From Phycisphaerales bacterium (GTDB lineage Bacteria > Planctomycetota > Phycisphaerae > Phycisphaerales > UBA1924), in assembly GCA_007693785.1 (NCBI GenBank), contig RECY01000038.1:62001-126000 (forward strand): DNA of 64,000 bases, given 5' to 3'. Position numbers and translations under genes: made by a program. Positions 1-64,000 of this stretch are shown here, one piece after another. Every line of letters begins with the position of its first letter. Positions within the stretch are counted from its first letter, which is position 1. The notes below the pieces were generated by a model. It saw only the letters and a list, made by a program, of their open reading frames with translations. It did not search any database and was not told the origin of the DNA.

Positions 1-11
1 GAAGATCCCGC

Positions 12-482
12 GTGTCTGCAGAGCCCGGACAAGGCGTGCGTTCGCAGCAAGCTTCGCTCGGCGGGTGGGGGCGCTGGGCCGTCCTGCGCCATGAGCTGCC
101 CGACGGCTCCCACCATTTCGATCTGTTGCTCCAGCGACCCGGGCGCGAGGCATCGGACCGCGTTCCGACGTTCCGCTGCCCGCAGGAGCCAGCGGTGAAA
201 GGCCCCGGTTCGGCCCAAGACGTTGAGCGCCTCGCGGACCACCGGGCGGTGTACCTACATTATGAAGGCCCTGTTTCGGGTGGTCGCGGGGTGGTTCGGC
301 GCGTGCTGGGCGGGGAAGTTGCGGCTTGGGCGGACCTGGGCGATGCGGCGGGTCTCCGCGTGCGTCTGCGGCACGACGATCAGCGGGCGGACTGGATCGT
401 GCGGATCGAGAGCCCAGCGAGCGGGGGGACGGAGCGTCTTTGGGTGACGAGGGGGTCGGCGTGTGCTGAATCGTGGGGATGA
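12..482 (+). CDS. LigD 3'-phosphoesterase-like domain protein
   Basis: A 156-residue protein from a GTG at 12; the frame is open to the left edge, so the true start may lie outside the window. The middle and end carry motifs I associate with the phosphoesterase-like domain found at the N-terminus of LigD (DNA ligase D) in stand-alone planctomycete proteins: HHFDLLLQ near residue 35, LADHRAVYLHYEGPVSGG near residue 74-91 and a following GRGVVRRV. No ligase or polymerase domain accompanies it. The family recognition is by memory of motif shape, so function (possible 3'-end processing of DNA) is inference. The next gene is on the same strand after about 135 bases. Confidence 0.6.
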   Translation: MSAEPGQGVRSQQASLGGWGRWAVLRHELPDGSHHFDLLLQRPGREASDRVPTFRCPQEPAVKGPGSAQDVERLADHRAVYLHYEGPVSGGRGVVRRVLGGEVAAWADLGDAAGLRVRLRHDDQRADWIVRIESPASGGTERLWVTRGSACAESWG

Positions 483-618
483 GCCTTGGAGGCGAGGGGC
501 GATTGTGTTAGGGTGGAGCGACGGCTGACTTGTTCTTGGGTTGGTCGCTCGCAAGTCGCAGCCCTCCGCGGGCTGTTCGTGCCCGCGTCGGGGCGGCCCT
601 GTCTGAAGGGAGGCCGCG

Positions 619-1107
619 GTGCGTTTGCCCCAGCCTGTGCGCTCGCCGAGCGCGTTTGATCAATCGTTCGATGGCGACTCGATCCCCGTCGATTCGGGTG
701 AGCCGATGCCGGTGCCGATCTACCGCGACGCGAACGGCCGCGTGGTGGAGAAGGGCGACGATCCGCCGTCGCCCGTGCCGGTGCGCCGGGCGCCGACGTC
801 GTCGGGGGCGTCCGACCCGACGCCCGGCGAGTTTTCCAAGATCCGCCAGCTCGACCAGGCCCTCAGCGGCGCGTCGCGCCACGAGGAAGCCTGGAACCGG
901 ACGCCGAACGTGACGGGGATGGGCGCGATCCACGTCAAGAGCTTCCACTGCAAGCTGACGGGTGACTGTTTGAATCTGCTCGATCAGCAGATCAACGAGT
1001 GGCTGGACGCGCACCCGCAGTACGAGGTCAAGCAGGTGACGACCAGCGTCGGGGAGTGGTCGGGCAAGACGCGGGAGCCGAACCTGATCGTCAACGTCTG
1101 GGTGTGA
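619..1107 (+). CDS. conserved hypothetical protein
   Basis: A 162-residue soluble protein starting at GTG 619. The first ~100 residues are polar and proline-rich and probably disordered. The last ~60 residues form a compact alpha/beta-looking domain (GAIHVKSFHCKL ... INEWLDAHP ... NLIVNVWV) with alternating hydrophobic positions. This tail faintly resembles small sporulation-Cse60-like domains, but I cannot assign a function. It lies between the phosphoesterase-like gene and asparagine synthetase on the same strand, with about 100 bases before the latter. Confidence 0.6.
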   Translation: MRLPQPVRSPSAFDQSFDGDSIPVDSGEPMPVPIYRDANGRVVEKGDDPPSPVPVRRAPTSSGASDPTPGEFSKIRQLDQALSGASRHEEAWNRTPNVTGMGAIHVKSFHCKLTGDCLNLLDQQINEWLDAHPQYEVKQVTTSVGEWSGKTREPNLIVNVWV

Positions 1108-1208
1108 TCGCCCCGCCGGAGGGATCGGCGCGGTCTGCATCGCGGCTCGCCACGGGGTCCTGCGGTGCGGTTTGACCGGATCGTGCCGGGATCGCCGATA
1201 AACCCGCC

Positions 1209-3020
1209 ATGTGCGGGTTTGTGGGCGTGGTCGCGTGCGGTGATCGTTCCGTCTCGGTGAGCGAGCGGGATGTGGTCGCGATGCGCGACCGCCTGACCCG
1301 GCGCGGCCCCGACGACGCGGGCGTGTGGCTGGATAGCCATGCCGCGTTCGGGCACCGGCGTCTCGCGGTGCTCGACCCGACGCCCGCCGGGCGACAGCCG
1401 ATGGCGACCGAGGACGGGCGCTTCGTGCTCGTCTACAACGGGGAACTCTACAACGACGCGGAGGTCCGGGGCGAGCTTCGCGCCCGCGGCGTGCGCTTCC
1501 GGACCGCGTGCGACACCGAGACCGTCCTCCGTGCGATCGAGGCGTGGGGCTCGGCCGCGCTGCCTCGCCTCCGTGGGATGTACGCCTTGGCGTGGTACGA
1601 CACCTTCGAGCGTCGGGTGGTGCTGGCGCGCGATCCGCTCGGGATCAAGCCGCTGTGCTGGTGGCTCGGGCCCGTGGACGGGGGGGTGGAGCTGGTCTTT
1701 GCGAGCGAGGTGACGGGCGTGCTGGCGCACCCGTCGGTGCCGGCGCGCCCGGACTGGGTGACGGTCAGCGCCTATCTCACGACGATCCGGACGACGCTGG
1801 AGGACCGAACGCTGTTTGAGAACGTGCGCACGCTGCGCCCGGGGGAGCAGGTGGAGCTGGGCCTCGGCGGGACGGAGCCGCGGGCGAAGGCGGCGATCGT
1901 CACGCTGCCCCCGCCGGAACGCAGCGATGGAGCGGACGCGACGCGAGCGACCCGGGCGGCGATTGAAGGATCGGTGCGCGCGCATCTTCGCAGCGACGTG
2001 CCGGTCTGCACGCTGCTCTCGGGTGGGCTCGACAGCTCGGCGTGCGCGCTGATCGCCTCGCGCGAGCTGGCGGACCTGCGGAGCTACTGCGCCGGGGCGA
2101 GCGAGGACGAGGCGCCGGTCGGCGGCGTCGCGCAGTCGGAGGATTTCGCGTTTGCGCGCTTGGTCTCGGAGCGGCTTGGGACGCGCCACGCCGAGGCGGT
2201 GGTCTCGCGCGAGCTGTTCGGCGAGCGGTGGCGGTGGATGGTGGGGGAGCTGGGCGTGCCGCTGAGCACGCCGAACGAGACGGCGATCTACGAGGTCGCG
2301 TCGAGGCTGCGGGCCGATGGGTGCGTCGTGACGCTCAGCGGGGAGGGGGCGGACGAGCTGTTCGGCGGCTACGACGCGCCGCTCCGCATGGCCGCCGCCC
2401 ACGTCGCGAGCGGCGACGCGGACCCCGGCGTCTTTCAATTGCTCGCGGCCCAGTGGACGGCGCTGGAACAGAAGCCGGCGGTGCTCAGCGCGGGCGCGTG
2501 GCGCGCGTGCGGCGGCGATAGCGAGCTCGTCGCCTCCTACCGCGCGGCGTTCGAGCGCGTGCGCACGGGCGCGGACCCGCTGAGCGACCACCTCCGGTTC
2601 CACAGGCTCGTCAACCTCGAAGGCCTGCTCCGTCGCCTCGACACCGCGACGATGCTCGCCTCGGTCGAAGGGCGGACGCCGATCGCGGATGTGCGCGTCG
2701 CCGCCCTTGCCGAGTCGCTCCCGATGCGCGACCGGTTCGTGATCGCGGGGGACGGCACGGCACGCACGAAGATCGTGTTGCGGGCCGCGTTCAGCGAGGA
2801 CCTGCCTCGCGAGGTCGTCGAACGTCCGAAAGCCAGCTTCCCGCTCCCCTTCCAGCGGTGGGTGGGGGACCAGATCGGCGTGCTACGTCAGAGCGCGTTC
2901 GCACGCGAGGCGTTCACGCCCGAGGCGATCGAGACGGTGTGCGCGGACACGGAAAAGTCGTGGACACTCGCGTGGCCGATGCTGAACCTGGCGATGTGGG
3001 GACAGCGGTGGTGGGGGTGA
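1209..3020 (+). CDS. asnB: asparagine synthase (glutamine-hydrolysing)
   Basis: A 603-residue class II glutamine amidotransferase/synthetase that makes asparagine from aspartate, glutamine and ATP. The start is fixed by the MCGFVGVV N-terminus: Cys2 becomes the nucleophile after Met removal. The glutaminase domain spans about residues 1-220 (GHRRLAVLD, YNGELYN, RDPLGIKPL are visible). The synthetase domain follows with the PP-loop SGGLDSS near residue 270 and the LSGEGADELFGGYD motif near residue 378. Length fits the family. It is the last + strand gene of the first cluster and converges on a lipoprotein gene 6 bases away. AsnB homologues can also act in exopolysaccharide or peptide modification; nothing nearby suggests that here. 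Confidence 0.93.
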   Translation: MCGFVGVVACGDRSVSVSERDVVAMRDRLTRRGPDDAGVWLDSHAAFGHRRLAVLDPTPAGRQPMATEDGRFVLVYNGELYNDAEVRGELRARGVRFRTACDTETVLRAIEAWGSAALPRLRGMYALAWYDTFERRVVLARDPLGIKPLCWWLGPVDGGVELVFASEVTGVLAHPSVPARPDWVTVSAYLTTIRTTLEDRTLFENVRTLRPGEQVELGLGGTEPRAKAAIVTLPPPERSDGADATRATRAAIEGSVRAHLRSDVPVCTLLSGGLDSSACALIASRELADLRSYCAGASEDEAPVGGVAQSEDFAFARLVSERLGTRHAEAVVSRELFGERWRWMVGELGVPLSTPNETAIYEVASRLRADGCVVTLSGEGADELFGGYDAPLRMAAAHVASGDADPGVFQLLAAQWTALEQKPAVLSAGAWRACGGDSELVASYRAAFERVRTGADPLSDHLRFHRLVNLEGLLRRLDTATMLASVEGRTPIADVRVAALAESLPMRDRFVIAGDGTARTKIVLRAAFSEDLPREVVERPKASFPLPFQRWVGDQIGVLRQSAFAREAFTPEAIETVCADTEKSWTLAWPMLNLAMWGQRWWG

Positions 3021-3026
3021 GGCGGG

Positions 3027-3482
3027 TTATTCGCCGAACCAGACGTCGATGCGTTCGGTCTGGTCAAGGTCCAGGCGTGCGTCGCTGAGTTCGACCAGAC
3101 GGTCGTCGATGAAGTAGAGCCAGCGTTCGAACGTCGCCGACCCGCTCCGCTCCTGCGCGCGGATCTGGTAGATATGCAACTCCGCATCGCGTAATCGTCG
3201 GTTCTCGCGGAGCGTGATCAGCTCCGCCGGGTAGACCTGCAGGGCCTCGGTGCGGCGCATGCCGAGGCGGGCCTCCCGATTCGCGGCGAGCAGGGTGCTC
3301 ATCTCGCCCCCGGAGATGGTCCGCACGCGGGTCGGGGTCGAGCTCCCCCGGTTTCCCACGGCCACCACGCACCCGGTCATCCCGAGCACGCTGGTCGCAA
3401 CAAGCAAACCCGCGCAGAGGCGGGCGAGACGGTCACAGCGGAGCGTCGTGGTCTTCGTCGCAATCTTCATCATGGCGGACAT
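3027..3482 (-). CDS. putative lipoprotein
   Basis: About 151 residues from ATG 3482; in-frame ATGs at 3473 and 3470 and an upstream start at 3515 are alternatives. After a basic n-region comes a hydrophobic stretch ending LGMTGC, a good lipobox, so the mature protein should begin at Cys and be lipid-anchored. The mature part has an unstructured Ser/Thr/Arg-rich section and then a domain predicted to mix helix and strand, ending ERWLYFIDDRLVELSDARLDLDQTERIDVWFGE-like (Trp/Phe-rich beta) sequence. This resembles small lipoproteins whose C-terminus reads as a BamE/SmpA-like fold, but that is only an impression. Function unknown. Confidence 0.7.
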   Translation of the reverse strand: MSAMMKIATKTTTLRCDRLARLCAGLLVATSVLGMTGCVVAVGNRGSSTPTRVRTISGGEMSTLLAANREARLGMRRTEALQVYPAELITLRENRRLRDAELHIYQIRAQERSGSATFERWLYFIDDRLVELSDARLDLDQTERIDVWFGE

Positions 3483-3554
3483 CCCATCTGGCGTGTGTGT
3501 TCCTCTGTCTCGCAAGACTCAACAGAAAGCGTTGGGAGCGGTTCCAGAGCGGTT

Positions 3555-4469
3555 TCATGCGCTCCGGCGCGGCCTCGGCACCGGGACGGCCGCGAGCAGC
3601 TGCTGCGTGTACGGGTGCTGCGGGTCGGTCAGGATCTGGTCGCGGTCCCCGGCTTCCGCGATCCGCCCTTGCCGCATCACCGCGATCCGCTTGCACACGT
3701 GCTGCACGACCGCCATGTCGTGGCTGATGAACAGATAGCTCAGCCCCATATCCCGCTGCAGGTCGGTCAGCAGGTTGATGATCTGGGCCTGGATCGAGAC
3801 GTCGAGCGCGCTCGTCGGCTCGTCGCAGACGATGAACCGCGGGTTCAGCGCGAGCGCACGCGCGATGCCGATGCGCTGGCGTTGCCCGCCGGAGAACTCG
3901 TGCGGGTACCGCTCGGCCGCCGCCCGGGACATCCCGCAGCGCTCCAGCAGCTCCCGCGCCTGGGTCAGGAGCCGGTCCTTCCCACGCGCCAGCCCATGAA
4001 CCAGTAGAGGCTCGGACACGATCTCCCACACCCGCATCCGCGGGTTCAGGCTCCCCGCCGGGTCCTGGAAGATGATCTGCATGTCCCGGCGCAGCGCCCG
4101 GTCCGCGGCTCCCCGGGCGGCCAGCACGTCCTGCCCGTCGAACGTCACCGTCCCCCCGATGCGGACGCCGTGGACCGGCGTGATCAGGCGGAGGATCGTC
4201 CGCCCGACCGTGGTCTTGCCGGAGCCCGACTCCCCGACCAGCCCGAGCGTCTCCCCCCGGGCGAGGTCGAACGAGACCCCATCGACGGCCTTCACATGGT
4301 CGGTCACCGTCTGGAGCACCCCGCCACGCTGCGGGAAGTAGCACGTCAGCCCGCCCACGCGCAGCAGCGGCACCCCGCCGTCGGGCGGGGGCGAACGCTC
4401 GCCACGCTCGGCGGGCGGGTTCTCGGGCGTCGGCCCGGTCGGGGCGGCAGTCGGGGCGGCGGTCGGCAT
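3555..4469 (-). CDS. oligopeptide/dipeptide ABC transporter ATP-binding protein (OppF/DppF type)
   Basis: A 304-residue ABC ATPase that would power import of peptides or similar solutes at the inner membrane. Walker A GESGSGKT is at residues 79-86, the signature reads SGGQRQRIGIARAL, and Walker B is VCDEPTSALD. The C-terminal DPQHPYTQQLLAAVP motif is typical of the OppD/OppF subfamily. ATG 4469 is the sensible start; the frame stays open upstream but reads into the tRNA promoter. The N-terminal ~30 residues are Pro/Ala-rich. It is an orphan here: no permease or binding-protein gene is adjacent, so its partners must be elsewhere. Confidence 0.9.
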   Translation of the reverse strand: MPTAAPTAAPTGPTPENPPAERGERSPPPDGGVPLLRVGGLTCYFPQRGGVLQTVTDHVKAVDGVSFDLARGETLGLVGESGSGKTTVGRTILRLITPVHGVRIGGTVTFDGQDVLAARGAADRALRRDMQIIFQDPAGSLNPRMRVWEIVSEPLLVHGLARGKDRLLTQARELLERCGMSRAAAERYPHEFSGGQRQRIGIARALALNPRFIVCDEPTSALDVSIQAQIINLLTDLQRDMGLSYLFISHDMAVVQHVCKRIAVMRQGRIAEAGDRDQILTDPQHPYTQQLLAAVPVPRPRRSA

Positions 4470-4544
4470 GACGCCGATTGTACCGGAAAGGCCTGCCGCG
4501 ACGGCGCCCCGGGAGGGAACAGGCCCGGTCCGGCCCCGCCTGGC

Positions 4545-4573
4545 TTGACGAGCCGCCCCGTTGCGGCAATAGT
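4545..4573 (+). promoter_or_regulatory. sigma-70-type promoter of tRNA-Phe
   Basis: TTGACG at 4545-4550 and AATAGT at 4568-4573 are separated by exactly 17 bases, the ideal spacing for a housekeeping promoter. Transcription would start near 4580, giving a leader of about 40 bases before the tRNA. The assignment is by pattern only. Confidence 0.7.
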
Positions 4574-4618
4574 GGTCGTCCCCGAGGAGGCCGCCGCAAG
4601 GCGTGCCAAGCCGGCGAC

Positions 4619-4691
4619 GGGCGCGTAGCTCAGTTGGTAGAGCACGGCATTGAAAATGCCGGTGTCGGTGGTTCGAGTCCGCCCGCGCCCA
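4619..4691 (+). tRNA. tRNA-Phe (anticodon GAA)
   Basis: A complete cloverleaf can be drawn. The acceptor arms GGGCGCG (4619-4625) and CGCGCCC (4684-4690) pair fully, the D arm is GCTC/GAGC, and the anticodon stem CGGCA/TGCCG encloses the loop TTGAAAA with anticodon GAA. The T arm GGTGG/CCGCC encloses TTCGAGT. The discriminator base is A4691 and CCA is not encoded. A good promoter sits just upstream. The AT-rich RHS remnant begins within about 60 bases of its 3' end, a typical landing place for horizontally acquired DNA. Confidence 0.96.
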
Positions 4692-4748
4692 TTTCCCCTC
4701 CTTTACAAGCCATCCGCCACGCCCCGTCACGGTCCTAGTCGCGACGGC

Positions 4749-5593
4749 GTGATCGACAGCGTGGACGGCGACCTGCTCTTGCAGCACCACGGCGTGGGCC
4801 TGCCGGCGTTGCCGTCGGGCCAGATCTCCGACTCGACCCACGCGGGGGGCCCTGGGAACGCGGTCGGGTATACTGGCCACCTGTTCGACCCGGACCTGGG
4901 CCTGTACCTGGCTCGGCACCGCTGGTACAGCCCGGCGCAAGGGCGGTGGGTGAGCAGGGATCCGATCGGGTACCTCGATGGGATGAACCGGTATCAGTAT
5001 GTCCAAAGTAGCCCGAAACTATACATGGACCCCAACGGGCTCTATCCAGTACCAGCCGTTGACACACCAAATTACAATCGACCGCTTATACCAAGTGATG
5101 ATTTGGCACTCCAAAATATAAAGCCCAAAACGGGAAAATCGTCAGATTCAATATGGGCTGTTGTTCGCCAAAATTCCGGCTATACGGATTCTTCAGTCGG
5201 AACAATAGTGGCCAACCAGGCAGTATCTACAGGAATTACCTATCTTCTGACGAATAAAGTAATCGGCGGAAACTCAAAAAGTGCACACGCAATCAAAATA
5301 GTATATTCTGTAATGTTTGGAGTGGGCACAGAAGGTGTAGTAATGACAGTGTTTAGAAATGAGTATGATATTCCATTTTCTGGCATTAGAAATAAAACTT
5401 TGGCAACAATACTTTGCGTTATTGCGAATGGGGCTTCTGTAAATTCGTTACGCCGATCGGCGGGTTTGTTGTTGGCGAAATTGTAGTAGCTGGATCAGAA
5501 AAGGCAATTGAAAGGGCAGACGAAGTATTGATTTATATTCTTCTTCGATTTTTTTGGAGAGACACGTGTAGAGAATACGAGGCGAAGGATTAG
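4749..5593 (+). pseudogene. truncated RHS-repeat protein with toxin-like C-terminal tail, frameshifted
   Basis: The frame carries the end of an RHS-repeat core: GNAVGYTGHLFDPDLGLYLA, then RHRWYSPAQGRWVSRDPIGY and NRYQYVQSSP...DPNG, the canonical core terminus that precedes variable toxin tips. Everything N-terminal of this is missing: the frame opens only at the tRNA, with GTG 4749 as the first in-frame start after it. Past the core the DNA turns AT-rich and the protein becomes unrelated-looking, with hydrophobic stretches. In the original frame it stops at 5486, but another frame carries a coding-like continuation of about 48 codons (TPIGGFVVGEIVVAGSEKAI...) ending at TAG 5591-5593, 7 bases before the next gene. 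A frameshift near 5420-5450 explains this. Either a decayed gene or an assembly error. Confidence 0.75.
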
Positions 5594-5600
5594 TGCCATA

Positions 5601-6273
5601 ATGGGCAAGATGCCAGTAGTTAATAAATATCTCAAAATTAAATTTACCAAACAACCACCGGACGCCGTCGCATCTACAATAATAGTTGATGATTTTAAAC
5701 GCGAAATTTTTTATCGAAGATGTGCTGTAGGTGTAATGTTTATTATAGTCCCGTCAGCGGGAATATCGCTGTGGCTGCTTGCAGCGTCTGGATACAGTGG
5801 CGGGATCCCAGTCGATGCCAGCCAATGGTATCGACTGGGATCGTTTGTAGCAATAGTATTGGTGTTGCCAATCCTGCTTATTTGGACATCAAGCCGAGAA
5901 AAAATCGCGACCATTTTTAGTTCAAATGCACCGGAGGAATCAGTATCAAATTTTTGCTCGCAAATTTTCCTGTTACCAGCCCCATTATCGATCCACGAAG
6001 AATCGCTACAAAAATTTTATGTTATATTTTATGATTTTGACAAATCAATTCCAATCGGGCATGGGAGTATAAAATACATAAAATACGACAAGCATTCAAT
6101 ACTGATACATTCGGCTGTTCTTCAAGAAGCCGGCCGCGGCGAGCACCCCAGTTCTGATCAGGGAGATCGCATATTTTGGCCTGCAAAAATTGTCTGAAGC
6201 CGCCAAAGAGTACGACCCTGCACAGGCGTCGGCTGAAAGAGGACCATTTGATCGACCTACTGTGCGATGTTGA
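5601..6273 (+). pseudogene. candidate immunity/membrane protein of the RHS remnant, frameshifted
   Basis: From ATG 5601 the first frame gives 198 residues and stops at 6197. It has two likely membrane segments (about residues 42-62, AVGVMFIIVPSAGISLWLL, and 79-96, LGSFVAIVLVLPILLIW) and is as AT-rich as the RHS tail before it. The last ~20 residues look non-native. In another frame, a coding-like tail of about 55 codons (YIRLFFKKPAAASTPVLI ... LQKLSEAAKEYDPAQ) runs from about 6106 to TGA 6271-6273, so a frameshift near 6095-6115 is likely. Its position directly after an RHS toxin-like tail is where an immunity gene is expected; that role is inferred from position only. No family recognised. 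Confidence 0.6.
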
Positions 6274-6394
6274 ACGTGCCCTTCGTTGCTTGATGCCCCT
6301 ACTGCTTCGCCGAGCACCGGCGGCCGAGTGACAGGCACAACGATGGGACGTGACCGTCCAGGAGGCGAGGCGGTGGGCGAGGGGGTCGGTGGGC

Positions 6395-6907
6395 TCAGCT
6401 TTCGTCTGCCGGCATCACCATGTCCGAATAACTCAGCGAGATTGGCTCACCCAGCGCCGGGCCCATCGCTTCCCGGAGGCGTCGGACGGCCGCGTGGCAC
6501 TTGACTACGTTGTTCGTCCGGCTCACCAACGCCTCGAACTCGATGAACCGTCCGAGCCCTTCGACGTCGTCGAGGTGGATCCGCACGTGGTCGGCCGTAT
6601 AGAGCTCCCGCGTCTTGCGGACCACGCACAGCACCGGGAGCGGGCGCGAGCCGAAGCGTTCGATCGCCGTGCGCTCGTCGAAGAGGTCGAAGTGGCTAAG
6701 CCGCGGCTCCAGGCGGTTGATCCGGTCGTAGCGGATCCACTGGTCGGGCTCGCCGACGGTCTCGCGTTTTTTGAGCCGCCCGGTGGGGACGCGGAAGTAG
6801 GTGTCGGTCTGCACGAGCGTGCCGGCGTGCGCGCCGCCGAGGCGAAGGATCGCCGCCCGGGCGATCGCCGGGTCGCGGAGCTCGAGTTTGCATTCGACGT
6901 TGTGCAT
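6395..6907 (-). CDS. CYTH domain protein (class IV adenylate cyclase / triphosphatase family)
   Basis: A 170-residue single-domain protein starting MHNVECKLEL. Members of this family bind triphosphate compounds in a beta-barrel tunnel; some make cAMP, others hydrolyse inorganic or thiamine triphosphate. The N-terminal signature is E-x-E-x-K in the family; here it reads N-V-E-C-K, so the first acidic residue is replaced. Further matches are TDTYFRVPTGRLKKRE, QWIRYDR, VVRKTRELY and VRIHLDDVEGLGRFIEFEA, the last being very typical of the CyaB/class IV branch. It sits upstream of ligA on the same strand's far side (transcribed away from the RHS remnant). Substrate unknown. Confidence 0.85.
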   Translation of the reverse strand: MHNVECKLELRDPAIARAAILRLGGAHAGTLVQTDTYFRVPTGRLKKRETVGEPDQWIRYDRINRLEPRLSHFDLFDERTAIERFGSRPLPVLCVVRKTRELYTADHVRIHLDDVEGLGRFIEFEALVSRTNNVVKCHAAVRRLREAMGPALGEPISLSYSDMVMPADES

Positions 6908-6972
6908 GGGAAGGCACTAGGGACGAGGGATTGGGCAAAAGGTGGCGATTGGGGGGGAGCGTAGCTTAGGGG

Positions 6973-9393
<2,421 letters not shown>

Positions 9394-9424
9394 TTAGGCT
9401 ATCCGGTCAGCCGCCGCACACTGT

Positions 9425-9430
9425 GGGAGG
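9425..9430 (+). promoter_or_regulatory. strong Shine-Dalgarno deciding a TTG start
   Basis: GGGAGG lies 7 bases before TTG 9438, which begins the conserved part of the acyl-CoA ligase. No ATG or GTG is better placed. Confidence 0.7.
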
Positions 9431-9437
9431 ACGTCGC

Positions 9438-11003
9438 TTGAGCATCCACTGGCCGATCATCCGGAACCTCGTCACCCGCCCGCGCCACCCGTTCGTTGCC
9501 GACGACCGTCGGACGTACAAAGGGATCGAGATCCTCGTCGCCGCCCTCCACGTCGCGGGGGAGATCGAGCGCAAGAGCGAGTCCAAGACCGTCGGCGTCA
9601 TGCTCCCCTCCAGCGGGGCGTTCCCGATCGCCGCCCTCGCCGGGTGGATGCTGGGCAAGACCGTCGTCCCCCTGAATTTCCTCCTGAAGCAGTCCGAGCT
9701 GCAGTTCGTTATCGACGACTGCGGGTGCGACACGATCGTCTCGGCCGGGCCGATGCTCGACTACCTGGGCTACGAGCCGAAGGTCAAGACCATCATCCGG
9801 ATGGAGGACCTCAACTTCAAGAGTCTGCCCGATCTGCGCTGGCCCGCCCGCTCAAGCGACGACGATCTCGCGGTCCTGCTCTACACCAGCGGCACCAGCG
9901 GGCTGCCCAAGGGCGTGATGCTCACGCACGGCAACCTCAAGGCCAACGTCCGCCAGTGCACGCAGCACATCAACATCGGCCGCGACGAGGTCTTCTTCGG
10001 CGTGCTCCCGCAGTTCCACTCCTTCGGGCTGACCGTCCTGACGCTCCTGCCGCTGATCACGGGCTCGCGCGTGGTCTACGCCGCCAAGTTTGTGCCGCAG
10101 CAGATCATCGCGGGGTTCAAAAAGCACAAGCCGACGGCCTTCATCGCGATCCCCTCGATGTACAACGCCCTGCTCAGCGCCAAGAACACCCAGCCCGAGG
10201 ACTTCGAGAGCCTCCGCTACATCGTCTCCGGCGGCGAGCCGCTCCCGGACGCGGTCTTCGAAAAGTTCCGCGATCGGTTCGGCGTCACGATCAACGAGGG
10301 CTACGGGCTGACCGAGACGGCCCCGGTCACCAACTGGTGCCGCCCGAATGAGACCCGCCAGCACTCCGTCGGCCCGGCCCTCCCCGAGATCGACCAACGC
10401 ATCATCGACCCCGAAACCGGCAGGCCCCAGCCCGTCGGCGGCGAGGGCGAGGTCCAGATGCGCGGGCCCAACATCATGCAGGGCTACTACAACCGCCCCG
10501 ACGAGACCAAGGCCGTCTTTACCGAGGACGGCTACTTCCGCAGCGGCGACATCGGCAAGCTCGACAGCGAGGGCTTCCTCTTTATCACCGGGCGGCTCAA
10601 AGAGATGCTGATCGTGGGGGGAGAGAACGTCTTCCCGCGCGAGATCGAGGAGGCGCTCGTCCGCCACGAGGCTGTCAAGGCGGCCGGCGTGGTCGGCAAG
10701 ACCGACCCCGTCCGCGGCGAACTTCCCGTGGCGTTCATCGAGCTGGAAGACGATGCCCCGGCGGATTTCGACCCCGACTCGCTCAAGGCCTTCTGCCGCG
10801 ACCTCATCGCCGGGTACAAGGTGCCCCGGGAGATCCACGTGCTGGACGCCCTGCCGCGGAACCCGACGGGCAAAATCCTCCGCCGAGAGCTCAAGGCGAT
10901 CGTGGACGGGAAGAAGGACGCCGCGGGTTCGGCGGGCGATAGACACCCGAAATCGGTCGGGTCTGGCGACGCCGACGAGCGGTACGACGTGGACAAGGCC
11001 TGA
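9438..11003 (+). CDS. AMP-dependent acyl-CoA synthetase/ligase
   Basis: About 521 residues from TTG 9438, chosen for the GGGAGG Shine-Dalgarno 7 bases upstream; the frame extends further upstream only through the repeat region. It belongs to the adenylate-forming ANL superfamily and should activate a carboxylic acid, probably a fatty acid, with ATP and CoA. Visible motifs are the P-loop YTSGTSGLPKG, GYGLTETAP, the hinge region YFRSGDIGKLDSEGFLFITG, and the C-terminal catalytic lysine region PRNPTGKILRREL. The N-terminus is short compared with many long-chain acyl-CoA synthetases. The last ~30 residues are polar and probably disordered. Substrate length cannot be read from sequence alone. Confidence 0.88.
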   Translation: MSIHWPIIRNLVTRPRHPFVADDRRTYKGIEILVAALHVAGEIERKSESKTVGVMLPSSGAFPIAALAGWMLGKTVVPLNFLLKQSELQFVIDDCGCDTIVSAGPMLDYLGYEPKVKTIIRMEDLNFKSLPDLRWPARSSDDDLAVLLYTSGTSGLPKGVMLTHGNLKANVRQCTQHINIGRDEVFFGVLPQFHSFGLTVLTLLPLITGSRVVYAAKFVPQQIIAGFKKHKPTAFIAIPSMYNALLSAKNTQPEDFESLRYIVSGGEPLPDAVFEKFRDRFGVTINEGYGLTETAPVTNWCRPNETRQHSVGPALPEIDQRIIDPETGRPQPVGGEGEVQMRGPNIMQGYYNRPDETKAVFTEDGYFRSGDIGKLDSEGFLFITGRLKEMLIVGGENVFPREIEEALVRHEAVKAAGVVGKTDPVRGELPVAFIELEDDAPADFDPDSLKAFCRDLIAGYKVPREIHVLDALPRNPTGKILRRELKAIVDGKKDAAGSAGDRHPKSVGSGDADERYDVDKA

Positions 11004-11075
11004 ACAACGCTCGTTCTGCGCGCGTTCCCGACCGATACACTCCTGAATCACGGACCCCACCCCCGGAGCGCCCCC

Positions 11076-11720
11076 ATGGACCTGTACATCGACACCGCCA
11101 ACCTCGACGAGATCAAGAAAGCCCACGACATGGGCGTCCTCGACGGCGTCACCACCAACCCCAGCCTCATCGCCAAAGAGGGCATCGACTACACCAAACG
11201 CCTCGCCGAGATCTGCGAGGTCGTCCAAGGCCCGGTGAGCGCCGAGGTCATCGCGGTCGACTACGACGGCATGATCAGCGAGGGACGCGACCGGGCGAAG
11301 ATCGCCGAGAACATTGTCGTGAAGCTCCCCTCGACCGTCGCGGGCGTGAAGGCGTGCAAGACGCTGAGCGACGAGGGGATCCGGACGAACCTGACGCTCT
11401 GCTTCCAGCCGCTGCAGGCGCTGATGGTCGCCAAGGCCGGGGCGTTCCTGGTCAGCCCGTTCATCGGGCGTCTGGACGACATCGGGCAGGACGGCATGGA
11501 CCTGATTCAGCAGATCCGCCAGGTCTACGACAACTACGGGTACCCGACGAAGATTCTCGCCGCCAGTATCCGGCACTCGCAGCACCTGCTCGCGTGCGCC
11601 CTGGTCGGGGCCGACGTCGCGACCGTGCCCTACAGCGTCATCGAGGGCATGATGAAGCACCCCCTCACCGACAGCGGCGTCGAAAAATTCGTGAGCGATT
11701 ACAAAAAAGCCTTCGGCTAA
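11076..11720 (+). CDS. transaldolase / fructose-6-phosphate aldolase family protein
   Basis: A 214-residue member of the short transaldolase (TalC/MipB/FSA) class, which forms a Schiff base with a ketose and cleaves or transfers three-carbon units in the cytoplasm. The N-terminus MDLYIDTANLDEIKKA, the TTNPSLI motif at residues 26-32, and the catalytic lysine K83 in ENIVVKLPST are all in place. The motifs NLTLCFQPLQAL, SPFIGRLDDIG and AASIRHSQHL complete the barrel. Whether it acts as true transaldolase or as fructose-6-phosphate aldolase cannot be decided here. Its stop codon region overlaps the convergent RidA-like gene by 4 bases. Confidence 0.92.
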   Translation: MDLYIDTANLDEIKKAHDMGVLDGVTTNPSLIAKEGIDYTKRLAEICEVVQGPVSAEVIAVDYDGMISEGRDRAKIAENIVVKLPSTVAGVKACKTLSDEGIRTNLTLCFQPLQALMVAKAGAFLVSPFIGRLDDIGQDGMDLIQQIRQVYDNYGYPTKILAASIRHSQHLLACALVGADVATVPYSVIEGMMKHPLTDSGVEKFVSDYKKAFG

Positions 11721-12268
11721 ATCCCCCTCCGCCCGAGTCCCTCGTCCCTATTGCCTAGCGCCTCGTCATCCCCGATCTCAAACACAAACTCCACCTCCAC
11801 CGGCACCCCCAGCGGCAGGCTGCTCGCGCCCACGGCCGCCCGGGCGTGCCGACCTGATTCGCCGAAGATTTCGAGCATCAGGTCGCTCGCGCCGTTGATG
11901 ACCCCCGGGTGCCCGGTGAATTCCGGCGTCGCGGCCACGAACCCCCCGAGGCGGATCACCCCCCGGATCCGGTCCAGCGACCCCACGCCCGCTTTGACGG
12001 CCGCCAGTGCGTTGATCGCGCACAGGCGAGCCAGTTCCTTCGCCCGCTCCGATGAAACATCCGTCGGCACTATTCCTGTTTCGACAGGCTTCCCGCCCAC
12101 GACCGGGATCTGCCCGCTCACGAACGCGAGGTTCCCGACCACCCGCACGGGGACATAGCTCGCCACCGGTTTCGGGGCTTCTGGCAGCTTGATGCCCAGC
12201 TCTTGGAGACGATTTTCCACGTGGTGGGGAAGATTTTCAGGGTTTTCTTTGGCGTGAACTGTGGGCAT
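11717..12268 (-). CDS. RidA/YjgF-family protein
   Basis: A 183-residue protein of the RidA family, whose best-known members hydrolyse reactive enamine/imine intermediates from PLP enzymes. Family features are NLAFVSGQIPVVGGK, ALAAVKAGVGSLDRI and the C-terminal region VGASSLPLGVPVEVEFVFEI; the family arginine near the C-terminus is not at its usual place (the segment reads ARAAVGASSLPLG), so activity may differ. It is longer than the ~128 residues of the archetype, with an extra ~40 residues at the N-terminus and ~18 polar residues at the C-terminus, matching the longer RidA subgroup. Converges with the aldolase gene, overlapping by 4 bases. Confidence 0.88.
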   Translation of the reverse strand: MPTVHAKENPENLPHHVENRLQELGIKLPEAPKPVASYVPVRVVGNLAFVSGQIPVVGGKPVETGIVPTDVSSERAKELARLCAINALAAVKAGVGSLDRIRGVIRLGGFVAATPEFTGHPGVINGASDLMLEIFGESGRHARAAVGASSLPLGVPVEVEFVFEIGDDEALGNRDEGLGRRGI

Positions 12269-12316
12269 GGGGCGTTCTCTCCCGGGTGTTCGGGGCTTTT
12301 CGGGAACCGACTCGCC

Positions 12317-12344
12317 TTGACCGGCGGATCGTTGTGTGTACTTT
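12317..12344 (+). promoter_or_regulatory. possible sigma-70-type promoter upstream of the prepilin gene
   Basis: TTGACC (12317-12322) and TACTTT (12339-12344) are 16 bases apart. If used, the transcript would begin near 12350 and carry a ~270-base structured leader before the prepilin gene. Pattern match only. Confidence 0.4.
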
Positions 12345-12349
12345 ACTGC

Positions 12350-12437
12350 AGCCTGCGCAGGCTTGGGTGAGCGGGCGGAGCCCGTATGTTAAGCCAATGC
12401 CCTGATCGGCGGCCGCAAGCCGCCACCTGATTTCAGG
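12350..12437 (+). repeat. cluster of four palindromes in the 354-base gap before the prepilin gene
   Basis: The gap 12269-12622 has no gene I can support. It holds the perfect palindrome AGCCTGC/GCAGGCT (12350-12363), GCGGGC-GGA-GCCCGT (12371-12385), GGCGGC-CGCAA-GCCGCC (12408-12424) followed by ACC, and CCTGA-TT-T-CAGG-type stem (12426-12437). The third has the same stem-then-CCACC layout as the other intergenic repeats of this window. No T-tract follows, so these are not typical terminators. Confidence 0.55.
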
Positions 12438-12622
12438 GGTTCTCCGCTCACCGACATCCCGACGCCGACCCGCCCGCGTGCGACCACGCGCGGGACCCGT
12501 CGGCGGCTCCCCGGTCGATGCGTCGCCCGGGTGATGATCCGAGATGGGCGTGTGCCCGTCCGGCGGTGTCGAATATTTTGCCGAGGCGTGGTCAGCCGCG
12601 GCACAGTTTGGAGAACTGACTC

Positions 12623-13672
<1,050 letters not shown>

Positions 13673-13712
13673 TTCGCTTCCTGAAAGTTGGATCGAAGCA
13701 TCTATACAAAGT

Positions 13713-13746
13713 AAGCCGGGCGACCCTTGCGGGTCGCCCGGCTTTT
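13713..13746 (+). terminator. rho-independent terminator after the prepilin gene
   Basis: AAGCCGGGCGACCC (13713-13726) pairs with GGGTCGCCCGGCTT (13731-13744) around a TTGC loop, followed by TTT. It lies about 40 bases past the prepilin stop codon. Confidence 0.9.
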
Positions 13747-13815
13747 TCGTTTGCTTGAGGCGTTTCGGCCCTCACCGCTGTCTCCGATGACGCGTCGTCG
13801 GGGCGGGGAGCGTGC

Positions 13816-15939
13816 TCACCCGGCTCGGAGGTTTCGCAGGAAGGCGCGGTACGCCTCCTGGCGTTCCTGCACGAGGCGTTCGGCCTCGCGTTGCTCCTCG
13901 TGGAGTGTTTCCAGGCGGTTCTCCTGCTCGCTCAGGCGCGTCAGGTAGCGGGCGTGGAGCTCGCTCTGGCGGTCCACGACGCGGAGGTTCTCGCGCAGGC
14001 GTGACTGGTCGCCCTCGATCGAGCTCCGCTCCTGAGCGAGGCGGTGGACCTGCGTCTCGGCATCGGCGACCGCCGCCCGCAGTCGGGCCGCCTCTTGAAG
14101 CTTCTCGAGCACTTCCTGGGGCATCCGATCCTGCTGGAAGCGGGCGATGAGGTTAGCCGGGTTTGTATCGAGGATCGTAAACCGTTGGGCCTCGCTGCGT
14201 TCAAACGTGACCCGGAGCCGCTGTTCCGCGCCCGGCTCGATCGTCAGCTCGTAGCGGTTGAGGGCGGCGTTCACGCGTTCGGTCGGGTCCGGGCCTTCGA
14301 CCTGTGACCAGCCGTTGTGGACGGGATGCTCGACGATCATGGTCCGGGGGCGTTGCTCATCGGTGTTGCGGAAGGTGTAGGTCGTGGTGCTCCGGGTGAC
14401 GGTGGAGCGGATGAGGACGCCGTCCACGATGCTGATCCGCTCGACGCGGTTCTCGCCCCGGTCCTCGACGCTCGCCCGGACCGCCAGGTCGCCCGCGTAG
14501 CTCAGCAGGCGGTCGCTCCCCCGCGGCGTATGGTCGATGATCGCGTCGCCCGAGTAGGCCGGGCCGTCGAAGACGCTGATCGGCCCGGGCATCAGGTCGA
14601 GCCCGGCCGAGTTGGTCAGCTCCACGCCGCGCATCGGGTGCGGGGTGCGCTCCTGCCCGCTGTAGATGCTGACGCGCCGCCCCTCGATCGCGCTGGTCAG
14701 GATCGGCACCATCGCCGACTGCTGACGCTCGATCGTGATCGGCTCGTCCAGCGTGAACAGGAAGACTTCGCCGACCTCGCCGCCGGTCGCCTGCGTACCG
14801 GGGGCGTAGGCGGCCATATCGTCGGCAGAAACGCTTCTTCGCGGCATAGAGGCCGCGGCACCGGGGGCGGCATCCATCAGCCTCCGCTCACGCATCTGTC
14901 GCATGTCACCCGATGATTCGTCCGTTGCAAACCGCGACACACCCGCCGCATACGACTTCGGGCGCAGCATCGCGGCCGCCGGCACCGGCAGCAGCGGACG
15001 CTCGACATACAGCGGCTCGTACAGGTCCATCCGGAAGCCCACCGGGCTGCCCGAGACCAAGCTGAGGCGCACGTCGCGCCAGTCGTCGTCGGTCGTGTTC
15101 TCCACGATCGCCCAGCCCTGCAGCGTCGGCTGCCCGCCCTCGCTCGCGTCCGGCAGGATGAGCCGGTAGCTGGTCTTCCACACCGGGCTCTCGTGGACGT
15201 ACCCGATGAACACGTCCCGCGCGCCCCGGCCCTGGAAATCGACGTCCACGCTCCGAATCCGGTCGGCCCGGTTGCTCGCGAGGGCCGCCAGCGCCCGGTC
15301 CAGTTCGGCCTTCAGCGCCTCATCCAGGATCTCGAACGTCCGCACCTGCTCAAGGGGGAGTGAGCGGAGCCCCGTCCCGGTCAGCACGTTGACGTAGTCG
15401 GCCAGGACGGACTGCCCGCCCTGCACGGCTTGTCGTCGTTCCTCGGTGCCGAGGATCGTGCCGGTCAGGTCCCCGTCCGGGACGCCGAGGCGGACGCGGG
15501 CGCCGCGGATCTGATCCAGGATCTCCTTGAGCCGCGGGGAGTTCGACAGGTCGATCGCGAAGCTCCCGAGGCGGCGCTCCAGCGGCTCGTTCGACGCGTA
15601 GCTCACGCCCCCCACACGCCCGCCCGAGCGGTCCAGCACGATCATGCTCTTGAGAATGTCGTTGACCTGCTCGGCGTCGAACCGAAGGCGGACCGTCGCG
15701 TCCCCGTCGATCGTGCCCTGACGCTCGAAATAGCCCACGCCGGAGCGGTAGAGCGTGATGCCCGTGACGGGGAGGCTCGCGTCGCGGTCCTGGAGGGCGG
15801 CCGCGGGCGAGACGACGATCGCCAGCCCGGCCGACACGACCAGCAGCAGCGGGTGGGTGACGCCCCGCCTTCGGGACGCCCGCGGACGCCTCGGCGTCAT
15901 CGCGTTTGAGTTGGATTCGGTTTGCTGGGATCGCATCAT
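13816..15939 (-). CDS. DUF4139 domain-containing secreted protein
   Basis: About 707 residues from ATG 15939; ATG 15936 is an alternative and both follow an AGGAG. After a basic start (PRRPRASRRRG) comes a hydrophobic signal segment VTHPLLLVVSAGLAIVVSP ending near AALQ, so it is probably exported. The middle matches the DUF4139/mucoidy-inhibitor-A-like group: GITLYRSGVGYFERQG near the start, SPVWKTSYRLIL, GWAIVENTTDDDWRDVRLSL and TTTYTFRNTDEQRPRTMIVE. The last ~130 residues are a charged coiled coil (QEVLEKLQEAARL ... EREAYRAFLRNLRAG-like). Function of the family is unknown. It is divergent from the YdiJ-like gene with a 160-base gap. Confidence 0.85.
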   Translation of the reverse strand: MMRSQQTESNSNAMTPRRPRASRRRGVTHPLLLVVSAGLAIVVSPAAALQDRDASLPVTGITLYRSGVGYFERQGTIDGDATVRLRFDAEQVNDILKSMIVLDRSGGRVGGVSYASNEPLERRLGSFAIDLSNSPRLKEILDQIRGARVRLGVPDGDLTGTILGTEERRQAVQGGQSVLADYVNVLTGTGLRSLPLEQVRTFEILDEALKAELDRALAALASNRADRIRSVDVDFQGRGARDVFIGYVHESPVWKTSYRLILPDASEGGQPTLQGWAIVENTTDDDWRDVRLSLVSGSPVGFRMDLYEPLYVERPLLPVPAAAMLRPKSYAAGVSRFATDESSGDMRQMRERRLMDAAPGAAASMPRRSVSADDMAAYAPGTQATGGEVGEVFLFTLDEPITIERQQSAMVPILTSAIEGRRVSIYSGQERTPHPMRGVELTNSAGLDLMPGPISVFDGPAYSGDAIIDHTPRGSDRLLSYAGDLAVRASVEDRGENRVERISIVDGVLIRSTVTRSTTTYTFRNTDEQRPRTMIVEHPVHNGWSQVEGPDPTERVNAALNRYELTIEPGAEQRLRVTFERSEAQRFTILDTNPANLIARFQQDRMPQEVLEKLQEAARLRAAVADAETQVHRLAQERSSIEGDQSRLRENLRVVDRQSELHARYLTRLSEQENRLETLHEEQREAERLVQERQEAYRAFLRNLRAG

Positions 15940-16101
15940 GTGGCTCCTTCGGTTCAAGCCGCCCACGGGTCCGTCCACGGGCCCATCCGGCGTCACTGTA
16001 TCGAAAGATGCACGAGTTCCCGGCCCGTTCCCGCATGGGAGAGAGGTGTGACACGCCCGTGACCGAGTCGGCCGGCGAACCCGCCCCGCTAGCATCTGTC
16101 G

Positions 16102-19100
16102 ATGAACCTGCACGTCCTGAAGCCGAACCGCACGCCGCCCGGGCAACACGAGCATGACACGGGGTTTGACCGGGAGGAATCCGCCCGGTCGCTGGCGGCG
16201 GCCGTCGAGGGAGACGTGCGTTTCGGGCTGCACGACCGGCTGCTGTACGCGACGGACGCGTCGATCTATCAGGTGGAGCCGCTGGGCGTGGTGGTGCCGG
16301 CGTCGCTGGAGGACGCGGTGCGGGCGGTGCGGTTCTGCGCGGGGCGTGGCTTGCCGATCCTGCCGCGGGGCGGGGGGACGAGCCTCGCGGGGCAGTGCGT
16401 GAATCGTGCGGTGGTGCTGGACCTGAGCAGCCGCTGCACGTCGCTGGTGCATCTTGACGAGGGCAAGGGGACGTGCCGCGTCGAGGCGGGGATCACGATC
16501 GATGATCTGAACGACCGGCTCGCCGGGACGGGGCTCTATTTCGCGCCGGACCCTTCGACGACGCGTCAGGCGACGGTCGCGGGGTGCATCGGCAACAACG
16601 CGGCCGGGATGCACTCGGTGCTCTACGGGCGCACGAGCGAGAGCGTGCTGGGCATCGACGCGTGCCTCGCCACCGGTGAGCGGGTGGTGCTCGAGCACGG
16701 GGCGGCGCTGCGCGATCCGAACGCAGCACGCCTCACGGAGCGCGTCGCCGAGATCGTGCGTGCGCACGCGGGGCTGATCCGCGAGCGGTTCCCGAAAACG
16801 AAACGCCGCTCGGCGGGGTATCAGCTTGATGTGATGCTCGATCAGCTCGAGGCCGGCGGCGGCGACCTTGGGGAGATGAACCTCGCGCCGCTGCTCTGCG
16901 GCTCCGAGGGCACGCTCGCGGTCACGCTGGGGGCGGAGCTGAAGCTGCACCCGGTGCCGCGGCACAAGGGGATGGCGGTCGTGAGCTTCGCGGAGCTGGA
17001 CGACGCGATCGCGGCGGTGATGCCGCTGCTGGAGACGAGGCCCGCGGCGATCGAGCTGCTGGACGACCTGATCGTGGACCTTGCGCGGAAAAACCCGCAG
17101 CAGAAGCGGAACGTGGAGGTGCTGCCGAAGCCCGAGGGCGGGCGAGCGGTGCGCGCGGTGCTCTATGTCGAGTACTTCGGCATGGACGAAGAAGAGGTCG
17201 CCGCGGCGCTCGATCGCGTGCGCGAGATGTTTGCGCCCGGACAGGTGGACGTGCACACGGACGCGCGGACGATGGCGGCGGCGTGGGCGCTGCGGAAGGC
17301 GGGGGAGCCGCTGTTGCACGCGATCCCGGGGAGCCGCAAGCCGCTGGGGTTTGTGGAGGACAACGCGGTCCCGCCGGAGCGGCTGCGCGAGTTTGTGCGC
17401 GGGTTCCGGGAGATCGTGTCGGACGCGGGGACGATCGCGAGCTTTTATGCGCACGCGTCGGTCGGCGTGCTGCACGTGCGCCCGCTGCTGGACCTGCGCG
17501 ACCCGGCGGACGAGGCGAAGATGCACGAGATCGCCGAGCGGGCGGCGGCGCTCGCGAAAAGCCTCGGCGGCGTGATGAGCGGGGAGCACGGGGACGGGCG
17601 GGCGCGCGGGCCGTTGGTGGATGACTATTTCGGGCCGGAGCTGGTCGAGGCGTTCCGCCAGGTCAAGGCGGCGTTCGACCCGCGGCACCTGCTGAACCCC
17701 GGGAACATCGTCGAGCCGGGACCGATCGAGTCGATCAGCGCGAACACACGCGTGCGCCCGGGCGGGCGGGACGCGCGGATCCCCGAGGCGGAGACGTATT
17801 TCGACTACAGCGACCAGACGGACTTTGCGCACGCGGTGGAGATGTGCAACGGCGCGGGCGTCTGCCGCAAGAAGACCGGCGGCGTCATGTGCCCGAGCTA
17901 CATGGGCACGCTCGACGAGCGTCACTCGACGCGCGGCCGCGGCAACGCGCTGCGCCTCGCGATCAGCGGGCAGATGGGCTTGCACGACCGCGACGGCTCG
18001 CCCAGGGCGAAGTGGGACGACCCCGGCACGATCGAGACGCTCGACCTCTGCCTGAGCTGCAAGGCGTGCAAGAGCGAGTGCCCGAGCAACGTGGATATCG
18101 CGCGGCTCAAGGCCGAGTACACGGCTCAGCGGTACAGGAGCACCGGGCGTGTCCCGCTTCGTGCGCGCGTGTTCGGTCATGTGCACACGCTGAACAGGCT
18201 CGGCAGCCGGACGCCGGGGGTGGCGAACGCAATGAACGGGACGGGGCTGGCGAAGTGGGCGGCCCGGAAGCTCCTCGGCGTGGATGCGCGCCGCTCGATC
18301 CCCTCGTTCGCGAAGTCGCTCCGGAAGCAGTGGCCGAGTGAGCCGGCGTTTGCGCTGCCGGCGGATGCGCCGTGTGTGGTGCTTCTGGTCGACACGTTCA
18401 CGATGCACAACGAGCCGTCGATCGGCTTGGCGGCCAAGCGTCTGTTGGAAGCGTTCGGCTACCGCGTCGAGCCGTTCTGGGGGACCGACTTCGGGCGCGC
18501 GCTCATCTCGACGGGGCTGCTGCGCGAGGCGATCGACGACGCCGATCGGCTGCTGGATCGTCTTTCGCCGTTGATCGATGATGCGACGGTCGCGGGGTTT
18601 GTGATGCTGGAGCCGAGCTGCTTGTCGTCGGTGGTCGACGACTGGCTGCTGCTGAAGTGCCGGACGCCGATCGAGCGGCGCCGGGCGCTCGCCTCGCGGT
18701 CTTCGATGGTCGAGCGGTTCTTGGCAGATCGCTGGGAGGTCGCGCCGCGTCGCCCGTCGTTCGCGCCGCTCGCGGGGGACGTGGTGCTGCATGGGCATTG
18801 CCATCAGAAAGCGTTGTGGGGCGCGGACAGCTCGGCGAAGCTGCTGCGGCTCGCGTTCGGCGAGAGCCGCGTGCGCTCGCTGGACACGACGTGCTGCGGC
18901 ATGGCCGGGAGCTTCGGGTACGCGGCGAAGCGGTACGAACTGTCGATGCGGATCGGCGAGCTGAGCCTGTTCCCGAGCGTGCGTGAGGCTGCGAAAGGGG
19001 ACGTGATCGTCGCGCCCGGCACGAGCTGCCGCCACCAGATCGCGGACGGCACGGGCCGCGGGGCGGTGCACCCGGTGGAACTTTTGGCGGGGCGGATCGA

Positions 19101-19110
19101 ACCGGGGTGA
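16102..19110 (+). CDS. FAD-binding and 4Fe-4S oxidoreductase, YdiJ-like (D-2-hydroxyacid dehydrogenase)
   Basis: A 1002-residue fusion of a GlcD-type FAD-linked dehydrogenase with a GlpC-type iron-sulfur/CCG module, the layout and size of E. coli YdiJ (D-2-hydroxyglutarate dehydrogenase). The FAD-binding motif PRGGGTSLAGQCVN lies near residue 92, with IGNNAAGMHS at ~170. The FAD-oxidase C-terminal domain ends near residue 540 (GEHGDGRARGPLV). Two 4Fe-4S clusters are set by CNGAGVCRK...MCPSYMGT and CLSCKACKSECP, followed by Cys-rich motifs CCGMAGSFGYA and GTSCRHQI. It probably passes electrons from a D-2-hydroxyacid to the quinone pool; the exact substrate is inferred. Confidence 0.9.
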   Translation: MNLHVLKPNRTPPGQHEHDTGFDREESARSLAAAVEGDVRFGLHDRLLYATDASIYQVEPLGVVVPASLEDAVRAVRFCAGRGLPILPRGGGTSLAGQCVNRAVVLDLSSRCTSLVHLDEGKGTCRVEAGITIDDLNDRLAGTGLYFAPDPSTTRQATVAGCIGNNAAGMHSVLYGRTSESVLGIDACLATGERVVLEHGAALRDPNAARLTERVAEIVRAHAGLIRERFPKTKRRSAGYQLDVMLDQLEAGGGDLGEMNLAPLLCGSEGTLAVTLGAELKLHPVPRHKGMAVVSFAELDDAIAAVMPLLETRPAAIELLDDLIVDLARKNPQQKRNVEVLPKPEGGRAVRAVLYVEYFGMDEEEVAAALDRVREMFAPGQVDVHTDARTMAAAWALRKAGEPLLHAIPGSRKPLGFVEDNAVPPERLREFVRGFREIVSDAGTIASFYAHASVGVLHVRPLLDLRDPADEAKMHEIAERAAALAKSLGGVMSGEHGDGRARGPLVDDYFGPELVEAFRQVKAAFDPRHLLNPGNIVEPGPIESISANTRVRPGGRDARIPEAETYFDYSDQTDFAHAVEMCNGAGVCRKKTGGVMCPSYMGTLDERHSTRGRGNALRLAISGQMGLHDRDGSPRAKWDDPGTIETLDLCLSCKACKSECPSNVDIARLKAEYTAQRYRSTGRVPLRARVFGHVHTLNRLGSRTPGVANAMNGTGLAKWAARKLLGVDARRSIPSFAKSLRKQWPSEPAFALPADAPCVVLLVDTFTMHNEPSIGLAAKRLLEAFGYRVEPFWGTDFGRALISTGLLREAIDDADRLLDRLSPLIDDATVAGFVMLEPSCLSSVVDDWLLLKCRTPIERRRALASRSSMVERFLADRWEVAPRRPSFAPLAGDVVLHGHCHQKALWGADSSAKLLRLAFGESRVRSLDTTCCGMAGSFGYAAKRYELSMRIGELSLFPSVREAAKGDVIVAPGTSCRHQIADGTGRGAVHPVELLAGRIEPG

Positions 19111-19113
19111 GTG

Positions 19114-19902
19114 ATGCGTGAGAAACTTCGTCAAGCACGCAAGATATTCGTTTGGGGGTTCGGCGGGATGCTGGCCGCGGTGCTGCTGTGGCCTTTCGTT
19201 TATCGAGCGGGTGAGTGGTTGGATGGGCTTAAAGCGAAGGCGAGTGGTCCGGGTGCTGTATATGACTCTGCGATCTTGATTTCCATTCATGACGGAAATC
19301 GGACGAGTTGGATCAAGTATGCGACGGAAGGCTGGGATCCCATTCGGCCTCCCGATGTTCCGGAGCCGGATCAAGACGCCTTTTACTGCTATCTCAGTCA
19401 CGGAGACCGCGTCGAAACCAAGGCATGGTTTACGTTCCGTCACCGTCGCATGTGGACAAAGCCCGTATGGTGGTATTCGAAAGACGCGGAACGATGGATC
19501 TCGCTGATCGCTTCGGCGTACGACCCGTCGCTGCTGCCGACTGATGGGCATCTTCGGCTTTGGCTGGATGCGCTCGATCGGCACGCTGTGAGGTATGCAC
19601 TTCATCGACATGAACGGGACTGGTCGGATAATTCGTCGCGGATGACTTCGATGAACGGGCCATGGTACGCCGATCGTGTGGGCATTCGCTTCCGACAAGA
19701 ACTGCTTCTGCCGGTGCTTACGACCGGTGCTCTGCTTGGGATTTTTGCTCCGATCGCGACGGGCTACGGCGTTCGTGGGTGGCGATGGATGAAGGTTCGA
19801 TTCGTGCCGCAGGGTTGCTGCGTGGGGTGCGGGTATCGGCTTGGGGGCTTGCACGTTGGTGCGCCGTGCCCGGAGTGCGGGAGGGCGCAAGAGGTCGGCT
19901 GA
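19114..19902 (+). CDS. two-pass membrane protein with C-terminal zinc ribbon
   Basis: About 262 residues from ATG 19114 (a GTG at 19111 directly abuts the preceding stop). A membrane helix near residues 11-30 (IFVWGFGGMLAAVLLWPFVY) is followed by a Trp-rich presumably periplasmic domain to about residue 195, a second helix (LLLPVLTTGALLGIFAPIA) and a cytoplasmic tail with a zinc ribbon: C-C-V-G-C-G-Y-R-L then C-P-E-C-G. GC content is somewhat lower than in neighbours. The zinc ribbon is shared with other membrane proteins of this window (21458, 52800). Function unknown; probably co-transcribed with the dehydrogenase. Confidence 0.75.
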   Translation: MREKLRQARKIFVWGFGGMLAAVLLWPFVYRAGEWLDGLKAKASGPGAVYDSAILISIHDGNRTSWIKYATEGWDPIRPPDVPEPDQDAFYCYLSHGDRVETKAWFTFRHRRMWTKPVWWYSKDAERWISLIASAYDPSLLPTDGHLRLWLDALDRHAVRYALHRHERDWSDNSSRMTSMNGPWYADRVGIRFRQELLLPVLTTGALLGIFAPIATGYGVRGWRWMKVRFVPQGCCVGCGYRLGGLHVGAPCPECGRAQEVG

Positions 19903-19949
19903 GGTGTTGGGATGTTCTGTAAATTCTGAGCCGGGGAGCGTTGGAGAAA

Positions 19950-19971
19950 CGGGCGGGACGCCCGTGCCACG
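19950..19971 (+). repeat. palindrome-GCCAC intergenic repeat
   Basis: ACGGGC (19950-19955), loop GGGAC, GCCCGT (19961-19966), then GCCAC. A near copy stands at 63162-63183, also at the 3' side of two genes that converge on it. Confidence 0.7.
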
Positions 19972-19996
19972 AGGGAGGGTCGGTTGGGCGAGCTGT

Positions 19997-20200
19997 TTAC
20001 GACTCGTTTCGCTCTTCGATCACGTTGCCCTGATCGTCGTAGACGTAGAGCTTGCCCGGTTGCTCGGCCTTGCAGGCTTTGTGGGTGCCGTCGCAGAAGG
20101 GGAAGTTTTTCGTCAGCCCGCACCCGCAGATGAAGATGGGCTTGTCCTGCGGCTCGATCTTGATGGGGCCGGTGCCTTGGGCTCGGATGAGTCTGGCCAT
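19997..20200 (-). CDS. CDGSH-type iron-sulfur domain protein
   Basis: A 67-residue protein whose core CGCGLTKNFPFCDGTHK is the CDGSH signature (C-x-C-x2-S/T-x3-P-x-C-D-G-S/T-H), binding a redox-active 2Fe-2S cluster through three Cys and one His. The short bacterial versions consist of just this motif flanked by beta strands. ATG 20200 follows a good purine-rich stretch on the minus strand. It lies between the convergent zinc-ribbon membrane protein and the MoxR gene, 51 bases downstream of the latter's stop codon. Role unknown; likely electron transfer or cluster transfer. Confidence 0.9.
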   Translation of the reverse strand: MARLIRAQGTGPIKIEPQDKPIFICGCGLTKNFPFCDGTHKACKAEQPGKLYVYDDQGNVIEERNES

Positions 20201-20251
20201 TGGGGGCCTCCTTGGTGTGAAGTGTGCGGTCGGGCTTGATCGCGATGCGAT

Positions 20252-21244
20252 TCAGGCGGGGCTTTCGACGGTGTCGAGGATCTCGGCCAGGAGCCGCTCG
20301 GCGGCGGCGGCCGCGCCGGGCGTGCCGAACTCGTGACCGCCGCCGGCGGGGATCACGCGGTGCGCGCATACGGCGGCGACGTTGCTCGTCACGTCCTCCG
20401 GCACGACGTAGTCGCGTCCGCTAAGGAAAGCGGTCGCACGGGCGGCCTGGGCGAGCGCGAGCGAGCCGCGGGGGCTGAGCCCGAGGCGGAGTTCGGGCGC
20501 CTCGCGCGTCGCGGCCGCGAAGCGGACGATGTAGGCGAGGATCGCGTCGTCCGTGCGCACGTCGTCGACGGCCGACTGGAGCGTGATCAGGTCGTCGCGG
20601 TGGAGTACAGGCTCGAGATCCGGCAGCGCGCGGAGCCCGGGGCGCTCGCGGAGGACGCGGAGTTCGTCCTCGGGCCCGGGGTAGCCGATGGTGGTGCGCA
20701 TCAGGAAGCGGTCGAGCTGGTTCTCGGGGAGGGGATAGGTGCCCTCGAACTCGGCGGGGTTTTGCGTCGCGATGAGCATGAAGGGCGGGTCGAGGGGGAT
20801 GACGGTGCCGTCGATGGAGACGGACGCTTCGCTCATCGCTTCGAGGAGGGCGGACTGCGTGCGCGGCGTGGTGCGGTTGATCTCGTCGGCGAGGACGATG
20901 TTGGCGAAGATGGGGCCACGCTTGAGCTTGAATTCGCCGGTGTCGCGGTCGTACACGCTGACGCCGAGGACGTCGGAGGGGAGCAGGTCGGGCGTGAGTT
21001 GGATGCGTGTGAAGTCGCACTCGACGGATCGGGCGATGGCGTGGGCGAGGACGGTCTTGCCGACGCCGGGGACGTCCTCGATGAGCAGGTGCCCGCGGGC
21101 GAGAAGGCAGGCGACGACGCGGTCGACGGCCTCGGGGTGGCCCATGAAGACGCGGGTGATGTTGTCGTGCAGGCGTCGGACGGCGTCGCGCATGGCGTCG
21201 GGGCTCCGGTCGCTGCGGTTCAGTGTGGTGGGCGCTGTGGTCAT
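20252..21244 (-). CDS. MoxR-family AAA+ ATPase
   Basis: A 330-residue AAA+ ATPase of the MoxR group, chaperone-like proteins that often help assemble VWA-domain proteins. Walker A is GVGKT at residues 60-64, Walker B is VLADEINRTTP and the sensor region reads FMLIATQNPAEFEGTYPLPE, followed by QLDRFLMR. The C-terminal lid contains LGLSPRGSLALAQAARA. ATG 21244 lacks an obvious Shine-Dalgarno; an internal ATG at 21193 is possible. Unusually, no DUF58 or VWA gene follows it; the nearest VWA gene is 5.7 kb away on the other strand (26912), which may or may not be a partner. Confidence 0.93.
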   Translation of the reverse strand: MTTAPTTLNRSDRSPDAMRDAVRRLHDNITRVFMGHPEAVDRVVACLLARGHLLIEDVPGVGKTVLAHAIARSVECDFTRIQLTPDLLPSDVLGVSVYDRDTGEFKLKRGPIFANIVLADEINRTTPRTQSALLEAMSEASVSIDGTVIPLDPPFMLIATQNPAEFEGTYPLPENQLDRFLMRTTIGYPGPEDELRVLRERPGLRALPDLEPVLHRDDLITLQSAVDDVRTDDAILAYIVRFAAATREAPELRLGLSPRGSLALAQAARATAFLSGRDYVVPEDVTSNVAAVCAHRVIPAGGGHEFGTPGAAAAAERLLAEILDTVESPA

Positions 21245-21445
21245 CAGGACGGGTGTTCGCAGAAATCGGTCTGCGGGTTCGATCAGCGCCCGCGAGCATT
21301 CGGAAAATGGCAGGGGGATGCCGCCTTGCGAGTATATCGAGCGGCTCCGACGGCGTCGGCCTGAAGGGATCGGTTGTGAGACGCGTTGGCGGGTGGATCT
21401 GCTACCTTGTGCGGCCCCACGCGGCGACGCCCGGTTGCCGGGGGC

Positions 21446-21451
21446 AGGAGG
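21446..21451 (+). promoter_or_regulatory. perfect Shine-Dalgarno before a possible CTG start
   Basis: AGGAGG at 21446-21451 is 6 bases before an in-frame CTG (21458). The competing ATG-free alternatives are TTG 21386 and GTG 21548, neither with an equally good site. Confidence 0.45.
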
Positions 21452-21457
21452 ACACGC

Positions 21458-22447
21458 CTGGAGAGTCGCGGCCCGGCACCACACGATCCTGAGACGCCCT
21501 CGCATCCGCTCGAGGGCGCGGCGGCTGCGCGCGAGCCCTTGGGTGACGTGCTGGAGCGCACGCTTCGCGAGCGGTTCACGTGCGCGCGCTGCCGGTACGA
21601 CCTCGGCGGGCTGAGCATCCGCGACGTCTGCCCGGAGTGCGGGCTGCCGATCCGGGCGACGCTGCTGGCGGTCGTGGACCCGGCGGCTCAGCAGTTCCGC
21701 CCGCTTCACCGCCCGCGTGCGACGGCAGCGGCGCTCCTGCTGTGGTCCGGCGGCGGGCTGGCGTGCGCGATGCTGGTCTGGTTGATTCGGGGCGCCGAGC
21801 TGTTGCGGATGCAGGGGGGGCGGGCGCCGGAGGTGGGTCTTGCGTCGCTGGGCGCGGTCGCGGCCCTCGCGATCAGCGGGCTCGGGGCGATCGCGCTGAT
21901 CCGACCGCACGGGGGGATGGGGCGTGGAACGAGCCTGGCGGCCCTGATCGGTGTGGTGTGCTACGTCCCGATGCTCTGGATCATGGCGCAGGTGCTGCTC
22001 GTGGGGGATCGAGGGGTCCCGGCGCCATTCTTCGCATCGGGCGGGATGGCGCTGGATCGCGTGGTGGGGCGGCTCGGCTTCGGGCTCGCGGCGATCGGGG
22101 CGGTGCTCGGGCTCCGTGCGCACGCGCGGACGCTGGCGTCCAGGTCGCTCCTGCTCCGCTCGGGGCGGGTTGATCGCCAGACGATGCTCGCGGTCGGCGG
22201 GGCGTTCGGCGTGGCGATGCTCGGCGACCTGGCCCACCTGCTGGGGCGGATGGGGGGGCTCTCGCCGGACGCCGGCGACTTTGCCAACGTCGCGGGCACG
22301 GTCTTGATCGTCATTGGCTCGCTGCTGATCACGCTGGGGTTGGCGGGCGTGGTGCGGGATACGGTTCGCCTGTACCCGGCGTTGGTCCGCCCGCCGCTGT
22401 CGCTCGAGGACGTGACACGCCGACCTGAGAAGGGCGAACCCGCATGA
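21458..22447 (+). CDS. multi-pass membrane protein with N-terminal zinc ribbon
   Basis: About 329 residues if it begins at CTG 21458 behind AGGAGG; TTG 21386 or GTG 21548 are alternatives. The zinc ribbon C-A-R-C-R-Y-D-L-G-G ... C-P-E-C-G comes first, then about seven hydrophobic helices (for example AAALLLWSGGGLACAMLVWL, ASLGAVAALAISGLGAIALI and VAGTVLIVIGSLLITLGLAG). Same zinc-ribbon style as the 19114 and 52800 proteins, but placed at the opposite end here. Its stop overlaps the start of the zincin gene (ATGA), so the two are translationally coupled. Function unknown. Confidence 0.7.
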   Translation: MESRGPAPHDPETPSHPLEGAAAAREPLGDVLERTLRERFTCARCRYDLGGLSIRDVCPECGLPIRATLLAVVDPAAQQFRPLHRPRATAAALLLWSGGGLACAMLVWLIRGAELLRMQGGRAPEVGLASLGAVAALAISGLGAIALIRPHGGMGRGTSLAALIGVVCYVPMLWIMAQVLLVGDRGVPAPFFASGGMALDRVVGRLGFGLAAIGAVLGLRAHARTLASRSLLLRSGRVDRQTMLAVGGAFGVAMLGDLAHLLGRMGGLSPDAGDFANVAGTVLIVIGSLLITLGLAGVVRDTVRLYPALVRPPLSLEDVTRRPEKGEPA

Positions 22448-22869
22448 CCGGTGGCGAGCGCGATCGTTTCGATGCGATCCTGGAGGATGTTCTCGCGACC
22501 CTCCCGCCCCGCGTGGCGGCGGTGCTGGAGGAGATGCCGCTGATCGTGGAGGATCGCCCGTCGGCGGCGATCTGCCGCGAACTCGGGATCGAGGATCCGG
22601 AGAGCGACGAGGCGATGGACCTGTGCGGGCTGCACACCGGGCGGGCGAACACCGAACGCACGGTCGAGGCGAGCGGCGAACTGCCCGGGGATATCCATAT
22701 TTTCCGAGAAGGCGTGATCCGGACAGCCGGGGGGTGGCGGGCGGTCGGCGACGGGGCGTTTTCCAACGAGGCCCGGGTTCGGGAGGAGATCCGGATCACG
22801 GTGCTGCACGAGATCGGGCACCAGTTCGGGCTGGACGAGGACGACCTGGCGGAACTGGGGTACGACTGA
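22444..22869 (+). CDS. small zincin-type metallopeptidase family protein
   Basis: A 141-residue single-domain protein of the minimal zincin family (Pfam Zincin_1 type). The zinc motif HEIGH is at residues 122-126, followed by Q-F-G-L-D-E-D-D-L and a C-terminal E-L-G-Y-D, which is the hallmark end of this family. The N-terminal half has a conserved-looking VVLEEMPLIVEDRPS-like stretch. These proteins are short, cytoplasmic and of unknown target. It overlaps the preceding membrane protein by 4 bases. Confidence 0.9.
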   Translation: MTGGERDRFDAILEDVLATLPPRVAAVLEEMPLIVEDRPSAAICRELGIEDPESDEAMDLCGLHTGRANTERTVEASGELPGDIHIFREGVIRTAGGWRAVGDGAFSNEARVREEIRITVLHEIGHQFGLDEDDLAELGYD

Positions 22870-23061
22870 GATCGGGTTCGGAGCCGACGAGGTTCGCTGG
22901 CGGGGCGATGCTTGGTCGAACAGTGAAACGTGCGTCGGGGTTGTCCGAAGGGTTGGTGTGGGCGGTGCGTGCAGCGTCGGCGTAGGCGGCGTGGTACACA
23001 TGTCGTGTGGTAGGGCGGTTTGGCCCTGTGGTGATCGTGCCGCGGGCCTCATAGTGATGAT

Positions 23062-23100
23062 CCGGGGGTGTTGTCACGCCCCGGTGTCTGGAAAGGACAC
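23062..23100 (+). promoter_or_regulatory. leader hairpins around the sppA Shine-Dalgarno
   Basis: CCGGGG...CCCCGG (23062-23084) forms a strong stem, and GTGTC (23084-23088) can pair with GACAC (23096-23100) leaving the GGAAAG ribosome-binding sequence in the loop. ATG 23106 follows. Such a layout could tune translation; not proven. The rest of the 236-base gap 22870-23105 shows no gene. Confidence 0.35.
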
Positions 23101-23105
23101 GTGTG

Positions 23106-24902
23106 ATGCGTCAGATGATCGCGGCGGCTTCGGCTGTGTTGGTGCTGGGGTGCGGGCAGGCGGCGGTGCTTGCGAACGGTTCGACGAAGGTCGCGATGCT
23201 GGAGATCTCCGGCACGCCGACGGGGCAGCCGAGCCCGTTCAACTGGCTCTTCGGTGACGCGGAGCCGACGCTGCGGGACTATGTCCAGAGCGTGCGCACG
23301 GCCGCGGGTGACGCGAGCCTCGACGCGATTGTCGTCCGCCTGAAGGACGCCACGCTGACCACGGCGCAGATCCACGAGATCGGCGCCGCCCTCAACCACG
23401 CCCGCGAGCACGGCAAGCGCGTCGTCCTCTTTGCCGAGAACTACGGCGGCGCGGAGCTGCTGCTCGGCGCGCACGCCGATCAGCGCCTGATCCAGTCCGG
23501 TGGCGGCGTCTTCTTCCCGGGCGTGTTGATGGAGGAGATGTACCTCGCGGACATGCTCGAGTGGGCGGGCGTGAAGGCGCAGCTCGTGCAGGTCGGCGAT
23601 TACAAAGGCGCGAACGAGACGATGACCCGCACCGCGCCCAGCAAGGCGTGGGACGACAACATCACCAACCTGCTCGACGGGATCTACGGGAACCTGACGA
23701 CCACGCTCGGGCGCGGGATGGGGATGAGCTCGGGCGAGGTCGAGGACGCGCTCGGGAAGATCTGGTTTGCCGACGGGGCGACCGGCGTCGAGGCGGGGGT
23801 GATCGACGCGGAGGTCGATCTCGCGGTGCTGACTGACTGGCTCGGGTCGCACATGGACGCGGTGGAGATCGCGTGGACGGACCTGGAAGTCGGCTCGGGC
23901 GGCTCGTCCATCGACACCTCGAACCCGTTCGCGATCTTCCAGATGCTCAGCCGCACGCCCTCGCACACGCCCAAGCGGGAGACGATCGCGATCGTCCACG
24001 TCGAGGGCGCGATCATGGACGGCGACTCGTCGGCGGGCTCGCTGTTCGGCGGCGCGACGGCGGGCAGCCGCACGCTGCGGAACGCGCTGGAGACCGTGCT
24101 CGCTGAGGATCAGATCAAGGGTGTGATCGTGCGCATCGACTCGCCCGGTGGCTCGGCGATCGCGAGCGAGGTCATCTGGCAAGGGCTGGAGCGGGTCAAG
24201 AGCGAGAAGCCGGTCTGGGTGAGCATCGGGGACATGGCCGCGAGCGGCGGGTACTACATCGCCGTCGGCGGGGACAAGATCTACGCGAACCCGTCGAGCA
24301 TCGTGGGCTCGATTGGTGTGGTGGGCGGGAAGTACGCGGTCGGCGACCTGTATGACAAGCTGAAGATCAACGTGGTGACGCGCAGCCGCGGGCCGATGGC
24401 GGAGATGTTCGCGTCGAACCAGCCCTGGGACGAGCGTCAGCAGGCGTTGATCCGCGAGAAGATGGCCGAGACGTACGACCTGTTCGCGAGCCGCGTGCGA
24501 TCGGGGCGTCCGAGCATCGACCTGGACAAGACGGCCGAGGGGCGCCTGTTTGTCGGGACGCAGGCGGTCGAGCTCGGGATGGTGGACGCGATCGGCGGGC
24601 TCGAAGAGACGATCACGGACCTCGCGGGCGAGCTCGGGCTGGCGCGGTACGACGTGATGCACTACCCGGGGCCGAAGAGCTTCGACGACTTCATGAAGCA
24701 GCTCACCCGCGGCTTCGGGGTCTCGGCGGGCGGTGTTCAGCTCGGGCAGGGGACCGGTCCGCTCGACGTGGTCGGGGCCGCGTTGCGCGACACGCTCGGC
24801 GAGCGGCGGTGGTCGCAGGTCCGCGATGCGCTCAACGGGGCGCTCCTGCTCCGTGATGAGCCGGTGATCCTGATCTCGCCGCGGGCGTTGATCTTCCGCT
24901 GA
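23106..24902 (+). CDS. sppA: signal peptide peptidase SppA, S49 family
   Basis: A 598-residue double-domain S49 serine protease that degrades leftover signal peptides in the membrane or periplasm. The start MRQMIAAASAVLVLGC is followed by a signal/lipobox-like segment (VLVLGCGQAAVL), so it may be exported and possibly lipid-anchored. The catalytic Lys is K167 in VGDYKGANE and the catalytic Ser is S380 in GDMAASGGYY, one from each tandem domain as in E. coli SppA. The second domain shows RIDSPGGSA and SSIVGSIGVVGGK. Length fits the 67K-type family. A bidirectional terminator follows. Confidence 0.93.
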   Translation: MRQMIAAASAVLVLGCGQAAVLANGSTKVAMLEISGTPTGQPSPFNWLFGDAEPTLRDYVQSVRTAAGDASLDAIVVRLKDATLTTAQIHEIGAALNHAREHGKRVVLFAENYGGAELLLGAHADQRLIQSGGGVFFPGVLMEEMYLADMLEWAGVKAQLVQVGDYKGANETMTRTAPSKAWDDNITNLLDGIYGNLTTTLGRGMGMSSGEVEDALGKIWFADGATGVEAGVIDAEVDLAVLTDWLGSHMDAVEIAWTDLEVGSGGSSIDTSNPFAIFQMLSRTPSHTPKRETIAIVHVEGAIMDGDSSAGSLFGGATAGSRTLRNALETVLAEDQIKGVIVRIDSPGGSAIASEVIWQGLERVKSEKPVWVSIGDMAASGGYYIAVGGDKIYANPSSIVGSIGVVGGKYAVGDLYDKLKINVVTRSRGPMAEMFASNQPWDERQQALIREKMAETYDLFASRVRSGRPSIDLDKTAEGRLFVGTQAVELGMVDAIGGLEETITDLAGELGLARYDVMHYPGPKSFDDFMKQLTRGFGVSAGGVQLGQGTGPLDVVGAALRDTLGERRWSQVRDALNGALLLRDEPVILISPRALIFR

Positions 24903-24960
24903 GTCACGATCACCCCAGGTCACGGTTGATCCGCGTGAGCGGGGTTCTTTGGATCAACAA

Positions 24961-25001
24961 AACAGGCCCGCGTCCGACACCGGACGCGGGCCTGTTCTTT
25001 T
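24961..25001 (+). terminator. bidirectional terminator between sppA and frr
   Basis: AACAGGCCCGCGTCCG (24961-24976) pairs perfectly with CGGACGCGGGCCTGTT (24981-24996) around ACAC, followed by CTTTTT; the A-rich 5' flank gives a T-run on the other strand too. It serves convergent sppA and frr. Confidence 0.93.
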
Positions 25002-25040
25002 TCATTATCATCAGAGTCAGAGAAACGTGTCAACGGAGGC

Positions 25041-25601
25041 TCAGATCTCCATGACCTGCTTGGACTTCTTGTCCACGGCTTCGGTCACTTGGCCTTCGTA
25101 CTTCTTGACCAGTTCCTGGATCTCGTCCTTCAGGCCCTTGATCTCGTCCTCGGAGATGTGCCCGTCCTTGGCGATCTGGTCGGCGTGCTTGTTCGCGTCG
25201 CGCCGGGCGTTGCGGATGACGACCTTCTGCTCCTCGCCCATCTTCTTGACCTGGGCCGCGAGTTGCTGGCGACGGTCCTTGCTGAGCGGGGGGATGTTCA
25301 GGCGGATCTGCTTGCCGTCGATCTGGGGGTTGAGCCCGAGCCCGGAGGCTTCGATCGCCTTCTTGATCTCGCCGAGCGCCGCCGCGTCGAAGGGCTTGAT
25401 CAAAAGCTGGGTCGCCTCGGCGACGCTGACCTGGGCGAGGCTCTTGAGGTCGGTCATGGAGCCGTAGTACTCGACCTTGACATACTCGACCAAGGCCGGG
25501 GAGGCCCGCCCGGTGCGGATGCCGGCGAACTCCTGCCCCAGGTATTCGATCGCCTTCTTCATCAGGGCTTCGGCTTCGCTCAGGATCTGGTCGGGTGTCA
25601 T
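25041..25601 (-). CDS. frr: ribosome recycling factor
   Basis: A 186-residue protein of canonical length that, with EF-G, splits post-termination ribosomes. The N-terminal helix region carries LGQEFAGIRTGRASPALVEY, then the domain II strand region (YGSMTDLKSLAQVSVAEATQ), and the C-terminal helix includes RRQQLAAQVKKMGEE and VRNARRDANK. It is downstream of pyrH on the minus strand with a 130-base gap, the usual pyrH-frr order. Confidence 0.97.
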   Translation of the reverse strand: MTPDQILSEAEALMKKAIEYLGQEFAGIRTGRASPALVEYVKVEYYGSMTDLKSLAQVSVAEATQLLIKPFDAAALGEIKKAIEASGLGLNPQIDGKQIRLNIPPLSKDRRQQLAAQVKKMGEEQKVVIRNARRDANKHADQIAKDGHISEDEIKGLKDEIQELVKKYEGQVTEAVDKKSKQVMEI

Positions 25602-25731
25602 GGGTGTTCCTTTGCGTTCGGCAACCGCTTTGGCGCGGCCCCGGTTCGGTGTCTGGCGTCGGCGTTCGGTCCTTGGGGGCGATTATTGACACCCCGAGGG
25701 GCGGAGGCCGGTTCGGGGGCGGGCGAGGGGG

Positions 25732-26484
25732 TCAGGAGCGGTTATCGACGAGGGTGCCGATGTTCTCGCCCGCGATGACACGCCGGATGTTGCCCTTGGT
25801 CTTGAAGTCGAAGACGAGGACGGGGACCTTGTGCTCCTGGCACATCGCGAGGGCGGTGGTGTCCATGACGCCGAGGCGCTTGTTGATCGCTTCGGTGAAG
25901 CCCAGGTGCTCGTAGCGGGTGGCGGTGGGGTCCTTCTTGGGGTCGGCGGTGTAGACGCCGTCGACCTTGGTCGCCTTCATGAGCACGTCGCACTCGAGCT
26001 CGCGGGCGCGGAGGGCGGCCGAGGTGTCGGTGGTGAAGAACGGGTTGCCCGTGCCCGCGCCGAGGATCACGACACGGCCTTTTTCCAGGTGGCGGATCGC
26101 CCGCATCCGGATGAACGGCTCGGCGACCGAGCGGATGTCGATCGCGCTCATCGCCCGGCTGTCCACGCCGAGGCTCGAGAGCTTCTCCCGGAGGGCGAGG
26201 GCGTTGATGACGGTGCCGAGCATGCCCATGTAGTCGGCGGTCGCCTGCTCGATGTGCCCGGCCTTGGCGAGCTCGGCCCCACGGATGATGTTCCCCCCGC
26301 CGCAGACGATCGCGATCTGCACGCCGACCTCCGTGGCCGAGCGGACTTCCTCGGCGATCAGCGCCAGCTCGTCGGCGTCGATGCCGAACCCGCCGGGCTT
26401 GCAGAAGGCCTCGCCGCTGAGCTTGAGCAGGACACGCCGAAAAGTCGGGCGAGGGCCTTTTTGATTGGATTTTGACTGGGTCAC
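25732..26484 (-). CDS. pyrH: UMP kinase
   Basis: A 250-residue amino acid kinase family enzyme that phosphorylates UMP to UDP in the cytoplasm. Motifs are RVLLKLSGEAF at the N-terminus, VCGGGNIIRG, ATADYMGMLGTVINALAL, GAGTGNPFFTTDTSAALRA and the C-terminal KVPVLVFDFKTKGNIRR. ATG 26484 adds a ~15-residue polar leader before the first strand compared with E. coli. rpsB and tsf, which often precede pyrH, are not adjacent. Confidence 0.97.
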   Translation of the reverse strand: MTQSKSNQKGPRPTFRRVLLKLSGEAFCKPGGFGIDADELALIAEEVRSATEVGVQIAIVCGGGNIIRGAELAKAGHIEQATADYMGMLGTVINALALREKLSSLGVDSRAMSAIDIRSVAEPFIRMRAIRHLEKGRVVILGAGTGNPFFTTDTSAALRARELECDVLMKATKVDGVYTADPKKDPTATRYEHLGFTEAINKRLGVMDTTALAMCQEHKVPVLVFDFKTKGNIRRVIAGENIGTLVDNRS

Positions 26485-26911
26485 TCGTGGTCTCCGGCGG
26501 CGGGTGGAGCCGCGAGGTTGTTTTTGCGGGAACCGTCGGCACCCGTCTGCGTCAGACCAGCGGGGCGGCGAACCCCGCGCTGGGATCGCCGCGCATTCAA
26601 CGGGCGCACCGGCAGACCGTCAAGCCCCGCGGCCTCGACGGCTGTTCCCGGCTGGGGCTCGCCGCCTTGCGATCCGCGGCGCGGGCCCGCGTCATCACTG
26701 GGTGAACCCCTCTCGTGCGGGTGGTTTGACCGAACCGGCGGAGGTTGCGAGCGAAGCGATCTACAGGAGTGCGGGCGGCGTGCGTCCGATAGACTCCCGC
26801 GGGGATCGCGTGCCGTGGAGAACCGGGCGGGCATTGGACGCCCGGGCCCGCGAAACGCCGGGTTTCGCCGGAGCGCCCGTGCGAGCCCGGCGGGCGGAAG
26901 GATCCGAACCG
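26485..26911. other. 427-base gap between divergent pyrH and the VWA/Exb operon
   Basis: I see no supportable gene here, although the + frame of the VWA gene stays open. The GC-rich DNA must hold both divergent promoters, but I cannot point to convincing -35/-10 pairs. Two hairpins near its right end are listed separately. Confidence 0.5.
26823..26868 (+). promoter_or_regulatory. two consecutive hairpins in the leader of the VWA/Exb operon
   Basis: CCGGGCG (26823-26829) pairs with CGCCCGG (26839-26845) across a 9-base loop, and GCGAAAC (26850-26856) pairs with GTTTCGC (26862-26868) across GCCGG. They end 43 bases before the VWA start codon. No T-tract, so a folded leader rather than a terminator is more likely. 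Confidence 0.4.
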
Positions 26912-27916
26912 ATGGCCACGAGCTCCACGCCACCACGCGCGGCTCCCATACAGGGCGGCCTCACCGACTCGGGGGCGGAAGCCGATCCCGGGGAGGGGCT
27001 GTTGAGCGAGCGTTGGACCCGTTTTGTGAAACGAGGGGTGGTTGCGGGGCTCGGGGTTTCGCTGATGGTTCACCTCGTGCTGATGCTCGCGGCGGCGTTG
27101 ATCGTGTTCCAACGCGTGGACGGCAGCCTCGGCGGCCCGCCGGGTCTGGACGAGGTCGATTTTGCGGTGATGACCGACGCGGAGCTCCGGGAGCTCGGGG
27201 TGACGTCGCTGCCGAGCACGACGCCGCCGGTCCCGGACTTGGTCGAGCGGGAGACGGTCGAGGTCGAACTGCTGAGCCTCGCGCCCGAGGCGTTGAGCGG
27301 GCTCTCGCCGGAGCTTGGCGAGCTGGCGATGGATTCGGGGGCGGGGGATATCGCGGGCGGGCTCGGGGCCGCGGGTGGGATGGCGGGCGACGCGGGGACG
27401 GCGAGTTTCTTCGGCGTTGAAGCGGTGGGTCGACGATTCGCGTTCATCGTGGACCGCTCGGGCTCGATGAATATCGCGGGGCGGTGGCCGACGCTGCAGG
27501 AGAAGCTGCTTGAGGCGATCAACGGGCTCTCGCCGAACGCGCAATTTTTCGTGGTGCTGTTCAGTTCCGACGCGATGGCGATGAGCGGGCGAACGACCTG
27601 GACGGACGCCTCGCAGGCGGGCAAGACCTGGGGGCGTCGCGAGATCGGGAACCTGCCGATACCTTCTGGCGGGACGGTGCCGTCGCCGGGGTTCGAGATG
27701 GTGCTCCGCGTCCGCCCTCGTCCGGACGCGATCTATTTCATGACCGACGGCGAGTTCGCCGAGAGTCAGGCCCACGAGATCATCCGCATGGTTGCCGAGC
27801 TTGGCATCCCGGTGCACTGCATCACGTTCGCGAGCGACGAGGGGCGCGTGCAGATGGAGATGATCGCCCGCGCCACGGGGGGCTCGTACACGCACGTGCC
27901 GGGGCGTGTCCCGTGA
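26912..27916 (+). CDS. VWA-domain protein with TonB-like N-terminal membrane anchor
   Basis: A 334-residue protein from ATG 26912, preceded by GGAAGG. Residues 1-40 are polar; residues 42-66 form one membrane helix containing S50-L-M-V-H54, the S-x3-H spacing seen in TonB/TolA anchors that contact ExbB/ExbD. A Pro/Glu-rich linker runs to about residue 165. The VWA domain begins FFGVEAVGRRFAFIVDRSGSM with a full MIDAS motif (D181-x-S183-x-S185), and continues with FVVLFSSDAMAM, SGGTVPSPGFEM and YFMTDGEF. The domain should bind a metal ion and a protein ligand in the periplasm. First of eight overlapping genes with ExbB and two ExbD; the TonB analogy is inference. Confidence 0.85.
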   Translation: MATSSTPPRAAPIQGGLTDSGAEADPGEGLLSERWTRFVKRGVVAGLGVSLMVHLVLMLAAALIVFQRVDGSLGGPPGLDEVDFAVMTDAELRELGVTSLPSTTPPVPDLVERETVEVELLSLAPEALSGLSPELGELAMDSGAGDIAGGLGAAGGMAGDAGTASFFGVEAVGRRFAFIVDRSGSMNIAGRWPTLQEKLLEAINGLSPNAQFFVVLFSSDAMAMSGRTTWTDASQAGKTWGRREIGNLPIPSGGTVPSPGFEMVLRVRPRPDAIYFMTDGEFAESQAHEIIRMVAELGIPVHCITFASDEGRVQMEMIARATGGSYTHVPGRVP

Positions 27917-29169
27917 GGCCGGCGCACCGGTGGTGGATGGTCGCGTCCGTTGGGGTGGCGGCTGCCGGAGCGGGCTCGCTCGCGGTAGCGCGCGACGACG
28001 AGCCGGCCCGAGCTCCGAACGGGGCGTCGGATGGGGCGTCGGAGGCCGAGCCCGCACGCGGGGGCGACGTCCTCGAACTCCGCGGCGGGAGCGAACGCCT
28101 GGAAGGCGAAATCCTGGACATCGGGCCCGAGGGCGTGCGGATCCTGGTGAACGGCCAGGCAATTCCTTCCTGGGTCGGGTGGGATCGTGTCCGCCGCGTG
28201 CACGGGGCGATGGCGAGCGAGGCGGAGGCGTACGCCGAGGTCGCCGACACGGCCTGGCGCGCCCGGACGCGTCTGGAGCGTGGCGACGCGGCGTCGGCTG
28301 AGCCGCTGTTCGAATCGTTGTTCGCGCGATACGCGGGCGGCGAGGGGCCGACAGCTCGCGTGGTTGCCGAGGGGCTGCTCCGCTGCCGCCTGCGTCGCAA
28401 CGCGTACGCGTCGGCTGTGGAGGCGTGGGTGGCGGCTCAGCTCGCGGGCGTGGTCGGCTTTGATCCGTCGGCTGCGGCGGTGCAGGGGGAGGGGCTCGCG
28501 CTCCGCCTCGTGCCGGCCCTGCCGCCGATCTGGACCGATGCGCCGGGCGTCCGCCCGCTCGCGTCCGGGCGACTGCTGCTCGGCGAGCCTCGGGAGGCGG
28601 GCGACGGCGAGCCGGCGACGGGGGGCGCGGGCATCGGGCTCACAACGCGCGCGTTGGCGGCCTGGTACCGGGCGGCGGCGGCGCACGAGGCGGGCGTGCC
28701 GATCGATCACGACGAGCTCCGCGCCGCGCGTGCGTCGTCGGACCCGGAGGTCACGTTCGTTCGCGCGGTGGTGGAGTCGCGGATCGGGGACGGGGATGTC
28801 CGCGCCGGGGCGCGGGCGCTGCTGGAGGTGTACATCGAGGCGGGCGTGCCTCGGTGGGCCGAGGCGTGGGCACGGGCGGCGATCGGGCGTTCGCTGCTGA
28901 TGGAAGACGAGCATGAGTACCGACTGCTGGGTGTGGCGGAACTGATGCACATGCCGGCGCGCCTGCGCGATGCGCAGCCGTACCTCGCGGGGCTGGGTCT
29001 GGCCGAGTCCGCGGCGGCGTTGGACTCGATGGGTCAGCACGCCGAAGCGGACCGCGTCCGGGCCGAGTTCCGGCGCAACTTTCCCGGTCACCCGCTGCTT
29101 GCGTCCTCGTCCGCGACGGGGCGCCGGGTCGGGACGGGTTCGGGCGGATCAACCGAAGGAGCCGATTGA
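27913..29169 (+). CDS. exported helical-repeat protein of the VWA/Exb operon
   Basis: A 418-residue protein starting at GTG 27913, which overlaps the VWA stop codon by 4 bases. A signal-like segment WWMVASVGVAAAGAGSLAVA near residues 7-26 predicts export. After an acidic linker there is a small beta region (DVLELRGGSERLEGEILDIG ... ILVNGQAIPSWVGWDRVRRV), suggesting an LSM/SH3-like fold, then about 300 residues of Ala-rich helices arranged like TPR or SEL1-type repeats. No known family recognised. It probably scaffolds the complex in the periplasm. Confidence 0.7.
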   Translation: MRPAHRWWMVASVGVAAAGAGSLAVARDDEPARAPNGASDGASEAEPARGGDVLELRGGSERLEGEILDIGPEGVRILVNGQAIPSWVGWDRVRRVHGAMASEAEAYAEVADTAWRARTRLERGDAASAEPLFESLFARYAGGEGPTARVVAEGLLRCRLRRNAYASAVEAWVAAQLAGVVGFDPSAAAVQGEGLALRLVPALPPIWTDAPGVRPLASGRLLLGEPREAGDGEPATGGAGIGLTTRALAAWYRAAAAHEAGVPIDHDELRAARASSDPEVTFVRAVVESRIGDGDVRAGARALLEVYIEAGVPRWAEAWARAAIGRSLLMEDEHEYRLLGVAELMHMPARLRDAQPYLAGLGLAESAAALDSMGQHAEADRVRAEFRRNFPGHPLLASSSATGRRVGTGSGGSTEGAD

Positions 29170-29922
29170 ATGCCAGATGTGTTGCACACGCTCGCCGCCG
29201 CGACCGGGAACGCCGGTTCGATGTCGCTGCTGGACTACATCCTCGCGGGTCGCGAGATCGGGCTGGTGATCATCCTGCTCTCGTTCGTCGCGTTAGGGCT
29301 GGTGGTCGCGGCGTTGATCCGTCTGCGTCTGTCGCGTCTCGCGCCGCCGGAGACGATCGACGAGCTGGACCGGATGCTGCGGGCCGGCGAGATCGGTCGC
29401 GCGGTGGAGCTGTGCAACAGCTCGGTGCACGATTCGTTCCTGACGCGCACGTTCGGGCCGGCGCTGGTCCGCTGTGCGCGCTCGCCCTTCGGTTTTTTGG
29501 AGCTGAAGAGCGCGCTGGAGGAATCGGGCCAGCAGGAAGTCGGTCGTTTGCAGCGCTGGACAGATTATCTGGGGCTGATCGCGACGGTCGCGCCGATGCT
29601 CGGGCTGCTCGGCACGGTGTTCGGGATCCTCGTGGCGTTCGACGCGATCAGCCAGACCGAGGGCGTGCCGCGTCCGGGTGAGCTGGCGGGGGGGATCAGT
29701 CAGGCGCTGGTGACGACGGTCATGGGGCTGATCGTCGCGATCCCGACGACGTTCGCGTACACGTATTTGCGGAACCGGATCGACGACCTGGCGCAGGACG
29801 TGGCGCGGATCTGCGAGGAACTGGCGGTCCACCTCGAGCAGGCCGGTGGCGGCTCGTCTCAGCCCCCGGCTGGCGCCCGCCCGCGTCCGCGTCCGTCCCC
29901 GGCGGAGGGAGCGCGGGCGTGA
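29170..29922 (+). CDS. MotA/TolQ/ExbB proton channel family protein
   Basis: A 250-residue inner membrane protein with the three-helix ExbB/TolQ plan: helix 1 near residues 33-57 (GLVIILLSFVALGLVVAALI), a cytoplasmic loop with the conserved LIATVAPMLGLLGTVFGILV segment forming helix 2 around residue 137-160, and helix 3 in ALVTTVMGLIVAIPTTFAY near residue 180. The GLLGTV motif and Thr residues lining the proton path are present. With ExbD partners it would use the proton gradient to move a periplasmic partner. ATG follows the preceding stop directly, and its end overlaps the first ExbD gene (GTGA). C-terminal ~30 residues are Pro/Gly/Arg-rich. Confidence 0.93.
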   Translation: MPDVLHTLAAATGNAGSMSLLDYILAGREIGLVIILLSFVALGLVVAALIRLRLSRLAPPETIDELDRMLRAGEIGRAVELCNSSVHDSFLTRTFGPALVRCARSPFGFLELKSALEESGQQEVGRLQRWTDYLGLIATVAPMLGLLGTVFGILVAFDAISQTEGVPRPGELAGGISQALVTTVMGLIVAIPTTFAYTYLRNRIDDLAQDVARICEELAVHLEQAGGGSSQPPAGARPRPRPSPAEGARA

Positions 29923-30359
29923 ACTTCGCGAAGACGGGCGAGCGCCGCACGGGGCGGTTCAACATGACGCCGATGATCGACGTCGTGCTGCAGCTCATCA
30001 TCTTTTTCATGTACACGTCCACGTTCGCGAGCATGGTGCGCACGCCGGTAGACCTGCCCAAACAGCTCGGCGAGCGGGAGCTGAGCCGCGACAGCGCGCC
30101 GATCGTGGTGGACATCACGCACGACGGGCGCGTGCTGGTCGCGGGGGTCGAGAGCGACCTGGCGGAGCTGCGCCGGATTGTGCGGGCCGAGGGAGAAGAG
30201 CGCCACGGCGGCGACATGGGGCAGGTCAAGGTGCTCGTCCGGGCCGACCGCGGCGCCGAGGCGCGGCACGTGAACGTGGTCGTGCGCACGCTGACAGGCG
30301 CTGGCGTGCGCCGGTGGACGACCGGCTCGGAAAGCGTCGGCGAGACGGGGGGGAACTGA
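29919..30359 (+). CDS. ExbD/TolR biopolymer transport protein (first copy)
   Basis: A 146-residue protein from GTG 29919, overlapping the ExbB gene by 4 bases. The single N-terminal membrane helix reads NMTPMIDVVLQLIIFFMYTS, with the conserved proton-carrying Asp in M-I-D. The periplasmic domain follows (PVDLPKQLG, APIVVDITHDGRVLVAGV, VLVRADRGAEARHV), matching the ExbD/TolR beta-alpha fold. A GRFNMTP arginine precedes the helix as in family members. Together with the second ExbD it would pair with the ExbB pentamer. Confidence 0.92.
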   Translation: MNFAKTGERRTGRFNMTPMIDVVLQLIIFFMYTSTFASMVRTPVDLPKQLGERELSRDSAPIVVDITHDGRVLVAGVESDLAELRRIVRAEGEERHGGDMGQVKVLVRADRGAEARHVNVVVRTLTGAGVRRWTTGSESVGETGGN

Positions 30360-30360
30360 G

Positions 30361-30774
30361 ATGCGGTTCCGCCCCAAACACCGCCCTGTCGGCATCCCCT
30401 CGGACCTGCCGATGACGAGCATGATCGACGTGGTGTTTTTGCTGCTGATTTTCTTTATGATCACCGCGACGTTCGTGCGCGAGCGCGAGCTCCGCTCGAC
30501 GCTGGACGCCGTTCGGGAGGGTGCGGGCAGCGCGGCGGACCTTTCGCCGCAGATTGTGGAGGTCGAGCTGCGCAACGGGCGCTCGGCCTACCGGATCGGG
30601 GCGCGAATCATGCGCACGCAGGAGGAGCTATTCGGCGTGCTCACGGAACTGCCCAAGGAGGGCGGTGTGTTTATCCGGGTCCACGGGGACGCGCCTTGGG
30701 GTGCGGCGGCCGGCGCGTTGCAGGCCGCGCAGGACGCGGGGTTTTTGAAGCGAACATATGTGCCCGCAGATTGA
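30361..30774 (+). CDS. ExbD/TolR biopolymer transport protein (second copy)
   Basis: A 137-residue protein starting one base after the first ExbD stop. Its helix reads MTSMIDVVFLLLIFFMITAT, again with the key Asp, and the periplasmic part contains VEVELRNGRSAYRIG, GGVFIRVHGDAPWGA and AGALQAAQDAGF, the typical ExbD end. The two copies are clearly different from each other in the periplasmic domain, which fits a heterodimeric ExbD pair as known in some Exb and Tol systems. Its 3' end overlaps the next gene by 17 bases. Confidence 0.92.
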   Translation: MRFRPKHRPVGIPSDLPMTSMIDVVFLLLIFFMITATFVRERELRSTLDAVREGAGSAADLSPQIVEVELRNGRSAYRIGARIMRTQEELFGVLTELPKEGGVFIRVHGDAPWGAAAGALQAAQDAGFLKRTYVPAD

Positions 30775-33493
30775 ACCAACCTACGCCCGTCGCCTCGGCG
30801 TGCTGTGCGCTCTCGCGGGCGCGGTGTGCGCCACGGGCGTCGCGCACGCACTGGCTCAGGGCGCCACGGGCCAGGTCGTCGCGAACGCCGACGCGGACGC
30901 ATCGGTGGACGGGTATCTCGATGCGCTCGGGCTCGAGGCGGTGCGTGCCGCGACGCTGCGGGCCCGGCTCGAGCGTGCGCCCGCGGAGGAGCGCGTCGCG
31001 ATCGCCGAATCGCTCGGCGGGATCTACGTCGGCATGCTCGAACGCGCCACGACGACCGAGTCCAGGCTGGTCGTGGAAGGGCTCGCGACGGACCTGATGC
31101 GCCGCTTCCCGGGGGCCGAGACGAGCGAGCTCCGCGTGAATCTTCAGCGTGTGCAGTATCTGACGGCCGAGCGCCTCGCGGAGCTGCACCGCCTGCGGCT
31201 GGCGACGCCCTCCGAGGTCGCCGAGGCCGAACGCATTCTCCGCCGGAGCATCCCGGTATTCCGCGAGGTGGCAATGGCGGCCCACCGCCGCGTGGAAGTG
31301 TACGAACGGCGTGATGTGCGGACCGACCTGCCCGACGACATGCGCGCGATGCTGGACGAGTCGCGCCGGATCCGCTCGCTGGCGATGTATTACGCGGGGT
31401 GGAGCCGCTACTACCTCGCGTACATCATCGACGATCGGGGCGGTGCGGACGAAGCGATGGACGCGTTCGGCTGGTTGCTGAACGCGCCGGGCGGGCGGGG
31501 CGCGACGCTGGACCGTCTGCCGCAGGGCATGACGCGGTACGAGCACGTCGCGCGGGCGGCGGTGGGCGTCGCGATGAGCGAGTCGCTGCGCGGGCAGGAC
31601 GTCACGGCGATCCGCTGGCTGGACGCGCTGGCTTCCGGCGCCGAGACGCCGCAGAGCGTCCGCGACGCGTTGCTGGCGCGCCGGATCGCGGTGCTGAGCG
31701 CGGGCGGGCGCTGGTACGACCTGAAGGCGTTGATCGACCGTCTCCCGACGCGCCCGGACAGCTTCCGCCTGACGGTGCCGGAGGCCCGCCTGCTCGCGGT
31801 GTCGGCGTTCGAGGGCCTCGGGCGCATGGGCGATCGCAGCGCGAGCGCGGGCGACGCGGTGCTGATCGAGGCGATCGGGCAGGTCGGCCTCGGCGAGCTG
31901 GTGCGGCGCGGGGAGGTCTCGCACGTGCTCGATATGGTCGAGCGGTACGGGGCCGAGCTGATCGGCGAGGACGGGTTCGTCGTTCGATTCGTCGATGGCT
32001 TGCAGTCGTACGAGCGTGCGAGGGCGTTGCACGCGGACGCGGATGAGCCGACGGGTGAGCCGACGTCAACGCGCGATGTGGCGAGCGCGTTTCTGGTCGC
32101 GTCGCGCGCCCTGGGCGCGGCGCTGGAATCCGAGGACGCGGATCTGTTCCCCGCGCAACGCGCCGAGTGCCGGCGTCTGCGCGGGCTGAGCCTCTACTTC
32201 GCGGGCGAGCTCCGTGAAGCGGCGAGGCTGCTCGCGGCCGCGGCGTCCGTCTCCGGCGGCGACGAGACCGAGGCGCAGCGGGAGGAGGCTCTCTGGTTCG
32301 CGATCGTGGCCCTCGACCGTGCGATCCGCGCCGGCGATCGGGGCGCGACCGCCGAGCGCGACCGGCTGGCGACGCTCTATCTCGCGTCGTTCCCCGGCAC
32401 GGAGCGGTCGGCACGCCTGCTCATCGGCGCCCCCGGAGACCGCGTGGATCCGCAGCGGGCTGTGGAGGTGCTCCTGTCGATCGGCCCTTCCTCAGAAGTG
32501 TATGAGGCCGCGCGTCGGCGCGCATCCCAACTCCTGTACCGTCTGTATCGCGAGAGCTCCGGTGCGGAACGTGCGTTCGCGGCGTCCCGCTTCACCGATA
32601 TCGCCAGCGAGATCTTCGCCGCGGACGTGCGTGCGAGCGAGACGGTTCGCGACGAGCCCGAAGCGGAGCGCGCCACGCGCGACGCCGTGCAGGTGGCGCG
32701 GCAGATGTTGGACGTGCTCCTGGGCCCGGAAGTCTCGGACGCGATCCGGGCCGAGGAGGTCCTGGTGTCGGTGCGCGAGCTTGCCCGCCTCCGCGGCGGC
32801 GTCCCGCGCGAGATCGAGGCCGAACTGGCCTACCGGGCGTTGCAGTCGGCCGTGGTGCGGGATCATGCAGACCTGATCCGCGATCGGGCCTCGGCGTTGC
32901 GTGCCTTCGGCGGTGCGTTCGCTTCGGCCGGCGACCGCTTGCTGTACAACCGAGCGGTGGCTCGCGCAGCCGAGCGGCCGAACGATCTTCAGGTGTTGCG
33001 CGAGATCGTCAACGCCGGGGTGCGGATCGCCGAAGAACTGCGCCGCGCGCCGGGCGGGCTGTCGGACGCGGCGACGCTCGGCGTGCACGACCGCGTGGCG
33101 GACGCGGCGGCCCGTTTGTGGGCGGGCGAGGACGACGAAGCCGCACGCGAGATCGCGATCGAGCTCGACCGGCGCGCCATCGACGCCGGGCAGGCGACGG
33201 TGCGGATGCTCCGCCGCGCAGGTGAGCTGCGCGAGTCGGCGGGCGACCTACGCGGCGCGCACGACGCGTGGCGGACACTGATGGCCGGCACGACGCCCGG
33301 CGAGGATCTCTGGTTCGAAGCACGGTACGAGTCGCTGCGCCTGCTGGTGCGGCTCGACGCCGAGCGTGCGCGGGCGGCGCTGGCGCAGCACCGGGTGCTC
33401 CACCCCGAGTGGGGCCCGGAGCCGTGGGGCGAGCGTTTGCGCGTGCTGCACGAACGCCACGCGAGCGAGGCCGCGGATGGGATCGAGCCGTGA
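30758..33493 (+). CDS. large exported helical-repeat protein of the VWA/Exb operon
   Basis: A 911-residue protein starting at ATG 30758 inside the ExbD frame end. Residues 10-33 (ARRLGVLCALAGAVCATGVAHALA) form a signal peptide with a likely cut after ALA, so it should be periplasmic. The rest is nearly all alpha helix, rich in Ala, Arg, Glu and Leu, with recurring LxxLA...YFAGELREAARLLAAAA-like stretches that suggest many TPR-like repeats. Cysteines are very few. I recognise no named domain. It could be the long periplasmic partner bridging the inner membrane motor and another layer; that is inferred from context. Confidence 0.75.
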   Translation: MCPQIEPTYARRLGVLCALAGAVCATGVAHALAQGATGQVVANADADASVDGYLDALGLEAVRAATLRARLERAPAEERVAIAESLGGIYVGMLERATTTESRLVVEGLATDLMRRFPGAETSELRVNLQRVQYLTAERLAELHRLRLATPSEVAEAERILRRSIPVFREVAMAAHRRVEVYERRDVRTDLPDDMRAMLDESRRIRSLAMYYAGWSRYYLAYIIDDRGGADEAMDAFGWLLNAPGGRGATLDRLPQGMTRYEHVARAAVGVAMSESLRGQDVTAIRWLDALASGAETPQSVRDALLARRIAVLSAGGRWYDLKALIDRLPTRPDSFRLTVPEARLLAVSAFEGLGRMGDRSASAGDAVLIEAIGQVGLGELVRRGEVSHVLDMVERYGAELIGEDGFVVRFVDGLQSYERARALHADADEPTGEPTSTRDVASAFLVASRALGAALESEDADLFPAQRAECRRLRGLSLYFAGELREAARLLAAAASVSGGDETEAQREEALWFAIVALDRAIRAGDRGATAERDRLATLYLASFPGTERSARLLIGAPGDRVDPQRAVEVLLSIGPSSEVYEAARRRASQLLYRLYRESSGAERAFAASRFTDIASEIFAADVRASETVRDEPEAERATRDAVQVARQMLDVLLGPEVSDAIRAEEVLVSVRELARLRGGVPREIEAELAYRALQSAVVRDHADLIRDRASALRAFGGAFASAGDRLLYNRAVARAAERPNDLQVLREIVNAGVRIAEELRRAPGGLSDAATLGVHDRVADAAARLWAGEDDEAAREIAIELDRRAIDAGQATVRMLRRAGELRESAGDLRGAHDAWRTLMAGTTPGEDLWFEARYESLRLLVRLDAERARAALAQHRVLHPEWGPEPWGERLRVLHERHASEAADGIEP

Positions 33494-36489
33494 GCCACGC
33501 ACCCGTTTCACCTGTGCAGCGTTTCCTGGGCCCGCCCGAAGCGTCGGGCGGTGCGCTCGCGCTGTTGAGTCTCGATCCGGCTTCTGTGGACGAGCGTGCG
33601 GTCTTCCGCGCGCTCAACGCGCAACTCGCAAGAGTATCGGCTCACCCGGAGCGCGACACGCCGGCGGCCGACGAGGTGCGCCTCGCGCTCCACGCCGCCG
33701 CGGCGCAGCTCCTCGATCCCGCCGTGCGTGCGTTGATTATCGCCCGTGCGCGCGGCGGGCGTACGCCGTCGGGCGACGGGGCACGCCCCACACCGAGCCG
33801 CAGCCCCGCGCCCCAGCCCGGACGCTCGGAAACCGCTGTAACCGCGGGCCGGACGCCCTCCCGCGACGACGGAGCGATCGCGGCTTTCGAGCACGACGCA
33901 CTGCGGTTGCTTGCGAGGCATGGCGGCTGGGGACCGCAGTCGATGCGTCAGATCGCCCAGTTCGCCCACGCTCGCGGCGTGCCGCCTTCGCGTGTCGTCG
34001 CAGGGTTGCACGCGATGCTCCGCGGCGGCAGCACCCACGCGAACGCGGGCAAACCCGCCATCGGCTCCTCGCCCTTGCCCGTACGCACAAACGGTGCGCA
34101 CACACACCCGTCCGCGTTCACCGATCAGGTGGTCTCGGCTTCGACCGCGCAGGCGGTTTCCGAACCGGTGTTCAGCTCGACGGCGACGCTGTCCACTGTC
34201 GGTGCCCGCGCTCGGCAATCGCGGCAGACACGGGAGGCGCTCGATCCCACCACGGTGCGCACGCTCTGGTTCGCCGGCGGGATGTTGGTGGTCTTTGCCG
34301 GGCTGTTGCTCCTGGTGTTCATCGGGATTCATGCGGCGAGCGGCGGTTTCGGCGCTGGCGGGGGCGCGGGTCCCGGCGCAGGGGTTCAAGCGCAAGCACC
34401 GCCCCCGCCGACGGGTTCCGGTGCGGCGGCTTCGCCAGATGCCGAGCCCACGCGCGACCGAAGCCTGGATGCCGAGCGTGTTCGCACCGATCAGCCCGCA
34501 CGCGAGGCCCGCACCGACTCCCCCGCACCCCCCGTCGATCCCGCGCGTCTCGTCCGCGATCTTCAAGCAGCGGTCGCCCAGCTCGACGACGACGCTCCTG
34601 CGGCCTCCGCTCGCTTCGCGTCGCTCGTGGATGCGCTCGCGCGACGCTGGACGCTGCTCAGCGCGAGCGAACGCGCGGCGGCGCACGACGCCGTGGTGGA
34701 GTTCGTGTACCGCTCGGCGGACTCGCCCGTAGCGATCGCGGGCGCGATCCGCGCGATCGCCCGACCCGCGTCGGCCTACGCCAGTTCCGACGCCCCGCCC
34801 GCGCCGGGCGAGGTCCATCCGACGATCTGGTCCGTCGGCGTGCTCGCCCGCCTGAGCCGCGAGCGTGACCTGCCCGCCAGCGCCAGGTCCGAGATCGAAC
34901 GCACCCTTGCGCGTGCGCTCGGCGACCGCGGGCTCACGGGCGAACGCGTCTTTGTGGATGCGTCGATCGACGCGCTCCGCGCGGTCGCCGAGCGTCTCGC
35001 AACCCGCGGCGGCGGTGCCCGCGCGTGGGACACATGGCTCCAGGCGGCCCACGCGCTCGCGGGCGAAGACCCGGCGCGTCGTACCGCGTTGATCATTCGC
35101 GGGCTCGACGTGCTGCTGGAGCGAGGGCCGCAGCCGAGCGAATCGCCCGAAATATTCGCGGCGATCGCTGCGCTCGTCGGTGATCTCCCGTGGCGTGAAC
35201 GCGACGCGACGCGGGCGTGGCTCGTCGGGCGTTTCGATGACCCGAGGATCACGATCGGCGCTCTGCACGCGCTGACGATGGCGCTCGTGAGGCATTCTTC
35301 GGCCGAGGGCGTGGACCTGACCATGGTCGTGCGGCGTCGGGATACCGAAGCCGAGCGCCGGGCGATGCGCGACCGCTACGCCGAAGCGTGGGGGATTGAT
35401 GCGCCAGCCGGCGGGGGCGCGTGGGCCGCGGCGTGGGGCACAACGCTGCGGCGCGCGTCGGACGCCGATGCGCGACACGCCTCGGCGTGGCTCCGTCGCG
35501 CGGTGGTGGTCAGCATGCTCAACGAGTCCGCGGCCCTGGCGTGGTCGGGCGACAGCGCCGGGGCCGACAGCGCGCTGACCGAGGCCGAGGCTTTTCTGAA
35601 CACGCGATCCGCTGCCACCGGCTCCGGACGGGCGGCGCGCCTGATTGAACACGCGCCGGCCGACGGATGGTGGTCGCGATACCTCCGCGCCGGCGCGAGC
35701 GTGCCCGCGCGCCTCGATCTGTTGCGCGATCTCGGGCATCGCGGCCCGGCGAACATCTATCGCCAGGACGCGACCGTCCTTGTGCGCGAGGCGCTCCGTG
35801 GCTCGCCGGCCCAGGTTCGCGAGACCGCGATGCAGACCATGCGACGGCTCACCGCCAGCCCGGCCGTGGTCAACGCCCTGCTCGACGAACTCCCACGTCT
35901 GCCCGACACCCGGGGCACGCGCGAGCTGATTGCGAGCGTCGCCTATGCCAGCACGAACCCGCGAGAGGGCGAGCCTTGGCACCATCATGCCCGGCGTTCG
36001 CTGGTCGCCCGCCTGCTCGAGATGACGGCGAGCGCGGGCGAGTTGTCGGCAGTGGACGACCTCGCCGATCGACTCGCGATGTCGTACGCGCGTCGCGCGG
36101 CCAACCCCGGCGCGAGCGAGTCCGACGCGGTGGCGGCTGGTGTCAGCGCCGCGTCGATCCGCGTCCGTCTGGAGCAGGCCGCTTCGGCGTTGCCCCCCGG
36201 GGCGCGTGTCCCGATCACCCTCGAAGAGATCGAGCGACGGCGATCGTCTCGCGCGAGCCTGGCGCACGGCTCGGTGCAGCGTTTCTGCGTCGAGCAGCTC
36301 GCGGTCTGCGAGCTGCTCGCGTACATCGTTGTGGTCGAGCGCCCGCGTGAAGCCGGGCGTGTGACGGGCGTGCTGGACACGCTCGCGCGGGAGCGGCGCG
36401 AGGCCGATCACGTGTTCGCGCAGATCGCGGCGGCGGAACGTGCCATCGCGAGCCTCTGGCGGATCCGATTCGGAGAACAGGACGCATGA
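33490..36489 (+). CDS. 999-residue single-pass membrane protein of the VWA/Exb operon
   Basis: From GTG 33490 (overlap of 4 with the preceding stop) the protein has about 250 N-terminal residues with a helical domain (residues ~25-80, ALALLSLDPASVDERAVFRA) and a second helical region after residue ~125, separated by disordered Pro/Ser/Arg linker. One membrane helix lies near residues 258-282 (FAGGMLVVFAGLLLLVFIGI). Beyond it a Gly/Pro-rich linker leads to about 650 residues of helical-repeat-like sequence. The charge pattern suggests a cytoplasmic N-terminus and a periplasmic C-terminus. It would link cytoplasm and periplasm in the machine. No family recognised. Confidence 0.72.
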   Translation: MSHAPVSPVQRFLGPPEASGGALALLSLDPASVDERAVFRALNAQLARVSAHPERDTPAADEVRLALHAAAAQLLDPAVRALIIARARGGRTPSGDGARPTPSRSPAPQPGRSETAVTAGRTPSRDDGAIAAFEHDALRLLARHGGWGPQSMRQIAQFAHARGVPPSRVVAGLHAMLRGGSTHANAGKPAIGSSPLPVRTNGAHTHPSAFTDQVVSASTAQAVSEPVFSSTATLSTVGARARQSRQTREALDPTTVRTLWFAGGMLVVFAGLLLLVFIGIHAASGGFGAGGGAGPGAGVQAQAPPPPTGSGAAASPDAEPTRDRSLDAERVRTDQPAREARTDSPAPPVDPARLVRDLQAAVAQLDDDAPAASARFASLVDALARRWTLLSASERAAAHDAVVEFVYRSADSPVAIAGAIRAIARPASAYASSDAPPAPGEVHPTIWSVGVLARLSRERDLPASARSEIERTLARALGDRGLTGERVFVDASIDALRAVAERLATRGGGARAWDTWLQAAHALAGEDPARRTALIIRGLDVLLERGPQPSESPEIFAAIAALVGDLPWRERDATRAWLVGRFDDPRITIGALHALTMALVRHSSAEGVDLTMVVRRRDTEAERRAMRDRYAEAWGIDAPAGGGAWAAAWGTTLRRASDADARHASAWLRRAVVVSMLNESAALAWSGDSAGADSALTEAEAFLNTRSAATGSGRAARLIEHAPADGWWSRYLRAGASVPARLDLLRDLGHRGPANIYRQDATVLVREALRGSPAQVRETAMQTMRRLTASPAVVNALLDELPRLPDTRGTRELIASVAYASTNPREGEPWHHHARRSLVARLLEMTASAGELSAVDDLADRLAMSYARRAANPGASESDAVAAGVSAASIRVRLEQAASALPPGARVPITLEEIERRRSSRASLAHGSVQRFCVEQLAVCELLAYIVVVERPREAGRVTGVLDTLARERREADHVFAQIAAAERAIASLWRIRFGEQDA

Positions 36490-37565
36490 TCCGGCGCACT
36501 CGCTCATGGAAGCTCGCCCTCGCGACGCTTGCCGCATGTTTTGCGGCGCCGCTGTTCGCTCAGGACGGCGGCGCCGGCCGACCGGAGTCTCTGGAAGCCC
36601 CGCCGGTCGAGGGGTCGTCGCTGCCCGGGGCCGTGCCGAGGGTGGAGCGCGAGCCCGAAGCCGTCATCGCGTCGCGCCTGGAGGCGCTGCATCCGGATCG
36701 CCCAGTGGAATATTTTCTGCTGGCGGAAGAAGTCGCGGACATCGCGATCGGGCCGCGGAGCGCGCAGCTCGCGCAGCGGCTGTACGTGCTGGCGTTCGAG
36801 CTGGCGCTGGCCGCGGGCGACCGTCCGACCGCCTCCAGCGCGGTGCTCGGGCTCGGGGCGACGACGCGACTGGACGAACGCCGACGCACACTCGCCGCGC
36901 TCGCGCGGAGCATCGACCCGCGTCACGCCCGTCCCAATTGGTCGCCGGCGATCGACAGCGTTTCGGACGGCAAGACGGCGTACGACGCGGCGACCGCCCT
37001 CGGGCTCGTCCGATCCGGCTATGGGCGAGCGGGGATGCGTCTGCTGCGCGAGCCCGGCGTCCGCCCGCTCCTGGTCGCTTTCGACGCCCTGCTCAGCCCG
37101 GTCGGCGCGACGGGCGCGTTCGCCGAGGTGGAGCGTCAGGCGCCGATGTGGCCCTGTCCCGAGTGCGCCAACGAGCTTGTCGTCCCCGTGCCGGGCTCGC
37201 GCCCGCCGGACCGGCGCGCGTGCTCGACCTGCCTCGGCGCGCCCGGGCCCCGTCTTTCGCACGAGGCGTTCCTAGGGCATCTTCGCCTTGAGCTGCGCCT
37301 GCTCGACGGGATCGGTCGATCCTGGGCGGCTCAGGTCGCGAGCGATCGCGGTGCGCCGCTGCTGGATCCGGAAGCCGACGAGGTCGCCCCGATGTTCGGC
37401 ATCGACCCCTCGCGGACGATTTTTCGAGACGGGCAGTGGATTCGCCCGCAGCCGAGCCCCGACGCGGAGCCCGCACCGCCCGCCGCTCCCGAGCCAGACT
37501 CCGAACCTAACCCGCAGCCCGCTTCGGGCGGCGGCGCATCGGGCGGGACCAGCGCCGGGAGCTGA
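36486..37565 (+). CDS. exported Cys-pair protein, last gene of the VWA/Exb operon
   Basis: A 359-residue protein whose ATG overlaps the previous stop (ATGA). The start MIRRTRSWKLALATLAACFA and APLFAQDGG give a clear Sec signal peptide with cleavage after FAQ or similar. Residues ~50-215 are helical. Two Cys pairs, CPECANE and CSTCLG (about residues 222-247), form a treble-clef or zinc-ribbon-like unit, unusual for an exported protein. The C-terminal ~55 residues are Pro/Glu/Gly/Ser-rich and disordered. No known family. No further gene follows closely. Confidence 0.75.
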   Translation: MIRRTRSWKLALATLAACFAAPLFAQDGGAGRPESLEAPPVEGSSLPGAVPRVEREPEAVIASRLEALHPDRPVEYFLLAEEVADIAIGPRSAQLAQRLYVLAFELALAAGDRPTASSAVLGLGATTRLDERRRTLAALARSIDPRHARPNWSPAIDSVSDGKTAYDAATALGLVRSGYGRAGMRLLREPGVRPLLVAFDALLSPVGATGAFAEVERQAPMWPCPECANELVVPVPGSRPPDRRACSTCLGAPGPRLSHEAFLGHLRLELRLLDGIGRSWAAQVASDRGAPLLDPEADEVAPMFGIDPSRTIFRDGQWIRPQPSPDAEPAPPAAPEPDSEPNPQPASGGGASGGTSAGS

Positions 37566-37691
37566 TTCTCGATCCTCCGCCGCGCCCTTTCGTCGCCGCG
37601 CGCCGATGCGTCCCTAGAGTCGCGGGCACGCGGCGACGGGCGAGCCCGCCCGGAACACCCATTCACGCACATACGACGGAGCACCCAGCAC

Positions 37692-38060
37692 ATGGCGGAC
37701 GACACCGGCGGCAAGGCGACGATCGCGTTCGAGGATTTTGCCAAGATCGACCTACGCGTGGCGCGGATCGTGCAGGCCGAGCCGCACCCCAACGCCGACC
37801 GGTTGCTCAAGCTCCAGCTCGACGACGGCTCGGGCGAGCCGCGTCAGATCTGCGCCGGCGTCAAGGCGTTCTACGAGCCGGAGCAGCTCGTTGGCAAGCT
37901 CATCGTGATCGTCGCGAACCTGGAACCTCGCGAGATCCGCGGCGAGCAGAGCCGCGGGATGCTGCTCGCCGCCAGCGACGCCGCCAAGGGCGAGGGCGAC
38001 CGCAACGTGGTGCTGCTCTCACCGATGAGCGACATCGCGCCCGGCTCGGTCGTGAGCTGA
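37692..38060 (+). CDS. stand-alone tRNA-binding domain protein (MetG C-terminal / CsaA-like)
   Basis: A 122-residue protein made of one EMAP-II/OB-fold tRNA-binding domain like the C-terminal domain of methionyl-tRNA synthetase. The signature is FAKIDLRVARIVQAEPHPNA then DRLLKLQLDDG, ICAGV, LVGKLIVIVANLEPREIRG and SRGMLLAA. Stand-alone relatives include Trbp111 (tRNA-binding) and CsaA (chaperone-like). N-terminal methionyl-tRNA synthetase catalytic domain is absent, so the gene either supplies this domain in trans or has its own role. Confidence 0.88.
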   Translation: MADDTGGKATIAFEDFAKIDLRVARIVQAEPHPNADRLLKLQLDDGSGEPRQICAGVKAFYEPEQLVGKLIVIVANLEPREIRGEQSRGMLLAASDAAKGEGDRNVVLLSPMSDIAPGSVVS

Positions 38061-38077
38061 CGCCGAGCCGCTCGTTG

Positions 38078-38908
38078 TCATTGCGGGTCGCGCCGCGCTC
38101 GCGGCTCGCGATCGAGCTCGCGACGGAGCCGCTCGATGAACGCCGCGCTTGACTCGGCCTCGTCGTCCAGACGCTCGCGCAGCTCGCCCAGCCGCCGCTC
38201 GATCGCGCGGATCTCGAGCTCCACCGCTTCGCGCCGCAGCGTGTGCTGCTCGGCCGCGAGTTCGACGAACCGGGCCTCGCCCTCTCTCGCGGCCTCCGCG
38301 TCGCGACGCTGACGCGCCGCCCGCACCGCCTGCCCGGCCTGCATCAGGCGGTACCGGTTGACCATCTCACGCGTGCGGAGGTCCCGCATCGCCTCGTCCG
38401 GCGTGTGCAGGATCGCCGCGACCTGCGGCGCAAACACGCGCATCAGCCCCTCGACCGCCGCCTGCGGGCGCTCGGCAGCGAGTGCCTCGATCCGTTCCGT
38501 GAGTTCCGGCAGGTGCTCGCGAAGGAAAGCCGCGACGTCCTCGGGCGTCACCTCGCGCGACTCGGACCTCGGGCCCTCCCCGCGCCGCCCCGCACGCGGT
38601 GGCGGCTCGCCGCGTGACCCATCCAGCAGCGCACGCCCACGCGCGACCTCGCCCGGCTCGCCGCCCTCGTCGAGCTGACGGATTGCGCCTTCCAATCGCT
38701 CCACAAGTCGGCGGGCCTGCGCGAGACGATGCTCCAGACGCTCGCGGACCTGCTCCGGCGTCAACGCGGGCGCCGTCTCGACCCCGGCCCGCCGCGTCGG
38801 CTGCTCTCCAAACGCGGGCCCAGCAAGGGTGCCGACGCTCACGACGCCCGCCGCGAGAGCGACGCACAGGCGAGCACGGATCTTCAGAATCTCACACGGG
38901 CGAGTCAT
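38078..38908 (-). CDS. exported coiled-coil protein of an ECF sigma operon
   Basis: A 276-residue protein from ATG 38908. A signal peptide (KIRARLCVALAAGVVSVGTL ending AGPAFGE) precedes a highly charged helical protein with long Arg/Glu-rich coiled coils near residues 50-85 and 190-265. No known domain; the layout recalls small periplasmic metal- or stress-sensing helical proteins that act with anti-sigma factors, but this is only an analogy. Its start overlaps the anti-sigma-like gene by 17 bases, and both follow the ECF sigma gene, so the three form one operon. Confidence 0.72.
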   Translation of the reverse strand: MTRPCEILKIRARLCVALAAGVVSVGTLAGPAFGEQPTRRAGVETAPALTPEQVRERLEHRLAQARRLVERLEGAIRQLDEGGEPGEVARGRALLDGSRGEPPPRAGRRGEGPRSESREVTPEDVAAFLREHLPELTERIEALAAERPQAAVEGLMRVFAPQVAAILHTPDEAMRDLRTREMVNRYRLMQAGQAVRAARQRRDAEAAREGEARFVELAAEQHTLRREAVELEIRAIERRLGELRERLDDEAESSAAFIERLRRELDREPRARRDPQ

Positions 38909-39413
38909 CGCCAGCCTCCATCCAGGGCCAATCCGAGGCCCACTCCCCCGCCCACGCGGCAGGGTCGGTGTGCAGGGTGAACAACGCGTCGGCCTCCGCG
39001 CCGAGGGCGGCCAGCTCCGTCCGATACGGCAGCGCCAACGCCTCGCCCATCGCGAGCCACGCGTCGAGTTCGGCTTCCAATGCCACGGCGCGAGGGTCCG
39101 GGTCCGTGAGCGCCGCACCCCCCTGGAGCACGCCCCACGCGAGCAGACCCGCGGTCAACGCCAACCCAACCCCGGCCGCGACGCGGAATCTCGCCGAGCC
39201 AAGCCATGCCCCGGCCTCGGAACCCGACCCGGAACCACGCCCGATGCGGGCGAAAACCGTGGGTCGGGACGCCTCGCCGAGTGGCGCCCCCGCCAGCAGG
39301 CGGGCCTCGAACCCCGCGTCCGGCTCCCCGCCCGCGGCCCGGGCGGCCTCGTTCAGCGCGTGCTCGATCGGCCCAAGCTCTTCCGCCGTCTTGTGCTGCG
39401 GGTGGTCGGTCAT
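38892..39413 (-). CDS. anti-sigma-factor-like single-pass membrane protein
   Basis: A 173-residue protein from ATG 39413, overlapping the sigma factor gene's stop by 4 bases. The ~75-residue N-terminal part is polar and helical (EELGPIEHALNEAARAAGG), then one membrane helix at about residues 78-97 (FRVAAGVGLALTAGLLAWGV) and a short acidic Trp-rich periplasmic tail. This layout and its position directly after an ECF sigma gene make it a probable regulator that holds the sigma factor at the membrane. No zinc-anti-sigma HxxxCxxC motif is present. Confidence 0.72.
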   Translation of the reverse strand: MTDHPQHKTAEELGPIEHALNEAARAAGGEPDAGFEARLLAGAPLGEASRPTVFARIGRGSGSGSEAGAWLGSARFRVAAGVGLALTAGLLAWGVLQGGAALTDPDPRAVALEAELDAWLAMGEALALPYRTELAALGAEADALFTLHTDPAAWAGEWASDWPWMEAGDDSPV

Positions 39414-40006
39414 TCGGTGGGCTCCTGATCGAGCAACTCTCGGAGTTTGCGCAGGGCGCGGTGGTGGCGGGCGAGGAGTGTGCCGACCGGCTCGCCCAGC
39501 CACTCGGCGATCTGCTTGAAACTCATCTGCGCGTGGTGGCGGAGGTGGATCACGTCCCGGTCCGCCTCGCTCAGCGCGCCGATCGCCCGGTGGAGGGCCG
39601 CGTGGTCGGGGGCCGCTTCGGGGATGGGCGGGGCCGGATGACTCTCGCCGGCGCGGGGGTCCTGCACGCCCGGGCGACGACGCCGACGGCGCAGCTCGTC
39701 CCGGGCGCGGTTGGCGGCGATCCGGAACAGCCAGGCCTCGAATCGGCCTCGCTCCTCGTACCCACCAGCGGGCAGTTTCTGGGCGACGGTCGTGAACACG
39801 GATTGGGTGACCTCCTCCGCCGAGCCCGGGTCGAGCGACTTCGCCCGGACGAACGCGTAGACGCGACGCCCGTAGCGATCGACGATCGCCCGCCAGGCGT
39901 CCTGATCCCCCCGGGCCGCGCGTGCGAGCAGCGGGTGCGGATCGCCGAGATCCGCGTCCGAAGGGGGCGACGAGGGTGTGCGATCCGGGCCGATCAAGCT
40001 CGGCAT
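39410..40006 (-). CDS. RNA polymerase ECF sigma factor
   Basis: A 198-residue sigma-70 family protein of the ECF group. Region 2 spans about residues 25-95 (LARAARGDQDAWRAIVDRYG, AEEVTQSVFTTVAQ, FEAWLFRIAANRARDELRRR), and region 4 about residues 140-190 (LHRAIGALSEADRDVIHLRH, SFKQIAEWLGEPVGTLLARH). The linker is Pro-rich. It should direct transcription of this operon and others when its anti-sigma partner releases it. It is divergent from a second ECF sigma gene with a ~190-base shared promoter region. Confidence 0.92.
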   Translation of the reverse strand: MPSLIGPDRTPSSPPSDADLGDPHPLLARAARGDQDAWRAIVDRYGRRVYAFVRAKSLDPGSAEEVTQSVFTTVAQKLPAGGYEERGRFEAWLFRIAANRARDELRRRRRRPGVQDPRAGESHPAPPIPEAAPDHAALHRAIGALSEADRDVIHLRHHAQMSFKQIAEWLGEPVGTLLARHHRALRKLRELLDQEPTE

Positions 40007-40199
40007 ACCTCCCGTCGTCGGGCGGGCGACCCTTCCGCGGGCCCCGCACAGGGCATAACGACCGATTCCGACCCCGATTGCATCGTCCAGAAGGTGAACG
40101 ATTCGCGATCCTCGGCCTCTGTGGTCCGTAAACTCGCTGGACGCGCGGGCGCGGACAGGCGAGGACGGCGTGGGGTGCAGGCCAGCAGCGGGGGCCGGG

Positions 40200-40826
40200 T
40201 TGACGCAGATTTCCGATGAAAAGCTCTTCGAGGCCTACCGCCGGGGCGACGCCGCGGCCCTCCGCACGCTGATCGAGCGGTATCACGATGATCTGATCCG
40301 GTTTTTGTACAGGCTGGTGGGCGATCGAGCCGCCGCCGAGGACGTCTTTCAGGAAACGTTTCTCCAGCTTCACCTCTCGGCGGACAGCTTCGACGCGACC
40401 CGACGTTTTCGGCCGTGGCTGTTCACAATTGCCGCGAACAAAGGGCGGGACCTGCTCCGTAAGCGGGGGAGACGCCGGACGGTGGAGCTCAGCGCTCCGG
40501 TCGGCGGCGACCCGGACGGGGCCTCGTTCGTCGATCTCATGGAGATCGACGTCCCGAGCCCGGATTCGGGCGTCGACCGGGACGAGCTCAGCCGCGAGGT
40601 GCAGGAGGTGCTCGGCGCGATGCCCGACAGCCTCCGCGAGATCTTGCTGCTGGCCTACTTCAGTCGGCTCAGCTACATGCAGATCGCGGAGGACCTCGGC
40701 ATCCCGCTCGGCACGGTGAAGAGCCGGCTGCACTCGGCCGTCGCCCAGTTCGGGCGTCGGTGGAAGGCCAAGCAGCGGCAGAGCGAGCGGTCGGCAGGGC
40801 GGGACGCTTCGGGTGAAGATACCTGA
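40200..40826 (+). CDS. RNA polymerase ECF sigma factor, second locus
   Basis: About 208 residues from TTG 40200, giving the usual L/M-TQISDEKLFEAYRRGD start; GTG 40170 is an alternative that would add ten residues. Region 2 includes ERYHDDLIRFLYRLVGDRAA, AEDVFQETFLQLHLSADSFD and RFRPWLFTIAANKGRDLLRK. Region 4 reads AMPDSLREILLLAYFSRLSY then MQIAEDLGIPLGTVKSRLHS. Planctomycete-type ECF sequence. It is followed after a few bases by the anti-sigma/pilin fusion gene, its probable regulator. Confidence 0.92.
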   Translation: MTQISDEKLFEAYRRGDAAALRTLIERYHDDLIRFLYRLVGDRAAAEDVFQETFLQLHLSADSFDATRRFRPWLFTIAANKGRDLLRKRGRRRTVELSAPVGGDPDGASFVDLMEIDVPSPDSGVDRDELSREVQEVLGAMPDSLREILLLAYFSRLSYMQIAEDLGIPLGTVKSRLHSAVAQFGRRWKAKQRQSERSAGRDASGEDT

Positions 40827-40854
40827 GCGGACCCGCACACGGGGGCAGCGTTCG

Positions 40855-42138
40855 ATGGATCACAACCCGCAGCAGCACGGACGAACGGACACGGACAGGT
40901 CACCCATGCACGATGCCCAGCCGATCGAACAGGATGACCGGTTGCACCAGGACGACGCCGAGGCGCTGGAGGCGTTGATCGATGCCGAGTACGACCTGGG
41001 GCGCGTGCCCGAGGCGCTCCGCCCGCGGGCCGAGCACGCCGGGCGGGTGCTGGGGCTGCTCGAGACCGAGCCGGGCGAGTGGGCACGAGCCGAGAGCGAG
41101 GCGGGGCTGACGCGGCGCACGCTGGCGGGTGTTGGTTCAGCCGCCGTCCAGGTCGCGAGCGCCCACGAGCCGGAGCTCTCGATCGACGATCAGGAGGCGC
41201 TCGACGCGTGGGTGATGTCGGGGTATGACGCTCGGCGGACGCCCACGGCCCTGCGCACGCGGGCGACCCAGCTTGAATCGATCGCCGCGATCGTCCTCGA
41301 TGCGCCGCACCCGACCCCGGGCGAGCGATCGGCCCTGATCGAGCGCACGCTGGCGGCGGTGCAGCGGAGCGAGGCCGAGCGTGCCGACCGGATGACCTTC
41401 CCGCCCGCCGGCCCGCGCCGGACGTTCAACATGCGGGACCTGGTGAGCCTCGCGTCGGTCGCGGCGATTGCAATGGCGGTCGTTCTCCCGATCATGGGCG
41501 CCGCCCGTCATCAGCAGCAACTGAACATGTGCGCCTCGAACATGGCGAGCGTCGGCGGGGCGTTCGGGGCCTACGCGTTCGATCACGCCGACCGCTTGCC
41601 CATGGCGACCGCCGGGATCGGCGGGGGCGTGTGGTGGAACGTCGGCACGCCGCGGGAGAGCAACTCGGCGAACCTGTTCAACCTCGCCCGTCACGGTTAT
41701 GCAAAATTGGGCGACTTGGCGTGCCCGGGCAATCCGACGGCTTCGACCGACCTCGACCCGGCGTCCGACCGCGACTGGCGGGCGATGCCGCAGGTGTCCT
41801 ACAGCTACCGCATCATGTTCGGGCAGACCCGCCCGAGCCTCAGCGAGCCGAGCCGCATCGTCCTGATGACCGACCGGTCGCCGGTGGTCCCCCGGGCGGC
41901 GGCGGGGGAGTCGTTCAACCCCTGGGCCAACAGCCAGAATCACGCGGGGCGCGGGCAGCACGTGCTGTTCTCGGACGGCTCGGCGAGCTTCGAGCGCGAG
42001 GCGGTCCTGGCGAACGGGGACAACCTCTGGCTCCCGGCGAGCTTTGAGCGGGCGATCGACCGGGCGACCCGTCGGACGACCGGGCTCCGCGGGGTGGAGA
42101 CCCCCGAATCGGTGAATGATACATTCGTGGGCCCGTGA
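40855..42138 (+). CDS. anti-sigma-like protein fused to a pseudopilin-type C-terminal domain
   Basis: About 427 residues from ATG 40855 (GTG 40813 inside the sigma gene is an alternative). Two similar ~60-residue helical modules lie in tandem near residues 30-95 and 110-175: EALEALIDAEYDLGRVPEAL resembles EALDAWVMSGYDARRTPTAL, each ending in an RTLAGV/RTLAAV-like helix. A membrane helix (LVSLASVAAIAMAVVLPIMG) follows near residue 195. The outer part starts AARHQQQLNMCASNMASVGG and ends HAGRGQHVLFSDGSASFE, the H-x9-D-G pattern of planctomycete pseudopilin (DUF1559-like) domains. So a cytoplasmic sigma-binding part joins a pilin-like sensor. Role inferred from the adjacent sigma gene. Confidence 0.8.
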   Translation: MDHNPQQHGRTDTDRSPMHDAQPIEQDDRLHQDDAEALEALIDAEYDLGRVPEALRPRAEHAGRVLGLLETEPGEWARAESEAGLTRRTLAGVGSAAVQVASAHEPELSIDDQEALDAWVMSGYDARRTPTALRTRATQLESIAAIVLDAPHPTPGERSALIERTLAAVQRSEAERADRMTFPPAGPRRTFNMRDLVSLASVAAIAMAVVLPIMGAARHQQQLNMCASNMASVGGAFGAYAFDHADRLPMATAGIGGGVWWNVGTPRESNSANLFNLARHGYAKLGDLACPGNPTASTDLDPASDRDWRAMPQVSYSYRIMFGQTRPSLSEPSRIVLMTDRSPVVPRAAAGESFNPWANSQNHAGRGQHVLFSDGSASFEREAVLANGDNLWLPASFERAIDRATRRTTGLRGVETPESVNDTFVGP

Positions 42139-42296
42139 GCCCGGGACGGGTTCGACGCGGGATCTGCGAGCGTGGCGCTTGCTCCGGGCTGGGGAGGCTC
42201 CTAGCGTTGCCTCCGCGCGAATCCGGCCGAATGATCGGTGTTCGTGCGTCCGCCCGCTGCGGCAGGATGCCGGGTGTGGTGTCTCGATGCGAATTC

Positions 42297-42318
42297 GGCC
42301 CCGCGTTGACGCGGGGCC
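42297..42318 (+). promoter_or_regulatory. hairpin in the rpmI leader, attenuator-like
   Basis: GGCCCCGCG (42297-42305) and CGCGGGGCC (42310-42318) form a 9-base-pair stem with a TTGA loop, followed by TTTGAAAA, 28 bases before rpmI. It could act as an L20-controlled attenuator or a weak terminator. The rest of the 207-base gap (42139-42296) shows no gene. Confidence 0.5.
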
Positions 42319-42345
42319 TTTGAAAAGACGATGAGGCAGGCCACG

Positions 42346-42645
42346 ATGTCGAAGAACAAACTGCATAAAGGCACGCTGAAGCGGATCCGCATCAGCAAGA
42401 CCGGCAAGATCCGGCACCGCTCGGCCTACCACAAGCACTTGCGTTCGGGCAAGAGCGGCAAGCGCCTGCGCCACCTCCGTCAGGACCGCTACATGGCGGG
42501 CCCGGACGCCAAGCGTCTTGAGAAGCTGCTGTTCCGTCGCCTGCGCGGTCGGAACCAGCCTCGGACGGCTTTGCACCGCAGCCCCTCGCCGGCCGAGCGC
42601 CAGGCGATGCGGGATCAGGCCGCCGCGAGCGAGACGCAGTCCTAA
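42346..42645 (+). CDS. rpmI: 50S ribosomal protein L35
   Basis: The basic N-terminal ~60 residues match L35: SKNKLHKGTLKRIRIS, KTGKIRHRSAYHKHL and SGKSGKRLRHLRQ. The protein is 99 residues from ATG 42346, against about 65 in the family; the extra ~35 residues at the C-terminus (from about RLEKLLFRRLRG) are polar and unstructured-looking. The rpmI-rplT pair is conserved, but infC, which usually precedes, is absent here. ATG 42331 in the same frame is less likely. Confidence 0.93.
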   Translation: MSKNKLHKGTLKRIRISKTGKIRHRSAYHKHLRSGKSGKRLRHLRQDRYMAGPDAKRLEKLLFRRLRGRNQPRTALHRSPSPAERQAMRDQAAASETQS

Positions 42646-42661
42646 ATCAAACGAGTTGCTG

Positions 42662-42700
42662 GTCGGCTGCGCCGTCTCGTGACGGCGTCGGAGAGCCGAC
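42662..42700 (+). promoter_or_regulatory. nested hairpin between rpmI and rplT
   Basis: An outer stem GTCGGCT/AGCCGAC (42662-42668 with 42694-42700) encloses an inner stem CGCCGTC/GACGGCG (42670-42676 with 42681-42687) on a TCGT loop. It lies in the 136-base rpmI-rplT spacer and is a candidate L20-binding control element by analogy with known autoregulation in other bacteria. Confidence 0.5.
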
Positions 42701-42781
42701 GGTCCATCGCGCACCCGCCCGCCGGGAACAAAGACGCTGACGCGATCAGCGCTCCGAGCGGGCAAAGCGGGAGATTGATCG

Positions 42782-43177
42782 ATGCCGAGAGCACGCAAAG
42801 GCGCCGCACGCAACCAGGCGCGCAAGCGCATCCTGAAGAACGCCAGGGGCTACCGTGGTTCACGCGGCGGGCACAAGGTCCTGGCGATGCAGCAGATCCG
42901 CCGGTCGGGCGTGTTCGCCTACCGCGACCGTCGCGCCCGCAAGCGTGACTACCGTGCATTGTGGATCACCCGCATCACGGCGGCGTGCCGGATGCGCGGC
43001 ACCCGCTACAGCCTGTTCATGAACGGGATGAAGCTCGCGGGGATCAACCTGAACCGCAAGATGCTCTCGATCATCGCGATCGAGGACCCGAAGCTGTTCG
43101 ACGAGATTGTGGCGAAGGCGACGGCCGCCTCGACCGCGACGCCCTCGAAGAACAAGGCGATCCTCGCCAAGGCCTGA
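42782..43177 (+). CDS. rplT: 50S ribosomal protein L20
   Basis: A 131-residue basic protein that binds 23S rRNA early in assembly. The N-terminus MPRARKGAARNQARKRILKN and the blocks GYRGSRGGHKVLAMQQIRRS, YRDRRARKRDYRALWITRI and MNGMKLAGINLNRKML are all characteristic. It is about ten residues longer than usual at the C-terminus (polar Ala/Thr/Lys tail). Transcribed with rpmI; a terminator follows. Confidence 0.97.
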   Translation: MPRARKGAARNQARKRILKNARGYRGSRGGHKVLAMQQIRRSGVFAYRDRRARKRDYRALWITRITAACRMRGTRYSLFMNGMKLAGINLNRKMLSIIAIEDPKLFDEIVAKATAASTATPSKNKAILAKA

Positions 43178-43211
43178 GCGGGCCGCGACGGACGAGCGAA
43201 GAAGCGTATCC

Positions 43212-43250
43212 CAACCGGCCCGGGCGTTCCGCTCGGGCCGGTTGTGTTTT
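43212..43250 (+). terminator. rho-independent terminator after rplT
   Basis: CAACCGGCCCG (43212-43222) pairs with CGGGCCGGTTG (43234-43244), followed by TGTTTT. It is 35 bases beyond the rplT stop. Confidence 0.88.
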
Positions 43251-43338
43251 GATGCTTGAGAGGGTGATCGCGTGCGGGTGGCCTGATCGCGATACGCGGG
43301 CGGCCTGTCGGGGCGTGGGTTGGTAGGCTTTGGCGAAC

Positions 43339-43344
43339 GGGAGG
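43339..43344 (+). promoter_or_regulatory. Shine-Dalgarno deciding a TTG start of the site-2 protease
   Basis: GGGAGG lies 5 bases before TTG 43350; an upstream TTG at 43320 has no comparable site. Confidence 0.6.
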
Positions 43345-43349
43345 CTGTC

Positions 43350-44018
43350 TTGGGCGGAGCCTGGTGGTTCGAGAGCGCGTGGTCGGCGGACCCCATGCTG
43401 GCGATGAGTTGGGTCGCGTGGGTGATCGTCTCGATCACGCTGCACGAGCTGGCGCACGGTTGGGCGGCGATCAGGCGCGGCGACACGACGCCGATCGACA
43501 CCGGGCACATGAGCTGGAATCCCGTGGTCCATATGGGGCTGTTCAGCCTGATCGTGTTCGCGCTGGTGGGGATCGCGTGGGGGGCGATGCCGATCAACCC
43601 GAGCCGCATCCGCGGGCGGCACGGCGACGCGGCGGTCGCCTTCGCGGGCCCGCTGATGAACCTCTACCTCGCCGCGGGGTGCATCCTGGGGCGGGCGTTG
43701 TGGGAGGGGTACGCCCACGGGCTGGCGGACCCGTTCCACGCCAACATCTCGACGGCGTTGTTCGTCGGGGCGTTCCTGAACCTGGTGCTGTTCGCGTTCA
43801 ACCTGCTGCCGATCATGCCGCTAGACGGCGGGCGGATCCTGGCGAGCTATCACCCGCCGTATGCGCGCCTCATGGAGACGCAGGGCGGGGTCTTCCTGAT
43901 GCTCGGGCTGTTCATGCTGGTGTTCTTCTTCGGGTTTCAGTACATCTTCGGCGCGGCGATGACGATGGCGGCTGTTGCGGTGGACCTCGTGCTGTCGGTG
44001 CTGCCGGGGACGCCGTAG
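43350..44018 (+). CDS. site-2 protease / M50-family intramembrane metallopeptidase
   Basis: About 222 residues. The zinc motif HELAH (residues 32-36) sits in the first membrane helix, and the third ligand is in NLLPIMPLDGGRI near residue 162, the S2P hallmark. Four to six membrane helices are visible, including FSLIVFALVGIAWGAMP and VFLMLGLFMLVFFFGFQYIF. These compact members lack a PDZ domain and cut membrane-bound substrates such as anti-sigma factors; two anti-sigma-like proteins are encoded 2-4 kb upstream, but a link is only conjecture. TTG 43350 is preferred because of the GGGAGG site. Confidence 0.88.
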   Translation: MGGAWWFESAWSADPMLAMSWVAWVIVSITLHELAHGWAAIRRGDTTPIDTGHMSWNPVVHMGLFSLIVFALVGIAWGAMPINPSRIRGRHGDAAVAFAGPLMNLYLAAGCILGRALWEGYAHGLADPFHANISTALFVGAFLNLVLFAFNLLPIMPLDGGRILASYHPPYARLMETQGGVFLMLGLFMLVFFFGFQYIFGAAMTMAAVAVDLVLSVLPGTP

Positions 44019-44044
44019 AGATTTTGGGGTGTGGCAGTCCGGGC

Positions 44045-45091
44045 TTACCGTGTCGCGAGGGCGCAGGCGAGGAGGCGGTAGAGGATCCGGGCGCCGACGT
44101 TGGCGTCGAACTCGTCACCCTCGCCCCGCCCCGGGCCGACCTCGACCAGGTCGCACCCGACGACGCGCTTGCCACTCTCGGCAAGGGTTTGGAGCAGGAT
44201 CGAGACCTGCTGGAAGCTGAGCCCGCCGGGGACGGGCGTGCCGGTGGTGGGGCAGAGGGCGGGGTCGAGCCCGTCGATGTCGAAGGTGACATAGACGTTC
44301 TCCGGCAGGTACTGGATCATCTCGCGGCAGAGGTCTCGCCACAGTTCACCCGCGGCGAGGCGGTCGGCGAGGTCGTCGTCGAAGAACGTGCGCACGCGGG
44401 TGTCCTGCTCGCCGATCGCGCGTTCGGTGCTGGAGTAGTCACGGATGCCGACCTGCACGACGTGCGAGAGCGCGTCCGGGAGGTGGAGCGCGTTGTACAT
44501 GATCGAGGCGTGGGAGTGCGTGAAGCCCTGATAGGCCTCGCGGAAGTCCATGTGGGCGTCGATCTGGAGGACGCCGAGGGGGCCGAAGCGTTCGGCGCAG
44601 GCGCGGATCGCGCCCAGCGGCGTGGAGTGATCGCCGCCGAGGATGACGGGGAGTTTGCCGGCGTCGAGGATCGCGCGGACGCGTGTGCGCACGATCTCCA
44701 GCATCCGTTCGCTGGCGGCGTTAACACGCGCGTACGCCTCGCCCCGCTCGGCTTCGCTCATCGTGTTTGCGTCGTCGCCGGTGAGTCGTTCAACGTCCTT
44801 TCGGGTGGCCTCGGAGAGCTCGCGGACGCCTTCGGGCTCATCTTCCAGGTGCAGGCCGCGCTGGTCGGCTCGTCCGAAGCGGTGGTCGTGCATGTCGACC
44901 TGGACGGAGGCGTCGCGGACGCGGCGCGGGGCGTCGGCGGTGCCGGCGTGGTAGCTGGTCGTCGCGTCAAAGGGGACAGGGATGATGACGGCTTCGGCGT
45001 GGTCGGGGTTCGGGGGAAGCCCGAAGATGCCGCCGGCGTCGCCGTCGCCCTCGGGGTCGTAGCCCTGCACGGTGTCGTTGTAGTCGGTCAT
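44045..45091 (-). CDS. ureohydrolase (agmatinase/arginase/formimidoylglutamase family)
   Basis: A 348-residue manganese enzyme of the ureohydrolase fold. Metal ligands lie in GGDHS, in DAHMDFREAYQG and in DIDGLDPALCPTTGTPVPGG. Such enzymes cleave guanidino groups, for example agmatine to putrescine and urea. The GLSFQQVSILL segment and VVGCDLVEVGPGRG fit the agmatinase-like branch best; substrate cannot be fixed from sequence. ATG 45091 faces the phosphoglycerate mutase gene with only 25 bases between the two starts, so a shared divergent promoter must overlap both genes. Confidence 0.9.
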   Translation of the reverse strand: MTDYNDTVQGYDPEGDGDAGGIFGLPPNPDHAEAVIIPVPFDATTSYHAGTADAPRRVRDASVQVDMHDHRFGRADQRGLHLEDEPEGVRELSEATRKDVERLTGDDANTMSEAERGEAYARVNAASERMLEIVRTRVRAILDAGKLPVILGGDHSTPLGAIRACAERFGPLGVLQIDAHMDFREAYQGFTHSHASIMYNALHLPDALSHVVQVGIRDYSSTERAIGEQDTRVRTFFDDDLADRLAAGELWRDLCREMIQYLPENVYVTFDIDGLDPALCPTTGTPVPGGLSFQQVSILLQTLAESGKRVVGCDLVEVGPGRGEGDEFDANVGARILYRLLACALATR

Positions 45092-45116
45092 GGGTTGGGC
45101 AGGGTACGCTCGGGGC

Positions 45117-46364
45117 GTGAAGTACGCGATCATCATCCCGGACGGGGCGGGCGATTTGCCTCTGGACGAACTTGATGGCCAGACGCCCCTAGAGGCCGCC
45201 GAGACGCCGAACCTGGACCGCTTGGCGTCGATCGGACGCGTGGGGGCGGTCGCGACAACGCCCGCGGGGTTCGGGGCGGGGTCGGACGTTTGCTCGATGT
45301 CGCTCTTGGGGTACGACCCGGCGACGTATCACACGGGGCGCGCGCCGCTGGAGGCCGCGGCTTTGGGGCTCGACCCCGGCGAGCGGGACTGGATCTTCCG
45401 GGTCAACCTCGTGCATGTGTCCGAGGACGGGCGGATGGTCGATCACTCGGGCGGGGCGATCTCGGACGGCGAGGCGCGGGAGCTGGTGGGGGCGTTGACC
45501 GAGCACTGGCGCGCGCACGCGGGGGCGGCGTCTGAGAGGATGACGCTGACGCCGGGCGTGAGCTACCGGAACATCCTGGTGGACGCGGGCGGGCGGGATT
45601 ACCAGCAACTCGAGACCACCCCGCCGCACGAGATACCCGGAGAGGCGTGGCGCGAGCACCTGCCGACGGGCGGTGCGCCGGGGGAACTTCTTCGTGGGCT
45701 GATCGAGTCCAGCGCTGGCGTGCTGGCGTCGCACCCGGTGAACGTCGCGCGGGCGGAGCGTGGGGATCGCACGGCGAATCTCGCGTGGGTCTGGGGGCAG
45801 GGGACTCGCCCGGCGATGCCGAGCTTTGAGAGCCGGTTCGGGGTGCGCGGGGTGATGACGACGGCCGTGGATCTGCTGGCCGGGATCTCGGCATACATCG
45901 GGTGGGACCGCCTGCACGTGCCCGGGGCGACGAGCTACCACGACAACGATTACGCCGGGCAGGGCCGGGCGGCGGCCGAGGCTCTGGACCGGTACGACCT
46001 GGTCTGCTGCCACGTCGAAGCGCCGGATGAGGCGGCGCACCAGGGAGACTGGCGGACGAAGGTGGCGGCGATCGAAGCGATCGACAGGGAGGTCGTGGGG
46101 CCGATCGTGTCGAGGCTGACGAGCTTCGGCGACGCGGAAGCAGGTGGCGAAGGCTGGCGGGTGCTGGTCCTGCCGGACCATTACACGCTGGTCTCGACGA
46201 AGAAGCACGACGCGACGCCGGTGCCGTTCCTGATGGCGGGGAGCTGGGTGCGGTCGGTGGTGCAACGTCCGTTTTCCGAACGCGGGGCGGGCGAGAGCGA
46301 TCTGTTCATCGAGCACGGGCACGAGCTGATGGAGTACTTCCTGCGGAGCGGGGTGCGGGGATAG
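45117..46364 (+). CDS. apgM: 2,3-bisphosphoglycerate-independent phosphoglycerate mutase, archaeal type
   Basis: About 415 residues from GTG 45117 (MKYAIIIPDGAGDLPLDELD-like N-terminus). It interconverts 3- and 2-phosphoglycerate in glycolysis without a cofactor, as an alkaline phosphatase superfamily enzyme. Characteristic motifs are PDGAGD, TPNLDRLASIGRVG, TTPAGFGAGSDVCSMSLLGY (catalytic Ser region), AVDLLAGISAYIGW, CHVEAPDEAAHQGDWRTKV and the metal motif LPDHYTLVSTKKHDATPVPF. Length is typical for this group, shorter than the GpmI type. Divergent from the ureohydrolase gene. Confidence 0.9.
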   Translation: MKYAIIIPDGAGDLPLDELDGQTPLEAAETPNLDRLASIGRVGAVATTPAGFGAGSDVCSMSLLGYDPATYHTGRAPLEAAALGLDPGERDWIFRVNLVHVSEDGRMVDHSGGAISDGEARELVGALTEHWRAHAGAASERMTLTPGVSYRNILVDAGGRDYQQLETTPPHEIPGEAWREHLPTGGAPGELLRGLIESSAGVLASHPVNVARAERGDRTANLAWVWGQGTRPAMPSFESRFGVRGVMTTAVDLLAGISAYIGWDRLHVPGATSYHDNDYAGQGRAAAEALDRYDLVCCHVEAPDEAAHQGDWRTKVAAIEAIDREVVGPIVSRLTSFGDAEAGGEGWRVLVLPDHYTLVSTKKHDATPVPFLMAGSWVRSVVQRPFSERGAGESDLFIEHGHELMEYFLRSGVRG

Positions 46365-46470
46365 GTGGCACAGGTCTCTGACCTGTGTTTTTGTGTAGTC
46401 TGGTGGGCTGGAAGCACACGGCTCGGAGAGCCGTGACACCGGGGACCACGGCTCTGTGAGTTGTACCACG
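46364..46470 (+). repeat. three palindrome-CCACC-type repeat units upstream of the AbgT gene
   Basis: Unit 1 is inverted: GGTGG then CACAGGTC-TCT-GACCTGTG (46364-46387). Unit 2 is CACGGCTC-GGA-GAGCCGTG followed by ACACC (46417-46440). Unit 3, abutting it, is CACGGCTC-TGT-GAGTTGTA followed by CCACG (46447-46470) with a decayed second arm. The layout mirrors 9296-9359. Confidence 0.8.
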
Positions 46471-46486
46471 ACGAGGAGTTCTGGCT

Positions 46487-48346
46487 ATGGCTGAGTCGGG
46501 GGAGAAGGCGTCGCGGAAGGGCTTGCTCGACGCGATCGAGTGGGCGGGGAACAAGCTGCCGGACCCGGCGGTGCTGTTCCTGTTCGGCGCGATCCTGGTC
46601 ATGGTCGTCTCGCACCTGGTGGCGCCGAGCTACGACGAAGATGGAAACGTCGTCGGCGGGTGGGTGGTGCAGCCGAAGGTGCCGGTTGAAGTCATCGACC
46701 CGGCAACGGGCGAGCAAGTCCTGCAACTGGTCGCCAAGGGGGAGCCGGAGGTGGCGCGGAGCCTGCTGACGGTGGACGGGCTGTACTGGTGCCTGGAATC
46801 GATGGTCGACAACTTCATGAATTTCCCGCCCTTAGGCGTGGTGCTGGTGGGGATCCTGGGGATCGGCGTCGCGGAGCGGACGGGGCTGATCGCAGCGCTG
46901 CTGAAGACGTTCATGCTGGCGGTGCCGCGGAATCTGCTGACGCCGACGATGGTGTTTCTCGGGATCATGTCGAGCGTTGGGAGCGACGCGGGGTACGTGG
47001 TGCTGCCGCCGTTGGCGGCGGCGATCTATCTGGCGGCGGGGCGGAGCCCGCTGGCCGGGATTGCGGCGGTGTTCGCGGGGGTGAGCGCGGGGTTCAACGC
47101 GAACCTGCTGATCACGACGCTCGAGCCGATCATGGCGGAGTTCACCGCGCAAGGGGCGCAGATCGTGGACCCGGAGCGTCGCGTGGCGCCGACGGCGTCG
47201 TGGTACTTCATGGCCGTCAGCACGTTTGTCGTGACGGGCACGGGGTGGCTGACCAGCGCGCTGTTCGTTGAGAAGCGGCTGATGGCGAAATTGCCTGCGG
47301 ACGGCGGGCCGGACCTGACGCAGATGGAGCCGGAGGGCCCGAGCCCGTGGCGGGGTGACGTGCTCGGGTTCCTGTTCGCGTCGCTGGTTGCCGCGGCGCT
47401 CGGTGTCGTCCTGCTCGCGATCGGGCTGAGTGGCGAGGCGCCGGAAGGCACGGGTGTGCGCGTTGTGCCGATGCTGGGGATGCTGTCGCTGCTCGCGAGC
47501 GGGATCGTGCTGTTCCCTTTGTTCGTGCGTGCGCTGGCGAGGATCGAGCTCGAGCGACGAGAGACGACCGGGATCTTCTGGTCGATGGTTGGGCTGACGG
47601 GGATGCCGGTGCTCGTGGCGTTACTGGTGCTTCTGCCCTCCATCGCGCCGGGTTGGGTCGAGGAGACGCCGCTCTCCGGCATGGACGGCGTGTTTCAGCG
47701 ATGGGTCGCGGTCATCGTCCCGTTGATCTTCATCATCTTCATCATCCCGGGGCTGATCTACGGCATCATCATTGGCGTCGTGAAGGATTCCAAAGACGCG
47801 ACCAAGTTCATGATCCAGTCGATCGAGGGCATGGCGCCGATCATCGTGCTCGCGTTCTTCGCGGCTCAGTTCATCGAGTACTTCACCTACTCCAACCTGG
47901 GGCGCATGCTCGCGTTCTCGGGGGGGGAGTGGCTGTTCGAGCAGCAGATGGATGTCTGGATGCTGATCGTTGCGTTCATTGCGCTGACGATGGTGTTCAA
48001 CCTGTTCGTGGGCTCGATGAGCGCCAAGTACGCGTTGTTTGCGCCGATCTTTGTGCCGATGTTCATGCTGATCGGGCTGCGCCCGGAGCTGACGATGGTG
48101 GCCTACCGGATCGGCGACAGCGTGACGAACATCGTGACGCCGCTGAACTCATACCTGGTCATCATCCTGGTCTTCATGCAGCGTTTCGCGCCGAAGGCGG
48201 GGATGGGGACGCTGATCGCGATGATGCTGCCGTACTCGGTGGTGTTCGCGATCGTGTGGACGATCTTCCTGCTGCTGTGGATGCAGACAGGGCTGCCGCT
48301 GGGGCCGGGGGATCCGAACCAGGTCTTCGCGCCGGCGCTGGAGTAG
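46487..48346 (+). CDS. AbgT-family transporter
   Basis: A 619-residue polytopic inner membrane protein with about 11-13 helices. The N-terminus LDAIEWAGNKLPDPAVLFLF and the MSSVGSDAGYVVLPPLAAAI segment are typical of the AbgT family, first known for p-aminobenzoyl-glutamate uptake and also associated with sulfonamide efflux. Further motifs are AGVSAGFNANLLITTLEPIM, AFFAAQFIEYFTYSNLGRML and GDSVTNIVTPLNSYLVIILV. It is about 100 residues longer than E. coli AbgT, mostly a soluble loop near residues 45-95 and the N- and C-termini. Substrate direction unknown. Confidence 0.9.
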   Translation: MAESGEKASRKGLLDAIEWAGNKLPDPAVLFLFGAILVMVVSHLVAPSYDEDGNVVGGWVVQPKVPVEVIDPATGEQVLQLVAKGEPEVARSLLTVDGLYWCLESMVDNFMNFPPLGVVLVGILGIGVAERTGLIAALLKTFMLAVPRNLLTPTMVFLGIMSSVGSDAGYVVLPPLAAAIYLAAGRSPLAGIAAVFAGVSAGFNANLLITTLEPIMAEFTAQGAQIVDPERRVAPTASWYFMAVSTFVVTGTGWLTSALFVEKRLMAKLPADGGPDLTQMEPEGPSPWRGDVLGFLFASLVAAALGVVLLAIGLSGEAPEGTGVRVVPMLGMLSLLASGIVLFPLFVRALARIELERRETTGIFWSMVGLTGMPVLVALLVLLPSIAPGWVEETPLSGMDGVFQRWVAVIVPLIFIIFIIPGLIYGIIIGVVKDSKDATKFMIQSIEGMAPIIVLAFFAAQFIEYFTYSNLGRMLAFSGGEWLFEQQMDVWMLIVAFIALTMVFNLFVGSMSAKYALFAPIFVPMFMLIGLRPELTMVAYRIGDSVTNIVTPLNSYLVIILVFMQRFAPKAGMGTLIAMMLPYSVVFAIVWTIFLLLWMQTGLPLGPGDPNQVFAPALE

Positions 48347-49561
48347 TCAGGGCTGCACGCGCCCGGCGACCACGACGCGCCGGATCCAGCGGTCCTGCCA
48401 GGCGTGGAGAAGGTAGCCGAGCTCATTCGGCCAGCGGTCACGGGCGAGACGTTCACACGCGTCAGGCTCGATGATGAGCAGGTCGGCCTCCGCGCCGGGT
48501 TCGAGGCGCGAGGTGCGCGGCCATCCCAAGGCGTCGGCGTTGCCGGCGGTGATCTGGCGCCAGAGGCGCTCGGGCGGGATGACGCCGTCGCGTCCGTGCA
48601 GGCGTTTGCTGGTTTCGAGCATGTGGCGTGCAACGCGGGGCATGCTGACGATGGGCCCGCCGGCGATGTCGCTCCCGAGCGCGACGCGGACGCCGGCGGC
48701 GCGCATCGTGCGCACGTCCGCGTCGCCCGACATGAGGAAGGCGTTGGCGGTGGGGCAGTGGGCGACGATCGCGCCGCGCTCGGCGAGTAATGAGCGTTCG
48801 TCGTCGTCGAGCCAGACTCCGTGGGCGAGGACCGCCCGCTCGCTCAAGAGCCCGAAATCGTCGTAAACCTGCGTGTAGCTGCGCCCCGGGAAGAGCTCGC
48901 GGGCGAGGGCGACCTCGGCCCGGTTCTCGGAGAGGTGCGTCTGCACGAGCCGCCCGGTTTTGGCGGCGAGCTCGCCTGCGGCCGCGAGGAGCTCGGGCGT
49001 GCAGCTGATCGCGAACCTGGGCGCGACCGACACTTCCGCACGCCCCGCGGGGCGGAGTTGGCGCGAGCTTTCGACCTGGGCCGCGATCGGTGGCGTGAGC
49101 GCCCGTGGGGCGTGGCGGTCCATTAGCACGTGCCCGACGTGGGCGCGGAGCCCGCGGGCGGCGAGGGTTTCGATGGCGGCTTGTGTGGCTTCGGCGTGAA
49201 CGGTCGCGAAGCAGGCGCAGGCCGTCGTGCCGGCGGTGAGCAGGCGCGACGCAACGCGGTCGGCCATATCGCGGGCGTAGGTGGCGTCCTGCCATCGGGT
49301 CTCGGCGGGAAAGATGACGGCCGCCAGCCAGTCGAGCAGTTCCATGCCGTCGGCGCCGATCGCGTCGAACTGCGGGAGGTGGCAGTGGGCGTCGACGAAG
49401 CCGGGGAGGACGTAGCTGGTGGGCCCGCCGAGGTCGGGCTCGACGGGCGGGGGGCCTTCGCCGACTTCGGCGATGCGGTCGTTCTCGATGCGGAGCCAGG
49501 CGTCGGCGAGGCGCACGGCGTCGGTTCCGTTCGGCAGCATCAGTCGGCCCGCGGCGATCAT
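48347..49561 (-). CDS. guaD: guanine deaminase-like amidohydrolase
   Basis: A 404-residue amidohydrolase. The start PGFVDAHCHLPQFDAIGADG and MELLDWLAAVIFPAE closely resemble guanine deaminase, which converts guanine to xanthine. Zinc ligands are DAHCH, the His in VQTHLSE, H in AHGVW and the Asp in ALGSDIAGGP. A related member of the same superfamily could act on another purine or pterin, so the substrate is a good guess rather than certain. It converges with the AbgT gene, only one base apart. Confidence 0.8.
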   Translation of the reverse strand: MIAAGRLMLPNGTDAVRLADAWLRIENDRIAEVGEGPPPVEPDLGGPTSYVLPGFVDAHCHLPQFDAIGADGMELLDWLAAVIFPAETRWQDATYARDMADRVASRLLTAGTTACACFATVHAEATQAAIETLAARGLRAHVGHVLMDRHAPRALTPPIAAQVESSRQLRPAGRAEVSVAPRFAISCTPELLAAAGELAAKTGRLVQTHLSENRAEVALARELFPGRSYTQVYDDFGLLSERAVLAHGVWLDDDERSLLAERGAIVAHCPTANAFLMSGDADVRTMRAAGVRVALGSDIAGGPIVSMPRVARHMLETSKRLHGRDGVIPPERLWRQITAGNADALGWPRTSRLEPGAEADLLIIEPDACERLARDRWPNELGYLLHAWQDRWIRRVVVAGRVQP

Positions 49562-49626
49562 GGCGCGGGAACGGTAGCATGGGCCGATTCATCGGGCGGG
49601 CAAGATGCTCGCGGAGGGGTGGGGCC

Positions 49627-50472
49627 ATGCACGGATCGGCGTCGATTTTTGGGTGTGACAAGGCGTTCGTCGGCATGGTGCACGTAGGGGCGCTGCCGGG
49701 GACGCCGTTCAACGAGACGACGATCGAGATGATCGCGGCCCAGGCGGCGGCGGAGGCCGAGGCGCTGGTCGAGGCCGGCGCGGACGCGGTGATGATCGAG
49801 AACATGCACGACCGCCCGTACGTGTGGGGCGGGCACGGGCCGGAGGTGGCGGCTTGTATGACGCGGGTCGGGCTGGAGGTCCGGCGCGTGACCGACGCCC
49901 CGCTGGGCGTGCAGGTGCTGGCCGGGGGGCACCGGGAGGCGCTCGCGGTCGCGCTCGCGGTGGGGGCGGACTTCGTGCGGGTCGAGAATTTCGTGTTTGC
50001 GCAGGTCGCCGACGAGGGGCTGACGGGCGAGGCGGTCGCGGGGGAGCTGCTGCGGTATCGGCGGTCGATCGGGGCGGAGCACGTGAAGGTGCTGGCGGAT
50101 CTCAAGAAGAAGCACGCGTCGCATGCGCTGACGGGTGACGTCTCCTTGGCCGAGACGGTGCACGGGGCCGAGTTTTTCGGGGCCGACGGGGTGATCGTGA
50201 CCGGGACGCGGACGGGCTCGGCGGCTTTGGCGACGGACGTGGAGGCGGCGCGTCGGTCGTCACACCTGCCGGTGGTGGTGGGGAGCGGGGTGACGCCGGA
50301 GAATGCGCCGGCGATGCTGGCGCACGCGGACGCGGTGATCGTGGGCTCCTGGCTGAAGGCGGACGGGGTGTGGACGAACGCGGTGGACGGGGAGCGTGCG
50401 CGTCGGATGGCGGAGGCGGTCCGCGCAGCGAGGGGCGGATCGGTCGCTCGCGAGGCTCGATCCGGGGGGTGA
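49627..50472 (+). CDS. BtpA-family TIM-barrel protein
   Basis: A 281-residue protein of the BtpA family, named after a cyanobacterial factor for photosystem I but common in other bacteria with unknown activity. Matches are GMVHVGALPGTPF, EAGADAVMIENMHDRPY, PLGVQVLAGGHREALAVALA, FVRVENFVFAQVADEGL and VVVGSGVTPENAP. ATG 49627 has a strong GGAGGGG 8-14 bases upstream, better than ATG 49579. The barrel ends near residue 260 and the last ~20 residues are charged. Divergent from guaD with a 65-base gap. It may act in nucleotide or sugar-related metabolism; not known. Confidence 0.88.
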   Translation: MHGSASIFGCDKAFVGMVHVGALPGTPFNETTIEMIAAQAAAEAEALVEAGADAVMIENMHDRPYVWGGHGPEVAACMTRVGLEVRRVTDAPLGVQVLAGGHREALAVALAVGADFVRVENFVFAQVADEGLTGEAVAGELLRYRRSIGAEHVKVLADLKKKHASHALTGDVSLAETVHGAEFFGADGVIVTGTRTGSAALATDVEAARRSSHLPVVVGSGVTPENAPAMLAHADAVIVGSWLKADGVWTNAVDGERARRMAEAVRAARGGSVAREARSGG

Positions 50473-50716
50473 CGCGGCGAAACACGTCCGGGGAACGGGG
50501 GTTTTCAGGGGTGGACGGGGTGCGGACTGGCGTGCGAAGGGTCGCAAAACCGACTATTCTTGACATCGTCCGTCGCGAGCAAGCGCCGTTGGCGGGCGAG
50601 GGCCGAAAGGCAGGGGGCGGATGGCGGGCATAAGCTCGCGGCGTCCGGTCGTGTAGTGAGTGTCGAGACACCGTGGTTCAGCCCGCGCGTCAGCGTGCGG
50701 CGGCGGAGGCAAGCAG

Positions 50717-52519
50717 ATGACGCAGTTGGCACAGCAGAGCCGCTTCGGCGGGGAGTCGGCGTTCGAGGCGTTGGAGCCGAGGCAGCTCCTGAGCCTCCCG
50801 GTCAGCGATCCGGGGAACACGCTGGTGCAGGTGGACACGAGCTTCGGCACGGTGTTCATCGAGCTGTTCGACACGATCACGCCGGTGACGGTCAACAACT
50901 TCCTGAACTATGTCAACCGCGGGGATTACGACGGGTCGTTCTTCCACCGTCTCGTCCCGGGCTTCGTGCTTCAGGGCGGCGGGTTCACGTACGACGAGAG
51001 CGATCCGGACGGTGCGCAGGACATCCCGAGCGATCCGCCGATCGTCAACGAGTTCCTGCTGCCGAACATCGAGCGGACCATCGCGATGGCCAAGACCGCC
51101 GACCCCGACTCGGCGACGAGCCAGTTCTTCTTCAACCTGGACGACAACACCGGGACGCTCGACGACCCGGCGAACTCCGGCGGGTTCACCGTCTTCGGGC
51201 GCGTCGTCGGCGGGTGGGACGTGGTGCTCGAGATCTCCGAGCTCCAACGTGTGAACTTTGGCAGCCCGTTCGGCGAGGTCCCGGTGACCGAGGCGTACGA
51301 CTTCGCAAACCCGCCGGACCCGGTGCCGGACGCGGCGCTGGTGTTCGTGAGCCAGGCGCGGGTGATCGGAACGGTTGGGCCGTACCTGAACGCGCTTAAC
51401 CCCTCGCCGATCATCGGCCTGGCGACCCAGCCGGACGGCTCGCTGCTGGTGGGTGTGCGCGGGGAGAACGCCTCGCCGGTGGTGTACGAGCGCGGAGCGG
51501 ACGCGGACAGCTACACCGCCTCGCTGCTCGCGCTCCAGACGGTGCCCGTCAACGCGACGAGCAACATCGTGAACTGGGTCGATCCGAAGAACGACCGCGC
51601 GTACGCCGCCGTCAGCACCGCGAACGGGCTGGTGCTCTACACGCAGACCGACAGCGGCTCGTGGGCGGCTCGCAATCTGACCAGCGAGATCCCGGGCCTG
51701 CCCCCGCTCTCGAGCAACCTGTCGGTCATGATCGATGAGACCAACGGGCGGGTCTATCTCGCGGGGATGACCGCTTCGGGTGCGGTGGTCACCGTTCAGC
51801 AGACGGGCGGCGTCAACCAGGGCGGCGGGTTCGCGTGGACGTTCCGCAACCTCTCGGCGGGTGACCTGGCGGTGAACCAGGTCGGCACGCCCGCGTTCAT
51901 CGGGGAGCTCACGACCTACACGACCCCGTGGGGCGGACTGAACATCACAGGCGTGGATAACAACGGCGATATGCACGTCGTCTGGTTCGCGCCGCAGCTC
52001 GAGAACGGGCTCTGGACCGCGAACAACATCAGCGAGATCTCGGGCGCGGATCCGATCATCGGCGGCGTCACGGCGTTCGTCACCCCATGGGGCGCGATCA
52101 ACCTCGCCGGCATCCGCGCCGACGGCTCGCTGGGCGTGACCTGGTGGACGCCGGACTTCGGCTGGATCACCAACGACCTGACCAGCGAGTACAGCGGCCC
52201 GCAGCTCGACCCCGTTTCGATCACCAGCTACGTCACCGAATGGGGCGGTCAGAACATCGCCGGCCTCGACGCGGTGACGGGCGAGCTGGTCGTCTACTGG
52301 TGGACCGGCTCGACCGGCTGGGTCCACAACACCATCGCCGACTTCATTCAGGGCGGCGCCGAGGCCCCGACCTACCGCCTCACGGGGATCGCGGCCGGCA
52401 ACGGCGATGTCTCTATCTTCGGCGTCACCGGGGATCAGCGGGTCATCGAGTACAACTGGGTTAACGCCGACGACACGTGGCGGGCGTTCGACCTCTCGGC
52501 GCTCACCCGTCTGGTGTAA
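50717..52519 (+). CDS. exported cyclophilin-type PPIase with LEPR motif and C-terminal repeat domain
   Basis: A 600-residue protein from ATG 50717 with GGAGG 7 bases upstream. Near residues 18-27 it carries ALEPRQLLSLP, the Planctomycetes 'LEPRxLLS' motif tied to extracellular proteins; a classical signal peptide is not evident. Residues ~35-200 form a cyclophilin domain (VQVDTSFGTVFIELFDTITP, FFHRLVPGFVLQGGGF, TIAMAKTADPDSATSQFFFN). Residues ~215-600 hold repeated ~55-residue units with TPWGGLNITGVDNNGDMHVV, TPWGAINLAGIRADGSLGVT and TEWGGQNIAGLDAVTGELVV, which read as beta-propeller blades. It should speed protein folding outside the cytoplasm; a terminator follows. Confidence 0.85.
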   Translation: MTQLAQQSRFGGESAFEALEPRQLLSLPVSDPGNTLVQVDTSFGTVFIELFDTITPVTVNNFLNYVNRGDYDGSFFHRLVPGFVLQGGGFTYDESDPDGAQDIPSDPPIVNEFLLPNIERTIAMAKTADPDSATSQFFFNLDDNTGTLDDPANSGGFTVFGRVVGGWDVVLEISELQRVNFGSPFGEVPVTEAYDFANPPDPVPDAALVFVSQARVIGTVGPYLNALNPSPIIGLATQPDGSLLVGVRGENASPVVYERGADADSYTASLLALQTVPVNATSNIVNWVDPKNDRAYAAVSTANGLVLYTQTDSGSWAARNLTSEIPGLPPLSSNLSVMIDETNGRVYLAGMTASGAVVTVQQTGGVNQGGGFAWTFRNLSAGDLAVNQVGTPAFIGELTTYTTPWGGLNITGVDNNGDMHVVWFAPQLENGLWTANNISEISGADPIIGGVTAFVTPWGAINLAGIRADGSLGVTWWTPDFGWITNDLTSEYSGPQLDPVSITSYVTEWGGQNIAGLDAVTGELVVYWWTGSTGWVHNTIADFIQGGAEAPTYRLTGIAAGNGDVSIFGVTGDQRVIEYNWVNADDTWRAFDLSALTRLV

Positions 52520-52584
52520 GCCCGGGCCGAAGCTTGTCGAGACGCCTCGCTGGCTTTCGAAACACGCCGCACCATCGTGTTCAC

Positions 52585-52610
52585 AACCCCGCCCCTCCGG
52601 CGGGGTTTTT
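52585..52610 (+). terminator. rho-independent terminator after the LEPR cyclophilin gene
   Basis: AACCCCGCC (52585-52593) pairs with GGCGGGGTT (52599-52607) around CCTCC and is followed by TTT. It lies 66 bases past the stop codon. Confidence 0.85.
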
Positions 52611-52799
52611 CATAGGGTGCCGGCGAGGAGAGGCCTCCGCGACGGCGTTCTCGGGCCTCGGGGCGAGGCGCAGGCCGCGCCACCGGTCCGGATTGACCAG
52701 CTTCTCGCCGGTAGCGAGCGGCCAAGTGGGCGGCGCAAACCGATGTTGCACTGAAGTATCTGGGCTTCGGGGCCGAGAACCTCGTGGAGGCGATGCAAC

Positions 52800-53507
52800 A
52801 TGCGGAACGGGGTCATCCATGCCTGCGTGAAGAGCTTCCTCGTCTGGCTGATCGCGGTGGGCGCGGTGGCGGCTGTCGGGTTCGAGTTCTTCCAACGCGG
52901 CTCGACGGAGATGGGCCTGATCATGCTCGGGCTGATCTTCGCGGGGTATTGCGTCGCAACGCGGACGGTCGCCCGGCGCGGCAAGGACGCGACCACGCTG
53001 CTGATGGTCGGTGCGGGGGGGACCTTCGGCTTCTGGTTCCCGCCGCTCTATGAGCTCTTCGCGCAAATCGTCGTGACGTGGGCGGAGACGGGCGTTCTGC
53101 CGGCGGACCTGGCGGGGCGGTTCGCGTTGCCGGTCGCGCTCGGCGTCTCCGGGTTGATGATGGCCGCGGTGCTCTACGCCGGGACGAGTTCCGGCGGCGT
53201 GTTCATGCTGACGGTGCTCGTATCGGGTGTGGCGGCCGGGACGCCGATCTTCCAGCACCTGCTCGGCCCGTACGAGCCGTGGGGGATGTTCGGCGCGATG
53301 GTGCTCTGGCACGCGGCGGTGGCGGGGATGCTCGCGTCCTGGGCCGTCCGTCAGGCGAAAGAGCACCGGGCGGCGTCCTGCCCGCATTGCGGGAAGGATC
53401 TGGGGCAGATCGCGATCGCGATCTGCCCGTCGTGCAAGAAGCGTCTGCCCGGCGCGGGCGTGCTGCACACGATCGCCGAGGCTCAGGAATCCCGGCGCGC
53501 CGCGTGA
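52800..53507 (+). CDS. multi-pass membrane protein with C-terminal zinc ribbon
   Basis: A 235-residue protein with five or six membrane helices (for example FLVWLIAVGAVAAVGFEFF near the start, MGLIMLGLIFAGYCVATR, FMLTVLVSGVAAGTPIF, GMFGAMVLWHAAVAGML), then a cytoplasmic zinc ribbon CPHCGKDLGQIAIAICPSCK near residues 196-215. The ribbon type recalls the other zinc-ribbon membrane proteins of the window. It is on the + strand in a 280-base interval with no other gene. Function unknown. Confidence 0.78.
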   Translation: MRNGVIHACVKSFLVWLIAVGAVAAVGFEFFQRGSTEMGLIMLGLIFAGYCVATRTVARRGKDATTLLMVGAGGTFGFWFPPLYELFAQIVVTWAETGVLPADLAGRFALPVALGVSGLMMAAVLYAGTSSGGVFMLTVLVSGVAAGTPIFQHLLGPYEPWGMFGAMVLWHAAVAGMLASWAVRQAKEHRAASCPHCGKDLGQIAIAICPSCKKRLPGAGVLHTIAEAQESRRAA

Positions 53508-53525
53508 GCGGGACGGCAAACCGGC

Positions 53526-54146
53526 TCAGCCCGCCCGGCGTCGCGTCGGTCGGGCGCCCGCCCAGGGCTTGGTGTAGGGCTCCAACTCCGGCGGCACGCG
53601 CCGCAGCCCTCGCCGCTCGCCTTTGGCGACCGCGTAGTGCAGACTGTCATGCATCCGCCGGCGCACGGCTTCGGTGATGTTGAGCCCGAGGCGCTCCATC
53701 TCGCGGAGGGCGTACGCCCAAGCGTGGTACTCCTCCAGGCAGCGGAGCCGGTAGGTCGTGAAGCCGATCGCGTGGTGCCCGATCTCGTGCAGGAAGACGG
53801 CCGCGGACATCGGGCCGCGCGGGTAGGGGGCTTCGATCAGGCGACTGACGGAGCCGTCGGCGTAGCGGACCTGCCACGCGACGCCGGACATGCTCGTCCG
53901 CCATTTTCGCACGCGGACGCGGTACCGAGACAGGTACTCCCGGGTCATCGCGTCGTAGCGGGCCTGCATCGGGCTCGCACGCCCGTTCGTTTTGGGGCGT
54001 GCGGCGACGGTGGGCTGGGGGCGGGCCCGGCGCGAGGACGGACGGCGCGGCACGACGACCACGCTCGGGGCGACGGGTTGCGTCGCTTCGGCGTGGGGCC
54101 CTCGCCCGCCCCGGCTCCGGAACAGCAGATACTGCAAGAACGACAT
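53526..54146 (-). CDS. putative zincin-like protein coupled to fmt
   Basis: A 206-residue protein from ATG 54146, whose start overlaps the fmt stop by one base (TGATG). Residues 15-60 are disordered and basic. The HEIGHH motif (residues 120-125), preceded by FL and followed by AIGFTTYRLRCLEEYHAWAY with a possible third ligand Glu, is a good zincin pattern. The sequence is not the same family as the 22444 zincin. No signal peptide is clear. The tight link to def and fmt suggests co-expression with the initiator-Met machinery, but a role in N-terminal processing is speculation. Confidence 0.65.
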   Translation of the reverse strand: MSFLQYLLFRSRGGRGPHAEATQPVAPSVVVVPRRPSSRRARPQPTVAARPKTNGRASPMQARYDAMTREYLSRYRVRVRKWRTSMSGVAWQVRYADGSVSRLIEAPYPRGPMSAAVFLHEIGHHAIGFTTYRLRCLEEYHAWAYALREMERLGLNITEAVRRRMHDSLHYAVAKGERRGLRRVPPELEPYTKPWAGARPTRRRAG

Positions 54147-55111
54147 CAGCGGGTTCTCGGCTCCGGGTGTGTTGTTCCGGCTTCGAAGGCGAGCGTTTCG
54201 CCGGCCTCGGGGCGCGAGCCGCGGGCGAAGTCGGCGTACGGCATCGGCTTCCGCCCGGCGGGCTGGACCTCGATCAGGCGGATGACGCCCGAGCCGCAGG
54301 TGACGAGGCCGAGCGCGGGGTCGAGGAACGACCCGGGACGCGTCCGGGTCTCCGGTCCTCCTCCGGCGACCTCGACCCGGTGGAGCTTCAAGGGCTCGCC
54401 GCGGAAGGTGACCGTGACGCCCGGCCAAGGGTTCAAACCCTGGACGCGCCGGCGGACCCCGTCGGCCTCGCCCGCGAAGTCGGCCCACCCGTCGCCCTTG
54501 CTCAGCTTGCCCGCGAGCGTGACCCGGGCCTCGTCCTGGGTCATCGGCTCCAGTGTCCCGGCTTCGTGGCGGGCAAGGACGTCGAGCATGAGTTCGGGGC
54601 CGTCCTCCGCGAGCAGGTCGTGCAGGTCGCCCGAGGTCTGATGCGCCTCGATGGGGCGTCGGCTCTGACCGAGGATCAGCCCCGCGTCCATCCGCTCGGC
54701 GAGGGTGATGACGCTGTTGCCCGTCTCGGTATCGCCGGCGAGGACGGCCGCGTGGATCGGCGCCGCCCCGCGCCAGCGCGGCAGACGCGACGCGTGGAGG
54801 TTGACCGCGAACCGGTCGGCGAGCAATGCCTTGCCCAGCTTCTGCCCGAAGGCGATCACGACCCACGCGTCGGCCTCGATCGCACGGAGACGATCACGCA
54901 CGCTTTCTTCGTTGACGGACGCCGGCTTTTCGAGGGACACGCCCGGGGTGTGCTCCTGGGCCCAGACGCCGATGGGCGTGGGGGTGAGCTTGCGGGAGCG
55001 TCCGGCTGGCTTGTCGGGCTGGGTCACGACGCCGACGAGTTGGTGGTGGTCGGCGATCGCCCGGAGGGTGGGCAGGCCGAACGCGCCGGAGCCGAGGAAG
55101 AGCACACGCAT
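54146..55111 (-). CDS. fmt: methionyl-tRNA formyltransferase
   Basis: A 321-residue cytoplasmic enzyme that formylates initiator Met-tRNA using 10-formyltetrahydrofolate. Motifs are LFLGSGAFGLPTLRAI, VVTQPDKPAGR, the formyltransferase core NLHASRLPRWRGAAPIHAAV and GDTETGNSVITLAERMDAG, and the C-terminal OB domain (GVRRRVQGLNPWPGVTVTFR). ATG 55111 gives a canonical start. Gene order on the minus strand is def-fmt-zincin, with 50 bases between def and fmt. Confidence 0.96.
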   Translation of the reverse strand: MRVLFLGSGAFGLPTLRAIADHHQLVGVVTQPDKPAGRSRKLTPTPIGVWAQEHTPGVSLEKPASVNEESVRDRLRAIEADAWVVIAFGQKLGKALLADRFAVNLHASRLPRWRGAAPIHAAVLAGDTETGNSVITLAERMDAGLILGQSRRPIEAHQTSGDLHDLLAEDGPELMLDVLARHEAGTLEPMTQDEARVTLAGKLSKGDGWADFAGEADGVRRRVQGLNPWPGVTVTFRGEPLKLHRVEVAGGGPETRTRPGSFLDPALGLVTCGSGVIRLIEVQPAGRKPMPYADFARGSRPEAGETLAFEAGTTHPEPRTR

Positions 55112-55161
55112 CGGGGGGATCGTATCCGCTCCGGCGGCGCGTCCGAGGCCCTCAGGGGGCG

Positions 55162-55701
55162 TCAACGCCCGCGTTCGAGGTCGCGGATCGCGGAGCGGTT
55201 CTTGAGCCTTGACCGCATCGTGAACTTGTCGAGGATGAGGACGCCGTCGAGGTGGTCGGTCTCGTGCTGGATGCAGCGTGCGAGCAGGCCGCCGGCCTCG
55301 ATCTCGTAGGCCTCGCCCTTCGCGTCGAGCGCGCGCATGCGGACGGTCGGCGGGCGAAGGACCTCGCCGGTCAGGCTGGGCAGGCTGAGGCACCCCTCAT
55401 CCATCGCCTCGGTGCCGGCGCGGGGGGGGAAGGTCAGCTCCGGGTTGATGCAGACGATCGGGCCCGCGGTGCCGGTGAGCGGGTGGCGGGGGGCGTCCGG
55501 GTCGGGCGGGACGTCGGCGACGAACAGACGCCACGCTAGCCCGACCTGCGGCGCGGCGAGCCCGATCCCCTCGGCCTCGCGCATCAGCTCGATCATCCGC
55601 GTCGCCACCTGGCGGACCTCGTCGGTCACCTCGGCGATCGGCTCGGCCTTGGCGCGCAAGACCTCGGCTGGATAGTGCACGATGTGCAGGTCTTGGACCA
55701 T
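55162..55701 (-). CDS. def: peptide deformylase
   Basis: A 179-residue metalloenzyme that removes the N-formyl group from nascent proteins. The three hallmark motifs are present: GIGLAAPQVGLAWRLF (motif 1, G-x-G-x-A-A-x-Q), EGCLSLPS (motif 2 with the metal Cys) and QHETDHLDGVL (motif 3, H-E-x-x-H). It is slightly longer than E. coli Def, with an acidic Pro-rich insert DVPPDPDAPRHPL near residue 70. First gene of the def-fmt-zincin operon. Confidence 0.97.
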   Translation of the reverse strand: MVQDLHIVHYPAEVLRAKAEPIAEVTDEVRQVATRMIELMREAEGIGLAAPQVGLAWRLFVADVPPDPDAPRHPLTGTAGPIVCINPELTFPPRAGTEAMDEGCLSLPSLTGEVLRPPTVRMRALDAKGEAYEIEAGGLLARCIQHETDHLDGVLILDKFTMRSRLKNRSAIRDLERGR

Positions 55702-55787
55702 CGGGCGATGATAGGGCCCAAAGCCTCGCCCAAGCCCCGCTCATGCCCCGGCGGGAGGCTTCGCCCCGGGCGAGCTAGGCTCTCCGC

Positions 55788-56765
55788 GTGCGCACGCGGA
55801 CGGTGCTCATCCTGCTCGCCTGCTTCGGGCTGCTGCTGATCGCGTCGCTGCTCCGCTTCGCGGTCGGCGGCGACGGGCTCGCGCTCCCGGAGCACCCCGT
55901 CATCTGGGAGCTTCGCGGGCTGCGCGTCGCGGCGGGGGCGATCGTGGGGGCGGCGCTCGGCGTTGGTGGCGCGATGCTCCAGAGCCTGCTGCGGAACCCG
56001 CTCGCCTCGCCGGACCTGCTGGGCGTGACGAGCGGGGCGGGGCTGGCGGTGATGGTTGTTGCGTTTCTTGCGTTCCGGGCCGGGGAGCCGATGCCGGGGG
56101 CGGGGGCGACCGGGGCCGCCGCCCTGGTCGGGGCGCTCGGGGCGCTCGCGGTGGTCTACGCCGCCAGCCAGCGGCGGGGGCTGGTGGATCCGGTCTCGCT
56201 GGTGCTGGTGGGTGTGATTGTGGGGCTGATCTGCGCGGCCGCCTCGCGACTGCTCGAGAGCACCCTCCCGCCGGACCCGGCGCGCCTCGCGACGCGATGG
56301 ATGTTCGGCTCGCTGAGCGATGAGACGGGGTGGGGGACGCTGCGGTTCGTGGCGTTGCTGACGGTCGCGGTGATCGCGGGGGCGGCGTGGCTGGGGCCGA
56401 GCATGGACGCGGCCTCGCTGAGCGATGAGGAGGCGCACGCCGTCGGGGTGCCAATCGGTGCGCTGCGGCTGGTGCTGTTCATCGGGAGCGGCGTGCTGGC
56501 GGCGGGTTCGATCGTGCTGGCCGGGCCGATCGGGTTCGTGGGGCTGGTCGCGCCGCACGCCGTCCGGCTCGTGCTTGGGCCGGGGCATCGCGGGGTGGTG
56601 CTCGGCTCGGCGTGCGTCGGGGCGGCGCTGGTCGTGCTTGCGGACGCGGCGGTCAAGAGCCTGGACCTGCCCGGCGGTCGCGTGCCGATCGGTGTGCTGA
56701 CGAGCCTGATCGGCGGGCCGGTGTTTGTGATGATGCTGCGCTCGAGCCGGAGCCGCGGGGCGTGA
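55788..56765 (+). CDS. FecCD-family ABC transporter permease
   Basis: A 325-residue polytopic permease of the iron-siderophore/vitamin B12 importer class (BtuC/FecC/FhuB type). About ten membrane helices are visible; family motifs are LRGLRVAAGAIVGAALGVGG, MLQSLLRNPLASPDLLGVTS, RWMFGSLSDETG and GPIGFVGLVAPHAVRLVLG. GTG 55788 starts it. No ATPase or binding-protein gene is adjacent; metH, a B12-dependent enzyme, is encoded 1 kb away on the other strand, which makes B12 uptake a mild possibility but does not show it. Confidence 0.92.
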   Translation: MRTRTVLILLACFGLLLIASLLRFAVGGDGLALPEHPVIWELRGLRVAAGAIVGAALGVGGAMLQSLLRNPLASPDLLGVTSGAGLAVMVVAFLAFRAGEPMPGAGATGAAALVGALGALAVVYAASQRRGLVDPVSLVLVGVIVGLICAAASRLLESTLPPDPARLATRWMFGSLSDETGWGTLRFVALLTVAVIAGAAWLGPSMDAASLSDEEAHAVGVPIGALRLVLFIGSGVLAAGSIVLAGPIGFVGLVAPHAVRLVLGPGHRGVVLGSACVGAALVVLADAAVKSLDLPGGRVPIGVLTSLIGGPVFVMMLRSSRSRGA

Positions 56766-56769
56766 GGGT

Positions 56770-57179
56770 CTATTCGCAAGGCCCATCCTCGTACAGTTCC
56801 AGCGGCAAATCGTCCGGGTCTCGGAAGAAGGTGTGGCGCCGGTTGGTGTAGGGGTCGGTGCGGACGGGTTCGAAGGGGATGCCGCGGGATTGGAAAGTGG
56901 CGATCGCGCCGTCGAGGTTGTCGACGCGGAAGGCGAGGTGGCGCAGCCCGACGGCCTCCGGTTGCGTCGGGCGGGGCGGGGGATCGGGGAAGGAAAAGAG
57001 CTCGAGCATCCCGCCGCAGGGGATGGCGAGGTCGAGCTTGGTGCTGTTGCGGTCCGCGCGGTGGTTCTCGGCGATGATCGTGAGCCCGAGGGCTTCGGTG
57101 TAGAAGCGTTTGGAGCGTTCGTAGTCGCGGCAGATGATCGCGACGTGGTGGATGCCGCGGATGCCCGGGTCGTGTGCGC

Positions 57180-57183
<4 letters not shown>
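56770..57183 (-). CDS. VOC-family (glyoxalase/bleomycin-resistance-like) protein
   Basis: A 137-residue single-domain vicinal oxygen chelate protein. It has two beta-alpha-beta-beta-beta modules: IRGIHHVAIICRDYERSKRF, YTEALGLTIIAE, DLAIPCGGMLELFSFP, then LRHLAFRVDNLDGAIATF and FFRDPDDLPLELYE. Metal ligands (His in HHVAI, Glu near LELFSF, His in RHLAF, Glu in LELYE) are present, so a metal site is plausible. It resembles the GloA2/YaeR-like small glyoxalases. Its start overlaps the metH stop by 4 bases (ATGA), so it is translationally coupled to metH. Confidence 0.88.
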
Positions 57184-60767
<3,584 letters not shown>

Positions 60768-60773
60768 GGCGGG

Positions 60774-60781
60774 CCTCCTCC
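60774..60781 (-). promoter_or_regulatory. strong Shine-Dalgarno deciding the TTG start of metH
   Basis: On the minus strand GGAGGAGG lies 6 bases before TTG 60767. It supports the start codon despite TTG being rare. Confidence 0.7.
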
Positions 60782-60842
60782 GCCGGGCCCGTCCGTGAGC
60801 CGTGCTGGCGGTCTGGAAGAAGCCTAGACGGGCATGTGGCCG

Positions 60843-60868
60843 CTTTCATCCGATCATCCGGATGAAAG
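60843..60868. promoter_or_regulatory. candidate operator in the metH/GNAT divergent region
   Basis: CTTTCATCCG (60843-60852) and CGGATGAAAG (60859-60868) are perfect 10-base inverted repeats separated by 6 bases, with an embedded perfect palindrome CATCCGGATG (60855-60864). It is about 76 bases upstream of the metH start and about 75 upstream of the GNAT start. It looks like a dimeric repressor site, perhaps for a methionine-cycle regulator; no matching regulator gene is in the window. Confidence 0.55.
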
Positions 60869-60943
60869 GGTGAAAAGGTGGTTTCCGGCAAGCGAATTCC
60901 ATCTCTTGACCTGGAATCGCCCGTTTGCGGAGAGCGTTGAAAG

Positions 60944-61837
60944 TTGATATACAAACAAAATACGATCATACCGCATCACGTCGCGATGCTCGAGGAATGG
61001 AGGCAGGCCCGTGGCGTGGCCGAGATCGCGGTCGAGCACGAGCCTCTTGCTGGCGGGACGATGGCGTATTCCGCGCCTGGGAGTTGCTCCAATCAGGCTT
61101 CCGGGCTCGGCCTCCGCGCGCCGGTCACCGTGGCCGAACTCGACCGCCTCGTCGCCTACTACCGCGAGCGAAACGAGCCCGCCGCGATCGAGGTCGCGCC
61201 CTTTGCCGACGTGTCGCTCGTCCACGGGCTGCGTGAACGCGGCTTTCTGCTCAAGGACTTCGAGATGGTCTTTGCGACGCGCGTCGAGCCCGGTGAGGAT
61301 TGCCGAGCAAGGATGACTGTTGCGCTCGATCCGTCCGTCGAGGTGCGTCGATACGAACCGGGCGATGCCGCCAGCGACCGCGCGTTCTTGCTCGCCTCGA
61401 TGAGCGGCTTCGTGCCCGAAGGGCAGACTGAGCCGAACGAGGGGGATTTGGAGGTCGGGCTCAACTGCCTACGTCACCCGCGGACGGTGAACGTCGCGGC
61501 TTATGCCGAGGGTCGGATCGTCGGGGCCGGGGCGATGGAACTCGCGACCGACGTGCCGGACGAACACAACCGCCCGACGGCGATCGCCTGCTTCTTCGGC
61601 GTCAGCGTGGTGCCCGAATACCGCCGACGCGGCATCCAGCAGGCGATGATCGCGGCCCGCCTCCAGGTGTGCGCCGACGCCGGGTGCGAGCTCGCGTGCA
61701 TCCACGCCCACCCCGGTGTCGGCACGGAGCGGAACGCCCTCCGCATGGGTTTTCAGCACGCGTACACGAAGGTGACGCTGATCCGACCGCTGGAAGGCTC
61801 GCCGTCTCGCGACCCGGCACATGGCTCGATAGGCTGA
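60944..61837 (+). CDS. GNAT-family acetyltransferase
   Basis: A 297-residue protein from TTG 60944 behind a GGAGAG-like site. The C-terminal half shows a GNAT acetyl-CoA fold: AYAEGRIVGAGAMELATD (strand region), VSVVPEYRRRGIQQAMIAAR, the R-R-x-G-I-Q pyrophosphate-binding loop, then ALRMGFQHAYTKVTLIRP. The first ~150 residues are a second, weaker GNAT-like half (YYRERNEPAAIEVAPFAD, LRERGFLLKDFEMVFATRV), as in tandem-GNAT proteins. Substrate unknown. Divergent from metH, sharing the palindromic site. Confidence 0.85.
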   Translation: MIYKQNTIIPHHVAMLEEWRQARGVAEIAVEHEPLAGGTMAYSAPGSCSNQASGLGLRAPVTVAELDRLVAYYRERNEPAAIEVAPFADVSLVHGLRERGFLLKDFEMVFATRVEPGEDCRARMTVALDPSVEVRRYEPGDAASDRAFLLASMSGFVPEGQTEPNEGDLEVGLNCLRHPRTVNVAAYAEGRIVGAGAMELATDVPDEHNRPTAIACFFGVSVVPEYRRRGIQQAMIAARLQVCADAGCELACIHAHPGVGTERNALRMGFQHAYTKVTLIRPLEGSPSRDPAHGSIG

Positions 61838-61871
61838 CCGCCTCTCGGGGCGGCTTCGGTGCGGTACTGGT

Positions 61872-63137
61872 TTGGAAAGCGAGGCGCGGGTGGGGCGGGG
61901 GTTCTGGAAAGCGGTCGGCCCGGGGATCCTCTTCGCCGGGGCGGCGATCGGGGTCAGCCACCTCGTGCAATCGACGCGGGCGGGGGCGCTCTTCGGGCTG
62001 TGGCTGCTCCCGGTCGTGCTGCTGGCGCACGCGGCGAAGTACCCGGCGATGGTCTTCGGCCCGCGCTACGCCGCCGCCACCGGGCGGTCGCTGATCGAGG
62101 CGTACCGCGAGCAGGGGCGGCACGCCCTTGGCTTGTTCGCGTTGATCGCGATCGGGACGTCGTTCACGATCCTCGCGGCGGTAACGATGGTGACGGCGGC
62201 CGTGGTGCGCACCTCGCTCGGGCTGGAGGGCGTCAGCGTTGTTGCGATCGCCGCGGGGTTGCTGGTGCTCTCGGCGTTGACGGTCGCGTGCGGCGGGTTC
62301 CGGTGGCTCGACGCGTTGCTCAAGGTGCTGATGGTACTGCTCCTGGCCGCGACGCTCGTCGCGGCGGGGTCGGCGCTGCCTCGGATGGAATGGGCGGCCG
62401 CCCTGATCGTGCCGGCGGGGCTCGGGCTGGCGGCGCTGCCGTTCGTCGTCGGGCTCGTCGGCTGGATGCCCGCGCCGCTGGACATCACCGTCTGGCACTC
62501 GCTCTGGACACTCGACCGCGCCAAGCAGACCGGGCACACCCCGACGCACCAGCAGTGCAGAGCGGATTTTGACATCGGGTACGCGCTCTGCGCTGTGACC
62601 GCGTGCAGCTTCCTGCTTCTTGGCGCGGTGCTCATGCACCAGCGCGGCGTGGAGACGCCCGAGGGCTCGGCGCCGTTCGTCGCGCAGCTTTTTGATCTGT
62701 ATGCCGAGGCGATCGGGGCGTGGGTGCGCCCGGTGATCGCGGTCGCGGCCTCGGCTGTCATGCTCTCGACGACGCTGACCGTCTTCGACGCGCTCCCGCG
62801 GACGGCCCAGACGCTCACGAGCGTCGCGATGGGGCGTGAGCGCCCGGCCGTGCGATCACGCCTCTACTGGGGCTTTACGCTGCTCATCAGCTTTGGGGCG
62901 ATCGCGATCATCTATACGGCTCGCCACTCGCTGGTGCCGCTGGTGCACCTGGCGACGACGATCTCGTTCGTCGGCACGCCGCTGCTGGCGGCGTTCAACC
63001 ACCGCGCGATGCATAGCGCTGCCGTGCCGGCGGCTCACCGTCCCGGAAAGGCGATGCGGCGCGCAAGCCTCGCGTGCGTCTGGCTGTGGGCGGGGTTCGC
63101 CGTGCTGTACGTGTGGCAGCTTGTCGTGGGTTTCTGA
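61872..63137 (+). CDS. Nramp-like membrane transporter lacking the usual metal ligands
   Basis: A 421-residue protein with 11 or so membrane helices, from TTG 61872. The start FWKAVGPGILFAGAAIGVSH and QSTRAGALFGLWLLPVVLLA, then KYPAMVFGPRYAAATGRSLI, match the Nramp (divalent metal/proton symporter) fold. But the canonical helix 1 D-P-G-N metal motif reads I-G-V-S-H-L-V, and the helix 6 A-x-x-M-P-H motif reads G-W-M-P-A-P-L. So the metal-binding Asp, Asn and His are absent and only the Met-Pro survives. It may transport another ion or solute, or have lost transport. It may be co-transcribed with the GNAT gene (34-base gap). Confidence 0.8.
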   Translation: MESEARVGRGFWKAVGPGILFAGAAIGVSHLVQSTRAGALFGLWLLPVVLLAHAAKYPAMVFGPRYAAATGRSLIEAYREQGRHALGLFALIAIGTSFTILAAVTMVTAAVVRTSLGLEGVSVVAIAAGLLVLSALTVACGGFRWLDALLKVLMVLLLAATLVAAGSALPRMEWAAALIVPAGLGLAALPFVVGLVGWMPAPLDITVWHSLWTLDRAKQTGHTPTHQQCRADFDIGYALCAVTACSFLLLGAVLMHQRGVETPEGSAPFVAQLFDLYAEAIGAWVRPVIAVAASAVMLSTTLTVFDALPRTAQTLTSVAMGRERPAVRSRLYWGFTLLISFGAIAIIYTARHSLVPLVHLATTISFVGTPLLAAFNHRAMHSAAVPAAHRPGKAMRRASLACVWLWAGFAVLYVWQLVVGF

Positions 63138-63161
63138 GCGGGTCGCGGTTGAACTCAACGC

Positions 63162-63183
63162 ATGGGCGGGACGCCTGTGCCAC
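63162..63183 (+). repeat. palindrome-GCCAC intergenic repeat, second copy
   Basis: ATGGGC (63162-63167), loop GGGAC, GCCTGT (63173-63178) then GCCAC; arms differ by wobble from the copy at 19950-19971. It lies between convergent genes. Confidence 0.6.
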
Positions 63184-63195
63184 GGGTTGGCTTGC

Positions 63196-64000
63196 CTAGA
63201 ACGCCGCGTCTTGCAGGCTTTGCACGATCTCCGCGAGGCAGAGGGCGGCGGTCGCGCCGTCGACCACGCGGTGGTCGCAGGCGAGGCTTAGGGGCATGAC
63301 CTTGCCGACGGCCGGCTGCCCGTTCTGCACCACGACGCCGTCGTAAACCTTCCCGACCGCGAGGATCGCGACTTCGGGGTAGTTAATGACGGGCGTCGCG
63401 AACCGGCCGGCATGAGAGCCGACGTTGCTGATCGTGAACGTGCTGCCGCTGAGGCGTTCACGCGGGATGGAGCGGTCGCGGGCGGCTTTTGCGGTGTCGG
63501 CGATCGCGCCGGCGAGTTCGACAGGCCCGAGCTGGTCGGCGTCCGGGATCACGGGCACCATGAGCCCGGAGTCGGTGTCGGTGGCGATGCCGAGGTGGAC
63601 GGCGGCGTGCTGGACGATCTCGGCGTTTTCGTCGTCGACGATCGCGTTGAGCGCGCCGAAGCGTCCGCCGAGGCGGGCCGAGAGGGCTCGGCAGACGGCC
63701 GCGCTGATGAACGGCAGGAAGCTCAGCTTGACGCCGGTGGCTTCGGTCATCTGCATGCGGAGGGCGTCGAGGGCGGTGACGTCGGCCTCATCGACGACGG
63801 TGAAGTGGACGGCGGTATCCACGCTGGCGCGGAGGCGCTGGGCGATGGTTCGGCGCACGCCGCGGAAGGGGGTCTTGGCGGTAGGCTGCCCGTGAAGGTC
63901 GGTCTGCTGGGCGGGGGCGGGGATGGGACGGGGAGCGGCGGGGCCGGCGTAGCCCGGGGCGTAGGGGAGGCCGCCGCTCTGCTGCGGTCCGCCGTAGCCG
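63196..64000 (-). CDS. dihydrolipoamide acyltransferase (E2) of a 2-oxoacid dehydrogenase complex, 5' end beyond the window
   Basis: 268 residues visible, open to the right edge, so the lipoyl domain(s) and true start lie outside. The edge-proximal part is a Pro/Ala/Gly/Gln-rich linker, then FRGVRRTIAQRLRASVDTAV (start of the catalytic core), VHFTVVDEADVTALDALRMQ, KLSFLPFISAAVCRALSARL, SGLMVPVIPDADQLGP, STFTISNVGSHAG and the active-site motif SLACDHRVVDGATAALCLAE, followed by the usual end. It transfers an acyl group from lipoyl to CoA in pyruvate, 2-oxoglutarate or branched-chain complexes; which one is not decided here. Confidence 0.92.
   Translation of the reverse strand, partial: GYGGPQQSGGLPYAPGYAGPAAPRPIPAPAQQTDLHGQPTAKTPFRGVRRTIAQRLRASVDTAVHFTVVDEADVTALDALRMQMTEATGVKLSFLPFISAAVCRALSARLGGRFGALNAIVDDENAEIVQHAAVHLGIATDTDSGLMVPVIPDADQLGPVELAGAIADTAKAARDRSIPRERLSGSTFTISNVGSHAGRFATPVINYPEVAILAVGKVYDGVVVQNGQPAVGKVMPLSLACDHRVVDGATAALCLAEIVQSLQDAAF

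Follow-up and report, generated by a model that had tools for sequence, protein, structure and literature searches.

The Ton and Tol-Pal systems are the textbook routes by which proton energy reaches the outer membrane, and the envelopes of Planctomycetota are known to be unusual. The window, as we call the whole 64,000-nucleotide stretch of Phycisphaerales DNA analysed here, raises the question of what a proton-driven motor might pull on when it is co-encoded with a VWA protein and giant helical proteins. Eight same-strand genes occupy 26912-37565 (+), all overlapping or abutting as a sequence-only reading had noted; the coordinates and all seven junctions were verified on the sequence. The features are as follows.

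26912..27916 (+), VWA protein, 334 aa: short cytoplasmic N-terminus, one membrane helix, linker, VWA domain (Pfam; 21-row alignment A3)
27059..27073 (+), putative motor-docking motif S50-x3-H54 in the VWA membrane helix (A3; family rows)
27155..27175 (+), D-box-like strand V82-D83-F84-A85-V86-M87-T88 after the VWA membrane helix (compared with passages on the TonB D-box in PMC10907165)
27452..27466 (+), VWA MIDAS residues D181, S183 and S185, with T255 and D279 further on (invariant in A3)
27913-27916 (+), VWA/P2 junction, GTGA overlap
27913..29169 (+), P2, 418 aa, exported: signal peptide (by eye), small beta-like N-terminal part, helical repeats
29167-29172 (+), P2/ExbB junction, TGA then ATG
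29170..29922 (+), ExbB/TolQ-type proton channel subunit (Pfam MotA_ExbB, 5.2e-29)
29919-29922 (+), ExbB/ExbD1 junction, GTGA overlap
29919..30359 (+), ExbD/TolR-type subunit 1, ExbD1 (Pfam ExbD, 2.5e-17)
30357-30363 (+), ExbD1/ExbD2 junction, TGA-G-ATG
30361..30774 (+), ExbD/TolR-type subunit 2, ExbD2, a distinct family (Pfam ExbD, 1.6e-15)
30758-30774 (+), ExbD2/P6 junction, 17-base overlap
30758..33493 (+), P6, 911 aa, exported, TPR-like alpha-solenoid (AlphaFold2, Foldseek)
33490-33493 (+), P6/P7 junction, GTGA overlap
33490..36489 (+), P7, 999 aa, single-pass: cytoplasmic J-like domain, membrane helix, periplasmic helical region (helix scan, model)
33511..33750 (+), J-like domain of P7, residues 8-87, with HPE at the place of the J-domain HPD (profile, model, alignment)
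34246..34341 (+), P7 membrane helix, residues 253-284 (helix scan, model)
36486-36489 (+), P7/P8 junction, ATGA overlap
36486..37565 (+), P8, 359 aa, exported (signal by eye), two-CxxC zinc-ribbon-like motif (motif scan)
37155..37232 (+), P8 CxxC...CxxC motif, residues 224-249 (sequence, orthologue scan)

The motor was read correctly from the start, as an ExbB and two ExbD with family motifs and the proton-path Asp. Besides the Pfam matches, the ExbD Asp was kept in 24/24 rows for ExbD1 and 23/24 for ExbD2, the remaining row being a gap at a script-chosen start site. ExbB keeps one Thr in TM2 and one in TM3 in all 25 rows, and the operon ExbB forms its own clade in the ExbB tree. Best NCBIfam matches were tolQ and tolR, far below the curated cut-offs. 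Zorya (ZorAB) was rejected as an identity: ExbB has only 250 aa, and its best PADLOC ZorA match was 23.7 bits over 75 residues. The ZorA matches are a matter of general MotA/ExbB kinship, and the ExbD proteins had no PADLOC match.

The VWA protein, judged by its motifs, is the likely equivalent of TonB or TolA, a point that the sequence-only reading missed. It matched Pfam VWA_3 over the cut-off (5.6e-7) and VWA chains in a PDB profile search (best 2.5e-9). Before residue 143, the 21-row alignment is invariant only at S50 and H54; among readable family rows H54 was present in 74/74 and S50 in 73/74. Outside the family, S-x3-H was found in the membrane helix of 20/20 VWA proteins with an ExbB gene close by, and in 9/17 helix-bearing VWA proteins with no ExbB seen nearby, some of these lying at contig ends. 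Exceptions were L059 (G058), where Asn replaces His, and L062 (G053), which had no motor seen nearby and lacked the motif. With regard to the S-H-L-S motif, the window VWA has the S and H, while A61 and V65 occupy the L and S positions. The strand V82-T88 alternates between hydrophobic and hydrophilic residues, except that its fourth position is Ala instead of a hydrophilic residue, and no proline directly follows it in the window VWA. The strict D-box pattern occurred in 46 of the 54 VWA rows with the motor in the operon. The MIDAS DxSxS was found in 75/75 VWA family rows.

The large proteins had been described as four exported proteins of no recognised family. The latter description stood: Pfam had no match for P2, P6 or P7 and only sub-threshold noise for P8. 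Export stood for P2, P6 and P8, with signal-peptide-like N-termini by eye, but not for P7: because one internal membrane helix was found in 29/29 P7 sequences scanned, window included, P7 is by prediction a membrane protein, not exported. The AlphaFold2 model of P6 (pLDDT 87.0) is all helical, and its best Foldseek matches were solenoid proteins with low TM-scores. We call P6 TPR-like from this fold and from Pfam matches of distant homologues, not from a Pfam match of P6; a distant protein at the P2-homologue position (L132:11133-12143) matched Pfam TPR_14 over the cut-off. A PADLOC Cas6 match on P6 (E 6e-4) was rejected since P6 models as an all-helical solenoid. The P7 model is weak (pLDDT 73.4, pTM 0.38). 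P6 and P7 alike matched generic solenoids by fold, at TM-scores of ∼0.1–0.25, and no specific kin is claimed. In the J-like domain of P7, modelled as three helices, 27 of 33 PDB profile matches (E ≤ 10) were DnaJ-type chains, the best at E 0.0021. HPD itself is absent from the window P7, and the motif is not conserved across the nine-row P7 alignment. P8 CxxC...CxxC was present in 25/28 orthologues scanned, window included.

Gene order in relatives had been proposed as a check on the locus, with unlinked genes as the outcome that would count against it; we ran this check and found the set conserved together. The whole eight-gene set was present in 22 of the 37 relative regions fetched, and also in one genome outside the class (L182). 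P6 identity between window and relatives is only 26–45% while the order recurs, so the conserved order is beyond chance. The P6 gene was found in 106/107 good genomes of the window's family, a near-universal presence that suggests housekeeping. The pairing of VWA and motor at the core of the operon is found again far beyond the family. Our named-genome search was based on the VWA alignment, the 28-row P6 alignment offering too few conserved stretches; contigs taken as duplicates by their length included L106 = G513, L112 = G506 and L113 = G162, and L105, L106, L107, L109, L111, L112 and L113 were left out before the VWA motifs were counted in family rows.

Two observations are new here: motor genes are missing from some operons, with a close relative elsewhere in some of these genomes, and the D-box alanine appears to track the operon-type motor. 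Motor genes were absent from 22/124 operons. Nine of these 22 genomes had a close motor relative elsewhere; in 13 no operon-type ExbB was found, and because these 13 keep the remaining operon, the operon-type motor appears to be dispensable or replaced. A motor was scored as in the operon from the VWA-P6 gap for L271-L273 and L275-L294, and directly from genes for other rows; it was scored as relocated by bit score (233–290, vs 322–378 for six in-operon controls and ≤133 for the rest), with tree support for G012 only. G511 (89% complete, with motor-bearing sister genomes) and G488 are possible false losses. G007 carries its motor genes immediately ahead of the VWA gene (L209). The VWA tree was too weakly resolved, and a P6 tree was used instead; this was built quickly under LG and has two flagged places where long branches join. 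Its supported branches force at least four motor losses or moves, counting lost rows alone. A one-clade tree for the losses was rejected (p-AU 0.004), in a test done after the tree had been viewed. Motor-keeping rows L069 and L206 are placed inside the main lost group, so either losses were repeated or the tree is wrong there.

D-box A85 was kept in 62/62 genomes with an operon-type motor vs 3/12 without, G495 (79% complete) being left out of the scoring. The 62 comprise 54/54 rows whose operon includes the motor (for a few, judged only from gap size) and 8/8 readable rows with a relocated motor. S-x3-H, meanwhile, was present in every readable VWA of genomes with no operon-type motor found (12/12), and other ExbB-ExbD-ExbD sets were present in all five of the motor-less-operon genomes examined for them. 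Supported branches gave 4 independent pairs for the link between D-box and motor loss; ∼3 of them agreed with expectation and none opposed it (sign test p 0.25). This pattern fits a D-box that reads its cognate ExbD, with independent events too few for significance. Repeated motor loss and relocation may be taken as a natural experiment on transducer-motor matching, in which the docking Ser/His is constant and the D-box changes with ExbD; the question extends to Ton and Tol.

In the literature searched, only PMC12204202 (Mol Biol Evol 2025) combines vWA, TolQ, TolR and a force transducer. Its passages predict, for the PVC group including Planctomycetes, vWA proteins that act as force transducers and are encoded with tolQ, two tolR genes and one TPR gene, and they present AlphaFold3 models that dock the vWA-protein helix on the motor through a conserved His. 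Compared by description, our operon shares with those passages the Ser/His membrane helix, a motor-box strand in the linker, a VWA end domain, an adjoining tolQ-like gene, two different tolR-like genes and a TPR gene; it differs in that the VWA gene is first here rather than after the motor genes. It also adds P2, the J-like membrane solenoid P7 and the zinc-ribbon-like P8, which are absent from the passages of PMC12204202. As far as those passages go, the operon is a variant, with extra subunits, of the kind that they predict. The earlier idea of a lineage-specific envelope machine is in this respect half right: the set with its ExbB-ExbD-ExbD motor is lineage-wide, but a precedent is found in that source.

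With the Ton system the operon shares a motor with proton-path residues, Ser-x3-His in the transducer helix and a D-box-like strand after it (as described for TonB in passages of PMC10907165); it differs in its two different ExbD, VWA head and giant helical partners. With Tol-Pal it shares tolQ and tolR as best NCBIfam matches, a plausible housekeeping role and co-encoded TPR proteins (cf. CpoB). That TonB, TolA, TolB and Pal are missing holds for the operon, which has no TonB_C, no TolA domain and no Pal, and in part for the genome: the window assembly (95% complete) gave no match at E ≤ 0.1 to TonB_C (PF03544) or TolB_N (PF04052), but OmpA-family domains occur at three places, none in the operon, and a Pal-like protein may be among them. 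The periplasmic TPR scaffolds PflA/PflB of Campylobacter and Helicobacter offer a parallel, as large helical-repeat proteins that surround a proton-driven flagellar motor. In the P6 fold search, chain 9hmf_K ranked 19 (E 2.1e-5), its TM-score of only 0.21–0.23 being too low for a shared specific fold, and the window operon has no flagellar genes.

With moderate confidence we read the operon as a Ton/Tol-type machine that uses protons to send force across the envelope. Against this reading count the departures of the window VWA from the S-H-L-S and D-box patterns, the S-x3-H seen in 9/17 VWA proteins with no motor nearby, the exceptions L059 and L062, the small number of independent D-box pairs and the 13 genomes that keep the other genes with no operon-type motor found. 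From the established gene order, conservation, motifs, topology and predicted folds we infer complex formation, pulling, partners and function. ExbB and two different ExbD would form the inner-membrane motor, on whose ExbB the VWA membrane helix would dock via S-x3-H. Just outside the membrane, the two ExbD would catch the D-box-like strand with their periplasmic domains. As protons flow, the motor would pull at this strand and so transmit force to the VWA head, which may grip a partner via its metal site (MIDAS). Likely partners for this grip would be two periplasmic helical proteins, P2 and P6, together with P7, the membrane solenoid; these three may bear or resist the force that passes between the inner membrane, the cell wall and the outer membrane, with P8 as an accessory. 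The passages of PMC12204202 do not name these four probable partners. Since nearly every genome of the family has the set, its job is probably housekeeping envelope upkeep, comparable to Tol-Pal. If a near-universal operon does have a VWA protein in place of TonB/TolA, these bacteria would have a force machine of their own.

A bolder version, possible but doubtful, is a general envelope-tension machine of Planctomycetota that replaces both Ton and Tol-Pal. Its motor would pull on a VWA head that grips, and the pull would work against two exported helical cables and a J-like solenoid that crosses the membrane and also signals to the cytoplasm. The transducer would be a two-plug device, S-x3-H for ExbB and D-box for ExbD, so that lineages could repeatedly drop the dedicated motor and re-plug the arm into the second motor of the cell, re-writing only the D-box.

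The 22/124 motor-less operons, the four or more losses or moves, the 13/22 such genomes with no operon-type ExbB found elsewhere and the J-like domain on P7 could also be explained if VWA-P2-P6-P7-P8 were a motor-independent periplasmic assembly or quality-control complex, and ExbB-ExbD-ExbD an interchangeable travelling accessory. We think this unlikely: S-x3-H in 12/12 readable motor-less VWA would be difficult to account for unless the helix docked on some ExbB, the five such genomes examined have other ExbB-ExbD-ExbD sets, and the VWA-motor pairing recurs far outside the family. Bat operons also have VWA and TPR proteins in one operon, but a Bat-like stress (aerotolerance) operon, whose VWA and TPR proteins act together with the motor coincidental, deserves hardly any credence: no MoxR, BatD or DUF58 gene was seen between the eight genes, and the motor belongs to the conserved core.

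VWA domains serve as adhesion modules, the flagellar-type MotA/OmpA pair of the genome stands apart from the operon, and passages of PMC12204202 name gliding as a possibility; a motor might then move VWA adhesion heads along helical tracks for gliding, adhesion or surface display. This we hold to be quite improbable. P6 in 106/107 good family genomes suits housekeeping better than a niche trait, and better than the adhesion suggested by the sequence-only reading. By prediction the VWA head sits on the inner membrane rather than outside, and the operon encodes no surface anchor or outer-membrane protein.

The window genome has a further ExbB-ExbD-ExbD set on C8, the only one of its other motors for which we used longest-ORF gene calls, which are unreliable in this G+C-rich DNA. 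Its flagellar-type MotA and OmpA genes, paired by position, lie apart from the operon.

The eight plus-strand genes at window 26912–37565, in the order VWA, P2, ExbB, ExbD1, ExbD2, P6, P7 and P8, and their seven junctions were checked on the window sequence and match the overlapping operon of the sequence-only reading. P2 (418 aa), P6 (911 aa) and P8 (359 aa) have signal-peptide-like N-termini by eye, and P7 (999 aa) is a predicted single-pass membrane protein. Only VWA, ExbB and the two ExbD proteins matched Pfam; NCBIfam and PADLOC added nothing beyond distant tolQ/tolR/ZorA kinship, far below cut-offs. Both the Asp of ExbD and the Thr residues of ExbB are conserved. The host assembly is 3.06 Mb and 95% complete, with the window on its contig 29. 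A small ORF at window 37692–38060, 3′ of the operon on the same strand, resembles a tRNA-binding domain by eye.

Named loci with the same operon belong to Phycisphaerales MAGs. VWA found a match in 59 of 61 relatives, the weak ones being other VWA proteins. The gene order proved to be shared by relatives: among 37 regions fetched around a VWA match, 22 have all eight genes in order, five have genes 1-2-6-7-8, three are cut by a contig end (one showing genes 1–7), and seven, from families f5 and f6 of the order, lack genes 2, 6, 7 and 8 by our own profiles; four of these seven retain VWA with ExbB and ExbD genes. The complete set was found in families f1 to f4. A sample of 198 genomes from the class gave strong P6 matches in all 11 members of the window's own family, none in the 11 listed from f5/f6, and only weak and partial ones in the remaining members. 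Within the family, 144 of 150 genomes have P6; of the 107 with a completeness of 90% or more, 106 do.

Outside the class, 199 genomes drawn from the phylum gave one full-length P6 (G354, 1.6e-83); its locus, L182, has recognisable copies of all eight genes, that of gene 7 being limited to a short segment. A reduced core, in which VWA precedes ExbB-ExbD-ExbD and a P6-like gene comes last, occurs at L119, L127, L130, L132, L186, L193 and L194; L190 and L196 have the ExbB-ExbD-ExbD genes plus a P6-like gene (P6 E-values across these loci 7e-4 to 5e-13). At L186 and L132 an exported protein matching P2 in size and position lies between VWA and ExbB. An isochorismatase-like hydrolase gene, named by eye from sequence, was noted near the P6-like gene at L127:16837–17406, L132:16802–17386 and L199:8958–9542.

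The kind of system is already known as a prediction, since available passages of PMC12204202 predict vWA force transducers in the PVC group, with an S-H-L-S helix and a motor box and with function given there as unknown, in a gene set that combines tolQ with a pair of tolR genes and a TPR gene. Those systems place vWA after the motor genes, unlike the order here. Relative to those passages, the additions are P2, P7 and P8, near-universal conservation in the family, and motor loss with D-box change. A passage search of PMC12505986 gave no relevant hit.

In 21 aligned VWA proteins, S50 and H54 of the membrane helix are the sole invariant columns before residue 143, and the MIDAS residues D181, S183, S185, T255 and D279 are invariant in all 21. 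H54 was present in 74 of 74 family genomes with a readable VWA N-terminus and S50 in 73 (the exception is Thr). In TonB, Ser16 and His20 are spaced identically, and a reference cited by PMC10907165 calls them essential in its title. In a control set of 62 other loci, VWA proteins with a membrane helix had S-x3-H in or next to it in 20/20 cases where an ExbB gene lay no more than 3.5 kb away, and in 9/17 where no ExbB was seen. About 28 residues past H54 lies the stretch V-D-F-A-V-M-T (V82–T88). The TonB D-box, held by an ExbD dimer, is described in the available part of PMC10907165 as a run in which hydrophobic and hydrophilic residues alternate, closing with two hydrophobic and one hydrophilic, with flanking prolines; the window strand fits this pattern, except for Ala at position 4 (A85) and no proline directly after.

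P6 is modeled as a solenoid of some forty helices (pLDDT 87.0, pTM 0.64), and its top PDB hits are solenoid proteins of the TPR type (E 3e-7, TM-scores <0.3). Pfam TPR matches over threshold came from the distant P6-like protein of L185 and from the L132 protein that occupies the place of P2. The L185 protein (G410, 9447–12074, 875 aa) had no motor detected within the 19 kb fetched; P6-like proteins occur outside this system too. For P7, one membrane helix and no more was predicted in 29/29 sequences. The first 87 residues of P7 are J-domain-like: in a search with a nine-row profile, DnaJ-type chains accounted for 27 of the 33 PDB matches with E ≤ 10 (best 0.0021). However, the window protein has HPE in place of HPD, and the P7 motif is not conserved. 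The rest of P7 is modeled as helices with moderate confidence. At L183 (G376, 6669–12526) a P6-like gene adjoins an 1116-aa protein with a J-like N-terminus; no motor gene was detected within the 12.6 kb covered. P8 has two CxxC pairs in 25/28.

We consider it reasonably likely that the operon encodes a pulling machine of the Ton/Tol type, with VWA as its arm. TonB_C and TolB_N had no match in the window's genome, and this absence, together with the near universality of the operon, points to a role in envelope upkeep. Besides the operon, that genome has three MotA/ExbB loci: one is probably MotAB, because an OmpA-type domain lies half a kilobase on; the others are an ExbB-ExbD-ExbD set on contig 8 and a single ExbB on contig 32. 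The operon ExbB forms a separate group in the ExbB tree.

Motor loss was counted across 124 genomes of the family in which VWA and P6 share a contig and strand. The VWA–P6 gap was 1,124–1,409 bases in 22 (15 genera) and 2,646–3,643 in 102, with none between. Where genes were read (five relative loci and three named loci), the short gap contains P2 only. ExbB was found elsewhere in 9 of the 22 short-gap genomes, at 233–290 bits with the operon profile, which scored six in-operon controls at 322–378; the best ExbB of the remaining 13 was at most 133 bits. The moved motor of G012 falls inside the operon's ExbB group. At L209 (G007, 782–4349) the motor genes lie immediately 5′ of the VWA gene rather than behind P2, so the cassette order is itself fluid. 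Mapped on the P6 tree, the 12 rows that lost the motor require five changes, four of them forced by supported branches, and a single clade for 11 of the 12 was rejected (p-AU 0.004).

S-x3-H is retained in 12/12 lost rows and all eight readable relocated ones. A85 is retained in all 54 rows with an in-operon motor (including the window) and 8/8 relocated rows, and in 3/12 lost rows, of which two, G511 and G488, are possible false losses. The association of A85 with motor loss was judged from four independent pairs, about three in the expected direction and none against (p 0.25). Our reading is that in motor-lost genomes the VWA helix continues to dock on an ExbB, probably that of a second motor, and that the D-box-like strand changed on being freed from its own ExbD pair. 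Second motors, which we infer serve VWA, were seen in G004, G014, G018 and G029, as well as in G012. At L063 and L064 (family f5), a tandem pair of VWA genes, each with S-x3-H, lies 5′ of the motor genes, possibly two transducers on one motor.
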